Shown here: positions 1-64,000 of the stretch, in pieces
Layout of the letters: every line of letters begins with the position of its first letter
Position numbering within the stretch: position 1 is the first letter of the stretch
Assembly: GCF_027947595.1 (NCBI RefSeq)
Contig: NZ_CP116257.1
Location: forward strand, 2,790,001-2,854,000
Length of the DNA stretch: 64,000 nt
Direction of reading: 5' to 3'
Origin: Streptomyces lienomycini
GTDB lineage: Bacteria > Actinomycetota > Actinomycetes > Streptomycetales > Streptomycetaceae
Position numbers and translations under genes: made by a program
The notes under the pieces: generated by a model
What the model was told of the DNA's origin: nothing
The model's input: only the letters and a program-made list of their open reading frames with translations
Database searches by the model: none

Positions 1-219
1 GTCGTCAGCACCACCAACGGCCAGGGCTACGACATGGTGCCCTTCGGGACCGGCGTCATCGACTACACGACCTTCTTCTCCAGGGTCGGGCAGCGCAACT
101 ACCACAACCCGATGATCGAGGACGACAACTCACCGAGCGCCACCGACCCCTCCCAGTCCCTGCGGGAGGCCAAGATCAGCTACGACAACCTGGCGGCCCT
201 GCGCAAGCGTCGCCACTGA
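1..219 (+). CDS. Sugar phosphate isomerase/epimerase, C-terminal end (partial)
   Basis: The reading frame is open from the first base and stops with TGA at 217-219, so only the last 72 residues are visible. They include GQGYDMVPFGTGVIDYTTFF, a segment that I associate with the C-terminus of xylose isomerase-like TIM-barrel proteins annotated as sugar phosphate isomerase/epimerase, where a VPFGxGxIDY stretch follows the metal-binding part. The last part is polar and ends in RKRRH. The metal ligands and any signal peptide lie outside the window, so substrate and location cannot be judged. The gene converges with the oxalate transporter gene, and a strong hairpin separates them. Confidence 0.7.
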   Translation, partial: VVSTTNGQGYDMVPFGTGVIDYTTFFSRVGQRNYHNPMIEDDNSPSATDPSQSLREAKISYDNLAALRKRRH

Positions 220-234
220 TCCGAGGCACCACGA

Positions 235-287
235 CACGGACCGGGCGGTCCCTTCCGCGTACTGAGGGAGGGACCGCCCGGTCCGTG
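235..287. terminator. Bidirectional hairpin terminator between convergent genes
   Basis: A perfect 18-bp inverted repeat (235-252 with 270-287) has a 17-nt loop whose ends can extend the stem by a few more pairs. It lies just past the stop of the epimerase gene and before the end of the convergent transporter gene. There is no U tract, which is usual for actinobacterial terminators. Confidence 0.85.
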
Positions 288-318
288 CGAAGCAGGCTTC
301 GTCAGGTCGCCCCTCACC

Positions 319-1698
319 TCACCCCTCGCCGAGCGGCCGGGGATTGGGCGTGACGCGCTTGTCCTTCGAACGCCCCGGCGGCCGCAGGGACAGCGCCACG
401 AACCCGGCGAAGATCGAGATGCATCCCGCCAGCGTGTAGGCGCCGTTGTAGCCCCAGGCACCGACCACCACGGAGCCCATGCCCGCGCCCAGACCGGAGA
501 CGAGCTTGGAGCTGTAGACCATCCCGTAGTTGGTGGCGTTGTTGTTCTCGCCGAAGTAGTCCGCCGTCAGCGCCGCGAACATCGGGAAGATGGCGCCGCC
601 GCCGAAACCGGATATCGCGGAGAAGACCAGGAACAGCGGCAGGTTCTTGGTCTCGGCCGCCAGGATGATGCCGAACTGGGCGAGGCCCAGGATCGCGCAC
701 ACGTAGAGCAGGCACTGCTTGCGGCCGTACAGGTCGGAGAGCCAGCCGATGACGCCGCGACCGGTGCCGTTGACGATCGCCTTCAGCGACATCGCGGTGG
801 CCACGATCCCGGCCGCGAAGCCCGCGTCCTCGCCGATGTCGACCTGGAAGGCGATACCGAAGATGTTCACGCCGGACGTACAGGCGAGGCAGAACCACAT
901 CAGCGCCACCCGGCCGGTCCGCCAGGCCTCCAGCGGGGAGTACTGCTTGACGGCCGGGGGGTTCTTCGCCAGCGAACGCCGGGCCCGCGGGTCGTTCGGC
1001 GGGTTCAGCGGATCGACGGCGGCCGGCCACCAGTTCTTCGGCGGGTCACGGAAGTAGAAGCCGGCGAAGGCCACCATCGCGGCGAGGAAGACACCCGCCG
1101 AGACCAGCACCCAACGGAAGTTCGAGCCGTCCATGTAGCCGTGGAAGATGAAGACGAACGGCACCGAACCGTAGGCGAAGCCACCGTTGACGAATCCCGT
1201 CTTGCCGCCCCTGCGCTCCGGATACCACTTGCCGACCATGTTGACGCAGGTCGCGTACACCATGCCCGCGCCCATGCCGCTGAACACACCGAAGCCGATG
1301 AAGGCGAAGGCGACGTGCGGCGCGAACGCCAGCGAGAGATAGCCGAGCAGCGTGCCGGCCGCACCCAGCATCATCGCCCAGCGCGCCGGCAGTTTGCCGT
1401 TCTCACGCAGCCGACCCGCCGGAAAGGCGACCGCGGCCTGGCAGAACACCCAGGCGGTCATCATCCAGTAGATGCTGCCGCTGGACCAGTTGTGCGCCTC
1501 GTGCAACGTGTCCTCGGCGGACGCGAACGCGTACTCGGCGGAGGAGATGCCCATCATGCCGATCCAGGGCAGGATCACCATCCACTTGCGCTTGCGCCCC
1601 ATGATGTCGATGTCGGACTCGCCCACGCGATAGACGCGTCCGTTCCGGTCGGTCACCTCCCGGTAGCCGGCGACCCGTGTGACATCGGTGGTTGTCAT
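319..1698 (-). CDS. oxlT: OFA-family MFS transporter, probable oxalate/formate exchanger
   Basis: This 459-residue membrane protein of the major facilitator superfamily has about 12 hydrophobic segments. The two halves are joined by a cytoplasmic loop near residues 215-255 (FRDPPKNWWPAAVDP to KQYSPLEAW). The DPP-NWWP and SPLEAW-type motifs and a GMGAGMVYA helix are characteristic of the oxalate:formate antiporter family. The ATG at 1698 is preceded by AAGGGG. It lies downstream of the oxc, frc and CoA-ligase genes but is separated from them by 123 bp with a strong hairpin, so it may have its own promoter. Expected role: oxalate uptake, perhaps in exchange for formate made by Frc/Oxc. OFA members also carry other anions, so the substrate rests on context. 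Confidence 0.85.
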   Translation of the reverse strand: MTTTDVTRVAGYREVTDRNGRVYRVGESDIDIMGRKRKWMVILPWIGMMGISSAEYAFASAEDTLHEAHNWSSGSIYWMMTAWVFCQAAVAFPAGRLRENGKLPARWAMMLGAAGTLLGYLSLAFAPHVAFAFIGFGVFSGMGAGMVYATCVNMVGKWYPERRGGKTGFVNGGFAYGSVPFVFIFHGYMDGSNFRWVLVSAGVFLAAMVAFAGFYFRDPPKNWWPAAVDPLNPPNDPRARRSLAKNPPAVKQYSPLEAWRTGRVALMWFCLACTSGVNIFGIAFQVDIGEDAGFAAGIVATAMSLKAIVNGTGRGVIGWLSDLYGRKQCLLYVCAILGLAQFGIILAAETKNLPLFLVFSAISGFGGGAIFPMFAALTADYFGENNNATNYGMVYSSKLVSGLGAGMGSVVVGAWGYNGAYTLAGCISIFAGFVALSLRPPGRSKDKRVTPNPRPLGEG

Positions 1699-1774
1699 GT
1701 CAATCGCACCCCTTGCGTCGAAAGTTCTGGCCAGCGCCCCCTGTCCAATGCCTTTCGTGCGCGCGCGGGACCCC

Positions 1775-1808
1775 GGGGCCGGCCGACGCGCACCCGTCGG
1801 CCGGCCCC
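1775..1808 (-). terminator. Hairpin between CoA ligase and transporter genes
   Basis: A perfect 13-bp stem (1775-1787 with 1796-1808) with an 8-nt loop lies 14 bp past the stop of the CoA ligase gene in the leftward operon. It is probably a terminator or attenuator that lowers or separates expression of the downstream transporter gene. Confidence 0.7.
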
Positions 1809-1821
1809 TCGCCGTCTCACG

Positions 1822-4020
1822 TCATGAACCGCCCCCCGACGTCCCGCCCGTCTCCCGCCGCCGCCTGACGGAGGGGCCTTCGGCCCCCAGCTTCGATGCG
1901 GCCCGCGCCCACCGGTACTTGGCGCCCAGGACGGCCACCGGCTTCTCGGTCGTGTACGGGTACGCCACGACCCCGCGCTCGAAGAGGTACTGGCACGCCT
2001 CCTCCACCTCCACGTCGCCCGCGAGAGAGGCCACCACCGGCTTCTCGATCCCGCGCGCGCGGAACTCGGCCACCACGCGCGCGGTGAGTTCGGCGAACAC
2101 CATGGGAGGCGTGACGATGGTGTGCCAGTAGCCGAGGACGAGCGCGTGGATGCGCGGGTCCTCCATGCCGAGCCGGATCGTCGCCTCGTACGTCGACGGC
2201 GGCTCGCCCCCCGTGATGTCCACCGGGTTGCCCGCCGCCCCGAAGGGCGGGATGAAGGCGCGGAACGCCGTGTCCAGGTCCGGCGGTATCTCCATCAGCG
2301 ACAGCCCGTTGTCCGTCACCGCGTCGGAGAGCAGCACCCCGCTGCCGCCGGCCCCCGTGATGATGACCACGTTGTCGCCCCGGGGAGCGGGAAGCACCGG
2401 CAACGCGCGCGCGTACTCCAGCATCTCGTTCAGCCCCGGCGCCCGGATGACGCCGGCCTGCCGCAGGATGTCGTCGTACACGGCGTCGTCCCCGGCGAGC
2501 GCCCCGGTGTGCGATCCGGCGGCCTTCGCACCCGCCGCCGTACGGCCCGCCTTGAGCACCACGACCGGCTTCTTCGGCACGGTCGCCCGCGCGGCCTCGA
2601 CGAAGGCCCGGCCGTCCTTGAGGTCCTCCAGGTGCATCGCGATGCACTCGGTGCGCGGGTCCTCGCCGAACCAGGTCAGCAGGTCGTCCTCGTCCAGGTC
2701 CGACTTGTTGCCCAGGCCCACGATCGCCGACACGCCGGTCTTCGTGGTCCGCGCGAAGCCCAGGATCGCCATCCCGATACCGCCCGACTGAGAGGTCAGC
2801 GCGACTCCGCCCTTCACGTCGTACGGCGTGCAGAACGTGGCGCACAGGTCCTGCCAGGTCGAGTAGTAGCCGTAGATGTTCGGGCCGAGCAGCCGGATGC
2901 CGTGCCGCTCGGCGACCGCCACGACCTCGTCCTGGAGCGCCTGCTCACCGGTCTCGGCGAAGCCGGAGGGGATGAGCACGGCGTTGGGGATCCGTTTGCG
3001 TCCCACCTCCTCCAGGGCCGCCGCCACGAACCGCGCGGGGATCGCGAAGACCGCCACATCCACCTCACCGGGAACGTCGGTGACACTCTTGTACGCCTTG
3101 CGGCCCAAGATGTCATCGGCCCTGGGGTTCACCGGGTGGATCTCACCCGCGAAACCGCCGTCGACGAGGTTGCGCATCACCGAGTTGCCGATCTTCCCCG
3201 GCTCGCCCGACGCGCCGATCACCGCGACCGAAGTGGGCTGCATCAGGCGGCGCATCGAGGTGAGGATCTCCTCGCGCGTGTACCGGCGCCGTTCCTTCGG
3301 CGTGCCGGTCGCCAGGATCACCCGGATGTCGGCGGCGACCGCGCCCTCGGGCGTGGCGATCACCGGGTTGAGGTCCACCTCGGCGATCTCCGGGAAGTCG
3401 GCGACCAGCTCGGAGACCCGGCGGATCTGCTCCGCCACCGCCCACCGGTCCACCCCGGCCTGCCCCCGCACCCCGCGCAGCACCTCGGCCGCCCGGATCG
3501 AGTCCAGCATCGACAGCGCCTCGTCGGCGTCCACGGGCGCCAGCCGGAAGGTGACGTCCTTGAGGACCTCGACCAGCACCCCGCCGAGCCCGAACGCCAC
3601 CACCTTCCCGAACGTCGGATCGGTGACCGCCCCGACGATGACCTCCTGCCCCTGCGGCAGCAGCTCCTGGACCTGCACGCCCTCGATCCGGGCGGAGGCG
3701 TCGTACGCGCGCGCGTTGTCGACGATCCGGCAGAACGCCGCCCGCACGTCCGCCGCGCCGTCCACGCCGACGACCACCCCGCCGGCGTCGGTCTTGTGCA
3801 GGATGTCCGGCGACACGATCTTCATCACCACCGGTCCGCCGAACCGCGCCGCACACGCGACCGCCTCGTCGACGTCCCGCGCCAGCTCCTCGCCCGGTAC
3901 GGCGATCCCGTAGGCGTCGGCGAGCACCTTGCCCTCGGGCGCGGTGAGCGCGGTACGCCCCTCGCCCCGTACGGCGTCCAGGAGCTCGCGCACCCGCGTC
4001 CGGCGGTCCTCGGCCATCAC
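1822..4020 (-). CDS. NDP-forming acyl-CoA synthetase (acetate--CoA ligase family)
   Basis: This 732-residue fusion protein of the ADP-forming acyl-CoA synthetase family has domains in this order: an ATP-grasp domain (about 15-240; KIVSPDILHKTDAGGV), a CoA-binding Rossmann domain (about 262-365; VAVIGASGEPGKIGN), and succinyl-CoA-ligase-like domains (about 395-690). The phosphohistidine loop GSHTGALAG is intact, with His504. The family interconverts acyl-CoA + ADP + Pi and acid + CoA + ATP. The GTG at 4020 is 1 bp from the frc stop; an ATG at 4017 is equally possible. Coupling to frc and oxc suggests that it acts on formyl-CoA, oxalyl-CoA or a similar short acyl-CoA, perhaps conserving energy as ATP. 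The true substrate is not visible from sequence. Confidence 0.85.
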   Translation of the reverse strand: MMAEDRRTRVRELLDAVRGEGRTALTAPEGKVLADAYGIAVPGEELARDVDEAVACAARFGGPVVMKIVSPDILHKTDAGGVVVGVDGAADVRAAFCRIVDNARAYDASARIEGVQVQELLPQGQEVIVGAVTDPTFGKVVAFGLGGVLVEVLKDVTFRLAPVDADEALSMLDSIRAAEVLRGVRGQAGVDRWAVAEQIRRVSELVADFPEIAEVDLNPVIATPEGAVAADIRVILATGTPKERRRYTREEILTSMRRLMQPTSVAVIGASGEPGKIGNSVMRNLVDGGFAGEIHPVNPRADDILGRKAYKSVTDVPGEVDVAVFAIPARFVAAALEEVGRKRIPNAVLIPSGFAETGEQALQDEVVAVAERHGIRLLGPNIYGYYSTWQDLCATFCTPYDVKGGVALTSQSGGIGMAILGFARTTKTGVSAIVGLGNKSDLDEDDLLTWFGEDPRTECIAMHLEDLKDGRAFVEAARATVPKKPVVVLKAGRTAAGAKAAGSHTGALAGDDAVYDDILRQAGVIRAPGLNEMLEYARALPVLPAPRGDNVVIITGAGGSGVLLSDAVTDNGLSLMEIPPDLDTAFRAFIPPFGAAGNPVDITGGEPPSTYEATIRLGMEDPRIHALVLGYWHTIVTPPMVFAELTARVVAEFRARGIEKPVVASLAGDVEVEEACQYLFERGVVAYPYTTEKPVAVLGAKYRWARAASKLGAEGPSVRRRRETGGTSGGGS

Positions 4021-4021
4021 G

Positions 4022-5254
4022 TCAGATCACCCCGCTCGACTTGAGCAGCCGCAGTTCCTCGTCACCGAGCCCCAGCTCGCCGACGTAGACCTCTTCGTTG
4101 TGCTCGCCCAGCAGGGGTGAGCTGGTCACCTTCACGGGGGAGTCGGAGAGCTTCAGCGGGCTGCCGACGGTCACGAACTCGCCCCGCTCGGGATGGGGGA
4201 CGGTGACGACCATCTCGTTGGCGACCAGCGAGTCGTCCTCGATGATCTCCTTCGTGGACAGGATCGGCCCGCACGGGATGTTGTGGGCGTTCAGCCGCTC
4301 CAGCACCTCCCACTTGGGCAGGGTCGACGACCACTCCTCGATCAGCTGGAACATCTTGCCCAGCTTCGGCAGCCGCGCCCGCGGGGTCGCCCACTCGGGG
4401 TCGTCGGCCAGCTCGGGCCGGCCGATCAGCTCGCACAGTGGCTGCCAGCCGACCGGCTGGACGATGACGTACACGTAGTCGTTGGGGCCGCCCGGGGCGC
4501 ACTTGACCGCCCACCCGGGCTGCCCGCCGCCGGACGCGTTGCCGGACCGGGGAACCTCGTCGCCGAAGTCCTCGTTGGGATATTCGGCGAGTGGACCATG
4601 GGTCAGGCGCTGCTGGTCGCGCAGCTTCACCCGGCAGAGGTTGAGCACCGCGTGCTGCATGGCCACGTTCACCCGCTGACCACGTCCGGTGTGCTCCCGC
4701 TGGTAGAGGGCGGCGAGGATGCCCGCCACGACGTGGACGCCCGTGCCCGAGTCCCCGATCTGGGCCCCCGTCGCCAGCGGCGGCCCGTCCTCGAATCCGG
4801 TGGTGGACATCGATCCGCCCATGGCCTGCGCGACGACCTCGTACGCCTTGAAAGCGGTGTACGGGCCCTCGCCGAACCCCTTGACGGAGGCATAGACGAT
4901 CCGTGGATTGATCTCCTTGACGCGGTCCCAGGTGAACCCCATCCGGTCGACCGCGCCCGGCCCGAAGTTCTCGACCATGACGTCCGAGCGCCGGATCAGC
5001 TCGGTGAGGATCTCCTTGCCGCGTTCGGTCTTGGTGTTGAGGGTGATGCTCCGCTTGTTGCAGTTGAGCATCGTGAAGTAGAGGGAGTCGACGTCCGGCA
5101 GATCGCGCAGCTGCCCCCGCGTGATGTCACCGCTCGGCGCCTCCAGCTTCACGACGTCCGCGCCGAGCCAGGCGAGCAACTGGGTCGCCGACGGCCCGGA
5201 CTGCACATGGGTCATGTCCAGGACGCGGACGCCCTCAAGAGCCTTCGCTGTCAT
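4022..5254 (-). CDS. frc: Formyl-CoA:oxalate CoA-transferase (formyl-CoA transferase)
   Basis: This 410-residue class III (CaiB/BaiF) CoA-transferase moves CoA from formyl-CoA to oxalate, giving oxalyl-CoA and formate. It closely follows the Oxalobacter formyl-CoA transferase pattern as I remember it: an N-terminal [11 protein letters not shown], then [34 protein letters not shown], the catalytic aspartate in GDSGTGVH (Asp168), and a glycine-rich active-site loop SGGGQPGW. The match extends well beyond generic CaiB/BaiF members, so the assignment is strong. The ATG at 5254 is 11 bp after the oxc stop, and the stop is 1 bp from the CoA ligase start, so the three genes are translated from one message. 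The product is cytoplasmic and normally a dimer. Confidence 0.93.
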
Positions 5255-5265
5255 GGGCCTTCACC

Positions 5266-6948
5266 TCACTTGTACATCGTCTGGTTCATGGTTCCGGGGG
5301 CGTACGCGTCCGGGTCCACCCAGACGTTGATCAGGGACGGCTTGCCGGACTCGCGGGCCCGGCGCAGTGCCGGGCCGATGTCGGCGGGGTCGCGGACCTC
5401 CTCGCCGTGGCCGCCCAGCATCCGGGCGAACCGGTCGTAGGGGACGTCGCCGAGCGTGTTGCCGACCCGCTCGCGCTCCTTGCCGTACTTGGCGGCCTGG
5501 CCGTAGCGGATCTGGTTCATCGAGGAGTTGTTGCCGACGATGCCGACGAAGGGGAGGTCGTAACGGACGAGGGTCTCGAAGTCCCAGCCGGTGAGCGAGA
5601 AGGCGCCGTCGCCGAAGAGGGCGACGACCTCCTTGTCGGGGCGTGCCTGCTTGGCGGCCAGCACGAAGGGGACGCCGACGCCGAGCGTGCCGAGCGGTCC
5701 CGGGTCCATCCAGTGGCCCGGTGACTTGGGCTGCACGACCTGACCGGAGAAGGTGACGATGTCGCCGCCGTCGCCGATGTAGACCGAGTCCTCGGTGAGG
5801 AAGTCGTTGATCTCGCTGACCAGCCGGTACGGGTGGATGGGCGAGGCGTCCGACCGGAGCTGCGGCAGCCGCTTGTCCAGCGCCGTCTGCTCGGCCGCGC
5901 GCAGTTCGTCCAGCCACTCCTTGCGCTTCGACGCGCCCCCGTTGAGCCGACCGGACGCGGCCTCGGTCACCGACTTCAGCACCAGCCCCGCGTCGCCGAC
6001 GATGCCGAGGTCGATGTCGCGGTTCTTGCCGACGGTGCGGTAGTCGAGGTCGATCTGCACGACGGTCGCCTCGGGGGAGAGCCGCTTGCCGTAGCCCATG
6101 CGGAAGTCGAAGGGCGTGCCGACGATGACGATCACGTCGGCGTTGGAGAAGGCGTAGCGCCGCGAGAGCTGGAAGTGGTGCGGGTCGCCCGGCGGCAGGG
6201 TGCCGCGGCCGGCGCCGTTCATGTACGCCGGTACGTTGAGCGTGCGCACCAGTTCGACGGCGGCCTCGGTCGCCCGGGTCGTCCACACCTGGCTGCCGAG
6301 CAGGATGGCAGGCTTCTCGGCGTGCACCAGCAGGTCGGCGAGCTTCTCGACCGCCTCCGGGTCACCGGCCGACCGGGTGGAGGCACGGTAGGCCCCGGCC
6401 TGCGGCACCCGTGCCTTCTCCGCCGGCACCTTGGCGTCCAGGACGTCACGCGGGATCTCCAGGAAGGACGGCCCGGGGGCGCCGTGGTAGCACTCGCGGA
6501 ACGCCATCGACACCATGTCCGCCGCCCGCGCCGTGTCGGGCACGCTCGCCGCGAACTTGGTGATCGGCGTCATCATGTCGACGTGCGGCAGGTCCTGGAG
6601 CGAACCCATCTTGTGCTGGGTGTGGGCGCCCTGGCCGCCTATCAGCAGCATGGGCGACTCGGCGCGGAAGGCGTTGGCGACCCCGGTGACGGCGTCGGTG
6701 GTCCCCGGACCCGCGGTGACCACCGCGCAGCCGGGTTTGCCGGTGATGCGGGCGTAGCCGTCGGCGGCGTGCGCGGCGACCTGCTCGTGGCGTACGTCGA
6801 CGACCTCGATGCCCTCGTCGACGCAGCCGTCGTAGATGTCGATGATGTGGCCGCCGCACAGTGTGTAGATGCGGTCGACCCCCTCGGCCTTGAGTGCCTT
6901 GGCGACGAGGTGACCGCCGGAAATGACGTCCTGGGTGTCGTCGGGCAT
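5266..6948 (-). CDS. oxc: Oxalyl-CoA decarboxylase (ThDP enzyme)
   Basis: This 560-residue ThDP-dependent enzyme of the acetolactate synthase/2-hydroxyacyl-CoA lyase superfamily has the usual three domains. The activating glutamate lies in VRHEQVAAHAADGYAR. The ThDP/Mg motif starts GDGAFSLTGWDFE and ends in the NN pair of GIVGNNSS. Oxalyl-CoA decarboxylase turns oxalyl-CoA into formyl-CoA and CO2, and the length matches the family. An open frame runs up to 7116, but the ATG at 6948 is preferred: it has an AGGA sequence 8-10 nt upstream, and the extra 56 codons run back across the divergent promoter and operator. Its place immediately before frc decides between this and a related 2-hydroxyacyl-CoA lyase. 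Confidence 0.9.
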   Translation of the reverse strand: MPDDTQDVISGGHLVAKALKAEGVDRIYTLCGGHIIDIYDGCVDEGIEVVDVRHEQVAAHAADGYARITGKPGCAVVTAGPGTTDAVTGVANAFRAESPMLLIGGQGAHTQHKMGSLQDLPHVDMMTPITKFAASVPDTARAADMVSMAFRECYHGAPGPSFLEIPRDVLDAKVPAEKARVPQAGAYRASTRSAGDPEAVEKLADLLVHAEKPAILLGSQVWTTRATEAAVELVRTLNVPAYMNGAGRGTLPPGDPHHFQLSRRYAFSNADVIVIVGTPFDFRMGYGKRLSPEATVVQIDLDYRTVGKNRDIDLGIVGDAGLVLKSVTEAASGRLNGGASKRKEWLDELRAAEQTALDKRLPQLRSDASPIHPYRLVSEINDFLTEDSVYIGDGGDIVTFSGQVVQPKSPGHWMDPGPLGTLGVGVPFVLAAKQARPDKEVVALFGDGAFSLTGWDFETLVRYDLPFVGIVGNNSSMNQIRYGQAAKYGKERERVGNTLGDVPYDRFARMLGGHGEEVRDPADIGPALRRARESGKPSLINVWVDPDAYAPGTMNQTMYK

Positions 6949-6999
6949 GACGAAGTCCTGTCCCTTCACGAGGGGTTGGGTCGCTCTCGCGGTACATTG

Positions 7000-7023
7000 C
7001 ATACAGTCGACGAATACTGTATG
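7000..7023. promoter_or_regulatory. Inverted-repeat operator in the oxc-sucC divergent region
   Basis: A perfect 8-bp inverted repeat (CATACAGT at 7000-7007 and ACTGTATG at 7016-7023, 8-bp spacer) lies in the 143 bp between the oxc start at 6948 and the sucC start at 7092. It stands out as an AT-richer patch in GC-rich DNA. Its half-sites resemble those bound by GntR/FadR-type regulators. It could control both divergent operons. No regulator gene lies next to it in the window. Confidence 0.65.
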
Positions 7024-7091
7024 AAGCTTGTTATCCCGCATCCGGTGGGTGGTGTCCAGGGGGCGTGCGGCACTTTCAGTCAGGAGCCGAA

Positions 7092-8243
7092 ATGGACCTG
7101 TACGAACACCAGGCAAGGGAACTCTTCGAAGAACACGGCATCGTGGTGCCGAGGGCCGAGGTCACCGACTCGCCCGCACGGGCCCGCGACATCGCCCGCG
7201 CGCTCGGCGGACGCGCCGTCGTGAAGGCGCAGGTCAAGACCGGCGGGCGGGGCAAGGCGGGCGGAGTGCGGCTCGCCGCGGACCCCGCCGAGGCCGAGGA
7301 GGCGGCGCGGCACATCCTCGGCATGGACATCAAGGGGCACACGGTCGGCACCGTCATGCTGGCCGAACCCTGCGACATCGAGCGGGAGTTCTACGTCTCC
7401 TACGTCCTCGACCGCGCGGCCGGCCGCTTCCTCGCGATCGCCTCCGCGGAAGGGGGCATGGACATCGAGGAGGTCGCCGCCCAGCGCCCCGAAGCCGTCG
7501 CCCGGATTCCCGTCGACCCCGCCGTGGGCGTGCACACGGCCACCGCGGTACGCATCGCCGACGCCGCGGGACTGCCCCCGCAGACCGTCGACACCCTGGT
7601 GCGGCTGTGGAAGGTGCTGGTCCGCGAGGACGCCCTCCTCGTCGAGGTGAACCCGCTGGTCAGGACCGTTGACGGCAGGATCGTGGCCCTCGACGGCAAG
7701 GTCACCCTCGACGACAACGCCCGCTTCCGCCAGTCCCGCTGGGGAGACGAGCAGTCGATGTCCGCCGACCCGCTGGAGGCGCGGGCCGGCGCCAAGGGCC
7801 TCAACTACGTCAAGCTGGACGGCGCGGTCGGCGTCATCGGCAACGGCGCCGGGCTGGTCATGTCGACACTCGACGTGGTCGCCGGCTGCGGTGCCCGCCC
7901 CGCCAACTTCCTCGACATCGGCGGGGGCGCCTCCGCCCGGGTCATGGCCGACGGGCTGTCCGTCGTGCTCTCCGACCCCGACGTGAGGTCCGTCCTCGTC
8001 AACGTCTTCGGCGGCATCACCGCCTGCGACGCGGTCGCCGACGGCATCGTCCGCGCCCTCGACGAGGTCCGGCTCACCAAACCGCTCGTCGTACGCCTCG
8101 ACGGCAACAACGCCGCCCGGGGCCGCGCCCTGCTCGACGCCCGCGCGCACCCCCTCGTCGAACAGGCCACCACCATGGACGGCGCCGCCCGCCGTGCCGC
8201 CCGGCTCGCCACCGCGGCGGCCACCGCCGGACAAGCCGGATAA
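7092..8243 (+). CDS. sucC: Succinyl-CoA synthetase beta subunit paralogue (ADP-forming type)
   Basis: This 383-residue ATP-grasp protein begins [17 protein letters not shown], as SucC does. It has the nucleotide-binding [15 protein letters not shown] segment, the VEVNPL metal-site motif and the FLDIGGGAS and [10 protein letters not shown] motifs of the C-terminal ligase domain. SucC and SucD together make succinyl-CoA + ADP + Pi from succinate, CoA and ATP, reversibly. The ATG at 7092 is chosen because an AGGAG lies just upstream and the protein then starts like the family; an upstream GTG at 7065 is less likely. It is probably a second, pathway-specific copy, because it heads an operon with sucD and an aldehyde dehydrogenase opposite the oxalate genes. 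Malate-CoA ligases have the same fold, so the acid used may not be succinate. Confidence 0.85.
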
Positions 8244-8257
8244 GGAGACAGGACGAC

Positions 8258-9184
8258 ATGGCGATCTACCTCACCAAGGAGAGCAAGGTCCTCGTCCAGG
8301 GCATGACCGGATCCGAGGGCATGAAGCACACCCGCCGCATGCTGGCCGCGGGCACCGACGTCGTCGGCGGCGTCAACCCGCGCAAGGCCGGCCGCACCGT
8401 GGACTTCGACCACCGCACCGTCCCGGTCTTCGGATCGGTCCGCGAGGGCATCGAACGCACGGGCGCCGACGTCACGGTCGTCTTCGTACCGCCCGCCTTC
8501 GCCAAGGCCGCGGTCGTCGAGGCCGCCGACGCCGGTATCGGCCTCGCGGTCGTCATCACCGAGGGCATCCCGGTCCACGACTCCGTCGCCCTCACCGCCC
8601 ACGCCCGGGCCAAGGGCACCCGCGTCGTCGGACCCAACTGCCCCGGCCTGATCAGCCCCGGCCAGTCCAACGCGGGCATCATCCCGCCCAACATCACCAA
8701 GCCCGGCCGCATCGGCCTGGTCTCCAAGTCGGGCACGCTCACCTACCAACTCATGTACGAACTGCGCGACATCGGCTTCTCCACCTGTGTCGGCATCGGC
8801 GGCGACCCGGTCGTCGGCACCAGCCACATCGACTGCCTCGCCGCCTTCGAGGACGATCCCGACACCGAGCTGATCGTGCTCATCGGCGAGATCGGCGGCG
8901 ACGCGGAAGAGCGCGCGGCGGCCTACATCCGCGAGCACGTCACCAAGCCCGTCGTCGGCTACATCGCCGGGTTCACCGCGCCCGAGGGCCGGACCATGGG
9001 CCACGCCGGGGCGATCGTCTCCGGCTCGTCGGGCACGGCGCGGGCCAAGAAGGAGGCGCTGGAGGCGGCCGGCGTACGGGTCGGGAGTACGCCGACCGAG
9101 ACGGCGCGACAGGTACTCGAGGCACTCGGCCCAAGGGCAGGTGCCGCACAGGACGGCGCGGCCCGCGACGGAGCCCGCGCATGA
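8258..9184 (+). CDS. sucD: Succinyl-CoA synthetase alpha subunit paralogue
   Basis: This 308-residue partner of the preceding beta subunit has an N-terminal CoA-binding Rossmann domain ([20 protein letters not shown]), then [23 protein letters not shown] and [16 protein letters not shown]. It has the phosphohistidine loop [15 protein letters not shown] with His249. It keeps all the hallmarks of SucD, with a slightly long alanine-rich tail after residue 290. The ATG at 8258 has a good AAGGAG 11 bp upstream and is 14 bp after sucC. The stop overlaps the next ATG (ATGA at 9181-9184), so the aldehyde dehydrogenase is translationally coupled. It works as the heterodimer or heterotetramer with the beta chain in the cytoplasm. 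Confidence 0.87.
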
Positions 9185-10743
9185 CGGCCGTCGGCGCTCC
9201 GGACACCGGGCCGCTCACCCTGAAGTCCGGCACCTCCTGGACCGCCTGCTGGCAGCGTTGCCGCACCGTCGCCCCCGAGGCGTTCCGCGAGGACCGCGTC
9301 CTCAACCTCTGGGACGCGGGCTGGCGGGCGGACGGCCGGGTCCTGCCGGCCGCCAGCCCGGTCGACGGCACCCCGATCACCGGACCACCCCGACTGGACG
9401 CGACGACGGCCCACCGCGCCGTCCGCGCCTCCCTCGACCAGCACCGCGCCTGGCGCCACGTCCCCCTGCCCGAACGCCGCGCCCGCGTCGCCGCCACCCT
9501 CGACGCCCTCGCCCAGCACCGCGAACTGCTCGCGCTGCTGCTGGTCTGGGAGATCGGCAAGCCCTGGCGGTCGGCGCAGGCCGACGTCGACCGGGCCGTC
9601 GACGGTGTCCGCTGGTACGTGGACGGCATCGACGCGATGACCGACGGCCGGGCCCCGCTGGACGGCCCGGTCTCCAACATCGCGAGCTGGAACTACCCGA
9701 TGAGCGTGCTCGTTCACGCATTGCTGGTCCAAGTACTGGCGGGCAACGCGGTCATCGCCAAGACCCCGACCGACGGCGGCGTCGCCTGCCTGACCCTGGC
9801 CTGCGCGCTCGCCGCCCGCGAGGGGCTTCCCGTCACCCTCGTCAGCGGCAGCGGAGGCGAGCTGTCCCAGGCGCTGGTGCGGGCACCCGAGATCGGTTGC
9901 GTCTCCTTCGTCGGCGGCCGGGACACGGGCGCGGCAGTCGCCACCGCCGTCGCCGACCTCGGCAAGCGGCACATCCTCGAACAGGAAGGACTCAACACCT
10001 GGGGCATCTGGAACTTCACGGGCTGGGACACGCTCACGCAGACGGTCCCGAAGCTCTTCGACTACGGCAAGCAGCGCTGCACCGCCTACCCGCGCTTCGT
10101 CGTCCAGCGGCAGCTGTTCGACGCGTTCCTCGCGGCGTACCTCCCGGCGGTCCGCACCCTGCGCGTCGGTCACCCGCTCGCCGTCGCGGCACCGGACGAC
10201 CCGTACCCGGCGCTGGACTTCGGACCGGTGATCAACGCCGCCAAGGCCAAGGAGCTGCACGACCAGGTCGCCGAAGCCGTCGACCGGGGCGCCGTCCCGC
10301 TGCACCGCGGCAGCGCGGCCGACGCCCGGTTCCTGCCCGGCCAGGACACCTCCGCCTACGTACAGCCCGTCACGCTGCTGAACCCGCCCCGGTCCTCACC
10401 GCTGCACCACGCGGAGCCGTTCGGACCGGTGGACACCGTCGTCCTGGTCGACACCGAGGCGGAGCTGCTCGCCGCGATGAACGCCTCCAACGGCGCGCTG
10501 GTGGCCACGCTGTCCACGGACGACCCGGCGACGTACGACAGGCTCGCGCCGCAGATCCGCGCGTTCAAGGTCGGCCACGGCGTCCCGCGGTCCCGCGGTG
10601 ACCGCGACGAGCTGTTCGGCGGGCACGGCGGATCCTGGCGCGGTGCCTTCGTGGGCGGTGAACTGCTGGTGCGCGCCGTCACACGCGGCCCGGCGGGGGA
10701 GCGGCTGCCGGGGAACTTCCCGGACCACCACCTCATGCCATAA
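9181..10743 (+). CDS. Aldehyde dehydrogenase superfamily protein of unknown substrate
   Basis: This 520-residue NAD(P)-dependent aldehyde dehydrogenase-fold protein carries [13 protein letters not shown], matching the cofactor/oxyanion PWN-P motif, and AKTPTDGGV where most members have KPSE-type sequence. The general-base glutamate lies in an unusual LEQEGLN (Glu267), and the nucleophile Cys300 in [10 protein letters not shown]. The 33-residue spacing of the pair fits the family, but the surrounding motifs (usually LELGGK and GQxC) diverge, so it belongs to a distant branch. It overlaps sucD by 4 bp. Joined to an acyl-CoA ligase, it could oxidise an aldehyde to an acid that is then CoA-activated, or act on an acyl-CoA/aldehyde pair such as oxalyl-CoA/glyoxylate. 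This is inference only. Confidence 0.8.
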
Positions 10744-10745
10744 CG

Positions 10746-10795
10746 GGCGGGGGCGGCGGGACCCTCCGGGCCGCCGGTCAGCCGACGCCCCGCCG
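10746..10795 (+). terminator. Possible imperfect hairpin after aldehyde dehydrogenase gene
   Basis: A GC-rich imperfect inverted repeat (about 10746-10757 with 10781-10794, with bulges) directly follows the stop codon. It is plausible as an operon terminator but far from perfect, so confidence is low. Confidence 0.35.
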
Positions 10796-10943
10796 GTCCG
10801 GCAGCAGGGCGAAGGCCCGGTCCGCCGGAGGAGGCGCGTTCCGCTCGACGGTCTGCCGCGGCAGCTCGCGGTGGCCCAGCAGCGGCGCGCGCCGCTCCGG
10901 CGGCACGAGCGGCGCCCACGGCCGACGACGCGGAAGCGGGCAC

Positions 10944-10965
10944 TGGGTGACCGTCCGGTCACCCA
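10944..10965. promoter_or_regulatory. Perfect inverted repeat in the gene-free stretch before tRNA-Leu
   Basis: Two 10-bp arms (10944-10953 and 10956-10965) separated by 2 bp form a near-continuous palindrome built on TGGGTGACCG. It lies in the 365-bp stretch between the aldehyde dehydrogenase and tRNA-Leu, where I see no gene. It looks more like a protein-binding site than a terminator, because a 2-nt loop is too tight. The regulator is unknown. Confidence 0.45.
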
Positions 10966-11030
10966 TGGTGCGACCCCGGGTGCAGCGGAGCCGGCGGTCC
11001 CGGACCGCCGCCCAGGGGAAAGAAACGCAG

Positions 11031-11060
11031 GTGAAAGGCGCCGCGAAACCTTGGTATGGT
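11031..11060 (+). promoter_or_regulatory. Candidate promoter of tRNA-Leu
   Basis: A GTGAAA at 11031-11036 and a TATGGT at 11055-11060, 18 bp apart, lie about 50 bp before the tRNA 5' end. The -10 is good for an actinobacterial sigma-70 promoter; the -35 is partial. Confidence 0.5.
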
Positions 11061-11108
11061 TGTCCATGTCGCCGCGGGGAACACCCCCCGCACGGCGACA
11101 GACACCTG

Positions 11109-11193
11109 GTCCGGGTGGCGGAATGGCAGACGCGCTAGCTTGAGGTGCTAGTGCCCTTTATCGGGCGTGGGGGTTCAAGTCCCCCCTCGGACA
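11109..11193 (+). tRNA. tRNA-Leu (anticodon GAG)
   Basis: An 85-nt class II tRNA. The acceptor arm is GTCCGGG (11109-11115) with CTCGGAC (11186-11192), with one G-U pair and discriminator A. The anticodon stem CTAGC/GCTAG encloses loop TTGAGGT, giving anticodon GAG, which reads CUC/CUU leucine codons. A long variable arm follows (gcccttta..gggc), and the T arm is GGGGG-TTCAAGT-CCCCC. The 3' CCA is not encoded. A rho-independent-type hairpin follows 18 bp downstream. Confidence 0.96.
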
Positions 11194-11211
11194 CAAGACA
11201 GGCAGAGCATG

Positions 11212-11243
11212 ATGCCGGTCGGGAGAGATCCCGGCCGGCATTT
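11212..11243 (+). terminator. Terminator of tRNA-Leu
   Basis: A 13-bp stem with one G-U pair (11212-11224 with 11229-11241), closed by a GAGA tetraloop and followed by three T residues. Its position right after the tRNA makes termination the likely role. Confidence 0.88.
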
Positions 11244-11335
11244 CGCGTTCCCGGACGAAAAACCCGGTGCGGCGCCGGACCCGGCCTCCCTACACTCACC
11301 ACACCGAGATCGGATCGAGTGAGGGGAGCAGGACC

Positions 11336-11452
11336 GTGCGTATCCGCACCGCCGCCGTCGTTCCCCCGTCCCGGTACGAGGTGATCCTGGTGTCTTCGGC
11401 CGTCCGGTGTCCGCTGCGCGGCCGGCACCGGATGCCCGCGACCGGCATCTGA
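11336..11452 (+). CDS. Short leader-type ORF upstream of the EF-G paralogue
   Basis: A 38-codon ORF starts at GTG 11336 with a strong AGGGGAGCAGGA ribosome-binding region just upstream and a possible -10 (TACACT, 11291-11296) about 40 bp before. The product begins with VRIRTAAVVPPSRYEVILVS and continues SSAVRCPLRGRHR; it is basic and has no recognisable family. A small hairpin (GATGCC 11431-11436 with GGCATC 11444-11449) sits over its end, and the EF-G paralogue starts 122 bp later. The arrangement recalls leader peptides that couple translation to expression of ribosome-associated resistance factors. That role is inference, and it could also be a chance ORF. Confidence 0.4.
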   Translation: MRIRTAAVVPPSRYEVILVSSAVRCPLRGRHRMPATGI

Positions 11453-11574
11453 CACGACGCCACTCCCGCCCCGCCCTCGTGGGGCCCCTGGCCCTGTCCC
11501 CGCACGTCCGGTCACGGGAATCGCGCCGCCCTGTTCACAGATGAGCTCGACCGAGCAGCGAAAGGCCACAGGCC

Positions 11575-13665
11575 GTGCGCACCCACGTCAACACCCGCAC
11601 CGACCCGCTCGCCGGAGTCCGCAACCTGGGCATCCTCGCCCACGTCGACGCCGGCAAGACCACCGTCACCGAGCGGATCCTCTTCGCCACCGGCACCACC
11701 CACAAGCGCGGCGAGGTCCACGACGGCACCACCGTCACCGACTTCGACCCGCAGGAACGCGACCGCGGCATCACCATCTTCGCCGCGGCGGTCTCCTGCT
11801 CGTGGGACGGTCACCGGATCAACCTCATCGACACCCCGGGGCACGTCGACTTCGCCGACGAGGTCGAGCGCTCGCTGCGCGTACTCGACGGCGCGGTCGC
11901 CGTGTTCGACGCGGTGGCGGGAGTGGAGCCGCAGAGCGAGTCGGTGTGGCGGCAGGCCGACCGGCACGGTGTGCCCAGGATCGCGTTCGTCAACAAGATG
12001 GACCGGGCGGGCGCCGACCTCGACACCGCCGTCGCCTCCATCCGCGAACGGCTGCACCCCGTGCCGCTGGCCGTGCAGCTGCCCATCGGCACGGAGGAGG
12101 GCTTCACCGGCGTCGTCGACCTGGTGCGCATGTGCTCCCTCGTCTGGGCCGCCGGCGCGGACGCGGCCGAGGAGGGGCCGGTGCCCGACGCCCTGCGCGA
12201 GGAGGCGGCACACAGGCGCCGGCTGCTGGAGGAGGCGGTGGCGGAACGGCACCCGGCCGCGCTGGAGGAGTTCTGCGACCGGGAGACGCTCACCGCGGCC
12301 ACCCTCGCCACCGCCCTGCGCGACCTGACGCGCACCGGGGACGGCGTGGTCGTGCTGTGCGGCTCGGCCTACCGCAACCGCGGTGTCGAACCGCTGCTCG
12401 ACGCCGTGGTGACGTACCTGCCCTCGCCGCTCGACGTACCGCCGGTGCGCGGCACGCACGACGGCACGGAGCAGGAACGGCCCGCCGACCCGGCGGCACC
12501 GATGGCGGCACTGGCGTTCAAGGTGAACGCCACCCCGACCGGACGGCTGACGTACGTGCGGGTCTACTCGGGCACGATCGAGAAGGGAGACACCGTGTGG
12601 GACGCGGGAACGCGCCGCACCGAGCGCATCGGCCGCATCCTGCGGGTACGGGCCGACCGGCACGACCCGCTGGAACGCGCGGTCGCCGGGGACATCGTCG
12701 CCGTCGTCGGACTGAAGTCGGCCCGCGCCGGCTCGACCCTGTGCGCACCGGGTGCTCCGCTGCTCCTGGAACCGCCCGGCGTGGCCGAACCGGTCGTGCA
12801 CGTGGCCGTGGAGGCCCGGCGCTCCACCGACACCGAACGGCTGGCCGCCGCGCTCGCCCGGCTGACCGAGGAGGACCCCTCACTGGCCGTGCGGACCGAC
12901 CCGGAGACCGGGCAGACCGTGCTGTCGGGCATGGGCGAACTGCATCTGGAGGTCGCGATGGAGCGCGTCCGGCGCGAGCACGGACTCGACGTCGCCGTCG
13001 GCCGTCCCGGCGTGGCCCACCGCGAGACGGTCGGCGCGGGTGTGACTGGCTTCGTCCACCGGCACGTCAAACAGGACGGCGGCGCCGGGCAGTTCGCGCA
13101 CATCGTGCTCGACGTCGAGCCGTGGCAGGAGGACGACGACAGCACGGAAGGAACGGGAGGGTTCGTGTTCCGTTCGACGGTCGTCGGTGGACGCGTGCCG
13201 CAGGAGTACGTCCGGGCCGTCGAGGCGGGCTGCCGGGACGCCCTCGCCGAGGGTCCGCTCGGCGGGCACCCGGTGACCGGCCTGAGGGTCACGCTCACCG
13301 ACGGCCGGACCCATGTGAAGGACTCCTCGGACACGGCCTTCCGCACCGCCGGCCGGTTCGGTCTCCGTGACGCCCTGCGCGCCTCGGAGATGGTCCTGCT
13401 GGAACCGGTCGTGGAGGTCACGGTCACCGTGCCCGAGGACGCGGTCGGCGGCGTGCTCGGTGACCTCGCCGCGCGCCGCGGCCGGGTCACCGGCTCCGGC
13501 ACGCGCGGCGGCGCGGCGGTGGTCACCGCCACCGTGCCGCTGGCCGAGCTGTTCGGCTACGCGACCCGGCTGCGCAGCCGCACCCAGGGCCGCGGCACCT
13601 TCACCGCCCGGCCCACCGGCTACGCACCGGCGCCGGCCGTGACGACCGTCACGACCACGCGGTAG
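11575..13665 (+). CDS. fusB: Elongation factor G paralogue (second EF-G, FusB type)
   Basis: This 696-residue translational GTPase has the full EF-G/TetM architecture. The G domain carries G1 AHVDAGKTT (about residue 18), switch [10 protein letters not shown]3 DTPGH, G4 NKMD and G5 GSA. It is followed by domain II ([21 protein letters not shown]), domain III ([10 protein letters not shown]), domain IV, and a C-terminal domain V ([16 protein letters not shown]). It begins at GTG 11575 with AAAGG upstream. It is not the housekeeping fusA, which normally sits in the str ribosomal-protein operon. S. coelicolor has such a second EF-G called fusB, from memory. Domain IV lacks the usual extended loop sequence of EF-G in places, so it may be a ribosome-protection or ribosome-recycling variant rather than a canonical translocase. 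Confidence 0.88.
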
Positions 13666-13673
13666 GCGAGGCG

Positions 13674-13706
13674 CGGCACCCTCACGCCCCGGGCATGAGG
13701 GTGCCG
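13674..13706. terminator. Bidirectional terminator between fusB and the LacI gene
   Basis: A perfect 11-bp stem (13674-13684 with 13696-13706) and an 11-nt loop lie in the 96-bp gap between two convergent genes. Confidence 0.8.
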
Positions 13707-13761
13707 AACCGTGCACTCCCGTGTGGCGTCGGTCTTCGAGACCCGGCCCCTTCCTCTCCGG

Positions 13762-14790
13762 CTACCCGCGCTCCGGAGACACCGCGCGGGGCGGCGCCGT
13801 GGAGGCGCGTACCACGAGTTCGGTGGCGAGCTCGATGTGGTGGGAATCGACCCGCTCACCGTTGGCGAGCCGGAGGGCGGTGCGCAGGGCGGCACCGCCC
13901 ATTTCGCGCAAGGGCTGGCGGACGGTGGTGAGGGGCGGCGACGCCATCTGGGCGAGGCTCGTGTCGTCGAAGCCGACCACACTCAGGTCCTCCGGGACGC
14001 GCAGGCCTCGGGCACGGGCGGCCTCGACGGCACCGACGGCGATCTCGTCGTTGCCCGCGAAGACCGCGGTGGGTGGCTCGTCCAGGTCCAGCAGCGCCGC
14101 GGCTCCGAGCAGTCCGGTCTCGTAGGTGAACTCTCCCGGCCGGGTGTAGGCATCGGGTACGGGGAGGCCGCCCGCCTCCATGGCGGCGCGGTAGCCGTGC
14201 AGGCGTGCCTGGTTGCACACGGCCATGGCGGGTCCGCCGAGATAGGCGACTCGGCGGTGGCCGAGGGAGAGCAGGTGCTGGGTCGCGGCCAGGCCGCCCG
14301 CGAAGTTGGTGGCCCCGACACTGTGGATCCGGCTGTCCGGCAGGTGCAACGGGTCCAGTACCACCAGCGGCAGCCCGGACCGGGCCAGTTCGTTCAGGTG
14401 CGCCGTGGTGTACACGCTGGTGACCGCGATGACGGCACGACGCCCGGCCGAGACCAGGTCCCGGGCCCAGTGCGGGGCACCGGATGCCTTGCTGATCACC
14501 ACCGAGGCCCCGGACTCGGAGGCCGAATCGATGATCCCTTCCAGGGTCTCGGCCACGTACGACTTCAGTCCACCCCTGAACTGCACCTCGATGGTGGGGC
14601 TTTCCACCGCCTCCGTGTGCCGGAAAACGGGGGCGAGGTAGTGGTGCTGGTGCAGCAGTTCCTGCACCCGAGTGCGGGTCTGCGGAGCCACGTCACCACG
14701 GTCGTTGACCACCTTGGACACCGTCGCCACGGACACCCCGGCCGCTCGTGCGATGTCCGCCAACGTGGTGCGCCTCGCGTCCGGTCGCAT
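13762..14790 (-). CDS. bxlR: LacI-family repressor of the xylobiose operon (BxlR-like)
   Basis: This 342-residue LacI/GalR regulator has an N-terminal helix-turn-helix and hinge (TTLADIARAAGVSVATVSKVVN, about residues 8-30), then a periplasmic-binding-like sugar domain ending in FAGNDEIAVGAVEAARARG and VVGFDDTSLAQMASPPLTTV. The ATG at 14790 has GGGAGGGA upstream; the frame is open further, to 14865, without a better site. It is transcribed divergently from a lipoprotein, two-permease and GH3 operon, and CGAAA-type palindromes lie between. That layout matches bxlR-bxlEFGA of Streptomyces, where BxlR represses until xylobiose appears. The name rests on layout and families, not on a measured match. 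Confidence 0.8.
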   Translation of the reverse strand: MRPDARRTTLADIARAAGVSVATVSKVVNDRGDVAPQTRTRVQELLHQHHYLAPVFRHTEAVESPTIEVQFRGGLKSYVAETLEGIIDSASESGASVVISKASGAPHWARDLVSAGRRAVIAVTSVYTTAHLNELARSGLPLVVLDPLHLPDSRIHSVGATNFAGGLAATQHLLSLGHRRVAYLGGPAMAVCNQARLHGYRAAMEAGGLPVPDAYTRPGEFTYETGLLGAAALLDLDEPPTAVFAGNDEIAVGAVEAARARGLRVPEDLSVVGFDDTSLAQMASPPLTTVRQPLREMGGAALRTALRLANGERVDSHHIELATELVVRASTAPPRAVSPERG

Positions 14791-14922
14791 CGGTTCCCTC
14801 CCACGGGTACGTCCACCGTGTGGTGAGTCGCCGCTCGGGCCGGCAACGCGGGTGGAACCGGTCAACAGTACGGCAACGCGACTCGTGTCACCTCATCTTC
14901 TCTGCCCCGCAGCCATGCCTTT

Positions 14923-14935
14923 CGAAACTGTTTCG
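14923..14935. promoter_or_regulatory. LacI-type operator, site 1
   Basis: A 13-bp perfect palindrome, CGAAAC-T-GTTTCG, lies between the divergent regulator and lipoprotein genes. It is upstream of the lipoprotein promoter. It is typical of LacI-family operators and is the probable binding site of the adjacent regulator. Confidence 0.7.
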
Positions 14936-15017
14936 GAGCTGTCGGGACTGCCTTCCGGCCGTCAAACCCCAGTAGTGGCAACGGTTTCCGAAGCAGAAGA
15001 ACGCTCCCGCACATGCC

Positions 15018-15047
15018 TTGACACCCGGTCAGTCTGCTCCCTAACTT
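15018..15047 (+). promoter_or_regulatory. Promoter of the xylobiose transport operon
   Basis: A consensus -35 TTGACA (15018-15023) and a TAACTT (15042-15047), 18 bp apart, lie about 90 bp before the lipoprotein start. The leader carries operator site 2, so repression by roadblock or looping with site 1 is plausible. Confidence 0.7.
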
Positions 15048-15076
15048 GCATGACCAGAGCTCGGAGAAGGCGATTT

Positions 15077-15089
15077 CGAAAACCTTTCA
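15077..15089. promoter_or_regulatory. LacI-type operator, site 2 (imperfect)
   Basis: CGAAA-ACC-TTTCA matches the arms of the perfect site at 14923 with one outer and one inner mismatch. It lies 30 bp downstream of the promoter -10, where a bound repressor would block transcription. Confidence 0.5.
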
Positions 15090-15135
15090 CCACGAGTCAC
15101 GAGAAGCCGACGGCTCTCGGGTGCGGAGAAAAGAC

Positions 15136-16446
15136 ATGGCGCTCTCCCGACGTACTCTCCTAGGCATGGCCGCCGGTGTGCCGGTCTCCGCGGCGCTGGC
15201 GGCCTGTGGCTCGTCCGGACCCGGCAAGAGCGGTGGCGGAGCCACGTACTGGTACCTGAACGGCCAGCCGCAGGAAGGCGTCCGAGCCGGTGCGGTGGAC
15301 GCCTTCAACAAGGCCCACCCGGACGGCCGGATCAAGGACACCACGTTCCAGAACGACGCCTACAAGACCAAGATCAAGACGGCCATCGGCGCGGGGCAGG
15401 CGCCCACCGTCATCTGGGGCTGGGGCGGCGGGACGCTGCGCACCTACGCGGAAGCCGGCCAGGTCGACGACCTCACCTCGTGGTTCGACCAGCATCCCGA
15501 GGTCAAGAAGGCGCGGTTCCCGTCGTCCTTCGGCGCGGCGACCGTGGACGGCAAGATCTACGCGGTGCCGTGCGACGCCGTGCAGCCGATCGTCCTCTAC
15601 TACAACAAGAGGGTCTTCGAGAAGGTCGGCGCGGAGCCGCCGGAGTCCTGGGAAGACATCATGGCGCTGGTGCCCCGGTTCAACGCGAAGGGCATAGCGC
15701 CGTTCTCCCTCGGTGGGCAGTCCCGGTGGACGAACATGATGTGGCTGGAGTTCCTGTTCGACCGCATCGGCGGTCCAGAGGTGTTCCAGGCCGTCATCGA
15801 CGGCCAGAAGGACGCCTGGTCGCACCCGGACGCCATCACCGCGCTGACCAGGGTGCAGGAGCTGGTCGAGGCCGACGGGTTCATCAAGGGCTTCTCGTCC
15901 ATCACCGCGGACTCCAACGCGGACCAGGCGCTGCTCTACACCGACAAGGCCGCCATGATGCTGCACGGCGCGTGGTCGTACGGCATCCAGCAGGCCGACG
16001 GCGGCGACTTCGTCTCCAGCGGCGGCCTCGGCTACATGAACTTCCCGCCCGTCGACGGCGGCAAGGGCGATCCGAGCAACGCGGTCGGCAACCCCGCCCA
16101 GTACCTCTCCCTCTCCGCCAAGGCCACCGAGGAGGAGAAGAAGATCGCCAAGGAGTTCTTCGCGACCGGTGTCCTCCAGGACGCCGAGGTGAAGGCGTGG
16201 ATCGACAACGGGTCCGTTCCGGTCCGGGTCGGCACGGAGAAGCTCCTGGCCGCCTCCAAGAGCGCCGACTTCCTCCAGCTCAACTACGGCATCGCCAGCA
16301 AGGCCAAGACGTTCGTGCAGTCCTGGGACCAGGCCCTCAGCCCGACGGCCGCCGAGACGCTGCTGGACAACGTCGCCAAGTTGTTCCAGCTGTCCGTCTC
16401 GCCGCAGCAGTTCGCCGCCAACCTCAACGCGGTCATCGGCACATGA
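15136..16446 (+). CDS. bxlE: Xylobiose-type sugar ABC transporter, substrate-binding lipoprotein (BxlE-like)
   Basis: This 436-residue cluster-B extracellular sugar-binding protein begins MALSRRTLLGMAAG, a twin-arginine-like signal, followed by the lipobox ALAAC, so it is lipid-anchored at Cys near residue 23. The body has the family's VIWGWGGGTLRTYAEAG, YAVPCDAVQPIVLYYNK and KAAMMLHGAWSYGIQ segments. The ATG at 15136 follows GGAGAAAAG; the frame is open to 15046, but that start would precede the signal peptide. It is the first gene of an operon with two permeases (ATGA overlap with the first) and a GH3 enzyme. There is no ATPase gene, as is normal where MsiK is shared. Xylobiose is inferred from the bxl-like layout. 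Confidence 0.82.
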   Translation: MALSRRTLLGMAAGVPVSAALAACGSSGPGKSGGGATYWYLNGQPQEGVRAGAVDAFNKAHPDGRIKDTTFQNDAYKTKIKTAIGAGQAPTVIWGWGGGTLRTYAEAGQVDDLTSWFDQHPEVKKARFPSSFGAATVDGKIYAVPCDAVQPIVLYYNKRVFEKVGAEPPESWEDIMALVPRFNAKGIAPFSLGGQSRWTNMMWLEFLFDRIGGPEVFQAVIDGQKDAWSHPDAITALTRVQELVEADGFIKGFSSITADSNADQALLYTDKAAMMLHGAWSYGIQQADGGDFVSSGGLGYMNFPPVDGGKGDPSNAVGNPAQYLSLSAKATEEEKKIAKEFFATGVLQDAEVKAWIDNGSVPVRVGTEKLLAASKSADFLQLNYGIASKAKTFVQSWDQALSPTAAETLLDNVAKLFQLSVSPQQFAANLNAVIGT

Positions 16447-17345
16447 GCCCGCACACGGCCCACTCGCCCGGTCGCCCACCGCGCAGCATCCTGCCGTGGC
16501 TGGCGACGCCGGCGCTGGTGGTCTACGTCGGCTTCGCGGTGGTTCCGCTCGTCGGTGTCTTCGCGCTGAGCTTCACCACCTGGGACGGCATCGGCACCAT
16601 CCACGGCTCGGGGCTGGACAGTTGGCGCGCGGTGCTCGCCGACCCCGGGCTGCCGCACGCCCTGTGGGTGACGTTCCTGGTGATGGCCGTGTCCTGGGCC
16701 GTTCAGACACCGCTGAGCATTCTGCTCGGCACGTTCCTGGCGGGCCGCCAGCGGTACCGCGCGGTGCTGGGCGTGGTCTACTTCATCCCCTTGATGCTCA
16801 GCTCCGCCGCCATCGCGATCGCGTACAAGGCGCTGCTGGACCCCAACTTCGGGCTCGGGGCGGGACTGAACCTGCCGCTGCTGGTCCAGGACTGGCTGGG
16901 GCGGCCGGGGCTCGCGTTCGGTGTCGTCGTCTTCGTCGTCTCCTGGCAGTTCGTCCCGTTCCACACCCTGATCTACCAAGGTGGCGTCCAGCAGATTCCC
17001 ACGTCACTCTACGAGGCGGCACAGCTGGACGGGGCCGGACGCGTCCGGCAGTTCTTCAGCATCACCCTGCCCCAGCTGAAGTACACCGTCATCACCTCGT
17101 CCACGCTGATGGTGGTGGGGTCGCTGACCTTCTTCGATCTCATCTTCGTGCTGACCGAGGGCGGTCCCGGGGACGCCACCCGGGTGCTCGCACTGGACAT
17201 GTACAAGCGGGGATTCCAGGCCAGTCTGATGGGACCGGCCAGCGTCATCGCGGTCATCCTGGTCCTGGTGGGTCTGGCCCTCGCGCTGCTGCTGCGCCGG
17301 CTCGGCGGCCGGGACGCCGGCGCGAGCCAACTCGAGGGAGTCTGA
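16443..17345 (+). CDS. bxlF: Sugar ABC transporter permease 1 (MalF-like; BxlF-like)
   Basis: This 300-residue inner-membrane permease has six hydrophobic segments and the EAA loop (LYEAAQLDGAGRVRQFFSITLP) that docks on the ATPase. Its ATG overlaps the lipoprotein stop by 4 bp, so it is translationally coupled. The N-terminal 20 residues are proline-rich and cytoplasmic, and the C-terminus is short and charged. It forms a heterodimer with the next permease and receives sugar from the lipoprotein. The ATPase is expected elsewhere in the genome (MsiK in Streptomyces). Confidence 0.85.
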   Translation: MSPHTAHSPGRPPRSILPWLATPALVVYVGFAVVPLVGVFALSFTTWDGIGTIHGSGLDSWRAVLADPGLPHALWVTFLVMAVSWAVQTPLSILLGTFLAGRQRYRAVLGVVYFIPLMLSSAAIAIAYKALLDPNFGLGAGLNLPLLVQDWLGRPGLAFGVVVFVVSWQFVPFHTLIYQGGVQQIPTSLYEAAQLDGAGRVRQFFSITLPQLKYTVITSSTLMVVGSLTFFDLIFVLTEGGPGDATRVLALDMYKRGFQASLMGPASVIAVILVLVGLALALLLRRLGGRDAGASQLEGV

Positions 17346-17346
17346 G

Positions 17347-18243
17347 GTGACCACCACACTGTCCGAGGCACGACGGCCGCCCGAGGCCGCCGGCCGCGAC
17401 CGGCCACAGCGCTCGTCCCGGGTGACCGGCCGGCGCAACTGGGCCGGCGGTCTGGCGGGATGGCTCTGGCTGCTCGTCGTCGCCGTGCCTCTGTACTGGA
17501 CCCTCATCACCAGCCTCAAGGCCCAGAGCCGCTACTACGCCGAGAACCCGCTGGTGCCTCCGGCCGACCCGACGCTGGACAACTACCGGCTGGTCATCGA
17601 GTCCGACTTCCTCCGCTACTTCGCGAACAGCGTCGTGGTTACGGTCGGCGCCGTGGTGCCGGCGGTCGTGATCTCCTTCATGGCGGCCTACGCGATCGTC
17701 CGAGGCCGGCGCATGCGGGTACTGCGCGCGATGAACGGCCTGTTCCTCATGGGCCTCGCCATCCCGCTGCAGGCGACCGTGATCCCCGTCTACCTGATCA
17801 TCATCAAGCTCCAGCTGTACGACAGCCTGCTGGCGTTGATCCTGCCGTCCATCGCCTTCGCCATCCCGCTGTCGGTGCTGGTGCTGGCCAACTTCGTCCG
17901 GGACGTGCCCAACGAACTGTTCGACTCGATGCGGGTCGACGGCGCTACCGAATGGACGACGATGTGGCGGCTGGCGGCACCGCTCACCCGACCGGCCATC
18001 CTCACCGTGACCATCTTCAACGCACTGACCATCTGGAACGGATTCCTGCTGCCACTGGTGCTCACCCAGAGCCCGCAGCGCCGGACCCTGCCGCTCGCGC
18101 TGTGGACGTTCCAGGGCCAGTACGGGGTCAACGTCCCCGCCGTCCTGGCCGCCGTCGTCCTCACCACCCTGCCCGTCCTGATCCTGTACGCCTTCGGCCG
18201 CCGCCAGTTGCTGAGCGGTCTGACCGCCGGATTCAGTCGCTGA
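17347..18243 (+). CDS. bxlG: Sugar ABC transporter permease 2 (MalG-like; BxlG-like)
   Basis: A 298-residue permease with six membrane segments and an EAA-type loop (ELFDSMRVDGATEWTTMWRLAAP), in which the usual EAA reads DSM. The start is GTG 17347, 1 bp after the stop of permease 1, with GGGAG before it. The last helix ends in FGRRQLLSGLTAGFSR, a C-terminus common to MalG-type permeases of this family ([15 protein letters not shown]). It is the second half of the transport channel. Confidence 0.86.
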   Translation: MTTTLSEARRPPEAAGRDRPQRSSRVTGRRNWAGGLAGWLWLLVVAVPLYWTLITSLKAQSRYYAENPLVPPADPTLDNYRLVIESDFLRYFANSVVVTVGAVVPAVVISFMAAYAIVRGRRMRVLRAMNGLFLMGLAIPLQATVIPVYLIIIKLQLYDSLLALILPSIAFAIPLSVLVLANFVRDVPNELFDSMRVDGATEWTTMWRLAAPLTRPAILTVTIFNALTIWNGFLLPLVLTQSPQRRTLPLALWTFQGQYGVNVPAVLAAVVLTTLPVLILYAFGRRQLLSGLTAGFSR

Positions 18244-18265
18244 CCGACGCCGACGTGGGAGGAAA

Positions 18266-20662
18266 GTGAACGCCAACGTGGCCGAAGAGAACGAGAACAC
18301 CACCACCGCCCCGCTCTGGAACGACACCACCGCCTCCGTCACCGCGCGCGTCGACGCGCTCGTCGCCGCGATGACGCTCGGTGAGAAGACCGCCCAGCTT
18401 TACGGAGTCTGGGTGGGCGCCTCCGACGAAGGGGACGAAGTGGCCCCGCACCAGCACGACATGGAGGAGGCCGTGGATCTCGACGCGCTTGTGCCCACCG
18501 GGCTGGGCCAGCTGACCCGGCCCTTCGGGACGGTCCCGGTCGACCCGGCGCTGGGGGCGCTCTCCCTGGCCCGCACGCAGACCCGGATCGCCTCCGGGAA
18601 CCGCTTCGGCATTCCCGCGCTCGCCCACGACGAGTGCCTGGCCGGCTTCTCCGCCTGGGGCGCGACCGCCTACCCGGTCCCGCTGTCCTGGGGCGCCACG
18701 TTCGACCCGGACCTGGTCGAGCGCATGGCCGCCGCCATCGGACGCGACATGCGCGCCGTCGGCGTCCACCAGGGACTCGCTCCCGTCCTGGACGTGGTGC
18801 GGGACGCCCGCTGGGGCCGGGTCGAGGAGACCATCGGGGAGGACCCGTACCTCGTCGGCACCGTCGGAACGGCCTACGTGCGCGGGCTGGAGTCGGCCGG
18901 GATCGTCGCCACCCTCAAGCACTTCGCCGGCTACTCGGCCTCACGCGCCGGCCGCAACCTCGCTCCCTGCTCCGTGGGGCCCCGCGAGCGGGCGGACGTC
19001 CTGCTGCCCCCGTTCGAGATGGCGATACGCGAAGGCGGCGCCCGGTCGGTGATGAACGCGTACACGGACACCGACGGCATCCCCTCCGCGGCCGACGAGG
19101 ACCTGCTCACCGGGCTGCTGCGCGACACCTGGGGCTTCGACGGCACCGTCGTCGCCGACTACTTCGCCATCGCCTTCCTCAGGACCCTGCACGGGGTGGC
19201 GGCCGACTGGGCCGGCGCGGCCGGACTGGCGCTGGGGGCGGGCGTCGACGTCGAGCTGCCCAACGTCAAGACATACGGCGCTCCCCTGGCCGAGGCCGTC
19301 GCGGACGGGCGCGTCCCGGAGGCACTGGTGGACCGCGCCCTTTGCCGGACACTCACGCAGAAGGCGCGGCTCGGTATGCTCGATCCGGACTGGAACCCGG
19401 TGCCGGCCGCACTGGAGGGGGCGGATCTCGACCATCCGGAAGCCCTGAGGGGCCGGATCGACCTGGACGGGCCGGAGAACCGGCAACTGGCCCGCACGAT
19501 CGCTCAGGAGGCGGTGGTGCTGCTGAGCAATGACGGCACCCTGCCGCTGGACCGGCCTCGCCGCATCGCCCTGCTCGGTCCCAACGCCGACGAGCCCACC
19601 GCCGTACTCGGCTGCTACTCCTTCCCCCAGCACATCGGCGTCCGCCACCCCGGGACCCCGCACGGCATCGAGTTGCCGACGCTGCACGACACCCTCGCCG
19701 CAGAGTTCCCCGAGGCCGAGATCACGTTCTCCCGGGGCACCGGGATCGACGACGGGGAGCTCACCGGCATCCCGGAGGCCGCATGCGTGGCACGCGAGGC
19801 CGACATCGCCGTCGTGGTGCTCGGGGACCGCGCCGGGCTCTTCGGGAGGGGCACCAGCGGGGAGGGGTGCGACGCCGAGACGCTGGCACTGCCGGGGGCG
19901 CAGCAACAGCTGCTCGACGCCCTGCTCGACCAGCAGACCCCCGTGGTCACCGTGCTGCTCGCTGGGCGGCCGTACGCACTCGGGCGTGCCGTGGGGGAGG
20001 GCGCCGCGATCGTGCAGTCCTTCTTCCCGGGGGAGGAGGGCACGCACGCGATCGCCGGTGTGCTCAGTGGCCGCGTCAATCCCTCCGGGAGGCTTCCGGT
20101 CAGCGTGCCGAGCGGGCCGGGTTCGCAGCCGACCACCTACCTCGGCGCGCGGCTCGCCCACGCCGGAGCAGTGTCGAACGTCGACCCGACGCCCGCGTTC
20201 GCCTTCGGCCACGGCCTGTCCTATACACGCTTCGACTGGACGGACCTGAGGGTCGACGTGCAGGAGGCGCCGACGGACGGCGAGTTCCGTCTCGCCTTCA
20301 CCGTCCGCAACACGGGCGAACGGTCCGGAACCGAGGTCGTGCAGCTGTATCTGCACGACCCCGTCGCCTCCGTCGTCCAGCCGGTGCAGCGTCTCGTCGG
20401 CCATGCCCGGGTCGACCTGGAGCCGGGCGAGGCCGTACGTCTGCGTGCCACGGTCCCGGCCGACCTCGCTTCCTTCACCGGACGCGACGGCCGGCGCGTG
20501 GTCGAACCGGGAGCGCTGGAACTGCGGTTGGCCGCCTCCAGCGCGGATCACCGCCTCGTCGCCGGGGTCACGCTGACCGGGTCCCCACGGTACCCGGACC
20601 ACACGCGACGCCTGCGGTCGATGTTCGGCCGGGAGCCGGGCCGCCCGCCGGGAGCCGCCTGA
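18266..20662 (+). CDS. bxlA: Glycoside hydrolase family 3, probable beta-xylosidase (BxlA-like)
   Basis: A 798-residue GH3 enzyme without a signal peptide, so it acts in the cytoplasm on imported oligosaccharide. It has the (beta/alpha)8 domain (LAPVLDVVRDARWGRVEETIGEDPY; KHFAGYSAS), with the nucleophile Asp298 in GTVVADYFAI; the more common context is SDW. Next come the alpha/beta sandwich domain (IALLGPNADEPTAVLGCY; GLFGRGTSGEGCD, likely holding the acid/base Glu) and a C-terminal fibronectin III-like domain (FGHGLSYTRFDW onward). The GTG at 18266 has GGAGGAA upstream, 22 bp after permease 2. The layout supports hydrolysis of xylobiose to xylose. Other beta-glycosidase activities are common in GH3, so specificity is inferred. 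Confidence 0.85.
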   Translation: MNANVAEENENTTTAPLWNDTTASVTARVDALVAAMTLGEKTAQLYGVWVGASDEGDEVAPHQHDMEEAVDLDALVPTGLGQLTRPFGTVPVDPALGALSLARTQTRIASGNRFGIPALAHDECLAGFSAWGATAYPVPLSWGATFDPDLVERMAAAIGRDMRAVGVHQGLAPVLDVVRDARWGRVEETIGEDPYLVGTVGTAYVRGLESAGIVATLKHFAGYSASRAGRNLAPCSVGPRERADVLLPPFEMAIREGGARSVMNAYTDTDGIPSAADEDLLTGLLRDTWGFDGTVVADYFAIAFLRTLHGVAADWAGAAGLALGAGVDVELPNVKTYGAPLAEAVADGRVPEALVDRALCRTLTQKARLGMLDPDWNPVPAALEGADLDHPEALRGRIDLDGPENRQLARTIAQEAVVLLSNDGTLPLDRPRRIALLGPNADEPTAVLGCYSFPQHIGVRHPGTPHGIELPTLHDTLAAEFPEAEITFSRGTGIDDGELTGIPEAACVAREADIAVVVLGDRAGLFGRGTSGEGCDAETLALPGAQQQLLDALLDQQTPVVTVLLAGRPYALGRAVGEGAAIVQSFFPGEEGTHAIAGVLSGRVNPSGRLPVSVPSGPGSQPTTYLGARLAHAGAVSNVDPTPAFAFGHGLSYTRFDWTDLRVDVQEAPTDGEFRLAFTVRNTGERSGTEVVQLYLHDPVASVVQPVQRLVGHARVDLEPGEAVRLRATVPADLASFTGRDGRRVVEPGALELRLAASSADHRLVAGVTLTGSPRYPDHTRRLRSMFGREPGRPPGAA

Positions 20663-20674
20663 CGCCCCGGTGGC

Positions 20675-21862
20675 TCACAGCACGCCGCGCCGGGCGAGAC
20701 TGCGCGTCAGCGCACGTATGCCGAACGTCCACGGCGCGGCCTGCTCGCTGGTGACGACGGTGTTGACCAGGGTGCCGAGTCGCGGGCTGGAGATGCGTAC
20801 GACGTCGCCGTGCTCGTGGGTGAAACCCGACCCCGGTGCCGTCCGGTCCTCGGTGGGGGCGAACAGCGTCCCGGTGAACAGCACGAAGCCGTCGGGGTAC
20901 TGGTGGTGCGGACCGTGCGTGGCGGCCACCAGGTCCGTGACGTCGCGGCTGATCTCGCGCATGGAGCTGCTGCCGTGCAGTGCGTAGCCCTCCGGGCCGT
21001 CGACCCGCAGGCCGACGTCGAGCCCGCGGACGGTGTCGAGGTCGAAGCCGTCGTCGAACAGGCGGATGAACGGGCCGATGGCGCACGAGGCGTTGTTGTC
21101 CTTGGCACGGGCCAGCAGCAGCGCGCTGCGTCCCTCGACGTCACGGAGATTGACGTCGTTGCCGAGCGTCGCGCCGCGTACGCGGCCGCGCGAGTCCACG
21201 ACGAGGACGACCTCGGGCTCGGGGTTGTTCCACACCGAGGCGCCGAGCACTCCGATGTCGGCGCCGATGCCGACCGCGGACAGGACCGGCGCCTTGGTGA
21301 ACACCTCCGGGTCCGGCCCGATGCCGACCTCCAGGTACGGCGACCACAGACCCTCGGCGACGAGCAGTTCCTTCACCCGGTCCGCCTCGGGCGATCCGGG
21401 ACGGACACCGTCGAGCGCGCCGCCCACCGCCCGCTCGACACGGGCCCGTACCCGGGCGGCCTGCGACGGATCGCCGCCCGTGCGCTCCTCGATGACGCGT
21501 TCCAGCAGGCTCCCGGCGAAGGTCACACCGGCGGCCTTGATCACCTGAAGGTCGACGGGCGCGAGCAGATGGGGAACGTCACGACGGCCGTGGGGTGCTT
21601 CGAGCAGTTCGTCCAGGTGCCAGACGCGTCCTCCGTCGGCCTCGCGGACGACGGCCGCCGCGTCGTCGCGTTCCAGGAGGTCGGAGACGGTGGGAACGAC
21701 GGCCGTCAGGTCGACGACACGCTCTCCGCGCACCGCGGCCACACACGGCCCGTCCCATTCCGGGGCGTGGACGCGTGCCACGAGGGCCGCGCGGTCCGCG
21801 TCCTCCGGCAGGACGCAGGAGCCGGTGAGGACCGGACGAGGGTGTACTGCTGCCGATTCCAC
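20675..21862 (-). CDS. FAH-family protein, candidate 2-keto-3-deoxy-sugar-acid dehydratase
   Basis: A 395-residue fumarylacetoacetate hydrolase-family protein. The C-terminal half carries the family's metal-site and lid motifs (KAAGVTFAGSLLERVIEER, VDSRGRVRGATLGNDVNLRD, LLARAKDNNASCAIGPF, DGFVLFTGTLFAPTEDR). Length and motifs resemble XylX-type 2-keto-3-deoxypentonate dehydratases rather than true FAH. GTG 21862 is the start, after CAGGAGAG, 47 bp downstream of the IlvD/Edd gene in the same operon. In a Weimberg-type route, this enzyme would dehydrate 2-keto-3-deoxypentonate to 2-oxoglutarate semialdehyde. Its neighbour makes that substrate. It converges with the GH3 gene, with 12 bp between them. 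Confidence 0.78.
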   Translation of the reverse strand: MESAAVHPRPVLTGSCVLPEDADRAALVARVHAPEWDGPCVAAVRGERVVDLTAVVPTVSDLLERDDAAAVVREADGGRVWHLDELLEAPHGRRDVPHLLAPVDLQVIKAAGVTFAGSLLERVIEERTGGDPSQAARVRARVERAVGGALDGVRPGSPEADRVKELLVAEGLWSPYLEVGIGPDPEVFTKAPVLSAVGIGADIGVLGASVWNNPEPEVVLVVDSRGRVRGATLGNDVNLRDVEGRSALLLARAKDNNASCAIGPFIRLFDDGFDLDTVRGLDVGLRVDGPEGYALHGSSSMREISRDVTDLVAATHGPHHQYPDGFVLFTGTLFAPTEDRTAPGSGFTHEHGDVVRISSPRLGTLVNTVVTSEQAAPWTFGIRALTRSLARRGVL

Positions 21863-21909
21863 GATCGATGCTCTCCTGGGTTCGGGGAGTACGGTTCCCG
21901 GGGCCGGCC

Positions 21910-23646
21910 TCAGTGGGAGTCGCGGGGGACGCCGTGTCCACGGCGTCCGCGCAGGAAACCGAAGTCGGCTCCCCGGTCGGCCTGTTCCACGTGCTGCGTG
22001 TAGAGCCAGGTGTAGCCGCCGGCGTACTGCTCGGCGGCTGCCCTCCACAGCTGCCGGCGCCGACCGAGCTCGGCGTCGTCCACGTCCAGGTGCAGGGTGC
22101 GGTTCGGAACGTCGAGGACGACGGGGTCGCCGTCGCGCACCAGGGCGAGGGGTCCGCCGACGGCGGCCTCCGGCGCCACGTGCAGGACCACCGTCCCGTA
22201 GCCCGTGCCGCTCATCCGGCCGTCGCAGACACGCACCAGGTCCTTGACGCCGGCCTTCAGCAGCTTCGCGGGGAGCGGGACGTTGGAGACCTCGGGCATA
22301 CCGGGGTACCCCTTGGGACCGGCGTTGCGGATGATGACGACGGTGTTCTCGTCGACGTCGAGCTCCGGGTCGTCGACGACCTCGTGGTAGGCCTCCGGGG
22401 AGTCGAAGACGCGCGCGGGGCCGCGGTGGGTGAGCAGGTGGGGCGACGCGGCGGACTGCTTGATCACGGCCCCGTCGGGGCACAGGTTGCCGCGGAGCAC
22501 GGCGATGCCGGTGCCGGCCGGCTGGAAGGGGGCGTCGAGAGGGGTGATGACGTCGGAGCCGACGCGTTCGGCGTGCTCGGTGTTGTCGGCGACGGTGCGT
22601 CCGGTGACCGTGATCTGGTCGCCGTGCAGCAACTCGCCCCTGAGCAGCTCGGCCAGGACGGCCGGCAGGCCGCCCGCGTAGCAGAAGTCCTCCATGAGGT
22701 ACTTGCCGCTGGGCATCAGGTTGACCAGCGTCGGCACCGCGCGGACCAGGTCGTCGAAGTCCGACAGGCTCAACTCGACGCCGACGCGCCCGGCGAGGGC
22801 GGTGAGGTGGATGACGGCGTTCGTGGAGCCTCCGACGGCCGCGTTGACCCGGACGGCGTTCTCGAAGGCCTCCCGGGTCAGGATCCGCGAGGGGCGCAGC
22901 TCCTCCTCCACCATTTCCACGATGCGTCGCCCGGCCGCCTGCGCGGTCTCCATCCGGCGGGAGTCGACCGCGGGCCAGGCCGCGGAACCGGGCAGCTGCA
23001 TGCCGAGCGCCTCCGCCACGCAGGCCATCGTCGAGGCGGTCCCCATCGTCATGCAGTGCCCGTTCGAGCGGGCCATGCAGCCTTCCGCGAAGAAGCATTC
23101 CTCCTCCGTCATCCGTCCGGCCTTGAGATCCTCCTCGAACTTCCACACGTGGGTGCCGGACCCCACGTCCTGACCCCGGTACTTGCCGTTGAGCATCGGC
23201 CCGCCGGTGACCATCACGGCGGGCAGGTCGACGCTGGCGGCGCCCATGAGCATGGCGGGGGTCGTCTTGTCACAGCCGGACAGCAGCACGACCCCGTCGA
23301 GCGGGTTGGCCCGGATCAGCTCCTCGACCTCCATCGCCATCAAATTGCGGTACAGCATGGCGGTGGGGCGCATCAGGGTCTCGCCGGTGGCCATGGTGGG
23401 GAACTGCAGCGGCAGCCCGCCCGCCTGCCACACGCCGCGTTTGACGGCTTCGGCGACGTGGGTCAGATGGGCGTTGCACGGGGCGAGTTCGGAGGCACTG
23501 GTCGCGATGCCGATGACGGGGCGCCCGTCGAACACCTCGTGCCCGAACCCCTGGTTGCGCATCCAGGAGCGGTAGATCATCCCGCTGCGGCCCTGTGCGC
23601 CGAACCATGCCTGGCTGCGTCGGCTCGTCCTCTGCCCGTCGGTCAT
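21910..23646 (-). CDS. IlvD/Edd-family sugar-acid dehydratase (pentonate type)
   Basis: A 578-residue Fe-S dehydratase of the dihydroxy-acid/6-phosphogluconate dehydratase family. Three cysteine motifs for the cluster are present: ELAPCNAHL, LLSGCDKTTPA and CMARSNGHCMTMGTAST. The C-terminal DGRMSGTGYGTVVLHVAPE is the version found in arabinonate/xylonate dehydratases, not in biosynthetic IlvD. The expected reaction is aldonate to 2-keto-3-deoxy-aldonate. The ATG at 23646 follows GGGAG; an open frame to 23733 is ignored because it adds no family sequence and would place the start close to the operator. It is divergent from a GntR gene, with a palindrome between, and is followed by the FAH-family gene. 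Xylonate or arabinonate is the likely substrate, given the bxl genes alongside. Confidence 0.85.
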   Translation of the reverse strand: MTDGQRTSRRSQAWFGAQGRSGMIYRSWMRNQGFGHEVFDGRPVIGIATSASELAPCNAHLTHVAEAVKRGVWQAGGLPLQFPTMATGETLMRPTAMLYRNLMAMEVEELIRANPLDGVVLLSGCDKTTPAMLMGAASVDLPAVMVTGGPMLNGKYRGQDVGSGTHVWKFEEDLKAGRMTEEECFFAEGCMARSNGHCMTMGTASTMACVAEALGMQLPGSAAWPAVDSRRMETAQAAGRRIVEMVEEELRPSRILTREAFENAVRVNAAVGGSTNAVIHLTALAGRVGVELSLSDFDDLVRAVPTLVNLMPSGKYLMEDFCYAGGLPAVLAELLRGELLHGDQITVTGRTVADNTEHAERVGSDVITPLDAPFQPAGTGIAVLRGNLCPDGAVIKQSAASPHLLTHRGPARVFDSPEAYHEVVDDPELDVDENTVVIIRNAGPKGYPGMPEVSNVPLPAKLLKAGVKDLVRVCDGRMSGTGYGTVVLHVAPEAAVGGPLALVRDGDPVVLDVPNRTLHLDVDDAELGRRRQLWRAAAEQYAGGYTWLYTQHVEQADRGADFGFLRGRRGHGVPRDSH

Positions 23647-23731
23647 GCGGTCACTCCCGTCGGCTGTGGCGTCGTGCGTCTCACGAAGGGGCGTTCTCGG
23701 GTGAAGGTCCGCGGGCCGTACCCTGTGCCAC

Positions 23732-23746
23732 AATCATTAAATGATT
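23732..23746. promoter_or_regulatory. GntR-type operator palindrome
   Basis: A 15-bp perfect palindrome, AATCATT-A-AATGATT, forms an AT-rich island in the divergent region between the dehydratase and GntR genes. FadR-subfamily regulators bind such short palindromes. It ends only 6 bp before the first possible GntR start, so bound regulator would block its own gene as well as the dehydratase operon. Confidence 0.8.
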
Positions 23747-23752
23747 CGATGA

Positions 23753-24508
23753 ATGGCGTCCAGGGGGCGGGCAGAGATCGTGGAACACTTCCCCACCACG
23801 CACCAGCGTGTGGTCGACGAGCTGGGGCGGCGCGTCGTGGGCGGCGTCTGGAACCCGGGGGACCCGCTGCCCGTCGAGGACGCGCTCGCGGCCGAACTCG
23901 GCGTCAGCCGCGGGGTGGTGCGAGAAGCGGTCAAGGCACTGATGGCCAAGGGGATGCTGCGCGTACGACCGCGCACCGGCACCCGGGTGCTGCCTCCGGA
24001 GCACTGGAACCATCTCGACCGGGACGTCCTGCGCTGGAAGCAGGACGGGGACGCCGCGTCCCTGCTGCGCGACACGGGCGAACTGCGCCTGATCGTCGAG
24101 CCGAAGGCGGCCCGGCTCGCCGCCCACCGGGCCGGAGCCGACGACCTGCGAGTCCTGCACGAGTCGCTGGCCGCCATGGAGGCCGCGGCGGCGGCACCCG
24201 GCCGCAGTGGCTACGTCGAGGCCGACCTCGCCTTCCACCGGGCCCTGCTCGCCGCCAGCGGCAACCGTCTCATAGGCTCACTCGGCCGGGCCGTCGAGAT
24301 CGCCCTGGAGCACAGCTTTCTCATCAGCACGCAGACCCCGGGAGCGGTGGAAGCCTCGTTGCCGGGGCACCGCGCCATCGTCCGGGCCGTCGAGGCCCGC
24401 GACCCCGAGGCCGCGGCCGAGGCCGCACTGGCCCTGATCGAAGCCGCCGAACGAGAGATCGCCCAGTCACCGGGCATGCCGAACGCGACCCCGGGCGACG
24501 CCGGATGA
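23753..24508 (+). CDS. FadR-subfamily GntR transcriptional regulator
   Basis: A 251-residue regulator. The N-terminal winged helix (QRVVDELGRRVVGGVWNPGD then [28 protein letters not shown]) is typical of GntR. The C-terminal all-helical FCD domain (about 95-235) has the metal/ligand residues of FadR-type regulators (DLAFHRALLAASGN; LPGHRAIVRAVEARD). The ATG at 23753 gives almost no leader after the operator. GTG 23780 (VEHFPTT..) is an alternative, and leaderless translation is possible. It is divergent from the sugar-acid dehydratase and FAH genes, so it probably represses them until a sugar acid or 2-keto-3-deoxy acid binds. Confidence 0.87.
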   Translation: MASRGRAEIVEHFPTTHQRVVDELGRRVVGGVWNPGDPLPVEDALAAELGVSRGVVREAVKALMAKGMLRVRPRTGTRVLPPEHWNHLDRDVLRWKQDGDAASLLRDTGELRLIVEPKAARLAAHRAGADDLRVLHESLAAMEAAAAAPGRSGYVEADLAFHRALLAASGNRLIGSLGRAVEIALEHSFLISTQTPGAVEASLPGHRAIVRAVEARDPEAAAEAALALIEAAEREIAQSPGMPNATPGDAG

Positions 24509-24557
24509 CCTGCCGCCGCTGAGACCTGCGAGCGCCGCGGGAGACGGCCGCCCCCGC

Positions 24558-24595
24558 CTGCCCCGGGCACCCCCGCTCAGGGGCGCCCGGGGCAG
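24558..24595. terminator. Bidirectional terminator after GntR gene
   Basis: An 11-bp perfect stem (24558-24568 with 24585-24595) has a second CCCC/GGGG stem inside it and a 5-nt loop. It lies between convergent genes. Confidence 0.82.
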
Positions 24596-24601
24596 CACGG
24601 C

Positions 24602-26437
24602 TCAGGGGTACTGCACCACCTTCGACGGCACCGTGTCCGTCCCCGACGTGGGCGACCCCGTGTCGTTGATGACGCACTCGTACTGCCCCTGGCCGCCCAG
24701 CGACACCACGAGCAGCCCGTGGAAGCGCACGCCGGGCCGGTTCGGCGCCGCGAAGCCGTGGTGCTGCACGATGGACGGGTTCACGTTGTAGTAGCAGTAG
24801 CTGCCCAGACCCCAGCCCTCGTGCTCGGTGACGCCGTCCCCGACCTTGTAGGCCGCGTACCCCTTGACCGAGCCGTTCTGGACGGCCGCCTGGTCGGGGG
24901 CGTCGTACGCCTTCTCGTTCTGGAAGAAGACCGTGCGGCCGCGCTCACCGTTCCACTGCACGTCGTACTTGTTGAAGTGCTCCACGAACAGGCCGGTGAT
25001 CAGCACGTCGTCGCCGTTCACGACCACGCCGTAGTCGGCCCGGTTGGTCTCCCAGCCGACGCCGTCACCGTGGTCGGCACGCCACACCCAGGTGTGGTCG
25101 ACCACGGTGTGCCGACTGTTGACGACCAGGCTGGTCGTCGCCCTGCCGGGGCCCGCCCCGCCGATCCGGACGAACACGTCCTGGACCGTGGTCGGATTGG
25201 CCGAGTGGTCCGCGGACGCGCCCTCCGGCCCGACCTCCAGCAGCGTCGCCGAGTTGACCGGGCCCGCGTCGACCAGGAACCCGGCCAGGCGTACGCCGTC
25301 CACGTCCGCGACCCTCAGAGCGGTCACGCCGTCGTCGGGGATGAGCGTGGCGTAGCCGAGACCCAGGACGACCGTGCCCGCGCGGTTCACGTCGAGCGTG
25401 CGGTCCAGGTGGTAGATCCCGGGTGTCAGCAGCAGGTGCAGGCCCTCTTCCAGGGCCTGGTTGAGGGTGGCCGCAGAGTCCCCTGGCCCGGCCACGTAGA
25501 ACTGGGAGAGTGGCAGCGAGGTGCCGCGCGGGGTGCCGTTGCCCCAGGAGACGCCGCGGGCGTCGGTGCGCTTCTCCGGCAGGAACACCCGGTACTCGTC
25601 GCCGTCGACGTACAGGAACGGCTTCTCCCGGGAGACGGGCGTCGTCTCCAGCGTGGTGTACGGCGGCTCGGGGAAACTCTGCGCGGGCGCTCCCTCCACG
25701 CCGGAGAAGACCATGTTCCACACGGCGTTGAGCCAGCCGCCGACCGAACTGTCCCGGGTGTACCACTGCTGCTGCGAGTACGGGCCGACCTCGCCGTCGA
25801 TCCTGCTGTCGGCGATGTAGCCGCCGCTGGCCCAACCGTAGCCGTCGGGGGCGAGGTTGAGGCCGCCGCGCACGTGCATGCGCCGGAAGGGCGCCGCCTG
25901 GGAGACCGCCCAGCGGTTGGTGCCGCTGACCGGGACCAGGGCGAGGTTCTCCGCCGAACGCCAGAAGTTCTGCGTGGCGTTGCCGTCGAACCATCCGGCG
26001 TCGACCGTGACGTCGCCGTTGATGGTGGTGTCGTCGGGGGACAGGCCGAGGCCCGCGATCGAGGTGTAGAAGCCGAGTTGGGCGTTGAGGCCGCTGTACG
26101 TGCCGGGCTTGAACAGCAGCGCGTAGCGGCCGGTGCCGAACTGGGCCGACTCCTGCTGCTTGAAGATCTCGTCCAGTCGGCCCTGGATGTTCGCCGTGGA
26201 CGGGTCGAAGACGATGACACTCGGACCCAGGTCGCCGCCGCCGGGCAGGGCACGCGGGCCGTGGGGGGAGTCGGCCGAACCGGAGCCGGAGCCGGAGCCG
26301 GAAGCAACGGCCGCGGACGCGGACGTGGCGCCGGCCAGCGACGCCAGCACGGGTGCCGCGGCGGCCGCACCGAGCAGGCTGCGGCGCCGTACTCCGGCAG
26401 GCTCGGAGGCGGAGGAGGGCGTGGGGGAAGAGGGCAT
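24602..26437 (-). CDS. Exported right-handed beta-helix protein of unknown activity
   Basis: This 611-residue exported protein has a twin-arginine-like signal (VRRRSLLGAAAAAPVLASL, about 18-36, then ATSASA) and a Ser/Gly linker. The rest reads as a pectate-lyase-like beta-helix: VIVFDPSTANIQGRLDEIF, FKPGTYSGLNAQLGFYTSI, ISP-type turns (DDTTINGDVTVDAGWFDGNA), TPGIYHLDRTLDVNRAGTVV and VDHTWVWRADHGDG. Actinobacterial relatives carry vague names (adenylyl cyclase, coagulation factor 5/8), which do not fit what is seen; a distant link to GH55-type glucanases is possible. The ATG at 26437 follows GGAGAG. It is divergent from the DUF1996 gene, with LacI-type operators between, so it is probably induced by a polysaccharide breakdown product. 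The substrate is unknown. Confidence 0.75.
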   Translation of the reverse strand: MPSSPTPSSASEPAGVRRRSLLGAAAAAPVLASLAGATSASAAVASGSGSGSGSADSPHGPRALPGGGDLGPSVIVFDPSTANIQGRLDEIFKQQESAQFGTGRYALLFKPGTYSGLNAQLGFYTSIAGLGLSPDDTTINGDVTVDAGWFDGNATQNFWRSAENLALVPVSGTNRWAVSQAAPFRRMHVRGGLNLAPDGYGWASGGYIADSRIDGEVGPYSQQQWYTRDSSVGGWLNAVWNMVFSGVEGAPAQSFPEPPYTTLETTPVSREKPFLYVDGDEYRVFLPEKRTDARGVSWGNGTPRGTSLPLSQFYVAGPGDSAATLNQALEEGLHLLLTPGIYHLDRTLDVNRAGTVVLGLGYATLIPDDGVTALRVADVDGVRLAGFLVDAGPVNSATLLEVGPEGASADHSANPTTVQDVFVRIGGAGPGRATTSLVVNSRHTVVDHTWVWRADHGDGVGWETNRADYGVVVNGDDVLITGLFVEHFNKYDVQWNGERGRTVFFQNEKAYDAPDQAAVQNGSVKGYAAYKVGDGVTEHEGWGLGSYCYYNVNPSIVQHHGFAAPNRPGVRFHGLLVVSLGGQGQYECVINDTGSPTSGTDTVPSKVVQYP

Positions 26438-26485
26438 GGGGGGCAGCTCTCCTTGTTCGGAAAGTGAACGATGTGGGGGTGGGGG

Positions 26486-26493
26486 GAGCGCTC
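26486..26493. promoter_or_regulatory. LacI-type operator upstream of the beta-helix gene
   Basis: The core palindrome GAGCGCTC, flanked by further GG/CT positions, matches the perfect site at 26659. It lies about 50 bp before the beta-helix start, downstream of a leftward TTGACG (26529-26534 on the + strand as CGTCAA). It is weaker than the other two copies. Confidence 0.5.
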
Positions 26494-26621
26494 TCTGGAT
26501 GTGCATGCTTCATCTGTCGGCACGGACACGTCAAGAGTTGCGACCGCTTCGGGTGCGCTGTGTTCAACAAGTGGGGGCGCGGGGCAGGTTGATCGGCCCG
26601 CCGTTCCTTCTGTCGAATCCC

Positions 26622-26650
26622 TTGACACCTTCCCGCCGGGCCCCAACACT
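26622..26650 (+). promoter_or_regulatory. Promoter of the DUF1996 gene
   Basis: A consensus TTGACA (26622-26627) and a weak AACACT (26645-26650) are 17 bp apart. The operator at 26659 covers the expected transcription start. Confidence 0.6.
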
Positions 26651-26658
26651 CCGACTCG

Positions 26659-26672
26659 GGAGAGCGCTCTCC
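26659..26672. promoter_or_regulatory. LacI-type operator GGAGAGCGCTCTCC
   Basis: A perfect 14-bp palindrome placed over the expected +1 of the DUF1996 gene. It has the central CG and GAG/CTC arms of Streptomyces LacI-family operators. A near-copy precedes the LacI gene at 32577, which is therefore the best candidate regulator. Confidence 0.78.
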
Positions 26673-26708
26673 GAGAATGTCCCCCCGACCCCTTTCCAGG
26701 AGGTCTCC

Positions 26709-27818
26709 ATGTCACGGAGATCGAAAGTTCTGTCCGGCACCCTCGTCGCGAGCGCGTTACTGCTGGCCTCGGTCGGCATCGGCACGGTCGCCGCCGGCGC
26801 GGACACCCCGGCGCCCGCTTCCTCGGCCGGTGCCGCGCATCCCGCGCACGCCGTGCAGGCGGCCCGAGTGGGGCACACCATGGCCGTCTCGAACGCCGCT
26901 TCGCCCGAAGACCCGGACGGCGACGGCTACATCCCCGCGAACCCGCCGGTCACCGGTGTCACCCCGTCGACCGCGGAACCGCCCCACCGCTACTTCCACG
27001 AGTTCCAGGCCAACTGCGCGGTCAGTCACACGGCGCCCGACGACCCGATCGTCTTCCCGCAGCAGCCCGGCAAGTCGCACGACCACACGTTCATGGGCAA
27101 CACGACGACCGACGCGAACAGCACCACGGCCTCGCTCGACGCCGGGGCCACCACCTGCCTCGCGCCCGGCGACCGGTCCGGGTACTGGATGCCGACCATG
27201 TACGACGGCGACCGTCCGGTGCTTCCCGTGGGCCCCCAGACCATCTACTACAAGGCCGGCGTCACCGACTACACCAGCGTGCGGCCCTTCCCGAAGGGGC
27301 TGCGCTACGTCGTCGCAAGCCCCATGCAGAGCGCCCAGGACTTCCGCGACCACCCGGGCTTCGTCGAGGGCTGGGAGTGCGGCGACAGCTTCTTCAACGT
27401 CGACTTCCCGGCAGACTGCCCCGAACGCCAGGACGTCCAGGTCAACATCCGCTTCCAGGCCCCCAGTTGCTGGGACGGCAGGAACCTGGACACGCCGGAC
27501 CACAAGAGCCACATGGCGTATCCGGTGGTCAACCCGGGGACCAACAACAACATCTGCCCGGCCGACCACCCGGTCGCCCTGCCGATGATCGAGTTCAAGA
27601 TGGCCTTCCCGGTCAACGGCGATCTCTCCCAGGTGCGGCTGGCCAGTGGCGCGAGCTACTCGTTCCACTACGACTTCTTCAACGCCTGGGACGCGCCCAC
27701 CCTCGACGCCATGGTCGGCCACTGCATCGTCGGCGGACTGCAGTGCGACGCGCGCGGCTACGACCAGACCCACCCGGAGGCCGGAGCGGCACTGAACGAG
27801 CACTACGAACTGCCCTGA
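26709..27818 (+). CDS. Exported DUF1996 domain protein
   Basis: A 369-residue exported protein. An N-terminal signal peptide (SRRSKVLSGTLVASALLLA, cleavage near AGADTPA) is followed by an Ala/Pro stretch. The mature part carries the DUF1996 pattern: FHEFQANCAVSHTAPDDP, HDHTFMGNTTTDANST, a GYWMPTMYDG-type segment, then several cysteines (CLAPG, WECGDSFF, DCPER, SCWDG, NICPADHP, HCIVGGLQCDARG). The conserved His/Cys pattern suggests a secreted, disulphide-bonded fold. DUF1996 also occurs in fungi, often next to carbohydrate-binding domains, and its activity is not known. The start ATG 26709 follows AGGAGG. It shares operators with the divergent beta-helix gene and precedes a secreted glycosidase. 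Confidence 0.82.
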   Translation: MSRRSKVLSGTLVASALLLASVGIGTVAAGADTPAPASSAGAAHPAHAVQAARVGHTMAVSNAASPEDPDGDGYIPANPPVTGVTPSTAEPPHRYFHEFQANCAVSHTAPDDPIVFPQQPGKSHDHTFMGNTTTDANSTTASLDAGATTCLAPGDRSGYWMPTMYDGDRPVLPVGPQTIYYKAGVTDYTSVRPFPKGLRYVVASPMQSAQDFRDHPGFVEGWECGDSFFNVDFPADCPERQDVQVNIRFQAPSCWDGRNLDTPDHKSHMAYPVVNPGTNNNICPADHPVALPMIEFKMAFPVNGDLSQVRLASGASYSFHYDFFNAWDAPTLDAMVGHCIVGGLQCDARGYDQTHPEAGAALNEHYELP

Positions 27819-27875
27819 CCCCACCGCGCCACTTCCCCCGACTCCCCACCCACCCGCGCCCCATCCCACCGAACC

Positions 27876-27909
27876 GGCCCGGCCGTCCACGCCCCGCCAC
27901 GGCCGGGCC
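27876..27909 (+). terminator. Hairpin between DUF1996 and glycosidase genes
   Basis: A perfect 11-bp stem (27876-27886 with 27899-27909) with a 12-nt loop lies 58 bp past the DUF1996 stop. It may terminate or attenuate before the next gene, which starts at 27948. Confidence 0.65.
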
Positions 27910-27947
27910 CCCTCCCCGCACGAGCGGCAGACCGGAGACGCACCCCC

Positions 27948-29717
27948 ATGAGCCGACCCCGCACGCCCACCCGCAGACTCAGCCCCACCCGCAGACTCAC
28001 CGCCCCCCTGACCGCCGGCCTGCTCACCGTCGGCGCCCTCACCGCCCTCCCCGCGGCACAGGCGCACGCCGCCGGCAGCGTCGTGAAGGTCACCGGAAGC
28101 CAGGGCGACTGGCAACTGACCGTCGACGGCAGCCCGTACACGGTCAAGGGCCTCACCTGGGGCCCGTCACCCGCCGACGCCGACCGCTACATGCCCGACC
28201 TGGCGTCCATGGGCGTCAACACCATCCGCACCTGGGGCACCGACGCGAGCAGCCGCCCGCTCCTCGACTCCGCCGCCGCACACGGAGTCAAGGTCATCGC
28301 CGGATTCTGGCTCCAGCCCGGTGGCGGACCGGGCAGCGGCGGCTGCGTCGACTACCTGACCGACACCGCGTACAAGGACCAGATGCTGGCCGAGTTCCCG
28401 CGCTGGGTCCAGGAGTACAGGGACCACCCCGGCGTCCTGATGTGGAACGTCGGCAACGAGTCGGTGCTCGGCCTCCAGAACTGCTACAGCGGTGACGAGC
28501 TGGAGCGCCAGCGCGACGCGTACACCACCTTCGTCAACGACGTCACCAAGAAGATCCACGCCGTCGACCCGAACCACCCGGTCACCTCCACCGACGCCTG
28601 GGTCGGCGCCTGGCCGTACTACAAGAGGAACGCCCCCGACCTGGACCTGTACGCCGTCAACTCCTACGACGCCGTCTGCGACGTGCGCTCCGCCTGGGAG
28701 CAGGGCGGCTACACCAAGCCGTACATCGTCACCGAGTCCGGCCCGGCCGGCGAGTGGGAGGTGCCGGACGACGCCAACGGCGTACCGGAGGAACCCGGCG
28801 ACCAGGCCAAGGCGCAGGGGTACACCGACGCCTGGAACTGCGTCACCGGGCACCGAGGGGTCGCCCTGGGCGCGACCCTGTTCCACTACGGCACCGAGTA
28901 CGACTTCGGCGGCATCTGGTTCAACCTGCTGCCCGCCGGACAGAAGCGGTTGTCGTACTACGCCGTGAAGCGGGCCTACGGCGGCGACACCTCGCGGGAC
29001 AACACCCCGCCCGTCGTCTCCGCCTTCGACGTCGAGGGCGACGCGGGCAAGGTGCAGGCCGGCAAGGACCTGGTCCTCACCACCCGCGCCACCGACCCCG
29101 ACGGCGACCCGATCGCGTACGAGGTGCTCGCGAACAGCAACTACATCGACCAGAGCAAGCAACTCACCCCGCTGCCCGTCACCGACCTCGGCGGCGGACG
29201 CCTCGAGGTCACCGCCCCCGACCGGCCCGGCGTCTGGAAGCTGTACGTCAAGGCCACCGACGGCAGGGGCAACGTCGGCGTCGAGAGCCTCTCGGCGCGG
29301 GTCGTGCCACCCGCGGTCGACGGCACCAACGTGGCCCTGGGCAGGCCGGTCACCGCCTCCTCCTTCCAGCCGAGTTACGGCGACTGCCCCTGCACCGCCG
29401 CCAACGCCGTGGACGGCAACCCGAACACACGGTGGGCCAGCGACTGGAACGACCCGCAGTGGCTCCGCGTCGACCTCGGCACCCGCACCACCTTCCGGCA
29501 CGTCCAGTTGTACTGGGAGGCTTCCTACGCCAAGGCGTACACCGTCCAGACCTCCGACGACGGCCAGAACTGGCGGACCGTGTCCACGGTGACGGACGGC
29601 AACGGCGGCGTCGACACCCTCGACGTGTCCGGCACCGGCCGCTACGTCCGCGTCAACGGCACCGCACGCGGCACGGGTTACGGCTACTCGCTGTACGAGT
29701 TCGGCATCTACGGCTGA
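27948..29717 (+). CDS. Exported clan GH-A glycosidase with C-terminal discoidin (CBM32-like) domain
   Basis: A 589-residue exported enzyme. Its arginine-rich signal peptide ends near AQAHA. Next is a TIM barrel of the GH2/GH5 type (about 45-350), with the Asn-Glu pair of clan GH-A in WNVGNES (Glu171, acid/base) and a second glutamate in IVTESGPAGEW (Glu263, probable nucleophile). A short Ig-like linker domain (PPVVSAFDVEGDAGK to SLSARVVPP) is followed by an F5/8-type domain (about 455-589; NVALGRPVTASSF, NAVDGNPNTRW, FRHVQLYWEASYAKAYTVQTSDD) that should bind sugars. It probably cuts an extracellular beta-glycan. The exact family and substrate cannot be fixed here. ATG 27948 has GGAGAC upstream. 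Confidence 0.83.
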   Translation: MSRPRTPTRRLSPTRRLTAPLTAGLLTVGALTALPAAQAHAAGSVVKVTGSQGDWQLTVDGSPYTVKGLTWGPSPADADRYMPDLASMGVNTIRTWGTDASSRPLLDSAAAHGVKVIAGFWLQPGGGPGSGGCVDYLTDTAYKDQMLAEFPRWVQEYRDHPGVLMWNVGNESVLGLQNCYSGDELERQRDAYTTFVNDVTKKIHAVDPNHPVTSTDAWVGAWPYYKRNAPDLDLYAVNSYDAVCDVRSAWEQGGYTKPYIVTESGPAGEWEVPDDANGVPEEPGDQAKAQGYTDAWNCVTGHRGVALGATLFHYGTEYDFGGIWFNLLPAGQKRLSYYAVKRAYGGDTSRDNTPPVVSAFDVEGDAGKVQAGKDLVLTTRATDPDGDPIAYEVLANSNYIDQSKQLTPLPVTDLGGGRLEVTAPDRPGVWKLYVKATDGRGNVGVESLSARVVPPAVDGTNVALGRPVTASSFQPSYGDCPCTAANAVDGNPNTRWASDWNDPQWLRVDLGTRTTFRHVQLYWEASYAKAYTVQTSDDGQNWRTVSTVTDGNGGVDTLDVSGTGRYVRVNGTARGTGYGYSLYEFGIYG

Positions 29718-29751
29718 CGTCCGACGGGCGAGCAGGAAGGGAGAGACCCGG

Positions 29752-32513
29752 GTGGGGACGAGTGACGCAGAGCTCGAACGGCTGCTCGGCAAACTGACAC
29801 CACGCGCCCGCGCGCTGCTGCTCAGCGGCGCCACGACCTGGCGCACGAAGGCGGAACCCGCCGTCGGGCTGAGGGGGTTGGTGATGTCGGACGGCCCGGC
29901 GGGCGTACGGGGCGAGACCTGGGACGAACGGAACACCTCGGTCCTGCTTCCCTCGGCCTCGGCGCTCGCCGCCACCTGGGACGAAGCACTGGTCGAAGAC
30001 CTCGGCGGCCTGCTCGCCGCCGAGGCCCGGGGCAAGGACGTGGACGTCCTGCTCGCCCCGACCCTCAACCTGCACCGCAGCCCGCTGGGCGGCCGGCACT
30101 TCGAGTGCTTCTCCGAGGACCCCGAACTGACCGGCCGGATCGGCGCCGCGTTCATCCGCGGGGTCCAGGCGCACGGGGTGGCCGCGACCGCCAAGCACTA
30201 CGTGGCCAACGACTCCGAGACCGACCGGCTCACCGTCGACGTGCGGGTGGGGGAGCGGGCACTGCGGGAGGTCTACCTCGCGCCCTTCGAGGCGGCGGTG
30301 GCCGCGGGGGTGCGGCTCGTCATGGCGGGGTACAACGCCGTCAACGGCGCCACCATGACCGCGAGCACCCTGCTCACCGACCCGTTGAAGAGCGAGTGGG
30401 GATTCGACGGCGTCGTCGTCTCCGACTGGGGCGCGGTGCGCGCGACGGTCGGCGCCGCCCTCGCCGGTCTCGACCTGGCCATGCCGGGACCCGACGGCCC
30501 CTGGGGCGAGGCGCTGGCCCGGGCGGCGGCCGACGGCGGCGCACCCGCGGCGGCCGTCGACGACAAGGCACGGCGGTTGCTGAGGCTCGCGGCGTGGCTG
30601 GACGCGCTGGGCGGGCGTGACTCGCCGCCGGAGCCCCCGCCGCCTCCGCCACTTCCGTCGCCGCGGCCGCCCACCGGGCCCACGGCGTCCACCGCGCCCA
30701 CGGTGCTGACGGCGCCCGCGCCGCCCACCGCGCCCACCGCGCCCACCGCGCCCGCGGCGTCCACCGCGCCCACCGCGCCCGCGGCGTCCACCGCGCCCAC
30801 GGCACCCACGGCGTCCACCACCGCGCCCGCGCCGGACGAGCGGCGAGGGGCGGGACGCCCTGCGGCCCCGGCGCCGGCGCCGACGGGCAGCCGCGCGGCT
30901 CCGGCTCCCCGGAGACCTCCGCGATTGCGGCTCCGGTGGAGACCTCCGCGGTCGCGTCTCCGGCAGGTGTCCGGGCCCTGGCCCGCCGCGCGGTCGCCGC
31001 CGGGGCCGTCCTGCTGGCCAACAGGGACCTACTGCCGCTCGACCCCGAGCGCCTCGGGACGGTCGCCGTGATCGGCGCGCACGCCGCGCGGACCCGCACC
31101 CAGGGCGGCGGCAGCGCGGGCGTCTTCCCCCAGGACGAGGTGTCCCTCCTGGACGGCATCCGGGACGCCCTGCGCGGCCGGGCCCACGTCGTCCACGTGC
31201 CGGGCCCCCGGCCGGACGGCCCGGCACCTCCGCTGGACCCGGACGACTGCACCGACCCGCGCTCCGGACGGCCCGGCGTCCTGCTGCGGATGCTCGACGC
31301 GGACGGCCGCGAACTGTACGCCGAACGGCGGCGCGGCGGACGTCAGCTGGAACCCCGCCTGGTGCCGGGGGCGCACACCGTCGAGATCGGCGCCCGGCTG
31401 CGCCCCCGTACCGCGGGCCACTGGACGCTGGGCGTGGCCGGCTTCGGCCGGATGAGCCTGACCCTGGACGGACGCACCCTGCTGGAGGGCGAGTTCGCAC
31501 CGTCCACCGACGATCCGGCGGTGGTGCACGTCAACCCGCCCGCGCGGTGCGCCACCGCCGACCTCGCCGAAGGCAGGGACGTCCTGCTGGTGGCCCGCCG
31601 AGAGTTGGCACCCGGCACCGGCCGGGCGACCGTCGTCGTCGCCGCACCGCCCGCCCCGGACGTCACCGCGTCGCTGGCCGAGGCCGCCCGCGCGGCGCGT
31701 GCCGCGGACGCGGCGATCGTGGTCGTCGGCACCACCGAGCACGGGGAGTCGGAGGGCCACGACCGTACGGGCCTCGCGCTCGGTGCCACCCAGGACGCGC
31801 TCGTCCGCGCCGTCACGGCCGCCAACCCGCGCACCGTCGCCGTCGTCAACAGCGGCGGCCCGGTGGAACTGCCCTGGCGCGAGGAGACGGGCGCGGTGCT
31901 GCTGGCCTGGTTCCCCGGACAGGAGGGCGGAGGGGGAATCGCCGACGTACTCCTCGGCCGCGCCGAGCCCGGCGGGCGGCTGCCCACCACCTGGCCGGCC
32001 GCCCTCGCCGACGCCCCGGTCACCCGCACCCGCCCGGACGGTGGCCGCCTCGACTACGCCGAGGGCCTGCACATCGGCTACCGGGGCTGGCTGCGCCACC
32101 AGCGCACGCCCGCCTACTGGTTCGGCCACGGGCTCGGCTACACCACCTGGGCCTACGAGGAACTGACCGTGCCGCCGTGGACCCGGGCGGGCGACGACCT
32201 CACCGTGCGGGTACGGGTGCGCAACACGGGCGCGCGGAGGGGACGGGAGGTCGTGCAGGTGTACCTGGCCCGGCCCGCGTCGGCGCTCGACCGGCCCACG
32301 CGCTGGCTCGCCGGGTACGCGGCCGTGCGGGCGGACCCGGGGGAGACGGTGACGGCGACGGTGAGGGTCCCCGCGCGGGCCCTGCGGCACTGGTCGGTGG
32401 AGGAGCACGCCTGGCGCACGGAGGCCGGGCACTGGCGGGCGCTGGCCGGGCGGTCCGCGGGGGAGGTGCCGCTGGTCGCGGACCTGGAGGTGGTCGACGC
32501 GTCGTCCGCGTAG
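29752..32513 (+). pseudogene. GH3 beta-glycosidase split by a frameshift
   Basis: Two overlapping frames together make one GH3 enzyme. The first (GTG 29752 to a stop at 31071) carries the catalytic barrel: LVMSDGPAGVRGE, LLAPTLNLHRSPLGGRHFE, KHYVANDSE and the nucleophile Asp225 in GVVVSDWGAV. It then runs into a Pro/Ala/Thr-rich stretch and meaningless sequence. The second, in another frame and ending at 32513, carries the rest: VRALARRAVAAGAVLLANRDLLPL, a PA14-like insert (about 31280-31640), VVVGTTEHGESEGHDR and the FnIII-like end FGHGLGYTTWAYEE. The frame changes by -1 between about 30840 and 30910, inside low-complexity DNA. It could be a sequencing error, a real mutation or programmed slippage. 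There is no signal peptide, so the intact protein would be intracellular. Confidence 0.75.
30634..30840 (+). repeat. Low-complexity GC-rich repeat in the GH3 linker
   Basis: Tandem CCCACCGCG-type 9-bp units and longer GCGTCCACCGCGCCC units encode a Pro-Thr-Ala/Ala-Ser-Thr-Ala-Pro linker between the GH3 catalytic and sandwich domains. The usual linker here is only 10-30 residues, so the tract has expanded. It sits at or just before the frameshift. Confidence 0.75.
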
Positions 32514-32531
32514 GGGCGCGTGAGGGCGAGG

Positions 32532-32541
32532 AGAGCGCTCT
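32532..32541. promoter_or_regulatory. LacI-type operator before the LacI gene
   Basis: The AGAGCGCTCT core, with flanking GG and CC, matches the site at 26659 at nearly every position. It lies 36 bp upstream of the LacI start, consistent with autoregulation. Confidence 0.7.
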
Positions 32542-32576
32542 ACCACGTGCCGGACCCCGCCGGTTAGGGTGCGGGC

Positions 32577-33617
32577 ATGAGCAGACAGGCCCCGACCCTG
32601 GAGGACGTGGCCCGGGAGGCCGGCGTCTCCCGGGCCACCGTCTCGCGGGTGGTCAACGGCGTCCGCAACGTGGACCCGGCCATCCAGGACCTGGTCCGCC
32701 GGGCCATCGAACGGACCGGGTACGCACCCAACCAGGCCGCCAGGCAACTGGTCACCCGGCGCACCACGACCGTGGCCCTGGTCGTCTCGGGGGCGGGCGA
32801 CGCCTCGGACTCGGAGCAGAACGCCTTCGCGACACGGGTGTTCGCCGACCCCTTCTTCGGCCGTGTCGTCGGCGGCGTGGTCGGGCATCTGCGGCCGCGC
32901 GGAATGCACCCGGTGCTGATGTTCGCCGAGACGCCCGAAGCCCGGCAGGAGGTCGTGGCCTACCTCAGACAGGGCGGGGCGGACGGTGCGCTCGTGGTGT
33001 CCACCCACCCCGACGACCCGCTGCCCGCGCTGCTCGCCGGGGCGGGGCTGCCGGCGGTGCTGTTCGCCCGGCCGGGCCGTCCGGTGCCGCTCAGCCACGT
33101 CGACCTGGACCACCGTGCCGGCGGCCGGCTCGCGGCCGAACACCTGCTGGAGCGGGGCTGCCGGCGGATGGCCACCGTCGCGGGTCCGCTCGCGGTCGCG
33201 GCCAGCCAGGAGCGCCTGGCCGGCTTCCGCGACACGCTGGCCCGGCACGGGCACCCCTACGTACCGGTGGCCGAGGGCGGCTTCACGGTGGACAGCGGCA
33301 TGGCCGCCATGACGTCGCTGCTCGCCGAACACCCCGACACCGACGGCGTCTTCACCGCCAACGACCTGATGGCCCAGGGCGCGGTCCAGGTGCTGCGCGA
33401 CCACGGCCGCCGGGTGCCGCAGGACGTCGCGGTCGTCGGCTTCGACGACTCCAGCGTGGCCGTCACCTGCCGTCCCCGGCTCACCACCGTCCGGCAGCCG
33501 GTGGAGGAGATGGCGGCGACGATGGCACGCCTCCTCGACGAACACATCACGGGCACGCGCACCGAACCCGCGTCGGCGGTCTTCGACCCGGAACTCGTGG
33601 TGCGGGACTCGACGTAG
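32577..33617 (+). CDS. LacI-family transcriptional regulator of the glycan-enzyme cluster
   Basis: A 346-residue LacI/GalR regulator. The helix-turn-helix and hinge are at the N-terminus (TLEDVAREAGVSRATVSRVV; YAPNQAARQL). The effector domain ends with VFTANDLMAQGAVQVLRDHGR and VAVVGFDDSSVAVTCRPRLTTV. An acidic insert (GAGDASDSEQNAFATR, about 72-87) follows the hinge, as in several Streptomyces sugar repressors. ATG 32577 is 63 bp after the broken GH3 gene. The operator core in front of it recurs between the divergent beta-helix and DUF1996 genes, so it probably represses this whole block of secreted enzymes. The inducer is unknown. Confidence 0.87.
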   Translation: MSRQAPTLEDVAREAGVSRATVSRVVNGVRNVDPAIQDLVRRAIERTGYAPNQAARQLVTRRTTTVALVVSGAGDASDSEQNAFATRVFADPFFGRVVGGVVGHLRPRGMHPVLMFAETPEARQEVVAYLRQGGADGALVVSTHPDDPLPALLAGAGLPAVLFARPGRPVPLSHVDLDHRAGGRLAAEHLLERGCRRMATVAGPLAVAASQERLAGFRDTLARHGHPYVPVAEGGFTVDSGMAAMTSLLAEHPDTDGVFTANDLMAQGAVQVLRDHGRRVPQDVAVVGFDDSSVAVTCRPRLTTVRQPVEEMAATMARLLDEHITGTRTEPASAVFDPELVVRDST

Positions 33618-33632
33618 CGGCTGGTACGCGCG

Positions 33633-34286
33633 TCAGGGGAGCGCGGCCTCGATGTGCGCGAGGTGGACGGCGAGGATCTCGTCGAAGGCGGCGCGGCGGT
33701 CCGCACCGAGCGGGCGGATCTCCCGGGCGAAGTGGGCCAGCGCGGGGAAGCGCTCGGGGTCGGCGCCCAGCACCGCGACCCGGAACTGCTCCATGCCCTG
33801 CTCGTGCTCCTGTGCGCCGACGGCGCCGAACCCGCCCTCGGCGGTGATCAGCGAGGCGATCAGGATCACCAGCCGGTGGTAGCGCGCCGGGACCTCGTCG
33901 TCGGGCAGTCCCGAAGCGCGCAGGGCCTGCAGCACTTCTTCCATCATCAGCCGGGAACCGTCGCCTCCCGAACCGTGGCGCCCCCAGACCGCGGCGAGCT
34001 GGGGCTGCTGCCCGAAGGCCTCGCGCAGGCGCAGGGCAACCGCCGTGAGGCGCTGCTTCCAGTCGCCCTCGGGCCGGTAGCCGTCCATGGCGGACAGCAG
34101 GATGCGGTCGGCGACCGCGCGCAGCAGCTCGGTCTTGTTGCGGAAGTGCCGGTAGAGGCTGGAGGAGTCGGTCCCCAGCGCGGCGGCGAGCCTGCGCACG
34201 CTGAACGTCTCGGCGTCGCCCGTCAGCAGCAGCTCCGCCGCCGCGTCCAGGATCTGCTCGGTCGACCAACGCCTTCGGCCTGCCAT
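33633..34286 (-). CDS. TetR-family transcriptional regulator
   Basis: A 217-residue regulator with an N-terminal TetR helix-turn-helix (TEQILDAAAELLLTGDAETF, SVRRLAAALGTDSSSLYRHF, about 8-48) and a helical ligand-binding domain similar to the tetracycline-repressor C-terminal class. The end, EILAVHLAHIEAAL, is a dimerisation helix. It converges with the LacI gene (15-bp gap) and lies downstream of the ROK gene in the same direction, 87 bp away. No obvious target gene or palindrome is adjacent, so its ligand and target are unknown. Confidence 0.85.
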   Translation of the reverse strand: MAGRRRWSTEQILDAAAELLLTGDAETFSVRRLAAALGTDSSSLYRHFRNKTELLRAVADRILLSAMDGYRPEGDWKQRLTAVALRLREAFGQQPQLAAVWGRHGSGGDGSRLMMEEVLQALRASGLPDDEVPARYHRLVILIASLITAEGGFGAVGAQEHEQGMEQFRVAVLGADPERFPALAHFAREIRPLGADRRAAFDEILAVHLAHIEAALP

Positions 34287-34373
34287 CTCGTCGTTCTCCC
34301 TGTCGCTCTCACCCCTCCCGCTCGGCTCAGCCTAGTCCACGCACCTGCCGCCGCACGCGCCGCGCGCACGCCC

Positions 34374-35690
34374 TCACTCCCCGCCCCGCTGCCCCGCCAG
34401 CCTCCCCCCGAGTGCCGCCCGCCACGCGGGCACCGGCGCGGGCGAGTCGACCGGCACGCGCTGACCGCCGCGGGCGAAGAACGCCGCCAGGGGCAGGATC
34501 GCGGCGCCCACCGTCACCGCGTCGGAGCCGAGGCGGCCCAGCGCGATGCCCACCCGTCCGGCCGGGTGGCGCAGGGCGTGGGCCAGCGTGTGGGCCCGCA
34601 CCGACGCCAGGAACGCCGGGCCGAGTTGGAGCCCGGCCCAGCCGCCCACCAGGACCCGCTCGGGCTGGAAGAGGTTGACCAGGTCGGCCAGGCCCGCGCC
34701 CAGGTACTCGGCGGTCTCCGCGAGCACCTGGGCCGCCACCGGGTCCGGTGCGCCCCCGTCGCCGGGTCGGGCGGCGGACAGCATGGCGGTCAGCGCGGCC
34801 TCCTCGTCGGCGCCGGGCGGCGGCTCCCCGCCCGCCTCCCGCCACCGCGCGAGCAGCGCCTCCGCACCGGCGTACGCCTCCAGGCACCCCCGCGCTCCGC
34901 AACGGCAGCGGCGCCCCCGCACCCGTACCGTCAGGTGCCCCCACTCCACCGCACGCCCCTGCTCCACCTCGTCGGTGACGACGCACGCGCCGACCCCGGA
35001 GCCGAAGAGCACCACCACGGCGTTGTGCGCGCCGCGTCCGCCGCCGAACCACATCTCGGCCTGCCCCAGCGTCCTGGCGCCGTTCTCGATGAACAGCGGT
35101 ACGTGCGGGGGCAGTCGACCCGAGCCGCGCAGCAGCGCCTCCAGCGGTACCGCGTCCCAGCCGATGGTCTGGCCGTGCACCAGGGCGCCGTCGGCGGTGC
35201 GCTCGACGATGCCGGGGACACCGATGCCGACGCCCAGCAGCTCACCGGGGCCCGGTGCGGGGCCGTCGGCGGCGAGCACCTCCGCGACGCCGTCGAGGAT
35301 GTGCCCGGCGACGACCCCGACGTCGTACGAGCGCGACCCGTGACCGGGCAACACACGCTCGGTCCGGGCCAGTTCGGACATCGACAGGTCGAACAGCTCG
35401 ACGCGTACGCGGGTCTCGCCGACGTCCACCCCGACGAGGCGGCCCCGGGCCGCCGCGACGCGGACGAGGGTGCGCGGCCGGCCGCCGTCCGTGCCGAGGC
35501 TGCCCGCCTCCTCCACCAGTCCGTCGGCGAGCAACTCGGCGACCACGTTGCTGACGGAACCCGAACTCAGACCCGCCGCCGAGCCCAGTGCGAGCCTGCT
35601 CATCGGCCCGTCGAAATACAACCGTTGCAGAACGGCGCCGCGGCTCTCCCGCCGCAGGTCACGGACCGTTCGCCCGCCGTGCCTCGCCAT
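34374..35690 (-). CDS. ROK-family transcriptional regulator
   Basis: A 438-residue ROK protein. Its N-terminal winged helix (VLQRLYFDGPMSRLALGSAAGLSSGSVSNVVAELL, about 20-57) is fused to a sugar-kinase-like ROK domain (VGVDVGETRVRVELFDL; VGIGVPGIVER; GHLTVRVRGRRCRCGARGCLE). The CxCGxxGCxE zinc motif is present. The proximal His of the ROK signature is GHL. It probably senses a sugar as a regulator and is not a kinase. It is divergent from the ABC transporter and GH1 operon, whose promoter lies in the 176-bp gap, so it is the expected repressor of that operon. Confidence 0.87.
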   Translation of the reverse strand: MARHGGRTVRDLRRESRGAVLQRLYFDGPMSRLALGSAAGLSSGSVSNVVAELLADGLVEEAGSLGTDGGRPRTLVRVAAARGRLVGVDVGETRVRVELFDLSMSELARTERVLPGHGSRSYDVGVVAGHILDGVAEVLAADGPAPGPGELLGVGIGVPGIVERTADGALVHGQTIGWDAVPLEALLRGSGRLPPHVPLFIENGARTLGQAEMWFGGGRGAHNAVVVLFGSGVGACVVTDEVEQGRAVEWGHLTVRVRGRRCRCGARGCLEAYAGAEALLARWREAGGEPPPGADEEAALTAMLSAARPGDGGAPDPVAAQVLAETAEYLGAGLADLVNLFQPERVLVGGWAGLQLGPAFLASVRAHTLAHALRHPAGRVGIALGRLGSDAVTVGAAILPLAAFFARGGQRVPVDSPAPVPAWRAALGGRLAGQRGGE

Positions 35691-35741
35691 CAGGACCCTT
35701 CCTCTCCCGTCCTCCCGCGACCGCAGAACCTGCGCGAGACC

Positions 35742-35770
35742 TTGACGAGTCTTTCTCTCGGGGTTTAACT
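35742..35770 (+). promoter_or_regulatory. Promoter of the ROK-adjacent ABC transporter operon
   Basis: TTGACG (35742-35747) and TTAACT (35765-35770) are exactly 17 bp apart. The -10 is part of an AT-rich patch (35764-35786) with TTTAAC and CTAAATTAAG runs, the only such patch nearby. ROK regulators of the Mlc/NagC type bind AT-rich sites, so this is also the probable operator. Confidence 0.7.
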
Positions 35771-35866
35771 CACGTCCTAAATTAAGCCATGAGGGGCTTC
35801 GGACGGGAAGCAGCCGAAGCCGCCGTCGGGACTTCCCGACCGACTCCCGGAAGGAACCCAGGAGCC

Positions 35867-37183
35867 ATGCGCAGCATCCGAGCCGCGGCCGTAGGCGCCG
35901 TCACCATGTCTCTCGCACTCGCCGCCACGGCCTGCGGAGGGGGCTCCTCCTCGGGCGGCGGATCAAACGACTCGCCGAAGGAACTCACCTACTGGGCGTC
36001 CAACCAGGGCGCCAGCGTCGAGGTGGACAAGAAGGTCCTCCAGCCCGAACTCGACAAGTTCGAGAAGGAGACCGGCATCAAGGTCAAGCTGGAGGTCGTG
36101 CCCTGGTCCGACCTGCTGAACCGGATCCTCACGGCCACCACCTCCGGCCAGGGCCCCGACGTCCTCAACATCGGCAACACCTGGAGCGCCTCGCTCCAGG
36201 CCACCGGCGCCCTGCTGCCCTGGGACGCGAAGAACTTCGAGAAGATCGGCGGCAGGGACCGCTTCGTCGACTCCGCGCTCGGCTCGACCGGCGTCAAGGG
36301 CCAGGACCCGGCCGCCGTCCCGCTGTACTCGATGGCCTACGCGCTCTACTACAACAAGCAGATGTTCGCCGACGCCGGCATCACCAGGCCCCCGGCCACC
36401 TGGGACGAACTCGTCGAGACCGGCAAGAAGATCTCCAAGGGCGGCAAGTGGGGCCTGGGCGCCGAGGGCTCCAACCTGTCCAACAACATCCACCAGGTCT
36501 TCGTCCTCGCCAAGCAGCACGGCGCCGACTTCTTCACCGCCGACGGCAAGCCCGACTTCACCTCCGAGGGCGCCGTCGCCGCCGTCAAGCAGTACGTCGA
36601 CCTGATGGCCCAGGACAAGGTCATCGCGCCCGGCAACGCCGAGTACGCGCAGAACCAGTCCCTCAGCGACTTCGCCAAGGGCAAGACGGCCATGGTGCTG
36701 TGGCAGACCGCCTCCGCCACCTTCAAGACCATGGGCATGGAGGACGACGAGTGGGGCGTTGCCCCCGCCCCCGTCCCGTCCGGCACCCCCGGCGCGGGCA
36801 CCGCCACCAACTCCATGGTCGCCGGCATCAACATGGCCGTCTTCAAGAACACCGACAACATCGACGGCGCCACCGAGTTCGTGAACTTCATGACCGGCGA
36901 CGCCGAGCAGAAGATCCTCAACAAGGCGTACGGCTCCATCCCGCCGGTCAAGGCCGCCCAGACCGACCCGGCGTTCAACACCCAGGCCACCGCCGTCCTG
37001 CGCGAGACCCTCGCCACCAGCGCCGCCCCGCTGCCCCAGGTGGCCGACGAGTCGCAGTTCGAGACCGCGGTCGGCACCGCCGTCAAGGAACTCTTCGCCG
37101 ACGCCGCCAACGGACACGAGGTGACCACCGAGTCCGTCAAGGAGAAGCTCGCCAAGGCACAGCAGCAGATGCCCAACAAGTGA
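35867..37183 (+). CDS. Sugar ABC transporter substrate-binding lipoprotein
   Basis: A 438-residue cluster-B solute-binding protein. The signal peptide (MRSIRAAAVGAVTMSLALA) ends in the lipobox LAATAC, followed by a Gly/Ser linker. Then come KELTYWASNQGASVEVDKKV, GPDVLNIGNTWSAS, VPLYSMAYALYYNKQMFADAGI and GKTAMVLWQTAS, typical of oligosaccharide-binding proteins. ATG 35867 has CCAGGAG just upstream; an open frame from 35789 starts before the signal peptide and lacks a ribosome site. It is the first gene of an operon with two permeases and a GH1 enzyme, so a beta-glucoside or cello-oligosaccharide is a likely ligand. No ATPase gene is present. Confidence 0.87.
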   Translation: MRSIRAAAVGAVTMSLALAATACGGGSSSGGGSNDSPKELTYWASNQGASVEVDKKVLQPELDKFEKETGIKVKLEVVPWSDLLNRILTATTSGQGPDVLNIGNTWSASLQATGALLPWDAKNFEKIGGRDRFVDSALGSTGVKGQDPAAVPLYSMAYALYYNKQMFADAGITRPPATWDELVETGKKISKGGKWGLGAEGSNLSNNIHQVFVLAKQHGADFFTADGKPDFTSEGAVAAVKQYVDLMAQDKVIAPGNAEYAQNQSLSDFAKGKTAMVLWQTASATFKTMGMEDDEWGVAPAPVPSGTPGAGTATNSMVAGINMAVFKNTDNIDGATEFVNFMTGDAEQKILNKAYGSIPPVKAAQTDPAFNTQATAVLRETLATSAAPLPQVADESQFETAVGTAVKELFADAANGHEVTTESVKEKLAKAQQQMPNK

Positions 37184-37238
37184 GCGCCTTGACTCCCGTC
37201 CCAGCCCCACCGACTCCGACACGGACACGGACCCAGCC

Positions 37239-38276
37239 ATGACCACCACCACCGCCTCGGCGCAGCCCGGCGAGCGGACGGTCGGCAAGAGCTCCCCCGG
37301 GACGGCGCGCGGGCCCCGCCGCCGTCCCGGGCGGATCCGCCGCATCGGCCTGCCCTACCTGCTGCTCCTGCCGGCCCTGCTGCTCGAACTCCTCGTCCAC
37401 CTGGTGCCGATGGTCATCGGCATCGCGATGAGCTTCAAGGAACTCACCCAGTTCTACATCCGCGACTGGACCACCGCTCCGTGGACCGGCCTCGACAACT
37501 TCACCATGTCCGTGGACTTCGACGCCCCCGTCGGCGAGGCGCTGCTCCACTCCTTCCTCGTCACCTGCGCGTTCACCGTCCTCTCCGTCGGCCTGTGCTG
37601 GTTCATCGGCACCGCCGCCGCGATCTGCATGCAGGACGCCTTCCGCGGCCGCGGCCTGCTCCGCGCGCTCTTCCTGGTGCCGTACGCGCTGCCCGTCTAC
37701 GCGGCCGTCATCACCTGGGCCTTCATGTTCCAGCACGACAACGGCCTGGTGAACCACGTCCTGCACGACCAGCTCGGCCTCACCGACAAGCCCTCCTTCT
37801 GGCTGATCGGAGACAACAGCTTCGTCGCCCTGCTCGTGGTGTCCGTCTGGAAGGGCTGGCCGTTCGCCTTCCTCATCGTCATGGCCGGGCTGCAGAACAT
37901 CCCCAAGGAGCTGTACGAGGCCGCAGCCCTCGACGGCGCCGGCGTCTGGCAGCAGATCCGCCGCATCACCCTGCCGTCGCTGCGCCCCGTCAACCAGGTC
38001 CTCGTCCTGGTGCTGTTCCTGTGGACGTTCAACGACTTCAACACGCCGTTCGTCCTGTTCGGCAAGGCCGCTCCGGAGGCCGCCGACCTGATCTCCATCC
38101 ACATCTACCAGTCGTCGTTCGTCACCTGGAACTTCGGCACCGGCTCCGCGATGTCGGTCCTGCTGCTGCTCTTCCTGCTGCTGGTGACGGGCGTGTACCT
38201 GTTCCTGACCTCCCGGGTCACCAGGACCCCGCGGGCGCCGCGGAAGCACGAGGAAAGGCGGACGGCCGATGTCTAG
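37239..38276 (+). CDS. Sugar ABC transporter permease (MalF-like)
   Basis: A 345-residue inner-membrane permease. After a 38-residue basic/Pro-rich cytoplasmic start come six helices, with the EAA loop at LYEAAALDGAGVWQQIRRITLPSL. The large second-to-third loop (FTMSVDFDAPVGEALLHSF) is typical of MalF-type sugar permeases. ATG 37239 is 55 bp after the lipoprotein, and the end overlaps the next permease start by 8 bp (38269-38276), so the two are coupled. It forms the channel with the next gene product. Confidence 0.88.
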   Translation: MTTTTASAQPGERTVGKSSPGTARGPRRRPGRIRRIGLPYLLLLPALLLELLVHLVPMVIGIAMSFKELTQFYIRDWTTAPWTGLDNFTMSVDFDAPVGEALLHSFLVTCAFTVLSVGLCWFIGTAAAICMQDAFRGRGLLRALFLVPYALPVYAAVITWAFMFQHDNGLVNHVLHDQLGLTDKPSFWLIGDNSFVALLVVSVWKGWPFAFLIVMAGLQNIPKELYEAAALDGAGVWQQIRRITLPSLRPVNQVLVLVLFLWTFNDFNTPFVLFGKAAPEAADLISIHIYQSSFVTWNFGTGSAMSVLLLLFLLLVTGVYLFLTSRVTRTPRAPRKHEERRTADV

Positions 38277-39123
38277 GTCCCCGATGGCGGCGCCGCGCTC
38301 CTTCACCTGGACCCGCCGCGTCTTCCTCACCCTGCTCACCGGATTCGTGCTGCTGCCGGTGTACGTCATGGTGTCCAGTTCGCTGAAGCCGCTCGAGGAC
38401 GTCTCCAGCCAGTTCCACTGGCTGCCGAGCAACCTCACCATCCGTCCGTACATCGACATCTGGTCGACGGTCCCGCTGGCGAAGTACTTCCTCAACTCGC
38501 TCATCGTGGCGGGCGCCGCGACCGTCTGCTCCGTCGTGATCGCCGTCTTCGCCGCCTACGCCGTCAGCCGCTACGAGTTCCGCGGCAAGCGCGTCTTCTC
38601 GGTGACCGTCCTGTCCACGCAGATGTTCCCGGGCATCCTCTTCCTGCTGCCCCTGTTCCTGATCTACGTGAACATCGGCAACACCACCGGCATCGCCCTG
38701 TTCGGCTCCCGCGGCGGCCTCATCCTCACGTACCTGACCTTCTCCCTGCCCTTCTCCATCTGGATGCTGATCGGGTACTTCGACTCGGTGCCCCGCGACC
38801 TGGACGAGGCGGCGCTCGTGGACGGCTGCGGACCGCTGCGCGCCCTCTTCAAGGTCGTCGTGCCCGCGGCCGTCCCCGGCATCGTCGCGGTCGCCGTCTA
38901 CGCCTTCATGACCGCCTGGGGCGAGGTCCTGTTCGCCTCCGTCATGACCAACGACGCCACCCGTACGCTGGCCGTCGGACTCCAGGGCTACTCCACGCAG
39001 AACGACGTGTACTGGAACCAGATCATGGCCGCCTCGCTCGTCGTGAGCGTCCCCGTGGTGGCGGGCTTCCTGCTGCTGCAGCGCTACCTGGTGGCGGGCC
39101 TCACGGCCGGAGCCGTCAAGTGA
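38269..39123 (+). CDS. Sugar ABC transporter permease (MalG-like)
   Basis: A 284-residue permease with six membrane segments. Its EAA loop reads [24 protein letters not shown], and its C-terminus is [11 protein letters not shown], characteristic of MalG-type sugar permeases. Its start lies inside the previous permease gene. Its stop overlaps or abuts the GH1 start, so the operon reads lipoprotein, permease, permease, glucosidase with no gap of consequence. Confidence 0.88.
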
Positions 39124-39167
39124 CCGACGCACCCCGGCACGATCACCCCCAACCCGAAAGGACCTTC

Positions 39168-40526
<1,359 letters not shown>

Positions 40527-40534
40527 GAACCCGC

Positions 40535-40566
40535 GGTGGGCGCGGACGCGGGAGTCCGCGCCCACC
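40535..40566. terminator. Bidirectional terminator after GH1 gene
   Basis: A perfect 13-bp stem (40535-40547 with 40554-40566) and a 6-nt loop lie in the 57-bp gap between convergent genes. Confidence 0.88.
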
Positions 40567-40583
40567 ACGGTCCGCGTGTGTCC

Positions 40584-41402
40584 TCAGGCGCCCTTCCTCG
40601 CCACTCCGCCGTAGATACCGATCGGCGGGGCGTCGGGGCGCGGCGCCTCGTCGGCACGCCAGTCGGTGACCCGGACCAGCCCCGGTTCGACCATCGCGAA
40701 GTCGCCGAACAGGTCGAGGACCGCCGCGTGCGACCGCAGACTCAGGGACGCCGAAGCGTTGTCGTAGACGGCCGCCGCGTCCGCACGCCGGTCCTCGTGG
40801 ACGTCACCCGTCGCGTGCGACAGCACGAGGTAGGAACCGGCCGGCAGCGCGTCGCGCAGCGTGGCGACGATGCCCGCGGGATCCTCCGCTTCGGTGACGA
40901 AGTGCACGACCGCCACCAGCAGCAGGGCCACCGGCTGGTCGAAGTCGATGACCTCGCGCACCTCGGGATGGTCGAGGATCGCCCGCGGATCGCGCAGGTC
41001 GGCCAGGACGACGGCCGTGCCCGGATCGTCCGCGAGGGCCCTCGAATGAGCACCGACGACGGGGTCGTTGTCGACATAGGCGACACGGGTGCCGGGGGCC
41101 AGCGACCGTGCGATCTGGTGCACGTTGGGCTCGGTGGGCAGGCCCGTCCCCACGTCGAGTATCTGGCGGACGCCGCCCTCGGCCACCACGTGCCGCACCG
41201 CCCGGTGCATGAAGCGCCGGTTGGCGAGTACCCCCTCCCGCACCTCGGGCGCCGCCTTCATGAACTGCTCGGCGGCCCGCTGATCGACCTCGTAGTTGTC
41301 CTTCCCACCGAGGAAGTAGTCGTACATCCGGGCAGGATGGGGCTTGCCGGTGTCGATCCAGTCGGGGTGGGCGGCGTTGTCGTCACCGCTCGGGGAGGTC
41401 AT
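40584..41402 (-). CDS. SAM-dependent methyltransferase, DUF574 family
   Basis: A 272-residue protein of the actinobacterial DUF574 (Methyltransf_19) family. Family marks are DTGKPHPARMYDYFLGGKDNYEVDQ at the start, FMHRAVRHVVAEGGVRQILDVGTGLPTEPNVHQIA (SAM-binding glycine loop), AYVDNDPVVGAHSRALL-type sequence and VALLLVAVVHFV. The substrate is unknown for almost all members, which occur in many copies per Streptomyces genome. ATG 41402 follows an AGGAC-type site; an open frame upstream to 41657 crosses the divergent gene and is not used. A second member starts 201 bp away in the opposite direction. Confidence 0.86.
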   Translation of the reverse strand: MTSPSGDDNAAHPDWIDTGKPHPARMYDYFLGGKDNYEVDQRAAEQFMKAAPEVREGVLANRRFMHRAVRHVVAEGGVRQILDVGTGLPTEPNVHQIARSLAPGTRVAYVDNDPVVGAHSRALADDPGTAVVLADLRDPRAILDHPEVREVIDFDQPVALLLVAVVHFVTEAEDPAGIVATLRDALPAGSYLVLSHATGDVHEDRRADAAAVYDNASASLSLRSHAAVLDLFGDFAMVEPGLVRVTDWRADEAPRPDAPPIGIYGGVARKGA

Positions 41403-41602
41403 GCAGCCTGACTCCGTCCTCAACTCGGGTGCCACGCAGGGAAAACCGTGACGGGCGACTGTCGGAACGTCATCTTGGCACGGCACCTCGGCGCGGCGGG
41501 GCCGAGCCCGTCGACCGGCCCCGTCGGCACCCCCGTGACCCGGGCCCGATCCGGATAGGCTGACGACCTGCCGATGCCGTTCCGTGTACGGAGGAGTGTC
41601 CT

Positions 41603-42388
41603 GTGACCGCCGGTATGCCCCAGCCCCGCATCGACACGAGCAAGCCGCACCCCGCACGCGTCTACGACTGGCTGCTGGGCGGCAAGGACAACTACCCCGT
41701 GGACCAGAAGGTCGGCGAGACGCTTCCCGAGGAGGCCCGGGGCAACGCGGCCCGGAACCGGGCGTTCATGCACCGCGCGGCGGCCTGGCTGGCGCAGAGC
41801 GGCGTCGACCAGTTCCTCGACATAGGCACCGGCATCCCCACGGAACCCAACCTGCACCAGATCGTGCAGAAGGTCCGGCCGGAGGCCCGCGTCGTCTACG
41901 CGGACAACGACCCCATCGTCCTCCGGCACGCGGAAGCACTGCTGACCAGCAGCCCGGAGGGCGTCACCGCCTTCCTCCACGCCGACGTACGGCAGCCCGC
42001 GACGATCCTCACCCGCGCCGCCGAGGTACTGGACTTCGACCGGCCGATCGCCCTCTCCCTCATCGCACTCCTGCACTTCCTGCCCGACGACGAGGACCCC
42101 TACGCCGTCGTGCGCACCCTGGTGGCGGCGCTCCCCTCCGGCAGCCACCTGCTCCTGTCGCACGGCACCGCCGACCAGCACCCGGAGCTGAAACAGGAGA
42201 CCGAGGCCGCGTACCGCAAGGGCGCGATCCCCCTGCGGATGCGCACCAGGAGCGAGGTCGAGCCCTTCTTCGCGGGACTGGAACTCGCCCCGCCCGGCCT
42301 GGTGTTCGCCACGGACTGGTACCAGCAGGAGCCCGCGCCGGCACGGGAACGCAGCGGCTTCTACGTGGGCGTCGCACGGATCCCCTGA
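41603..42388 (+). CDS. SAM-dependent methyltransferase, DUF574 family (second copy)
   Basis: A 261-residue DUF574 methyltransferase, divergent from its paralogue. It shares IDTSKPHPARVYDWLLGGKDNYPVDQ, FMHRAAAWLAQSGVDQFLDIGTGIPTEPNLHQI and VVYADNDPIVL, and has PIALSLIALLHFLPDDEDP where the first has VALLLVAVVHFV. GTG 41603 has GGAG upstream (GTACGGAGGAGTGTCCT). The two are clearly related but far from identical, so the pair is an old duplication and not a recent one. Confidence 0.86.
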   Translation: MTAGMPQPRIDTSKPHPARVYDWLLGGKDNYPVDQKVGETLPEEARGNAARNRAFMHRAAAWLAQSGVDQFLDIGTGIPTEPNLHQIVQKVRPEARVVYADNDPIVLRHAEALLTSSPEGVTAFLHADVRQPATILTRAAEVLDFDRPIALSLIALLHFLPDDEDPYAVVRTLVAALPSGSHLLLSHGTADQHPELKQETEAAYRKGAIPLRMRTRSEVEPFFAGLELAPPGLVFATDWYQQEPAPARERSGFYVGVARIP

Positions 42389-42526
42389 GCCGGTCGGGAG
42401 CGAGGGCCGGACGGGCCGCCGACGCCTGCCACGCCGCCTTGACGTGAGCCGGAACCGGCCGATACTTGTGCGCAGCATGGGTCGGTCGGTGTCCGTGGAG
42501 TCCGTGGTCGGCGCGAGGCGGGACAG

Positions 42527-44167
42527 ATGAAGAAGAGACTGTGTGCCACGGGTGCCGTGCTCGGCGTCCTCACCACGTCGGCCGCACTTCCACCGGCCGC
42601 CGAGGCGTCCCCGCATCCTCGCGGGTACCCGGCGTCCACCCGGCAGGTGCTCCCGCTGGGCCCCGCCGACCTCCCCGAGCGGCGCACCACGACCACCCTG
42701 CAGCCCGGTGTCACCCTCACCCGCATCGTGCGCGGGAACGCCGACGACCCCGCTCTCCACTGGACCGTCGAGGTCTCCATCCCCGGCGGCGACACCTCCC
42801 CGGACCCCGACGCACCGCCCACGGCCCTCAAGGACCGGCCGAGCGCCGACGAACTGGTCGCCGATCTGCGGCAGGACGGCTTCGACGCCCGGGCCGAGGA
42901 GGTGAGGACGCCCCGGACGGCCGACTACACGGGCGGCACCCTCGGCTGGAGGGTCCGCGTCGGCACGTTCGACTCGCAGTCCACCGCGACGGCCGAACGC
43001 ACCCGCCTGAGAGCGGCCGGTCACGCGGGATCGGCCGTCTACACGGGCTGGGACGGCGAGGCCACGGACCGCGGTCCCTGGCACGTCGACGTGCTCACCG
43101 TCGACCCGCGCCGATTCCGCGGCACCCTGGACGCCTCGTACGGCCCGGACCTGGAGAACCGCGAGACGACCAGTGAACTCTCGGCCTCGGCCGCCGCGAC
43201 CGCCGCGGTCAACGCGGGGTTCTTCGTCCTGGACCCCAGGGCGGGCGCGCCGGGAGACCCGGCCGGAGTGGGCGTGTACGACGGACGCCTGCTGAGCGAA
43301 CCGGTGGCCGGACGCCCCGCCCTCGTCCTCCACGACAACGCCCGCCGCACGGAGATCACCCGCCTCACCTGGCAGGGCCGGATCACCAGCCGGGCCTCGG
43401 CCCTCCGCCTGAACGGCATCAACCGCGTACCGGGCCTGATCAGGAACTGCGGCGGCAGCGCCGGCGACACCCCGACCTCGCTGCCCCTGCACGACGTGAC
43501 CTGCACCAACCCCGACGAGTTGGTCGCCTTCACCCCGGAGTACGGCGGACACACACCCGGGGGCGACGGACTGGAAGCCGTGCTCGACGCCGACGACCGG
43601 GTCGTCCAACTGCGCTCGCCACGAGGCGGAACGCTCCCCGCGGGCGGCAGCTCCGTCCAGGCGACCGGTGAACGCGTCGCCGACCTGACCGCCCTGGCCC
43701 GGGTGGGCGAGCGACTGCGTCCGAGCACGACCCTGCTGGACGAACGCGGCCGGAGGATCTCCCCCTCCTTCCGCACGGACATCGTGAACGCGGGCCCCGA
43801 ACTGCTCCGCGACGGTCGGATCCACGTCACCCCCGCCACCGACGGCATGGTGCGCCCCGACGATCCGAGCTGGTACTACGGCTGGGTCCACAAGCGCAAC
43901 CCGCGCACCCTGGCCGGAGTCGACGGCGCGGGCCGCACCGTCCTGGTCACCGCCGACGGACGCGACACCGGCTCCCTCGGACTCAGCATCACCGAGAGCG
44001 CCCGGGTGGCGAAGTCACTGGGCCTGCGCGACGCGGTCAACCTGGACGGCGGCGGCTCGACGACCATGGTGGCCGACGGTTCCGTACTCAACACCCCTTC
44101 GGACGCCACGGGCGAACGCCCCGTCGGCGACGCGCTGTTGATCCTGCCGCGCCGACACGGACCCTGA
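42527..44167 (+). CDS. Exported phosphodiester glycosidase (NAGPA) family protein
   Basis: A 546-residue exported protein. The signal peptide (MKKRLCATGAVLGVLTTSAA, then PPAAEAS) is followed by a region with a SPOR-like segment (LGWRVRVGTFDSQSTATAERTRLRAAG, about 150-178) and then the NAGPA domain. The NAGPA marks are AVNAGFF (about 226), ILR-type turns, LAGVDGAGRTVLVTADGR, and the catalytic LDGGGSTTMVADG near the end. The family includes the mammalian enzyme that uncovers mannose-6-phosphate; bacterial members cleave phosphodiester-linked sugars or remodel envelope glycans. ATG 42527 follows GGCGAGGCGGGAC. The gene stands alone. The target is unknown, and cell-wall or teichoic-acid-like glycans are possible. 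Confidence 0.85.
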   Translation: MKKRLCATGAVLGVLTTSAALPPAAEASPHPRGYPASTRQVLPLGPADLPERRTTTTLQPGVTLTRIVRGNADDPALHWTVEVSIPGGDTSPDPDAPPTALKDRPSADELVADLRQDGFDARAEEVRTPRTADYTGGTLGWRVRVGTFDSQSTATAERTRLRAAGHAGSAVYTGWDGEATDRGPWHVDVLTVDPRRFRGTLDASYGPDLENRETTSELSASAAATAAVNAGFFVLDPRAGAPGDPAGVGVYDGRLLSEPVAGRPALVLHDNARRTEITRLTWQGRITSRASALRLNGINRVPGLIRNCGGSAGDTPTSLPLHDVTCTNPDELVAFTPEYGGHTPGGDGLEAVLDADDRVVQLRSPRGGTLPAGGSSVQATGERVADLTALARVGERLRPSTTLLDERGRRISPSFRTDIVNAGPELLRDGRIHVTPATDGMVRPDDPSWYYGWVHKRNPRTLAGVDGAGRTVLVTADGRDTGSLGLSITESARVAKSLGLRDAVNLDGGGSTTMVADGSVLNTPSDATGERPVGDALLILPRRHGP

Positions 44168-44204
44168 CCTGACCTGACCTGACCTGACCTGACCTGACCT
44201 GACC
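44165..44204. repeat. Pentanucleotide microsatellite (TGACC)8
   Basis: Eight perfect TGACC units start with the stop codon of the NAGPA-family gene, followed by degenerate TGATG/TGATC/TGACC units to about 44219. A 5-bp repeat in noncoding DNA points to replication slippage. Confidence 0.95.
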
Positions 44205-44233
44205 TGATGTGATCTGACCCGCCCGTGCCATGC

Positions 44234-44275
44234 GCCGAACGCCGAACGCCGAACGCCGAACGCCGATCGCCGACC
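44234..44275. repeat. Heptanucleotide microsatellite (GCCGAAC)4 plus two degenerate units
   Basis: Four perfect GCCGAAC units (44234-44261) and two imperfect ones (GCCGATC, GCCGACC) lie in the same intergenic gap as the TGACC array. The 166-bp gap is mostly simple repeats. No promoter is clear in it. Confidence 0.92.
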
Positions 44276-44333
44276 AACTGAGTACGCACCCGCACCACCG
44301 CGCGAGAGCCAGCAACCCACCCAGGGAGCCGCC

Positions 44334-45365
44334 GTGTTCGCGAACGTGCCCCACACCGTCCTGAGCCCCGCGCGGGCCAGGGTCCTCCTGATCCTCGCCG
44401 TACTGCTGGCCGTCCTGGCGCCGACCGCGCCCGGGGCGCTGGCCGCGGGGAAGCCGGACGCGGCCGCACGCCCCGGCGCGGAAGTCGTCGACGTCACCCG
44501 GGTCGCGGACCGGCAGGTCGACCTGTCCGTGCGGTCGACCGCCCTGGGCGGCCGCACGGTCAACGTCCGCCTCCTCACCCCCGACGGCTGGAACCCGCAC
44601 GACCGGCACCGCCGACAGCACTGGCCCACCCTCTGGCTGCTGCACGGCTGCTGCGGCGACTACACGTCCTGGACGAGCATGACGGACGTGGCGGACACCG
44701 CCAGCCTGCGCGACGTCCTCGTCGTCATGCCCGAGGCGGGCTGGAACGGCTGGTACAGCGACTGGTGGAACCACGGGCAGGGCGGCGACCCGGCGTGGGA
44801 GACCTTCCACACGAAGGAGCTGCGCCGGCTCCTGGAACGCGACTGGGGCGCGGGCTCGGACCGTGTGGTCGCCGGCCTTTCGATGGGCGGCCAGGGAGCC
44901 CTCCTCTACGCCGCCCGGCACCCGGGCATGTTCAGGGCGACGGCGGCGTACTCCGGATCCGCCCACCCGCTCCTGAACGACGAGTCGATCGACCGCATCA
45001 TGGGCTTCTTCGCCGGCCAGGGCGACGATCCGCTCCGCGTCTGGGGCGACCCGACGGCCCAACGCCGGATCTGGCAGGCCCACGACCCCTTCCACCTCGC
45101 CAAGCGGCTGAGGTCCATCCCGGTCTACCTCTCCTGCGGCGACGGCACCACCGGCCCCCTGGACCAGCCAGGTGCCACCAGCGCCCTGGAGGCCGACTTC
45201 AACCGCCAGAACCACGCGCTCGCGGCCGAGCTGAACCGGGTGGGCGCGAGGCACCTGACGACCAACTTCTACGGTCCGGGGACCCACGGCTGGGCGTACT
45301 GGGAAAGGGAGTTGCACGCGTCGCTGCCGATGCTGCTGGGCGCGTTGGGCATCGACGGCGGCTGA
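44334..45365 (+). CDS. Exported esterase, Ag85/esterase D-type alpha/beta hydrolase
   Basis: A 343-residue exported protein. A hydrophobic start (VLLILAVLLAVLAPTAPGALA, about 17-37) acts as signal peptide. The mature part has WPTLWLLHGCCGDYTSW (oxyanion region), LVVMPEAGWNGWYSDWW, the nucleophile elbow VAGLSMGGQGALLYAARHP (Ser183), and a likely catalytic His in YGPGTHGWAYWE. This is the esterase fold shared by antigen 85 mycolyltransferases and tributyrin esterases. GTG 44334 follows GGGAG. Streptomycetes have no mycolic acids, so a secreted acyl esterase (lipid, acetyl or feruloyl) is more likely than acyltransfer. The substrate is not visible. Confidence 0.85.
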   Translation: MFANVPHTVLSPARARVLLILAVLLAVLAPTAPGALAAGKPDAAARPGAEVVDVTRVADRQVDLSVRSTALGGRTVNVRLLTPDGWNPHDRHRRQHWPTLWLLHGCCGDYTSWTSMTDVADTASLRDVLVVMPEAGWNGWYSDWWNHGQGGDPAWETFHTKELRRLLERDWGAGSDRVVAGLSMGGQGALLYAARHPGMFRATAAYSGSAHPLLNDESIDRIMGFFAGQGDDPLRVWGDPTAQRRIWQAHDPFHLAKRLRSIPVYLSCGDGTTGPLDQPGATSALEADFNRQNHALAAELNRVGARHLTTNFYGPGTHGWAYWERELHASLPMLLGALGIDGG

Positions 45366-45390
45366 TCCTCAACCCTGCACGCCCGGTGGC

Positions 45391-45951
45391 TCAGAACCCC
45401 CACCGCGTATGGCTGTAGACCCCCTCGTCCCGGCCGAACCCGTACGCGGTGACGGGGGCCACCGCGAACAGCACCGCGTCTCCGCGCCGCATGGCGTCCC
45501 CGATGCCGTGGAAGGTGCCTTCGGCCGACGTGATGTGCGCCCCGTACTTCCTCTCGTAGGCCGCGACCACCTCCTCCAGCACCGCCGGATCGGCGACCGG
45601 TTCCGCCTCGCCCTCGACCACGAGGTCGAACCCCTCGGTGAGCGAGTTCCCGCCCGTGATCAGCGCGCAGCGCGCATCGTGCGCCAGGTTCCGGGCCTTC
45701 TGCTCACCGGGACCGGTGGAGAAGTACAGCACCCCGTCGTGCCACGCCGCGATCACCGGTGTGACGTGCGGTCCGCCACCGGGCCGCACCGTGGCCACCC
45801 AGAAGATCTCGGCGGCCTCCAGACGCCGCCGGGCCTCGTCCCAGTCGGTGGCGGTGACGTCCGCGGTGCCCGGACGAGGTTGGAGTGCGGAGCTGTAGCG
45901 GGCGTCGAGTTCGGTCGAGGGCTGCTTCGCGGTAGGTCGTCGTACGGACAT
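45391..45951 (-). CDS. Pyridoxamine 5'-phosphate oxidase-fold protein (F420/FMN type)
   Basis: A 186-residue split-barrel flavin/deazaflavin-binding protein. It has IFWVATVRPGGGPHVTPVIAAWHDGVLYFSTG, KARNLAHDARCALITG and the C-terminal APVTAYGFGRDEGVYSHTRWGF, typical of the PPOX-class F420- or FMN-binding proteins of actinobacteria. Members reduce diverse compounds or act in quinone reduction. The start at 45951 has GGAGTCC upstream. It lies downstream of the alpha/beta hydrolase gene in the same direction (79 bp), possibly in one operon. Confidence 0.86.
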   Translation of the reverse strand: MSVRRPTAKQPSTELDARYSSALQPRPGTADVTATDWDEARRRLEAAEIFWVATVRPGGGPHVTPVIAAWHDGVLYFSTGPGEQKARNLAHDARCALITGGNSLTEGFDLVVEGEAEPVADPAVLEEVVAAYERKYGAHITSAEGTFHGIGDAMRRGDAVLFAVAPVTAYGFGRDEGVYSHTRWGF

Positions 45952-46030
45952 GGCGGACTCCTGGTTCTCTCATCCGTCTCATCGCTCTCTCATGCGTCTC
46001 CTCCGTAACGACCGCCGGGCGGCCCGGAAA

Positions 46031-46927
46031 TCATCGGTGGGCCGGCCGGCGGTTCCCGAGGAAGGGTTCGAGAAGGCCGAGCAGCCCTTCGGGACGATGC
46101 AGCGGGATGATGTGCCCGCAGTCCTCGATCACGTGCCCGACGAGGTGATCGGCGACCGGCCGCAGCTGCCGTTCGAGGGCCCGGCCCACCGGATGGGCGC
46201 CGACGGCCATGGTGGGGACGGTCAACCGGCCCCCGGCGACGGACTCCGCGATCTGCTCACTGCTCGTGGGCAGCGCCCGGTAGTACGAGAACGCGCAGCG
46301 CAGGGCATCGGTCCCGGTGTACGCCCGTACGAAGGCGTCCCGGACGGCGGGGTCCACGCCCTCCCCGAGGGAACCGGTGCCCAGGAACCAGTCGACGTAC
46401 TGGGCCTCGTGCCCGGTCAGCACGGTTTCCGCGAGACCGGGCACCCCGTGGAAGCCGAACCACCAGGGCGCCCCCTGCGCGAGGAACTCCTCGGCCCCCG
46501 GCAGCCCGCCCAGCAGTGACTCCATGACCACGAGTCGTCCCACGAGGTCGGGGCGACGCATGGCGAGAAGGAACGCCGGTGGGGTACCGGCGTCGATGCC
46601 CACGACGGCCGCCGAGCCCACTCCGAGGGCGCCCAGCAGCGCTTCGGCGTCGCACGCGAGCGTGCCGGCGTCGTATCCGTCCGCCGCGCGCGTACTGGCC
46701 CCCGCCCCTCGCATGTCCGGCGCGATCACTCGATGACGTTCGGCGAGGGGGCCCATGACACGGGTCCACAGGTGCCAGGTGTGCGGAAAGCCGTGCAGCA
46801 GGAGCACAGCGGGGCCCTCGCCCTGGAGGGCCACGTTGAGTTCGACGCCGTTCACCGCGACGCGCCGGAGCTCGACGTCTGACGGGCGGGAATCGGAGGG
46901 GTGGGGCGAGGCGGCGGGCACGAGCAC
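46031..46927 (-). CDS. Alpha/beta hydrolase with Asp nucleophile (epoxide hydrolase/haloalkane dehalogenase-like)
   Basis: A 298-residue cytoplasmic alpha/beta hydrolase. The oxyanion motif is LLHGFPHTWHLW. The nucleophile elbow is VGIDAGTPPA, with Asp112 in place of the serine of esterases, as in epoxide hydrolases and dehalogenases. The catalytic His is in EDCGHIIPLHRPEGL. A cap domain lies at about 135-225. The GTG start at 46927 follows GAGGGAT. It is divergent from an HxlR-family regulator with inverted repeats between, so it is probably induced by an electrophilic or aromatic compound. The substrate is unknown. Confidence 0.85.
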   Translation of the reverse strand: MLVPAASPHPSDSRPSDVELRRVAVNGVELNVALQGEGPAVLLLHGFPHTWHLWTRVMGPLAERHRVIAPDMRGAGASTRAADGYDAGTLACDAEALLGALGVGSAAVVGIDAGTPPAFLLAMRRPDLVGRLVVMESLLGGLPGAEEFLAQGAPWWFGFHGVPGLAETVLTGHEAQYVDWFLGTGSLGEGVDPAVRDAFVRAYTGTDALRCAFSYYRALPTSSEQIAESVAGGRLTVPTMAVGAHPVGRALERQLRPVADHLVGHVIEDCGHIIPLHRPEGLLGLLEPFLGNRRPAHR

Positions 46928-46976
46928 AGGAATCCCTCGGGTCGGTGGCAGCAGTGAGGCAGAGGGGCAGTGAGTC

Positions 46977-47011
46977 AGTTACCAATGGTGACAACAGAAC
47001 GATAGGTAACT
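46977..47011. promoter_or_regulatory. Inverted repeats between hydrolase and HxlR genes
   Basis: AGTTACC (46977-46983) and GGTAACT (47005-47011) form perfect 7-bp arms, and the left arm also belongs to a near-palindrome, GTTACC-AAT-GGTGAC (46978-46992). The sites lie midway between the divergent starts and are the probable HxlR binding sites. Confidence 0.68.
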
Positions 47012-47060
47012 AGGGTGGGCGGTCCAAGACCGCACTTTTGCGACAGGTGGTGAGCCGCAG

Positions 47061-47522
47061 GTGACCCCCTCCTCGACATCACGCTCCCCGAACAGCGCCC
47101 GGGGAGACCTGTTCGACCCGGGGTGCCCCACCCGCCGCCTGCTCGACCGGATCGGCACCAAGTGGACGTCCATGGCCGTCAAGGTGCTGGCGGAGGCGTC
47201 CCCGGAGGAGGTGCGGTTCGCGGAACTGCAGCGCAGGATGACCGGCATCTCGCAGAAGATGCTGTCGGCCACGCTGCAGGGCCTCACCCGCGACGGCCTC
47301 GTCGCCCGCCGGGTCGAGGCGACCGTCCCGCCCCGCGTCCACTACCGGCTCACCCCGCTCGGCCGGTCCCTGGAGGAACCACTGGCCGCGCTCCGTGAGT
47401 GGGCGGAGGCGCACATGGCCGAGGTGGACCGCGCCAACCGGCGCGGCGACGAGGCGTCGGCGGGGAGCAGCCCCGCGGTGCCGCCCGCTCGCGCCGGCTC
47501 CCCACCCCGCCCGCCCAGGTGA
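47061..47522 (+). CDS. HxlR-family winged-helix transcriptional regulator
   Basis: A 153-residue regulator. Residues 20-120 match the HxlR/MarR-like winged helix: CPTRRLLDRIGTKWTSMAVKVLAE, VRFAELQRRMTGISQKMLSATLQGLTRDGLVAR, VHYRLTPLGRSLEEPLAALREWAE. The Cys in GCPTRR is the conserved N-terminal cysteine of HxlR proteins, which can respond to electrophiles. The C-terminal 30 residues are a disordered, Ala/Pro-rich tail. GTG 47061 is divergent from the alpha/beta hydrolase and ends 19 bp before the convergent SDR gene. Confidence 0.88.
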   Translation: MTPSSTSRSPNSARGDLFDPGCPTRRLLDRIGTKWTSMAVKVLAEASPEEVRFAELQRRMTGISQKMLSATLQGLTRDGLVARRVEATVPPRVHYRLTPLGRSLEEPLAALREWAEAHMAEVDRANRRGDEASAGSSPAVPPARAGSPPRPPR

Positions 47523-47540
47523 ACCACCCGCCCTCGGCCC

Positions 47541-48371
47541 TCACTGCCCACGGGCGGTGGCGGGGTCGAGATCGCTGACGTCGTGGAGGCCGAGCCGGCG
47601 GTTGAGGGCGCCCGTGAGACGCGTGACCGTGGTGCGGGGGAGCACCCGCGAGGCCCAGACCCCGGCGCGCTGGGACACTCGCCCGGGAAAGGAGACGGAC
47701 CGGCCGCGGGCGTAGTCGTCGAGCGTCCTGGCGGCCACGTCGGCGGGGGCATCCGTGAACTTCGGGTCCATGGACGCGGTCGTCCGGTCGAAGAATCCCG
47801 TGGCGGTGGCTCCAGGGTGCGCCGCGATCACGCGTACGCCGGTGCCGCGGACCTCCTCCGCGAGCGCCTCGGTGAAGGAGAGCACGAACGCCTTGGTGGC
47901 GGCGTAGCTCGACTGGTACGGCATGGGCTGGAAGGCGGCGGTGGAGCCGATGTTGACGATGCCGCCGCGACCGCGCTCGACCATGCGGGCGCCCAGGAGG
48001 TGGACCAGGCCGACCAACGCGGTGACGTTCAGGTCGACGGACTGGAGATTGGGCTCGAGGGGACGGCCGAGGAAGGGCCCCACGGAGCCCATCCCGGCGT
48101 TGTTGACCAGAAGATCCACGTCCAGGCCGAGGCCGTCGACGGCGTCGACGATCCTCTGCGGCGACCGGCGGTCCGCGAGGTCCGCGGCGATCACGTCGAC
48201 GCGTACGGAGTGCTTCGTCCGGATCTCTCCGGCAAGGGCGTGGAGTGCGTCGGCCGAACGGGCGACCAGGATCACATGTGCTCCCCGGCGGGCCAGTTCG
48301 CGTGCGTAGGCCTCGCCGAGACCCTTCGACGCGCCGGTGACCAGGGCGGTGGTGTCCGTGTAGTCGTGCAT
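47541..48371 (-). CDS. Short-chain dehydrogenase/reductase (SDR)
   Basis: A 276-residue classical SDR. The NAD(P) motif is ALVTGASKGLGEAYARELARRG. NNAGMGS follows, and the catalytic Ser/Tyr/Lys lie in VNIGSTAAF and YQSSYAATKAF. The Arg after LVAR suggests NADPH. The ATG at 48371 begins MHDYTDTTALVTG; the longer frame upstream crosses the operators and is ignored. It is divergent from a MarR gene that has two strong palindromes in front. It probably acts on a small ketone, aldehyde or lipid derivative and is induced when MarR binds its ligand. Confidence 0.88.
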   Translation of the reverse strand: MHDYTDTTALVTGASKGLGEAYARELARRGAHVILVARSADALHALAGEIRTKHSVRVDVIAADLADRRSPQRIVDAVDGLGLDVDLLVNNAGMGSVGPFLGRPLEPNLQSVDLNVTALVGLVHLLGARMVERGRGGIVNIGSTAAFQPMPYQSSYAATKAFVLSFTEALAEEVRGTGVRVIAAHPGATATGFFDRTTASMDPKFTDAPADVAARTLDDYARGRSVSFPGRVSQRAGVWASRVLPRTTVTRLTGALNRRLGLHDVSDLDPATARGQ

Positions 48372-48422
48372 GGGTGAGTGCTTTCTGTCCGACTGGATGC
48401 GGGCAGGGAAGGGCCCGCAGAT

Positions 48423-48439
48423 ACTTCGAGGCTCGAAGG
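48423..48439. promoter_or_regulatory. MarR operator, copy 1
   Basis: The 17-bp site ACTTCGAG-G-CTCGAAGG is a palindrome with one mismatch at the outer position. It lies 52 bp before the SDR start and is probably bound by the divergent MarR protein to repress the SDR gene. Confidence 0.82.
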
Positions 48440-48456
48440 AATTGATGCCAACATAC

Positions 48457-48473
48457 ACTTCGAGCCTCGAAGT
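48457..48473. promoter_or_regulatory. MarR operator, copy 2 (perfect)
   Basis: The perfect 17-bp palindrome ACTTCGAG-C-CTCGAAGT lies 22 bp before the MarR start. Its centre is 34 bp from that of copy 1, about three helical turns, so dimers would bind on one face of the DNA and could repress both genes. Confidence 0.88.
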
Positions 48474-48494
48474 AAACAGGCGTAGGATGAGTCC

Positions 48495-48920
48495 ATGACG
48501 CGAAGCACCCTCGAGGCGGCGGTGGCGGCGAACCACGAGCTGTTCATGCGGACCAGCGACCGGATCGAGGCCGTCCTGGCGGAACACGGCCTGACCCACG
48601 TGACCGCTCAGGCCCTCTGGGCCATCGACCCGGCCCAGGCGCCGCCCTCGATGAAGGCACTGGCCGGCCGCCTGTACTGCAACGCGCCCAACCTCAGCTT
48701 CGTCATGAACCAACTCACCGACCGGGGCCTCGTCGAACGCTCACCCGACCCCGCCGACCGCCGCTCACGCGTCGTGGCCCTGACGGAGGAGGGACGCCGG
48801 GTCCGGTCGGCCGTCATCGAGGCGACCCTCGCGCTGACCCCCTTCGCCCGGCTGTCGCACGACGAGCTGCGTCAACTGGTGGAACTGCTGGGCAAGACAC
48901 TTGTTCATGGCGAGGCGTGA
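48495..48920 (+). CDS. MarR-family transcriptional regulator
   Basis: A 141-residue MarR-type winged helix. It has the helix-turn-helix SMKALAGRLYCNAPNLSFVMNQLTDRGLVER and the wing DPADRRSRVVALTEEGRRV, typical of MarR proteins that bind palindromes as dimers. ATG 48495 lies 22 bp after the perfect operator, so it should repress itself and the divergent SDR gene. The ligand is unknown. Confidence 0.9.
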   Translation: MTRSTLEAAVAANHELFMRTSDRIEAVLAEHGLTHVTAQALWAIDPAQAPPSMKALAGRLYCNAPNLSFVMNQLTDRGLVERSPDPADRRSRVVALTEEGRRVRSAVIEATLALTPFARLSHDELRQLVELLGKTLVHGEA

Positions 48921-49011
48921 AGCGGAGGAGTCCGACCAGAAGAGGGACGCGGACTCGGCCTTCGACAGGGCTCTGAACGTCCTGCGCGACTGCGGCGATG
49001 CCACGGGCTGA
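48907..49011 (+). CDS. Small ORF overlapping the end of the MarR gene
   Basis: A 34-codon ORF (ATG 48907, TGA 49009-49011) overlaps the MarR stop and encodes a charged peptide (MARREAEESDQKRDADSAFD then RALNVLRDCG). GTTCATGG precedes it without a clear ribosome site. It has no recognisable family and could be chance sequence. The rest of the 175-bp gap to the convergent operon holds nothing I recognise. Confidence 0.2.
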   Translation: MARREAEESDQKRDADSAFDRALNVLRDCGDATG

Positions 49012-49095
49012 CCCAGGAGCAGCGGGCCGCCTGGGGGACCGCCGCGGGAGATCACGGAAGGTCACTGCCCCTTGCGGCGGGCACCCCGTCCTGAC

Positions 49096-50691
49096 TCAGT
49101 AGTCGCGCCACTCGTCCTGCACGTACTCGAGCACCGCGGGATCCATCAGGGTGCTCGGCCGTACGTCGGTGCGGCGGCGGTCGACGGGGAACACGGTGGC
49201 CGCCTTCAGCACCGCCGCGTCCAGGTAGCGGAGCTTCGGCCGGTCCGGGGCGAGCCGCAGCGGCGGGGCCTCGGTGCCGGGGGTGGCGAGGACGAAACCC
49301 CAGTTGCCGAAGCTCGGCACGTCGACCTGGAACTCCGTCGTCGCGTACCCGGCGGTCTCGATGGTCTTCGCGATCGACCAGTAGGTCTTGGGGGCGAAGA
49401 ACGGCGACCCGCTCTGCACCATGACCTGGCCGTGCGGCGCCAGCACCCGGCCGAGCAGATGGTAGAACTCCACCGAGTACAGCTTCGCCAGCGACGCCGA
49501 GTCCGGGTCGGGGAAGTCGATGATCACCGCGTCGTACCGCTGCCGGGCCGCGCGCAGCCAGGTGAAGGCGTCCGCGTTGACGACCTTGGCCCGCGGATCG
49601 TCCAGCGAACCGTGATTGAGCTTCCGCAGCGGCTCGTAGGTCCGCGCCAACCGGGTCATCGCCGGGTCCAGTTCGACCAGGGTGGCATGGCGGACGTCGT
49701 CGTAGCGCAGCACCTCGCGCAGCGCGAGCCCGTCACCGCCGCCCAGGATCAGCACGTTGGAGCGGCGGCCGGACAACGCGGGGTGGACCAGCGACTCGTG
49801 GTAGCGGTACTCGTCGACCGAGCTGAACTGGAGGTCGCCGTTGAGGAAGAGCCGTACGTCGGGTTCCCCGGTGAAGGCGGTGGAGCGGGTGACCACGATG
49901 TCCTGGTACTGCGTGGTCTCGGAGTGGATGATCGGGTCCGCGTACATGTGCTGCCGCGCGGTCACCTCCAGGTCGTCCGCCAGCACGTACGTCGTACCGA
50001 GCGCGGCGAGCACCACGGTGACGCCGGCCAGCAGTCCGGCCTTGACCAGTCGGCCGGTCTGGCGGCGGAAGATGAACACCACGACGATGACTCCGGCGAC
50101 CGCGTTGACCACGCCGACCACCAGCGCGCCCTTCAACTGGCCGAACGTCGGCAGCAGGAACAGCGGGAAGCACAGGCCGCCGACGAGGGCGCCGATGTAG
50201 TCGACGGCGAACATGTCGGCGACGGCGCTGCTCGCCTCCTGCTTGCGGATGCGCTGGAGCAGCGTCATCAGCAGCGGGATCTCGGCGCCGATGAGCAGGC
50301 CCACCACCAGGGACACCACGATCATCGCGGGCATGTAGAGCTGGAGCCAGGCGAAGGCCGCGTACAGCATCAGGACGGACAGGCCGCCGACCAGCGCGAG
50401 CACCCCCTCCACCACGGCGAAGGCCACGATGGGACGGCTGCGCAGCGGTTTGGCGGCCAGTGATCCCACGCCCATCGCGAAGACCATCACGGAGATGACC
50501 ACGGAGGTCTGGAGCACCGAGTTGCCGATGAGGTAGCTGCCCAGGGCGGTCAGGGCCAGCTCGTAGACGAGGCCGCAGGCGGCGCAGAGGAAGACGGCGA
50601 GCAGCAGCAGGAACCGCGCCCCCCGGGTGTGGCGGTCGGCCGGAGGGCGCGGGGGCGTCGCGGTGGCGCGGTCGTCCAGGGTGGAGCTCAT
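49096..50691 (-). CDS. Membrane-embedded spermidine synthase-like aminopropyltransferase
   Basis: A 531-residue protein with about seven membrane helices in its first 225 residues, then a spermidine synthase-fold domain (about 245-505). The catalytic half has VLILGGGDGLALREVLRY (SAM-type nucleotide loop), TLVELDPAM, VVNADAFTWL and IIDFPDPDSASLAKLYSVEFY, which holds the catalytic Asp. In ordinary SpeE the membrane part is absent, and this fused form is common in Streptomyces. It may make polyamines at the membrane or transfer aminopropyl groups to another acceptor; the acceptor is unknown. ATG 50691 has GAGGACC upstream, inside a 12-bp tandem repeat. It is last in a leftward operon with DUF350, DUF4247 and DUF2617 genes. 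Confidence 0.87.
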   Translation of the reverse strand: MSSTLDDRATATPPRPPADRHTRGARFLLLLAVFLCAACGLVYELALTALGSYLIGNSVLQTSVVISVMVFAMGVGSLAAKPLRSRPIVAFAVVEGVLALVGGLSVLMLYAAFAWLQLYMPAMIVVSLVVGLLIGAEIPLLMTLLQRIRKQEASSAVADMFAVDYIGALVGGLCFPLFLLPTFGQLKGALVVGVVNAVAGVIVVVFIFRRQTGRLVKAGLLAGVTVVLAALGTTYVLADDLEVTARQHMYADPIIHSETTQYQDIVVTRSTAFTGEPDVRLFLNGDLQFSSVDEYRYHESLVHPALSGRRSNVLILGGGDGLALREVLRYDDVRHATLVELDPAMTRLARTYEPLRKLNHGSLDDPRAKVVNADAFTWLRAARQRYDAVIIDFPDPDSASLAKLYSVEFYHLLGRVLAPHGQVMVQSGSPFFAPKTYWSIAKTIETAGYATTEFQVDVPSFGNWGFVLATPGTEAPPLRLAPDRPKLRYLDAAVLKAATVFPVDRRRTDVRPSTLMDPAVLEYVQDEWRDY

Positions 50692-50727
50692 GGGGTGGTC
50701 CTCGGGGTGGTCCTCGGGGTGGTTCTA
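50692..50727 (-). repeat. 12-bp tandem repeat that duplicates a ribosome-binding site
   Basis: Three units (50692-50703, 50704-50715, 50716-50727, the last with two changes) fill the 33-bp gap before the spermidine synthase-like gene. On the coding strand each unit reads CCACCCCGAGGA-like, so a GAGGA ribosome-binding site occurs twice, 12 bp apart, with the nearer one at the right spacing for the ATG. Confidence 0.85.
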
Positions 50728-51165
50728 GGAGAGGGCCGCGCCGACCATGACGGCGGTGCCCAGGTACATGCCGGCCTGGACCCAGGCGGCGGGGTGCGGG
50801 CGGCGGTCGTCGCCGTCGTCGAGGGCCACCGCGCCCATCTGGCCGGGCGTCAGCATGCCGATGACGATGCCGACCAGCGTCATCACCAGCACCCCGGCCA
50901 GCCCGTAGAGCAGCGTGCTGAACAGGCCGTATCCCAGGCCCTCTTCGGACTCGCTGGCCCGGATGGCCGACATGATGACCAGGCCGACCGCGACGGACTG
51001 GCTGCCGAGGAGCACGGCCGCGCCGCGGTTGCGGTCCCGCCACACCACGTGGAAGAGCTTGCCGGGGGTGACGAGGTCGAGGGCGACGAAGCCGACGGCC
51101 ATCACGGCGAGGCCCACGACCCCGTAGAGCAGGGCCTGCCCGGCCGACTCGAAGATCTCGGTCAC
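50725..51165 (-). CDS. DUF350 membrane protein
   Basis: A 146-residue integral membrane protein with four helices: LLYGVVGLAVMAVGFVALDL, an AVLLGSQSVAVGLVIMSAI segment, LLYGLAGVLVMTLVGIVIG, and a C-terminal VQAGMYLGTAVMVGAAL. It matches DUF350 (UPF0719), a family found with spermidine synthase-like and DUF4178/DUF4247 genes. No activity is known. ATG 51165 is preceded by AAAGGCAA. It lies 64 bp after the DUF4247 gene and 33 bp before the aminopropyltransferase, in the same operon. Confidence 0.87.
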   Translation of the reverse strand: MTEIFESAGQALLYGVVGLAVMAVGFVALDLVTPGKLFHVVWRDRNRGAAVLLGSQSVAVGLVIMSAIRASESEEGLGYGLFSTLLYGLAGVLVMTLVGIVIGMLTPGQMGAVALDDGDDRRPHPAAWVQAGMYLGTAVMVGAALS

Positions 51166-51229
51166 TGCGTTGCCTTTCTGGAGGGCGTCTGTGGAGGGCG
51201 TCGTCGTCGGGGTCGGGGGACGCCGGGCG

Positions 51230-51625
51230 TCACTTGCCGGAACCGGGGCCGCCGCCGCGGAAGCTGCTCGGGTTGGGCCAGTAGGTGAGGTGCTGCTGAT
51301 GCCGGCGGTAGCCGTTGCGGTAGTCCTCGATCTCGATCGTGCTGCCCCGTTGGTACGGCGAGACGGTCACCATGTCGTCGCCGTAGCGCAGGAACTCCAT
51401 GCCGCCGCCGGACGCCCGGTCGAGGGCGTCGCGGTGGTGGTCGATCGCGTCGGCGACCTTGGCCGGCGAACTGTTCTTGTCGAGCCACCCGCTCCCGCCG
51501 GCCGAGTACGTCTTGCCGATCCAGCTGCGCGGGACGCCGTCCTCGCCGTCGCTGGAGCAGGCGGAGAGCAGGACCGTGACCAGCGCGGCCGCCACCGCCC
51601 CGCGAAAGAGTCGGGTGCTGTTCAT
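51230..51625 (-). CDS. DUF4247 lipoprotein
   Basis: A 131-residue lipoprotein. The signal peptide (MNSTRLFRGAVAAALVTVLL) ends in the lipobox LLSAC. A short mature domain follows (SWIGKTYSAGGSGWLDKNSS, then PAKVADAIDHHRDALDR and MEFLRYGDDMVTVSPYQRGS), matching DUF4247 of actinobacteria. The tail is Gly-rich. ATG 51625 follows GGAGG and overlaps the DUF2617 stop by 4 bp (ATGA at 51622-51625). It sits in the operon with membrane and spermidine synthase-like proteins, so it may be an outer-face partner of that complex. Confidence 0.87.
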   Translation of the reverse strand: MNSTRLFRGAVAAALVTVLLSACSSDGEDGVPRSWIGKTYSAGGSGWLDKNSSPAKVADAIDHHRDALDRASGGGMEFLRYGDDMVTVSPYQRGSTIEIEDYRNGYRRHQQHLTYWPNPSSFRGGGPGSGK

Positions 51626-52128
51626 CGAGCCTCCAGCCGGCTGTACGTCGATACGATGTGCCCGTCCTGCGGATAGCTGTGCCAGGTTCGCCAGGCCAGC
51701 CCCGCGCCGGACCGCTTGCCGCACGCCTCGACGACCACCGCCGTCACCGCTTCCGGAGACCCGGGGAAGACCCCGCACAGGCTGTGCTCCGCCTCGTTGG
51801 CGCGGCTCAGGGCGTCCGCGACCCGGGCGCTGAACTCCTCGGGCCCGAGGCATTCCGTGGCCGCGCTGAAGTCGTACGTCCACCCCGCCAACCACCGGGT
51901 GTGCGTCGCCGGCAGTCCCCTGACCGCCTCCGGCAGGCACGCCACGGTCTCCCGCACCGGACCCGCGAAGACCTGATGGGACGCGCCGAGCAGCCTCAGA
52001 CGCACGGCGAGCCCTCCCACGGACACCTCACGTTCGGCAAGCGCGGGCCGTTCGGTCAGGTCCAGGGAGAAGCAGAGCTGATCCGCGGCCGTATCCAGGT
52101 AAGGGGCTTGCAGAGATACGGCGTGCAT
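51622..52128 (-). CDS. DUF2617 family protein
   Basis: A 168-residue protein without signal or membrane segment, so cytoplasmic. It reads LDTAADQLCFSLDLTERPAL, VRLRLLGASHQVFAGPVRETVACL and WTYDFSAATECLGPEEFSAR, as in DUF2617 of actinobacteria. The C-terminus carries WRTWHSYPQDGHIVSTYSRLE. No reaction is known. ATG 52128 is chosen within a longer open frame because the family begins MHAVSLQAPYLDT here. It is the first gene of the leftward four-gene operon and overlaps the lipoprotein start. Its constant link with the spermidine synthase-like gene suggests that it regulates or assists that enzyme. Confidence 0.87.
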   Translation of the reverse strand: MHAVSLQAPYLDTAADQLCFSLDLTERPALAEREVSVGGLAVRLRLLGASHQVFAGPVRETVACLPEAVRGLPATHTRWLAGWTYDFSAATECLGPEEFSARVADALSRANEAEHSLCGVFPGSPEAVTAVVVEACGKRSGAGLAWRTWHSYPQDGHIVSTYSRLEAR

Positions 52129-52305
52129 GCGGCTGCGGCCCCCCGGTCCGATAGTGCTACGAGCGGCGCTGAGTATGACACATGCGTCAACGATGGCCGT
52201 AAAGCGACCCCTCGGCACTCTCGTTCGGATTGCGTGCGGACCAGGGGAAGACGCCTGCGATACGCAGCCCGGGATCACAGGTCCGGTACGCCGCACCAGA
52301 GCACT

Positions 52306-53496
52306 TCACATCGGCTTGCGCCACGGGAATCCGCGTCTCCGCCGGGTGGCGGCCTGGTGATGGACGAGGACACTGCCGATCAGCGGCTCGTTCGGATGTG
52401 GACGTGGAGAGGGAGCGGGAGTCGAGGGGGCGGCGGAGGACTGCGAGTCGGCCGGCAGGGGCGGAGGGACCGTGCCCGCCGCCGTCCTCCGGGGCAAGGC
52501 ACGGAGCGGGCTCAATGCCGGTGCCATCTGTTGGCCCACCAGCTTCCGGACCGTGCGGTAGTGACGCAGTCGCGGCACGGTGACGACGAAGGGGAACAGG
52601 GTCGGGTGCCACTCCTGGTCGAAGGTGACGAAGGCTCTGAGAGGCGCGTCCCACTCTCGTCCGGTGGCACGAGGTACCACCGGACAGTCGGGCAGAACGG
52701 GCAGAGGAGCCCACGGACTGCCGCCCTCCCGTTTCTTCCTCGCCTCGTACAACCCGGCCACCGCTGTGCGGAACGCGTTGTACTCCCGCTCGTCGCAGCT
52801 GATCACGAGGATCAGTCGCTCGGGGGTGGTGGTGCGAAGCACCTCGGTGAACTCCCATGCGGTGCCCGGGCCCTGTGCGACGGACATGAGGACGACGTGG
52901 GCCCCCTGGATCAGTTCACTCACCGTGTACTCCCACCCCTGGAGCGGGAGATATCCCCGCTGGGCGCCGAGCAGCGGCAGTTGCTCGCCGGGCCGTCCGA
53001 CCGCCACGACCCGCCCGTGCTCCGAGAACTGGCCGAGCAGGAACTGCTCCGCGGTGAGACCCGGCACGTCGAACGGCGACCGGGATCCCCAGCCGGGCGT
53101 CCCCGAGGGGGCTCTCGCCATCGGCTGGTCAAGGGCGAACGGCCGTAGGTAGAGCAGGTACCGCTCGCCCTTCAGATGGTCGAAGGACGTGATGGTGCTG
53201 ACCCGGTGCCGCTGTCCGCGTACGAGGAGTTTCCGCCCGACGTCGAACAGGAGCCAGCCGATGGAGACGACGACCACGATGATCAGCACGCGCACGGACC
53301 AGTGGATCCCCGCGACCTGGGGACTGGGATCGGAGAAGAAGTTGCTCCCCAGTCCTCCCCCTCCACCGGCGCCCAGGGCGAACCCGAGAGCCCGCAGTGT
53401 CCGTCCCAGGGTGATGAGCGTTCCCCCAGTGACCGGCCGCTGGCCGGGAGTTCGCGCGGCTGTGGCGGCTTCGCGCCGTGCGCTGCTGACTCCCAT
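52306..53496 (-). CDS. Membrane-anchored protein of unknown family with an RYLLYLRPF motif
   Basis: A 396-residue protein that I cannot place. A Ser/Ala/Arg-rich start leads to one long hydrophobic stretch (WSVRVLIIVVVVSIGWLLF, about 65-83). The cytoplasmic part begins GERYLLYLRPFALDQPMARA and has the look of an alternating alpha/beta fold (RVVAVGRPGEQLPLLGAQR, then GAHVVLMSVAQGPGTAWEFT and RLILVISCDEREYNAFR). The pattern R-x-L-Y-L-R-P-F, GRPGE and GxxWE recurs in uncharacterised actinobacterial proteins. I suspect a nucleotide-sensing or TIR-like fold, but this is not shown. The C-terminus is a Pro-rich tail. The ATG at 53496 has GGAGGG close by. It lies downstream of the four-helix membrane protein and TPR/CHAT cluster. 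Confidence 0.6.
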   Translation of the reverse strand: MGVSSARREAATAARTPGQRPVTGGTLITLGRTLRALGFALGAGGGGGLGSNFFSDPSPQVAGIHWSVRVLIIVVVVSIGWLLFDVGRKLLVRGQRHRVSTITSFDHLKGERYLLYLRPFALDQPMARAPSGTPGWGSRSPFDVPGLTAEQFLLGQFSEHGRVVAVGRPGEQLPLLGAQRGYLPLQGWEYTVSELIQGAHVVLMSVAQGPGTAWEFTEVLRTTTPERLILVISCDEREYNAFRTAVAGLYEARKKREGGSPWAPLPVLPDCPVVPRATGREWDAPLRAFVTFDQEWHPTLFPFVVTVPRLRHYRTVRKLVGQQMAPALSPLRALPRRTAAGTVPPPLPADSQSSAAPSTPAPSPRPHPNEPLIGSVLVHHQAATRRRRGFPWRKPM

Positions 53497-53692
53497 ATGC
53501 CCTCCGACGGCCGCGGCGTGTGACACCAGCGCCACATCATGACGCTCGAAGCGACGGTGCGTCAGGCGTTCGCCGGTCAAATCCCCCTGGAGGGGACGTC
53601 GGCGGGGGAGCAGAGCGACACACCTTGTCGTTCTCCTCGCCGGGCTGGGGCACAGTGCGCCGCTCGGCACGCCCACGGCGCCACGACCGCTC

Positions 53693-54613
53693 CTACGGGT
53701 CCCCCGACTCCTTGCGCAGCAGCCGTGTGAGACGTTCGCCGAGCACTCGGTCGTCCCTCCCCTCGTACTCGACGTTCAGTGCGGCGGCCAGGTCACGTAC
53801 GTGCAGGTCGGCCAGGGCCTCGGTGAGTTCGGCGAAGGCATCCGCGGCCGCGCGGCCGCGGAGTACTCCCGAGGTGACGGCGACGCCCCCGGCCAGTGCC
53901 GCGGGCCACCACCACACCGCCAGTACCAGATATCCCAGACCCCAGGCGCACAGACGTGCCGACGCGGTCAACCTGAGTCGGGCGGCCTGCAGTTCGGCAC
54001 GGGTGCCGTCGGCGGCCAGGAGCCACAGGTGCGGCCAGGCGGCCGTCAGGTCCAACCGGTAGGCCTGCCACAGCCGTTGTGCGGGTCCGGAGAGACGGTC
54101 GCCCATCCTGAAGGGGTGGCGGGGCGGCGCCGAGGCGATGCGGGCACGGTCCGCGTAGCGCCGCTCGGCGACGTCGGCCAGCCGGTCGGCCTCGGCCGCT
54201 CCCTCGATGCGGGCCCGACCCGCCGCCACCAACGCGGTGCGGAAGGCCGCATCCGCCACGCGCCAGCGGCGCGAGCGACGGTCGGCGAGATACCGCAGTA
54301 CAGGCCCGTGCGGCTCCGCACACCAGAGAAGTTCCACACCCGTGCCCAAGGCCTGGGCGGCCGCGCCGGTCGCCGCGGCACCGGCCAGCACCCCCAGCGC
54401 CACCAGGACGACGGTGCCGGCGCTGCGGGCCGCGGGGGAGTCGGACAGCGTGTCGACCCAGTCCCGCAGCCGCTCGAGGTCGGACCAGTGCTCGTGGCCG
54501 AGCAGCGTGGCCGCGGTGGCGGCGGTGAGGAAGAGCAGCCCGGGCAGGGCCAGCGCGGCGAGCCATCGTTCGGCGATACGGCCGCCCAGCGCGCTGAGGA
54601 ACGCGCTGGTCAC
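53693..54613 (-). CDS. Four-helix membrane protein of unknown function
   Basis: A 306-residue membrane protein. Hydrophobic segments lie at about 17-37 (WLAALALPGLLFLTAATAA), 65-90 (VVLVALGVLAGAAATGAAAQAL) and two near 220-255 (WGLGYLVLAVWWWPAALAGG). A soluble, basic loop of about 120 residues lies between them and a charged tail follows (DDRVLGERLTRLLRKESGDP). No known domain is recognised. Its ATG at 54613 overlaps the stop of the zinc-ribbon-like gene upstream by 4 bp, so the two are translated together. It belongs with the divergent TPR-CHAT gene by position and may anchor the complex to the membrane. This is inference. Confidence 0.65.
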   Translation of the reverse strand: MTSAFLSALGGRIAERWLAALALPGLLFLTAATAATLLGHEHWSDLERLRDWVDTLSDSPAARSAGTVVLVALGVLAGAAATGAAAQALGTGVELLWCAEPHGPVLRYLADRRSRRWRVADAAFRTALVAAGRARIEGAAEADRLADVAERRYADRARIASAPPRHPFRMGDRLSGPAQRLWQAYRLDLTAAWPHLWLLAADGTRAELQAARLRLTASARLCAWGLGYLVLAVWWWPAALAGGVAVTSGVLRGRAAADAFAELTEALADLHVRDLAAALNVEYEGRDDRVLGERLTRLLRKESGDP

Positions 54614-55047
54614 CGGAGGGGGACCGTACGCAGCGGCTGGCCGAAGACCCGGCAGTCGGGGTGCGGGGCGTCGTCGCCGGGCGCCTCCACGCGCCCGCAG
54701 TGCCCCCGCGGGCAGGCCAGTACGTGCAGCGCCGGGTGTACCGGCCCGGAGACCGGGAGCCGTTGGTAGGCGGGCGTGCCCGGCGGTGGGGTGGTGCGGT
54801 AGGAACCCAGGCCGGCGCTGTGCCCGGCCGCGAGCAACTCCTCCTCCAACTCGTCGAAGATGTCGTCGAGTTCCTCGGCCGCCCGACCGGCACGCAGTTC
54901 CGCGGTGATGGACTCGACGAGCCGCAGCCCTCGCTCACCGAGCACCAGCGATCCCGGCGCGTCCGTCAGCCGTCGGCAGAGTTCCCCCAGCCGGGCGTGT
55001 CCGCCTCGCGGCCCGGGCCCACTTCGTCCGTCGGTCTCGATCCCCAC
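54610..55047 (-). CDS. Small protein with zinc-ribbon-like C-terminal motif
   Basis: A 145-residue cytoplasmic protein. The N-terminal part is helical and acidic (RLGELCRRLTDAPGSLVLGE, then AEELDDIFDELEEELLAAGH). A proline-rich linker follows. The C-terminal end has Cys and His residues, LACPRGHCGRVE and HPDCRVFGQPL, in an arrangement like a single-zinc ribbon (CPxGHxxR...PxCxxFGxPL). It heads a leftward set with the membrane protein (4-bp overlap). It is divergent from the TPR-CHAT gene, with 289 bp between. I cannot name it; an adaptor or regulator role for the CHAT system is a guess. Confidence 0.65.
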   Translation of the reverse strand: MGIETDGRSGPGPRGGHARLGELCRRLTDAPGSLVLGERGLRLVESITAELRAGRAAEELDDIFDELEEELLAAGHSAGLGSYRTTPPPGTPAYQRLPVSGPVHPALHVLACPRGHCGRVEAPGDDAPHPDCRVFGQPLRTVPLR

Positions 55048-55093
55048 CGGTCCCCCTCGGACGCCGGATGTCGGTCGGCCGCGATTGTACGTC

Positions 55094-55155
55094 GGCTGAG
55101 GGCTGAGGGCTGAGGGCTGGAGGCTGGGGGCTGGGAGCTGTTGGCTGTTGGCTGG
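55094..55155. repeat. Degenerating GGCTGAG/GGCTGGG heptanucleotide array
   Basis: Three perfect GGCTGAG units (55094-55114) run into GGCTGGA, GGCTGGG and GGCTGTT units, ending near 55155, in the 289-bp divergent region between the zinc-ribbon-like and TPR-CHAT genes. It is G-rich on the + strand. No promoter could be picked out around it. Confidence 0.88.
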
Positions 55156-55336
55156 CGGGAATCGGCTGTCGGACGTCGTCGGCGTCGTCAGGTGTATGCC
55201 GAGGTTCCGCAGCCCGCCTCCCCCGGGCGGCGCGGTTCGCTGTACGCCGTTGCTCCGTCGGCCCGTTCGCTATCGTGAGGAGGGGCCGCGCAGCGCCGAG
55301 AGACCTCGGTCCGGCCGTGTGACACCGGGGGTGCGC

Positions 55337-58300
55337 GTGATCAACGCGAGTCGCGCTCGAGCGGCGGACGGACCGGACGAGGAAGCGCACGCGGACGCAC
55401 TGCTGTCCCGCCATCTCCAAACAGGCGACCGCCAAGCCCTCGACCAGGCGATCGCTCTCTACCAGCAGTTGTCCGCCTCCGCGGCGCCGGACACCGCGCG
55501 GACCGGCGCCCGGGCCACCAACCTCATGGTGGCCCTCCAACTGCGCTATCAACTGCTGCGCCGTCCGGACGACGTGGACGCCCTGGTCGACCTGGGCCGG
55601 GGACGGGCGGCGCGCGAACCGGTTCAACCACAGGACGTACGGCTTCTGGGACTCGCGTACCGGCAGCGGTTCGCGCTGTTCGGGCGGCCCGACGACCTCG
55701 ACCGAGCGGTGGAGACGTTCGACCGGGCATCCCGCCTGCCCCAGAAGGCCGAGACCGCGGCGCAGTCGTTCGGCGCACTCGCGGAGGCGCTGCACGAACG
55801 GCACCGGATCGCCGTCGGCCTGGGAACCGCCCCCGCGGAACCCGGACTCGAAGCCATGGGGCCCCGAGCCCCGGGACTCCAAGCCCCGGGACCTCAGGCC
55901 ACGGGACCTCAGGCCACGGGACCTCAGGCCACGGGACCCCAAGCCACGGGGCCTCGGCCCGGGAGCCCCGCCGCGCCCCTCCCCACGGATCTCCTGCGCG
56001 CGACGGACGTCCAACGGCGCGCGCTCCACGTACTCCCGGACGAATCGGACGAGCGCCCCGGCTACCTGAGCAACCTGGCCGGCATGCGCCACGGCGCATA
56101 CCAGTTCGACGGGGATCTCGGCGCCCTGCGCGAGGCGCTCGACCTGTGGCGTTCCGTAGCGGAAGCCTTTCCCAGGGGCGAGTCCGCCCGCCTGCTCGTC
56201 CTGCGCAATCTCACCCAGGCCCTGCGAGAGTGGCACGAGCACGTCCCGGAGGAGGCTCACCGCTCGGAGATGCTGCGGATCCACCGCATGGCCCTGGCCG
56301 AGTGCCCGCCCAGCCACCCGGACCGCGCCGAACTGCTCGCCGGTCTCGGTGCCGCGCTGCGCCTGGCCGGCGAGGCCACCGACGCGCAGGCGTTGCTCGA
56401 GGAGTCCGCAGCCGTACTGCGCGCGGTCCTGCCGCTGTTCCGCCCCGGCACCCCGGAACACGCCAGGAGACTGAACAGCCTCGGCAACACGCTGCACAGG
56501 CTGGCGCAGCGCACCGGGGACGCGGTGCTGCTGGACGAAGCCGTCACCACCCTGCGCACAGCCGTCGCCGAGGAGAAGCGCGGCACGGACTCGTACGCCG
56601 GGACCCTCGCCAACCTCGCCGTCACCCTGCGCGAGCGCGCCCTCCAGACCGACGATCTGGCCTCCCTGCGAGAGGCCTCCCGACTGGCCAGGGAGGCGCT
56701 CCACGCGGCACAGGACCAGCCACCCCACCAAGCAGCCCGGCTCGCCAACCTGGGAGTGGTCCTGCAGAGCTGGCACACCGTGACCGGTGACACCACGGCG
56801 ATCGACGAGGCGATCGACGTGGCCCGGCAGGCGCTCGCTCTGACACCCGCGACCGGACAGCCCCGCGCCGACCGGCTGAACGGCCTCGCCAACGCCCTGC
56901 GCGCCCGCTTCGGTTCCACCGCCGACGTGGCAGACCTCGACGAGGCCGTCGACCTGCTGGAACAAGCCGTCCAACAGGTCCCCTACGGCGATCCGATGCT
57001 CGCGCTGACCCTCTCCAACCTCGGCTCCGCCCGACTCACCAAGCACCACACCACCGGCGAACCCGGCCAGTTGGAGCAAGCGGTCAGCGAACTGGGCCGC
57101 GCGGTGTGGGCCGTCATCGAGCACACCTCGACCCAGGGCAGCTACCTGAAGTGGTACGGCGACGCACTGCGCGCCCTGCACCACCGGGACGGTGACCCAG
57201 GGGTGCTCCGTGCCGCCGAGGACGCCTACCGGCAGGCCGCCAAAACCAGTTCCCTGCCCGCCTACGAGCGGGTCCTCGCGGCCTGGGAATGGGGCGCCGC
57301 CGCCGCGGACGGCCACCGCTGGGACGAGGCGCTGCCGGGGTACGAACTGGCACTGGAACTCCTGCCGTTCGCCGCCTCGGGCCGCCTGGTCCGCAGCGAC
57401 CAGGAACGCGGTCTGTCCCGGGTCCGCGGCCTGGCCGCCGAAGCCGCCGCGTGCGCGGTCAACGCCGGGAGGCAGGAGCACGCGGTGCTCCTGCTCGAAC
57501 AGGGCCGGGGTGTCCTGCTGGGCCGGGCCATGGCCACCCGCGACGGGCTCGGACGGCTGCGCGCCGCCCACCCCGCCCTCGCCCACCGCTTCGCCGGCCT
57601 GCGGGAACGGCTGGACGCGCTCGAGGCCACCGACGCCGCGGACACCGCCCAGGGCCGGCTGCCGGCCGACACCACCGACCTGCGGCACAGCCTCGCGGCC
57701 GAACTGGAGCACCTGGTCGCCGAGATCCGCGCCCGGCCCGGCTTCTCCGACTTCCTCGGCGTGCCGGACCTGCGGGCGCTGCTCGCCTGCGCCGACCAGG
57801 GACCGGTGGTACTGGCCTACTGCAGCGAGTTCCGCAGTGACGCGCTGGTGCTGCGGGACGGCGAAGTCCTCCTCGTCCCCCTGCCGTACGCCACCCCTCA
57901 GGCCGTCGGCCAACAGGCGGACCGGTTGGAGCGGGCGCTCGCCGACGCGGCCGACCCCGCCCGCGACCGGGCGGCCCAGCAGACCGTCAGCGAGGTACTG
58001 GCCTGGACCTGGGACCACGTCACCGGGCCCGTGCTCGATCGGCTCGGGATGCGCGGAGCCGCGCCGGGCGGCGGGCCGTCCCGGTTGTGGTGGTCACCGG
58101 GAGGCGCACTGGCCTCGCTGCCGCTGCACGCCGCCGGGCACCACGAGGAGGCCCCGGACGCGGCACCCGGGGCAGCACCGGACGACGGCCCCGAACCCAC
58201 TCCGTCGGCGGTCGCGCCGGAACCACGGACGGTACTGGACCGCGTGGTCTCCTCCTACACACCGACCGTCGGAGCTCTCCGGTACGCCCGCACCCGGGCC

Positions 58301-58927
58301 GCCGCCCCCCGCCCGCACGGCCCACTGCTCGCCGTGGCGCTCCCCGAAACACCCGGTGCCCGGCCCCTCGGTGGCGCGCGGCGCGAGGTGGAGGTACTCC
58401 GCGGCCTCCTGCCCACCCACGTGCTGTACGAGGAGCACGCCACCTTCCAACAGGTGATGGACGCCCTGCCCCGCCACCCCTGCGTCCACTTCGCCTGCCA
58501 CGGGGTCAGCGAGCCCGCCGACCCCTCGAACGGTCGGCTCCTGGTACACGACCACGCGACCCGTCCGCTGACGGTCCGGGCCATCTCCCACCTGGAACTG
58601 CCGGCGGCCCGCCTCGCGGTGATGTCCGCGTGCGAGACGGCGCGGGGCGGCGGAGAACTGGCCGACGAGTCCATCCACATCACCTCCGCCTTCCAACTCG
58701 CGGGCTATGCCCACGCCGTCGGAACGCTCTGGCCGGTGCACGACGCGGTGGCCGTCCGCGTCACCCGCCTCCTCTACGGGGAGCTACGCACCGAAGGAGC
58801 CGACGGTGCACCGGGGCTGGACGACACGAGGACGGCCCACGCGCTGCATCAGGCGATCCTGCGATGCCGTACCACCTTCGCGGCCAGCCCCAGTCTGTGG
58901 GCGGCACACGTGCACGCGGGCGCCTGA
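55337..58927 (+). CDS. TPR-CHAT domain protease (caspase/separase-like)
   Basis: A 1196-residue protein whose first two-thirds are helical repeats, including TPR-like units of about 45 residues (for example ALREALDLWRSVAEAF, RLNSLGNTLHRLAQRTGDAV, RLANLGVVLQSWHTVTGDTT). A C-terminal CHAT domain follows (about 905-1190; SPGGALASLPLHAA, then VVSSYTPTVGALRYAR). The catalytic pair of clan CD proteases is intact: His1055 in HFACHG and Cys1099 in MSACETA. CHAT proteases cut other proteins once a sensor fires. The start is unclear: GTG 55337 has GGGGG at good spacing, and GTG 55331 is an alternative. A TPR gene follows, and a membrane/zinc-ribbon pair is divergent. There is no signal peptide. Confidence 0.85.
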   Translation: MINASRARAADGPDEEAHADALLSRHLQTGDRQALDQAIALYQQLSASAAPDTARTGARATNLMVALQLRYQLLRRPDDVDALVDLGRGRAAREPVQPQDVRLLGLAYRQRFALFGRPDDLDRAVETFDRASRLPQKAETAAQSFGALAEALHERHRIAVGLGTAPAEPGLEAMGPRAPGLQAPGPQATGPQATGPQATGPQATGPRPGSPAAPLPTDLLRATDVQRRALHVLPDESDERPGYLSNLAGMRHGAYQFDGDLGALREALDLWRSVAEAFPRGESARLLVLRNLTQALREWHEHVPEEAHRSEMLRIHRMALAECPPSHPDRAELLAGLGAALRLAGEATDAQALLEESAAVLRAVLPLFRPGTPEHARRLNSLGNTLHRLAQRTGDAVLLDEAVTTLRTAVAEEKRGTDSYAGTLANLAVTLRERALQTDDLASLREASRLAREALHAAQDQPPHQAARLANLGVVLQSWHTVTGDTTAIDEAIDVARQALALTPATGQPRADRLNGLANALRARFGSTADVADLDEAVDLLEQAVQQVPYGDPMLALTLSNLGSARLTKHHTTGEPGQLEQAVSELGRAVWAVIEHTSTQGSYLKWYGDALRALHHRDGDPGVLRAAEDAYRQAAKTSSLPAYERVLAAWEWGAAAADGHRWDEALPGYELALELLPFAASGRLVRSDQERGLSRVRGLAAEAAACAVNAGRQEHAVLLLEQGRGVLLGRAMATRDGLGRLRAAHPALAHRFAGLRERLDALEATDAADTAQGRLPADTTDLRHSLAAELEHLVAEIRARPGFSDFLGVPDLRALLACADQGPVVLAYCSEFRSDALVLRDGEVLLVPLPYATPQAVGQQADRLERALADAADPARDRAAQQTVSEVLAWTWDHVTGPVLDRLGMRGAAPGGGPSRLWWSPGGALASLPLHAAGHHEEAPDAAPGAAPDDGPEPTPSAVAPEPRTVLDRVVSSYTPTVGALRYARTRAAAPRPHGPLLAVALPETPGARPLGGARREVEVLRGLLPTHVLYEEHATFQQVMDALPRHPCVHFACHGVSEPADPSNGRLLVHDHATRPLTVRAISHLELPAARLAVMSACETARGGGELADESIHITSAFQLAGYAHAVGTLWPVHDAVAVRVTRLLYGELRTEGADGAPGLDDTRTAHALHQAILRCRTTFAASPSLWAAHVHAGA
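55861..55950 (+). repeat. 15-bp coding tandem repeat in the TPR-CHAT gene
   Basis: About six 15-bp units, the last four nearly identical (55891-55950; consensus ACCTCAGGCCACGGG), encode G-P-Q-A-T repeats between the first TPR-like helices. The insert is absent from a typical TPR solenoid, so it is likely a variable-length linker. Confidence 0.88.
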
Positions 58928-58940
58928 CGGCACCGGCAGC

Positions 58941-59020
58941 AACGAGGAGACCGGCACTGACGAAGAGACAGGCACTAACGAGGAGTCCGGTAGTAACGAG
59001 AAGTCCGCAGTAACGAGGAG
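58941..59020 (+). repeat. 18-bp imperfect tandem repeat between the CHAT and TPR genes
   Basis: Four units of 17-18 bp and a half unit, built on AACGAGGAGACCGGCACT, fill the 102-bp gap after the CHAT stop. In the frame that ends at 59033, they read as an acidic hexapeptide repeat (NEETGT/DEETGT/NEESGS). The last unit ends 9 bp before the downstream ATG and supplies its GAGGAGG ribosome-binding site. Confidence 0.85.
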
Positions 59021-59029
59021 GCGGTCACG

Positions 59030-60217
59030 ATGACCCGATGGTGGCGGCGACGAGCCGAGTCGGACGACGAGGGCACCGGCGTACAGCCGCCGCCGGGCCC
59101 GAACGAGCAGGAGCAGGCAAGAGGGCCCGGAATCGGGCGACGGCCGGTCGGCGGACACCTCACCGTCACGGAGGTGACCGAGGGCCGACCGGAGCGGGAG
59201 ATCGCCCGTGTGGAGATCTCCGCCGAAGAACTCCACACCATGCGTGCCCGGTCCGCCATCGACACCCTGGGTGCCGACCACCCGGACGCCCTCACCGCCA
59301 TCCGTGAACTCGCCCAGGTCCTCGTGACGATCCCCGGACGGGGCGAGGAGGCGATCGAGCTCTACCAGCATGTGGCGCGCACCCGGTGGACCACGCTCGG
59401 CGACCGCCACGAGGACACCCTGAGCATCTCGGCCGAGTTGGCCGGCGCCCTCCACACCACGGGCCAGCTGCGCCTGGCCGAAACAGCGTGGCGTGACACC
59501 TTCGGGGCCCAGGCCGAGACGCTCGGCCGCGACCACCCGGACGCGCTGCGCAGCGCCTGCGGGCTCGCCGCGGTCCTGGAGGACCTCGGTCGCGCGCCCG
59601 AAGCGGAGCCGCTGCTGCGGGACGTACTGGAACGCCGGATCCGGCACCTCGGCCGCGACCACCCCGACGTCCTGTCCGCCACCAACACCCATGCGGGGTC
59701 CCTGATCAAGTGCGGCCGCCACGCGGAGGCCGAGCGTGCCTTGCGCACCCTCGTGCCCCAACTGGACCACCGCTACGGACCCGACCACGAGAAGACGATC
59801 GCCGCCCGGAGCAACCTCGGCGCCGTCCTGGTCCGACTCGACCGCCACGCCGAGGCGGAAGAGCAGATCCGTGCCGTCGTACGCTCGACCGAGGCTACGT
59901 CGGGGCCGGACCACGAGTCCACGTTCACCGCCCGCAACAACCTCGCGGCCGTCCTGCACGCCCAGGGGCGCTACGCGGACGCCGTACCCATCCTGCGCGC
60001 GATCCTCGGCGGGCGCGTCGCACTCCATGGGGACGGTCACCCGATCACGGTCGTCACCCGGGACAACCTCGCCAACGTGCTGATCGACGCGGGCCACCAC
60101 GAGGAGGCCGCCGAACTGCTCGACCGCTGCGTACGCGACTACCAGCGACTGCACGGCCCCGGACACCCCCGCCTGCGAACCGCCGAGGAGAGACTGGCCT
60201 GGCTCCGCTCACCCTGA
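59030..60217 (+). CDS. Tetratricopeptide repeat protein (kinesin light chain-like repeats)
   Basis: A 395-residue cytoplasmic protein. A charged, disordered N-terminal 75 residues is followed by six to seven 42-residue repeats of the kinesin light chain TPR type, each with a G-x-D/DHPD-tract, e.g. LGADHPDALTAIRELAQVLV, LGRDHPDALRSACGLAAVLE and LGRDHPDVLSATNTHAGSLI. The later copies are YGPDHEKTIAARSNLGAVLV, SGPDHESTFTARNNLAAVLH and HGDGHPITVVTRDNLANVLI. No enzymatic domain is present. The start at ATG 59030 follows GAGGAGG. It is probably co-transcribed with the CHAT protease and could present a ligand or partner to it. Confidence 0.85.
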   Translation: MTRWWRRRAESDDEGTGVQPPPGPNEQEQARGPGIGRRPVGGHLTVTEVTEGRPEREIARVEISAEELHTMRARSAIDTLGADHPDALTAIRELAQVLVTIPGRGEEAIELYQHVARTRWTTLGDRHEDTLSISAELAGALHTTGQLRLAETAWRDTFGAQAETLGRDHPDALRSACGLAAVLEDLGRAPEAEPLLRDVLERRIRHLGRDHPDVLSATNTHAGSLIKCGRHAEAERALRTLVPQLDHRYGPDHEKTIAARSNLGAVLVRLDRHAEAEEQIRAVVRSTEATSGPDHESTFTARNNLAAVLHAQGRYADAVPILRAILGGRVALHGDGHPITVVTRDNLANVLIDAGHHEEAAELLDRCVRDYQRLHGPGHPRLRTAEERLAWLRSP

Positions 60218-60333
60218 GACGCGTGCACCGCACGCTCACCCCTGCGCATGTCCGGCTGCCCGGACCACCTCGTGGCTTTCGCGACACTGCTCGTGAAGCC
60301 CGTCGCCCTGGCGGCCGTCCCCCGGTGACTCAT

Positions 60334-60364
60334 TTCCTCGTACGCGGGACGCGTGTGCGAGGAA
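60334..60364 (+). terminator. Candidate terminator after the TPR gene
   Basis: A 7-bp perfect outer stem (60334-60340 with 60358-60364) continues inward with five more pairs, including wobble pairs. It lies about 120 bp past the TPR stop and 110 bp before the next gene. Confidence 0.5.
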
Positions 60365-60377
60365 GCAGCGCAGAGCC

Positions 60378-60402
60378 ACTGGCTCATGGCATGTGAGCCA
60401 GT
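60378..60402. promoter_or_regulatory. Inverted repeat upstream of the WXG-like operon
   Basis: Perfect 9-bp arms (60378-60386 ACTGGCTCA and 60394-60402 TGAGCCAGT) with a 7-bp spacer lie about 75 bp before the WXG-like start. It may be a regulator site or a transcript hairpin. It carries no U run. Confidence 0.5.
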
Positions 60403-60475
60403 AATGTTGCCGACGCTCATGGAGGGGACCGAAGGGTCCCTCGACAGGGGATCAGGGCACGGGGAGAGAACGAGC

Positions 60476-60934
60476 ATGGCTTGGGACGAGTGGGAACAGC
60501 TCAAAGCTGAAGCTGCCGAGCATGGCGGTTCGGTGCATACGCAGATCAATCAAGTCGCCGATCCCGGCGGGAGCAGTACCAGCAGTGTGACGGGCGGTCT
60601 CAAGACGAGCAGGACCGCGTGGAACAAGGCCGGCGGGGGAGTCGGTGGTCTGCGTGACGAGATCGACACCGCACTGACCAAGCTGTCCGACGGGCAGAAA
60701 GGGCTGGGTGGCGACGCCGGCTGTGTGACCGCAGGTGCACAGCAGGAGGTCTACCGTTCCTGGGCCCGCTACGTGAAGTCCGTGAAGGGGCGGTGCGGCG
60801 ACCTGAAGGAAGTCCTCGAACAGGTCGGGCACGACCTGCTGTTGACCGACGAGGGCGTCCGGGCCGCGCTGGGCAACATCGACCTCAAGTACGCCGACAC
60901 GACCGCCGTCGGTGGCAAGAACGCGGGGCGGTGA
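60476..60934 (+). CDS. Small WXG-like helical protein of unknown function
   Basis: A 152-residue all-helical protein beginning MAWDEWEQLKAEAAEHGG. It has a possible WXG-superfamily helix-turn-helix pattern (SRTAWNKAGGGVGGLRDEID), which recalls proteins exported by actinobacterial type VII systems or their partners. A Trp-containing helix follows (EVYRSWARYVKSVKGRCGDL). ATG 60476 has GGGGAGAGAA upstream. It overlaps the next start by 4 bp (GTGA at 60931-60934), so the two are translationally coupled. No secretion-system gene is in the window, so export is only a possibility. Confidence 0.65.
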   Translation: MAWDEWEQLKAEAAEHGGSVHTQINQVADPGGSSTSSVTGGLKTSRTAWNKAGGGVGGLRDEIDTALTKLSDGQKGLGGDAGCVTAGAQQEVYRSWARYVKSVKGRCGDLKEVLEQVGHDLLLTDEGVRAALGNIDLKYADTTAVGGKNAGR

Positions 60935-62790
60935 CGGCGGCCATGGACGTCACCACACTCAAGAACCTCAAGCCGTCGGAATTCGAGCAGGCCGCCGACG
61001 GCTACCGTGCGACCGGGGACATGGCCGACGCCGCCAAGGAGGAGATAGAACGGGTCATCGTCTCCGGGATGAACAAGGCACTGCAGGGCGAGGCCCTGGA
61101 AGCGGCCATAGGGGAACTCGGGAAGCTCGCAGCCAACTTCCACTACACCCAGACCGAGTGCGCCCTGGTCAGCACGGCCCTCAACGGCTTCGCCCACGAT
61201 ATGGACTCCGCACGGAAGAAGCTCCTGTCCGCGCTGGACGACGCGGAGGCACGGGGGTTCACGGTCAACCCCGACGGCAGCGTGTCCTACCCGGCGGCAC
61301 CGCCGGCCGCCGGTGCCAAGGAACCGCACACGGGAGGTTCAGTCAGCGGTGCCACCGATCCGACGGCCCAGGCGGTGGGCCGTCAGTCGGCCAACTTCGA
61401 TCCCAACCCGTACCACGGCGAGGCGCTGGCCATCGCGGACCGGATTGCTGCCGCTCTGCAGGAGGCAACCGAGGCGGACAACAAGTGGGAGCCGAAGATT
61501 CGGGCCCTGAAGGCCGACGACGACCTCACCGTCTCCGACCGGGACTGGACGGACGTGAAGGCGGACACGAAGGGCGTCGCCCAGGCCGCCGACAGCTACC
61601 TCGACAGCATCAAGCCTCCGCCGAAGGAGGGCGACGCCGAGGACAACGCCCTGTGGTGGAAGGACCTCAGCCCGGAGGAGCGCGCGGCGTACCTCTCGCT
61701 CCACCCCGAAGTCGTCGGGGCGCTCGACGGGCTTCCCGCCGTGACGCGCGACGACGCCAACCGCACGGTGCTCGCCGAGTCGCATGCCAAGTACCAGATG
61801 GAACTCGACTCCATCCCACCGGAGCCGGAGAAGAAGTACACGACGATCAACACCATCAACGGGCCCATGAAGGTGCACTCCGACGAGTGGCTGGCATGGA
61901 GGGACAAGTACGAGGGCCGCAAGAACGATCTGCAGAGTTCAGTCGACGGAATGAAGGCGATCGAGAACCGCTTCGACCGGACCGGCGTGGACGGAACGCC
62001 TGAGGCCTACCTGCTCGGGTTCGACCCCGTCGGCAAGGGAGACGGCAAGGTGATCCTGGCCAACGGCAACCCGGACACCGCCGACCACACCGCCGTCTAC
62101 GTCCCTGGCACGGGCACCCATCTGGGCGGTATCGACAAGGACATCGTCCGTGGCGAGCGACTCTGGGCGGCCAGCACGGCACAAGCCCCGGGGCAGAACA
62201 TCTCGACGATCACCTGGTTCGACTACGACGCCCCACGGTCCGCATACCCTGGTGACAAGGGCGACGCCATCCCGGAAGCCATAAGCGACTCGTATGCGGA
62301 GAAAGGTGGTCCCACGCTGCGTGAATTCCTGTATGGAAATCGCATGGCGCACCAGGCCGAGTCCGGGCCCAACAATTTCGGACATTCAACGGTGATCGGT
62401 CACAGTTACGGGTCGACCGTGATCGGGGACGCGGCCAAGTCGGGAGGCCTTCTCGACGGACCGCTGGCCGCCGATGACGTTGTCGTGGCAGGGAGTCCGG
62501 GAATGCAGGCGGATCACGCAGGCGATCTCGGAATCAGAAAGGGCCACATGTGGGCCATGGACGGATCCGGAGACGACGACTTCGTGACGATCGGTGGCAG
62601 ACTCGTCGGGCTTGGGGACAACGCCACCATTCCTACCGACGACAGTTTCGGGTCGACGGTCATGAAAACGGACGGTGGCAATCACGGGGCGTACTGGGAC
62701 GTGGACGGTTCGGGGAATCCGTCCGAAGCCCTGAAGAATCAGGCTCGTGTAATCGTAGGTGACTATCAGGGTGTAACCGTTGAACGTTGA
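60931..62790 (+). CDS. DUF1023 alpha/beta hydrolase with N-terminal helical domain
   Basis: A 619-residue protein. The N-terminal 230 residues are helical with no clear enzyme domain (MDVTTLKNLKPSEFEQAADG, followed by YRATGDMADAAKEE and heptad-like helices). The C-terminal half is a DUF1023 hydrolase: FDPVGKGDGKVILANGNPD, TAVYVPGTGTHLGGID, a WFDYDAPRSA-type segment and the nucleophile elbow STVIGHSYGSTVIG. The acid/His partners probably lie in VVAGSPGMQADHAGDL and NHGAYWDVDG. GTG 60931 overlaps the upstream stop; ATG 60943 (MDVTTL) is an alternative start. Relatives in Streptomyces often sit next to small WXG-like proteins, as here. Secretion or toxin-like roles are guesses. Confidence 0.82.
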   Translation: MTAAMDVTTLKNLKPSEFEQAADGYRATGDMADAAKEEIERVIVSGMNKALQGEALEAAIGELGKLAANFHYTQTECALVSTALNGFAHDMDSARKKLLSALDDAEARGFTVNPDGSVSYPAAPPAAGAKEPHTGGSVSGATDPTAQAVGRQSANFDPNPYHGEALAIADRIAAALQEATEADNKWEPKIRALKADDDLTVSDRDWTDVKADTKGVAQAADSYLDSIKPPPKEGDAEDNALWWKDLSPEERAAYLSLHPEVVGALDGLPAVTRDDANRTVLAESHAKYQMELDSIPPEPEKKYTTINTINGPMKVHSDEWLAWRDKYEGRKNDLQSSVDGMKAIENRFDRTGVDGTPEAYLLGFDPVGKGDGKVILANGNPDTADHTAVYVPGTGTHLGGIDKDIVRGERLWAASTAQAPGQNISTITWFDYDAPRSAYPGDKGDAIPEAISDSYAEKGGPTLREFLYGNRMAHQAESGPNNFGHSTVIGHSYGSTVIGDAAKSGGLLDGPLAADDVVVAGSPGMQADHAGDLGIRKGHMWAMDGSGDDDFVTIGGRLVGLGDNATIPTDDSFGSTVMKTDGGNHGAYWDVDGSGNPSEALKNQARVIVGDYQGVTVER

Positions 62791-63364
62791 TGTGGTGACT
62801 GCGAAGCAAAGAGGCCGGTCGATGCTGGGGGTTTCCGCGACCGTGGCCATCTCTCTAGTATTGACGGGTTGTGGGTCTGTGGGAAACAAGAGCAGCGAAG
62901 AGAAGCTCGGCTACACTCCGAAGGTGCAGGAGATTCAGACTTCGAAGAACCAGGTGAACGACATCTCGAGTCGGATACTGGACTGGATGGGCGTGACAGG
63001 CAAGACCACAGAGGCCAGCGCTGCAGCCGGCATTTGCGAAGCCGTTGATCCCGACTTCAAGAAGTACTACCTGATTCATCATCCGTGGTCCGTGTACGAC
63101 GTGAAGGACGGCTCCTTCCAGCAGGCGATGGAGAACATCAGGCGGGAGCTTCCCAAGCATGGATGGAAGATCACCAGGGACGGCCACACGGATTCGGCCG
63201 CCCGCAACCCGGAGATCGTCGCGGTCAACGAGAAGAGTCATCACACGGCGACGATCGAGTGGGCGAAGAACCGATCAGGGAACCTGAAGCAGATCATCTC
63301 CGTGGACGTGAACTCACGTTGTTACCGTGCCCCGGAAGGCACGGACATGTCCAAGGACAGATGA
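62780..63364 (+). CDS. Lipoprotein of unknown function
   Basis: A 194-residue lipoprotein. After a short charged start, the hydrophobic stretch MLGVSATVAISLVLTGC ends in a lipobox (VLTGC), with the mature chain beginning CGSVGNKSSEEKLGYTP. The body has no known domain; it reads QEIQTSKNQVNDISSRILDW and KKYYLIHHPWSVYDVKDGSF. The start is uncertain: TTG 62780 overlaps the hydrolase stop and has AGGG upstream, GTG 62792 and 62795 are possible, and ATG 62822 would start right at the signal peptide. It follows the DUF1023 gene directly, so it may be its membrane partner or an immunity-like protein. Codon third positions hold more A/T than in the rest of the window. Confidence 0.65.
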   Translation: MNVDVVTAKQRGRSMLGVSATVAISLVLTGCGSVGNKSSEEKLGYTPKVQEIQTSKNQVNDISSRILDWMGVTGKTTEASAAAGICEAVDPDFKKYYLIHHPWSVYDVKDGSFQQAMENIRRELPKHGWKITRDGHTDSAARNPEIVAVNEKSHHTATIEWAKNRSGNLKQIISVDVNSRCYRAPEGTDMSKDR

Positions 63365-63825
63365 GGGCCTTGACGGGATGGGCGTGGGCGCGTCCATCCG
63401 CAGGCAGTGGGCGCAGGAGGTTGTGCGTCGCTACCTGTCCGCGACGGTGGTGAGGTCGCAGGGGCTCAGTACCTCACCGAGTCGCCCGGCCCGGTGGGGC
63501 GAGGCTCAGGAGGCCATGGAAACGGCGAACGGGGCTGAGCGTCCGGAGCCGCCTCCGACAGCAGGGGGCGCCAAGGGGGCCGGACCCTGTTCCGTCCATC
63601 CCGGCGGCCCGGTTGAACGCGAGGCAGTTCCCCGGACGAGGCCGGAGCCTCTACGCCGGGATCGTCGCCGTACGTTGTCGTCGCACGAGCTGTCCCCCGA
63701 GAGAGCTACGCAAGTGTCCACTCCAGGGTGAAGCGCCGCACGGGTGAAGTCCGGTTGGCTCACTGACTGTCAGCACAGCGGCGGACCGCAGGTCCGTCCG
63801 AGCAGAGCAGCAGAGGGGCAACACC
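63365..63825. other. 461-bp stretch with no recognisable gene
   Basis: No frame in this stretch has family-like sequence on either strand; the open frames read as chance sequence (Pro/Gly/Arg-rich and lacking the usual codon bias). A possible promoter for the next gene would lie near 63760-63800, but no clear -10/-35 pair is seen. No strong hairpin was found. Confidence 0.5.
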
Positions 63826-64000
63826 ATGGGTACGACGCGCAGTTCCGGACCGGCCGGGTTCCGAGGAGGTCGCCACCGGCTCGTCGCGGCACTGGCCATG
63901 GCGACGCTGACGGGAGCCACGCTGACCGCATGCGACGGAGACACCGAGGACACGTCGTCGGCGCAGGGCACGACCGCCACGAAGAGCGAGGAGGCATCTC
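63826..64000 (+). CDS. Lipoprotein, N-terminal part (cut by the window end)
   Basis: The first 58 residues of a lipoprotein run to the window edge. The start ATG 63826 follows AGAGGGGCAACACC. The signal peptide has a basic stretch (FRGGRHRLVAALAMATLTGAT) and the lipobox LTAC, followed by an acidic Thr/Ser/Glu linker (DGDTEDTSSAQGTTATKSEE). Such starts are common among small exported lipoproteins of streptomycetes. The domain that would define it is outside the window. Confidence 0.75.
   Translation, partial: MGTTRSSGPAGFRGGRHRLVAALAMATLTGATLTACDGDTEDTSSAQGTTATKSEEAS

Follow-up and report, generated by a model that had tools for sequence, protein, structure and literature searches.

A TPR-CHAT protease cassette of Streptomyces lienomycini, probably an unnamed relative of CATRA with unrelated partner proteins

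Bacterial gasdermin operons combine a protease with a membrane-rupturing protein, and gasdermins are not all-helical. CATRA, a predicted immune system of bacteria, was reportedly defined by Burroughs and Aravind in 2020 (J Bacteriol). Csx29 is the TPR-CHAT protein of type III-E CRISPR (Craspase; PMC9729208, PMC10028731). The locus described here lies in a 64,000-nucleotide stretch of the S. lienomycini genome (the window) and centers on three genes spanning 5.2 kb, in which C and B are divergent from D. The cassette is probably an unnamed relative of CATRA, because it is laid out like CATRA yet has unrelated partner proteins. The window contains five open reading frames (A–E) at the places assigned to them by an earlier note, which was made from the sequence alone, and the features are as follows:

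55337-58927, + strand: D, TPR-CHAT protease, 1196 aa, GTG start; Pfam CHAT 2.1e-44, TPR-S just under the cut-off
58499-58501, + strand: catalytic His codon of D (HFACHG), residue 1055; conserved in 71 of the 73 CHAT rows aligned, the remaining two being truncated
58631-58633, + strand: catalytic Cys codon of D (MSACETA), residue 1099; conserved in 71 of the 73 CHAT rows aligned, the remaining two being truncated
54610-55047, - strand: C, small cysteine protein, 145 aa; N-terminal part helical, C-terminal part resembling a degenerate zinc ribbon (CPRGHC...C)
53693-54613, - strand: B, helical membrane protein, 306 aa; 83-row alignment, AlphaFold2 mean pLDDT 92
54610-54613, - strand: 4-bp stop/start overlap of C and B; present in the window, identical 4-bp overlap in 45 of the 77 loci measured
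59030-60217, + strand: E, TPR repeat protein, 395 aa; TPR_12 4.4e-50, TPR_12/TPR_10 repeats
55264-55277, no strand: D-side box between C and D (CGTTCGCTATCGTG); single match in the window
55081-55093, no strand: C-side box between C and D (GCGATTGTACGTC; GACGTACAATCGC when read on the C strand); single match in the window

The start codon of D was picked by comparison with a homologue (L001). Several readings of the earlier note were borne out, namely that D is a 1196-residue TPR-CHAT protein keeping the catalytic His and Cys (Pfam match and codon positions), that a TPR protein lies downstream of it (the TPR_12/TPR_10 matches of E), and that C and B form a coupled pair divergent from D with a 4-bp overlap (54610-54613). 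The catalytic dyad is intact in all 71 CHAT domains that cover it. In the spacer between C and D, the C-side box is kept in all ten nearest loci (L001–L010), and a 12-base core of the D-side box is found in the same ten plus L012; by its conservation, the D-side box may be regulatory. A scan of this spacer for promoters and terminators gave no candidates.

A total of 81 loci, sampled by the presence of B, were compared. The conserved unit is the three-gene core of C, B, and D, and the five genes are not one system. B has a D homologue no more than 2 kb away in 77 of the 81 loci and is preceded by C in 77; a CHAT domain was detected in 73, on the strand opposite B in 65 of these. Three further loci among the 81 break off inside D at a contig end. 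Of the four loci without D, one starts within B because the contig ends there, and another carries a broken B; B and C are present without D in L070 and L075. In two Nocardia loci (L031 and L032), B lies beside a D with a truncated CHAT part, and no C match was found. The association of B, C, and D holds in seven families and on plasmids, and none of the flanking gene families recurs in more than 10 of the 81 loci. The distances of B and CHAT across distant loci are moderately correlated (Spearman 0.35), a value reached by none of 500 shuffles. A Micromonospora locus (L036) and a Streptomyces locus (L050) are 75, 78, and 81% identical in B, C, and CHAT, respectively.

The earlier note had proposed a five-gene module of conserved order, of which the C-B-D part stands and the remainder does not. 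E lies beyond D, on the D strand, in 29 of the 81 loci, which belong to Streptomyces/Kitasatospora, Saccharomonospora, and Lentzea, and is a clade-specific fourth gene. A has the RYLLYLRPF/GRPGE/WE pattern that had been described for it and a single strong hydrophobic segment. Its family was found in five of 101 Streptomyces genomes, where the copy in the window is the only one next to B or a listed CHAT; no CHAT or B match was found within the 1.5 kb surrounding the other four copies. With A adjoining the cassette in only one of the 81 loci, its membership was rejected, and it is a bystander.

The likeness to CATRA is one of protease and layout. D is a CHAT/TPR protein whose CHAT domain belongs to the same lineage as the CATRA-linked CHATs, and a gene of the TPR-CHAT type is divergent from the CATRA gene at L140, at L153, and for one CHAT of L150. 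At L140, from which the layout of a coupled small gene and partner gene divergent from CHAT was taken as the criterion, the CATRA gene has a coupled small gene, and the C-B/D layout of the window matches. The annotation as CATRA is that of a plasmid locus with this layout, and both kinds of cassette are carried by plasmids and chromosomes. CATRA loci need not be divergent, however, since at L150 and L151 the CATASP gene lies behind CHAT in the same orientation. The partner proteins, in contrast, differ. B has neither CATRA-N nor CATRA-C and stands alone as a membrane protein, whereas the CATRA proteins in its slot bear differing C-terminal parts with effector-like ends, some of them glycosyltransferase-like by eye; C is not CATASP. 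The CATRA models had no match at E<=5 in 20 B relatives, and CATASP had none at E<=5 in 17 C relatives (profile-profile probability 5%); in the window's genome, neither CATRA-N nor CATASP was matched at E<=0.001. B is also the commoner in Streptomyces, with a match in 26 of the 101 genomes surveyed (near full length in 18) vs six for CATRA-N.

Other comparisons were more distant. The DUF6338 (PF19865) pairs, found in chromosomes as well as plasmids, likewise combine a CHAT of the same lineage (six of seven rows) with a small membrane protein, and seven of ten DUF6338 places have a listed CHAT within 6 kb; the membrane family, however, is other than B, and the C profile found no C-type cysteine protein in five chromosomal DUF6338 loci or in L138 and L139. 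As in gasdermin operons, a CHAT- or caspase-type protease adjoins a partner predicted to act on membranes, but B is predicted to be an all-helical membrane protein, and none of the ten window proteins that were scanned matched a gasdermin model at E<=1. D shares the TPR and CHAT architecture of Csx29 and weakly matches its model at 16.7 bits, far below the 300-bit cut-off; no CRISPR model was matched in the same ten proteins. None of the five proteins matched a PADLOC-DB 2.0.0 model at E<=0.1, toxin or immunity models gave no match in the libraries scanned, and neither B nor C is covered by Pfam, NCBIfam, or PADLOC. Among literature titles and abstract openings, none described a CHAT gene with a B-C-like pair, B and C being proteins without names, and the literature search returned no paper tying either to phage defence; the paper that defined CATRA might mention this variant. 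The earlier note did not recognise the five-gene combination as a described system; the layout has a precedent in an annotated CATRA locus.

Phylogenetic analysis of the CHAT domains grouped the B-, DUF6338-, and CATRA-linked rows together with a support of 99/99 in a 108-row tree, with two rows outside; this tree carries a long-branch warning and a bootstrap that had not settled, and labels as CATRA-linked two L148 CHATs and one L149 CHAT that lie at least 8 kb from a CATRA domain. The grouping received 100/100 in two pruned trees, from which 11 long-branch rows (13 in the tree without L148) and 28 near-copies had been dropped; the dropped rows include L149, a long branch, and the CHATs that do adjoin CATRA genes (L140, L153, and one of L150), which leaves as CATRA rows L150 and L151, whose CHATs lie next to CATASP. 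With 69 rows, including the two L148 rows at least 8 kb from a CATRA domain, the hypothesis of one B clade was rejected (p-AU 0.011), and it gave a p-AU of 0.066 once these two were left out; a single DUF6338 clade was not rejected (p-AU 0.18). One well-supported CHAT lineage common to the B, CATRA, and DUF6338 partners suggests one protease with exchangeable partners, and partner exchange within the tree is suggested by these sequences rather than proven.

Related cassettes occur in some Streptomyces and related soil bacteria, and the B cassettes are often decayed. The C-B-CHAT layout is also found on plasmids of Streptomyces and Rhodococcus, and one genome (G038) holds three near full-length B copies. 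On long contigs, 14 of 23 B places, fragments included, lie in the outer tenths (p 2e-5 if the places are independent). The earlier note had reasoned that the genes would not form one system if the partner proteins occurred mostly without CHAT, or CHAT mostly without them. B and C rarely lack a CHAT neighbour; across the 101 genomes a single intact B-C pair does, and genes resembling transposases flank it. CHAT, on the other hand, occurs mostly without B, which was matched within 6 kb of 26 of the 150 CHAT places listed (182 in all by per-genome counts), two of the 26 being of a weaker B-like kind. A role as a conflict system fits the cassette because of its patchiness, chromosome-end bias, plasmid carriage, and decay, and a role in defence is plausible.

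B probably crosses the membrane with four helices, the second and third being separated by an Arg-rich stretch. The four helices, which the earlier note had taken as given, are only likely because a simple hydropathy scan yields three hydrophobic peaks, whereas AlphaFold2 predicts long helices (mean pLDDT 92). The 83-row alignment has invariant residues at R113, W193, W197, W224, W235, P237, and E265, and B is conserved over its whole length and not diversified as effectors often are. The fold search returned no significant match, so a function of B as a pore or as a target is a guess; no B relatives were found in viral contigs. C (AlphaFold2 mean pLDDT 80) has invariant C24, C112, P113, C117, and C132 in 71 aligned rows. 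Its description as zinc-ribbon-like is based on three conserved ribbon cysteines; the window copy lacks an obvious fourth ligand, a His occupying this place in a minority of relatives; the reading frame of C in L056 has no ribbon. Rubrerythrin rows appeared in the search with C, none of them significant.

The leading interpretation, given a probability of roughly 45%, is a three-gene CATRA-like conflict module whose CHAT protease acts on or through the membrane protein B. The data show the association of the genes, their layout, the dyad, the CHAT lineage shared with CATRA- and DUF6338-linked CHATs, and the patchy, partly plasmid-borne occurrence, whereas an immune role, C as a bridge, the topology of B, B as the target, and membrane damage as the outcome are what we infer in this model. 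The N-terminal TPR array of D would serve as sensor and scaffold, and the C-terminal CHAT, predicted to be an intact His/Cys protease, would be held idle. C, translationally coupled to B, may bridge D and B via its helical part and cysteine ribbon, and B would be embedded in the cytoplasmic membrane, its second and third helices joined by the Arg- and Trp-rich stretch, which would face the cytosol. A signal of invasion or stress may then meet the TPR part of D, together with E where present, and switch on CHAT, which would cleave B or C; B might thereupon breach the membrane or release a signal, and the infected hyphal compartment would die or be sealed off.

A somewhat less likely alternative is that B is a membrane receptor, which together with C senses envelope damage, tethers D, and releases or activates it, D having its targets elsewhere, for example a regulator of transcription, so that the cassette would be a stress relay with or without an anti-phage role. 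In Csx29/Csx30, the target of the protease is such a regulator of transcription. The whole-length conservation and invariant residues of B suit a receptor as well as a pore, the adaptor and membrane genes are coupled, and the occurrence of other CHATs with unrelated membrane partners, as at the DUF6338 places, fits tethering. However, a patchy, chromosome-end-biased, plasmid-borne, and often decayed cassette is unlike a core stress regulator, and the slot of B is filled in CATRA loci by proteins with effector-like ends. It is improbable that CHAT and the B-C pair act separately and adjoin each other for unrelated reasons, for example as a transport or envelope pair and a general protease; the many CHATs without B and the two loci holding B and C without D would agree with this, but B seldom lacks D although its other surroundings vary, and the association spans seven families and plasmids. 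Equally improbable is a toxin-antitoxin-like or kin-discrimination module, in which a membrane toxin B is held by C and freed by D upon meeting a rival or losing a plasmid, as the overlap of the small-protein gene with the membrane-protein gene, the plasmid carriage, and the three copies in G038 might suggest, since D with its TPR array is larger than a toxin-antitoxin pair needs and toxin or immunity models found no match.

Under the conflict-module interpretation, the cassette would be the CATRA-like CHAT system met most often in the Streptomyces genomes surveyed, and Pfam, NCBIfam, and PADLOC have no model for it; it is easy to delete or transplant because it is small. One caspase-like protease lineage would then act as a trigger that can be exchanged between several membrane partners, much like the caspase-gasdermin logic, in organisms where multicellular growth makes the death of a compartment useful. 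A broader proposal, which is unlikely as a whole, is that a single actinomycete TPR-CHAT lineage may be a general trigger repeatedly coupled to unrelated partners (B-C, DUF6338, and CATRA-effector); in its commonest form, B would be a caspase-gated membrane executioner whose fold differs from that of gasdermins, providing a second independent bacterial route to protease-triggered membrane death.

All five open reading frames described in the earlier note are present in the window, and three of them, the small cysteine protein C, the membrane protein B and the TPR-CHAT protease D, form a cassette that is a new variant resembling CATRA, a predicted bacterial conflict system. The five genes are as follows.

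55337-58927, + strand: D, TPR-CHAT protein of 1196 residues
54610-55047, - strand: C, small cysteine protein of 145 aa
53693-54613, - strand: B, membrane protein of 306 aa
59030-60217, + strand: E, TPR protein
52306-53496, - strand: A, protein of 396 aa (as in P0001) with the RYLLYLRPF motif

C and B overlap by 4 bp and are transcribed away from D, whose catalytic dyad is His1055 and Cys1099. A is probably membrane-anchored and has the conserved residues YLRPF..D, G.PGE, Y...W and WE; extra membrane segments are seen in some of its longer relatives. No NCBIfam or PADLOC model matched A, B or C of the window at E≤0.1, and Pfam searches of the three proteins with 17 to 20 relatives each gave near-noise matches, the exceptions being two long relatives of A with a membrane domain (1.9e-6) and one relative of C with a single HTH_20 row (0.008). 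Just downstream of E, the G+C content drops to 64-67% (60001-64000) in a stretch encoding an Abhydrolase_8 protein and, judged by eye, both a small protein that resembles WXG proteins and has no Pfam match and an ORF resembling a lipoprotein. Beside A, genes for a spermidine-synthase-like membrane protein (by eye), DUF4247 and DUF2617 (both by Pfam) occupy 49096-52296 and look like a cluster unrelated to the cassette.

Scanning the B alignment over one genome per species retrieved 259 relatives, the best 80 of which, with flanks of up to 10 kb, were combined with the window into 81 loci. By genus, and counting the families of Nocardia and Actinospica, nine families are represented, seven of them named in the CHAT tree. 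A D homologue lies ≤2 kb from B in 77 of the 81 loci (phmmer E≤1e-3, with one match reaching no more than 18 bits), and an iterated CHAT profile detects the domain in 73, encoded opposite to B in 65 of them and on B's own strand in 8. Among the eight loci lacking a CHAT match, the contig ends inside D in L042, L045 and L061, about the first third of D is left in L066, the locus begins inside B in L062, B is truncated in L030, and L070 and L075 are without D. In two Nocardia species (L031 and L032, about 7410-9803, - strand), the D homologue adjoins B and its CHAT domain ends after about 85 residues at an identical point, which would be either decay common to the two or a non-catalytic form. 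An iterated profile (E≤0.1, set of 158 nearby frames) places a C homologue ahead of B in 77/81 loci, the misses being L030, L031, L032 and L062; the frame matched in L056 is devoid of the cysteine ribbon. Of 77 loci in which the C-B junction was measured, 45 have the 4-bp overlap. E lies beyond D on the D strand in 29/81 loci, comprising 26 from Streptomyces or Kitasatospora, one each from Saccharomonospora (L027) and Lentzea (L057), plus that of the window. With a stricter criterion for how far apart the open frames may lie, 15 are retained; five further loci have a TPR match at another position. A was found in the window only, and no other neighbour family reached more than 10 loci by crude gene calling and clustering. 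Given the distribution of A and E, the proposal that all five genes form one system is rejected.

Reciprocal co-occurrence of B, CHAT and A was analyzed in 101 Streptomyces genomes. A occurs in 5 genomes, CHAT matches in 75 (182 places at E≤1e-10) and B matches in 26, of which 18 cover at least 265 of 303 model positions and the remainder hold fragments, broken frames or weaker B-like proteins. Among the matches listed, a CHAT lies within 6 kb of 26 of the 36 B places (39 match rows minus three extra pieces of places already counted). Two of these 26, one near 32 kb in genome G015 and one in G039, belong to the weaker B-like kind, and their CHATs (L166 and L168) fall outside the lineage described below. 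No CHAT is listed for the remaining ten B places. Close to a contig end, L155 and L156 retain a portion of D or CHAT; L154 carries an intact B-C pair with transposase-like genes on either side (by eye) but no CHAT; and the other seven hold partial B or broken frames only. Intact B is thus seldom found without CHAT, which also has other partners. On the test proposed in the earlier note, B and C rarely occur without CHAT, while CHAT occurs mostly without B, which lies within 6 kb of 26 of 150 listed CHAT places.

Twenty CHAT places lacking a strong B match were fetched. Five are near a DUF6338 membrane protein (L124, L126, L127, L129 and L130, the last in the window's own genome), the membrane protein of three others (L111, L115 and L120) weakly resembles B, and twelve have other contexts. 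L111 and L120 also encode a small cysteine-bearing protein of a different kind, of CRCG type, between the weakly B-like gene and CHAT. Together with L166 and L168, these three loci represent a second kind of CHAT locus, in which the weakly B-like protein is on the CHAT strand and the CHATs form a separate clade of their own. In L117, L119, L123 and L125, CHAT adjoins a short protein that, by eye, is of a single type (start PPP..LPG....V.L..GT..YRVH); that of L117 matches the RES domain (2.1e-17) and is a possible NAD-consuming toxin. CHAT with DUF6338 is carried on two plasmids (L138 and L139), and another Streptomyces plasmid (L140) has an annotated CATRA pair divergent from the CHAT gene, borne out by the Pfam models CATRA-N, CATRA-C and CATASP. 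The ends of Streptomyces CATRA proteins vary, being glycosyltransferase-like in L150 and L151 (by eye), cyclase-like in L149 (by eye) and made up of hydrophobic segments in L140, L152 and L153. Against the 26 genomes with B matches, CATRA-N is above the cut-off in 6 of the 101 genomes, CATASP in 5 and DUF6338 in 10; 7/10 DUF6338 places and 2/6 CATRA-N places have a listed CHAT no more than 6 kb away.

In a tree of 108 CHAT domains, one lineage (99/99) unites all 76 B-linked rows with 6/7 DUF6338-linked and 7/8 CATRA-labelled rows, leaving twelve rows of other contexts and five weakly B-like rows outside; support for the union is 100/100 once long branches and near-copies are dropped. The B-linked CHATs are not a single clade in the best trees. 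The test against a single B-linked clade is borderline (p-AU 0.011 with two rows of doubtful CATRA label, 0.066 without them), and a single DUF6338-linked clade is not rejected (p-AU 0.18); exchange of partners within the lineage is therefore only suggested by these trees.

The His and Cys are kept in all 71 CHAT domains that span the dyad. In C, residues C24, C112, P113, C117 and C132 are invariant (71 chosen rows), and the predicted structure (mean pLDDT 80) runs from three helices through a loose linker to a small beta ribbon. B is confidently predicted as helices only (mean pLDDT 92), and its invariant residues (R113, W193, W197, W224, W235, P237 and E265) fall in and after the stretch between membrane helices two and three, which, judging from its arginines, would face the cytosol. 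Fold searches yielded no significant match. Distances of B and CHAT across 47 distant loci are moderately correlated (Spearman 0.35; 0/500 shuffles as high). Two short boxes occur in the C-D spacer of the window and all ten nearest loci, where they are 16 bp (L004, L006, L008 and L009) to about 207 bp (L001) apart; between both boxes, the window carries about nine copies of an imperfect GGCTGGG heptad repeat (55094-55155).

On long contigs, 14 of 23 B places are in the outer tenths, where a fifth is expected (p 2e-5 if places are independent; the count takes in fragments and several B places per genome). A linear plasmid of Streptomyces NBC_01369 (L136) carries the C-B-CHAT layout close to a gene for conjugal transfer, and a Rhodococcus opacus plasmid (L137) has it with the three genes all on the same strand. 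The B and CHAT profiles match both plasmids and the C profile only L136, the small protein of L137 having a cysteine ribbon of its own. Loci of Micromonospora (L036) and Streptomyces (L050) share identities of 81% in CHAT, 75% in B and 78% in C. No B relatives were found in the viral contigs searched.

The C-B-D cassette resembles CATRA in layout and protease lineage, which suggests that it works like the CATRA system, but unlike CATRA loci it is without CATRA-N, CATRA-C and CATASP and is not a member; hence its designation as a new CATRA-like variant. Most likely, the TPR part would sense a signal, CHAT would be activated at the membrane via C, and action would follow on or through B; the identity of the cleaved protein and an outcome in cell death are both inferred. 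Analogy, patchiness, chromosome-end bias, plasmid carriage and decay point to a function of the cassette that may lie in phage defence.
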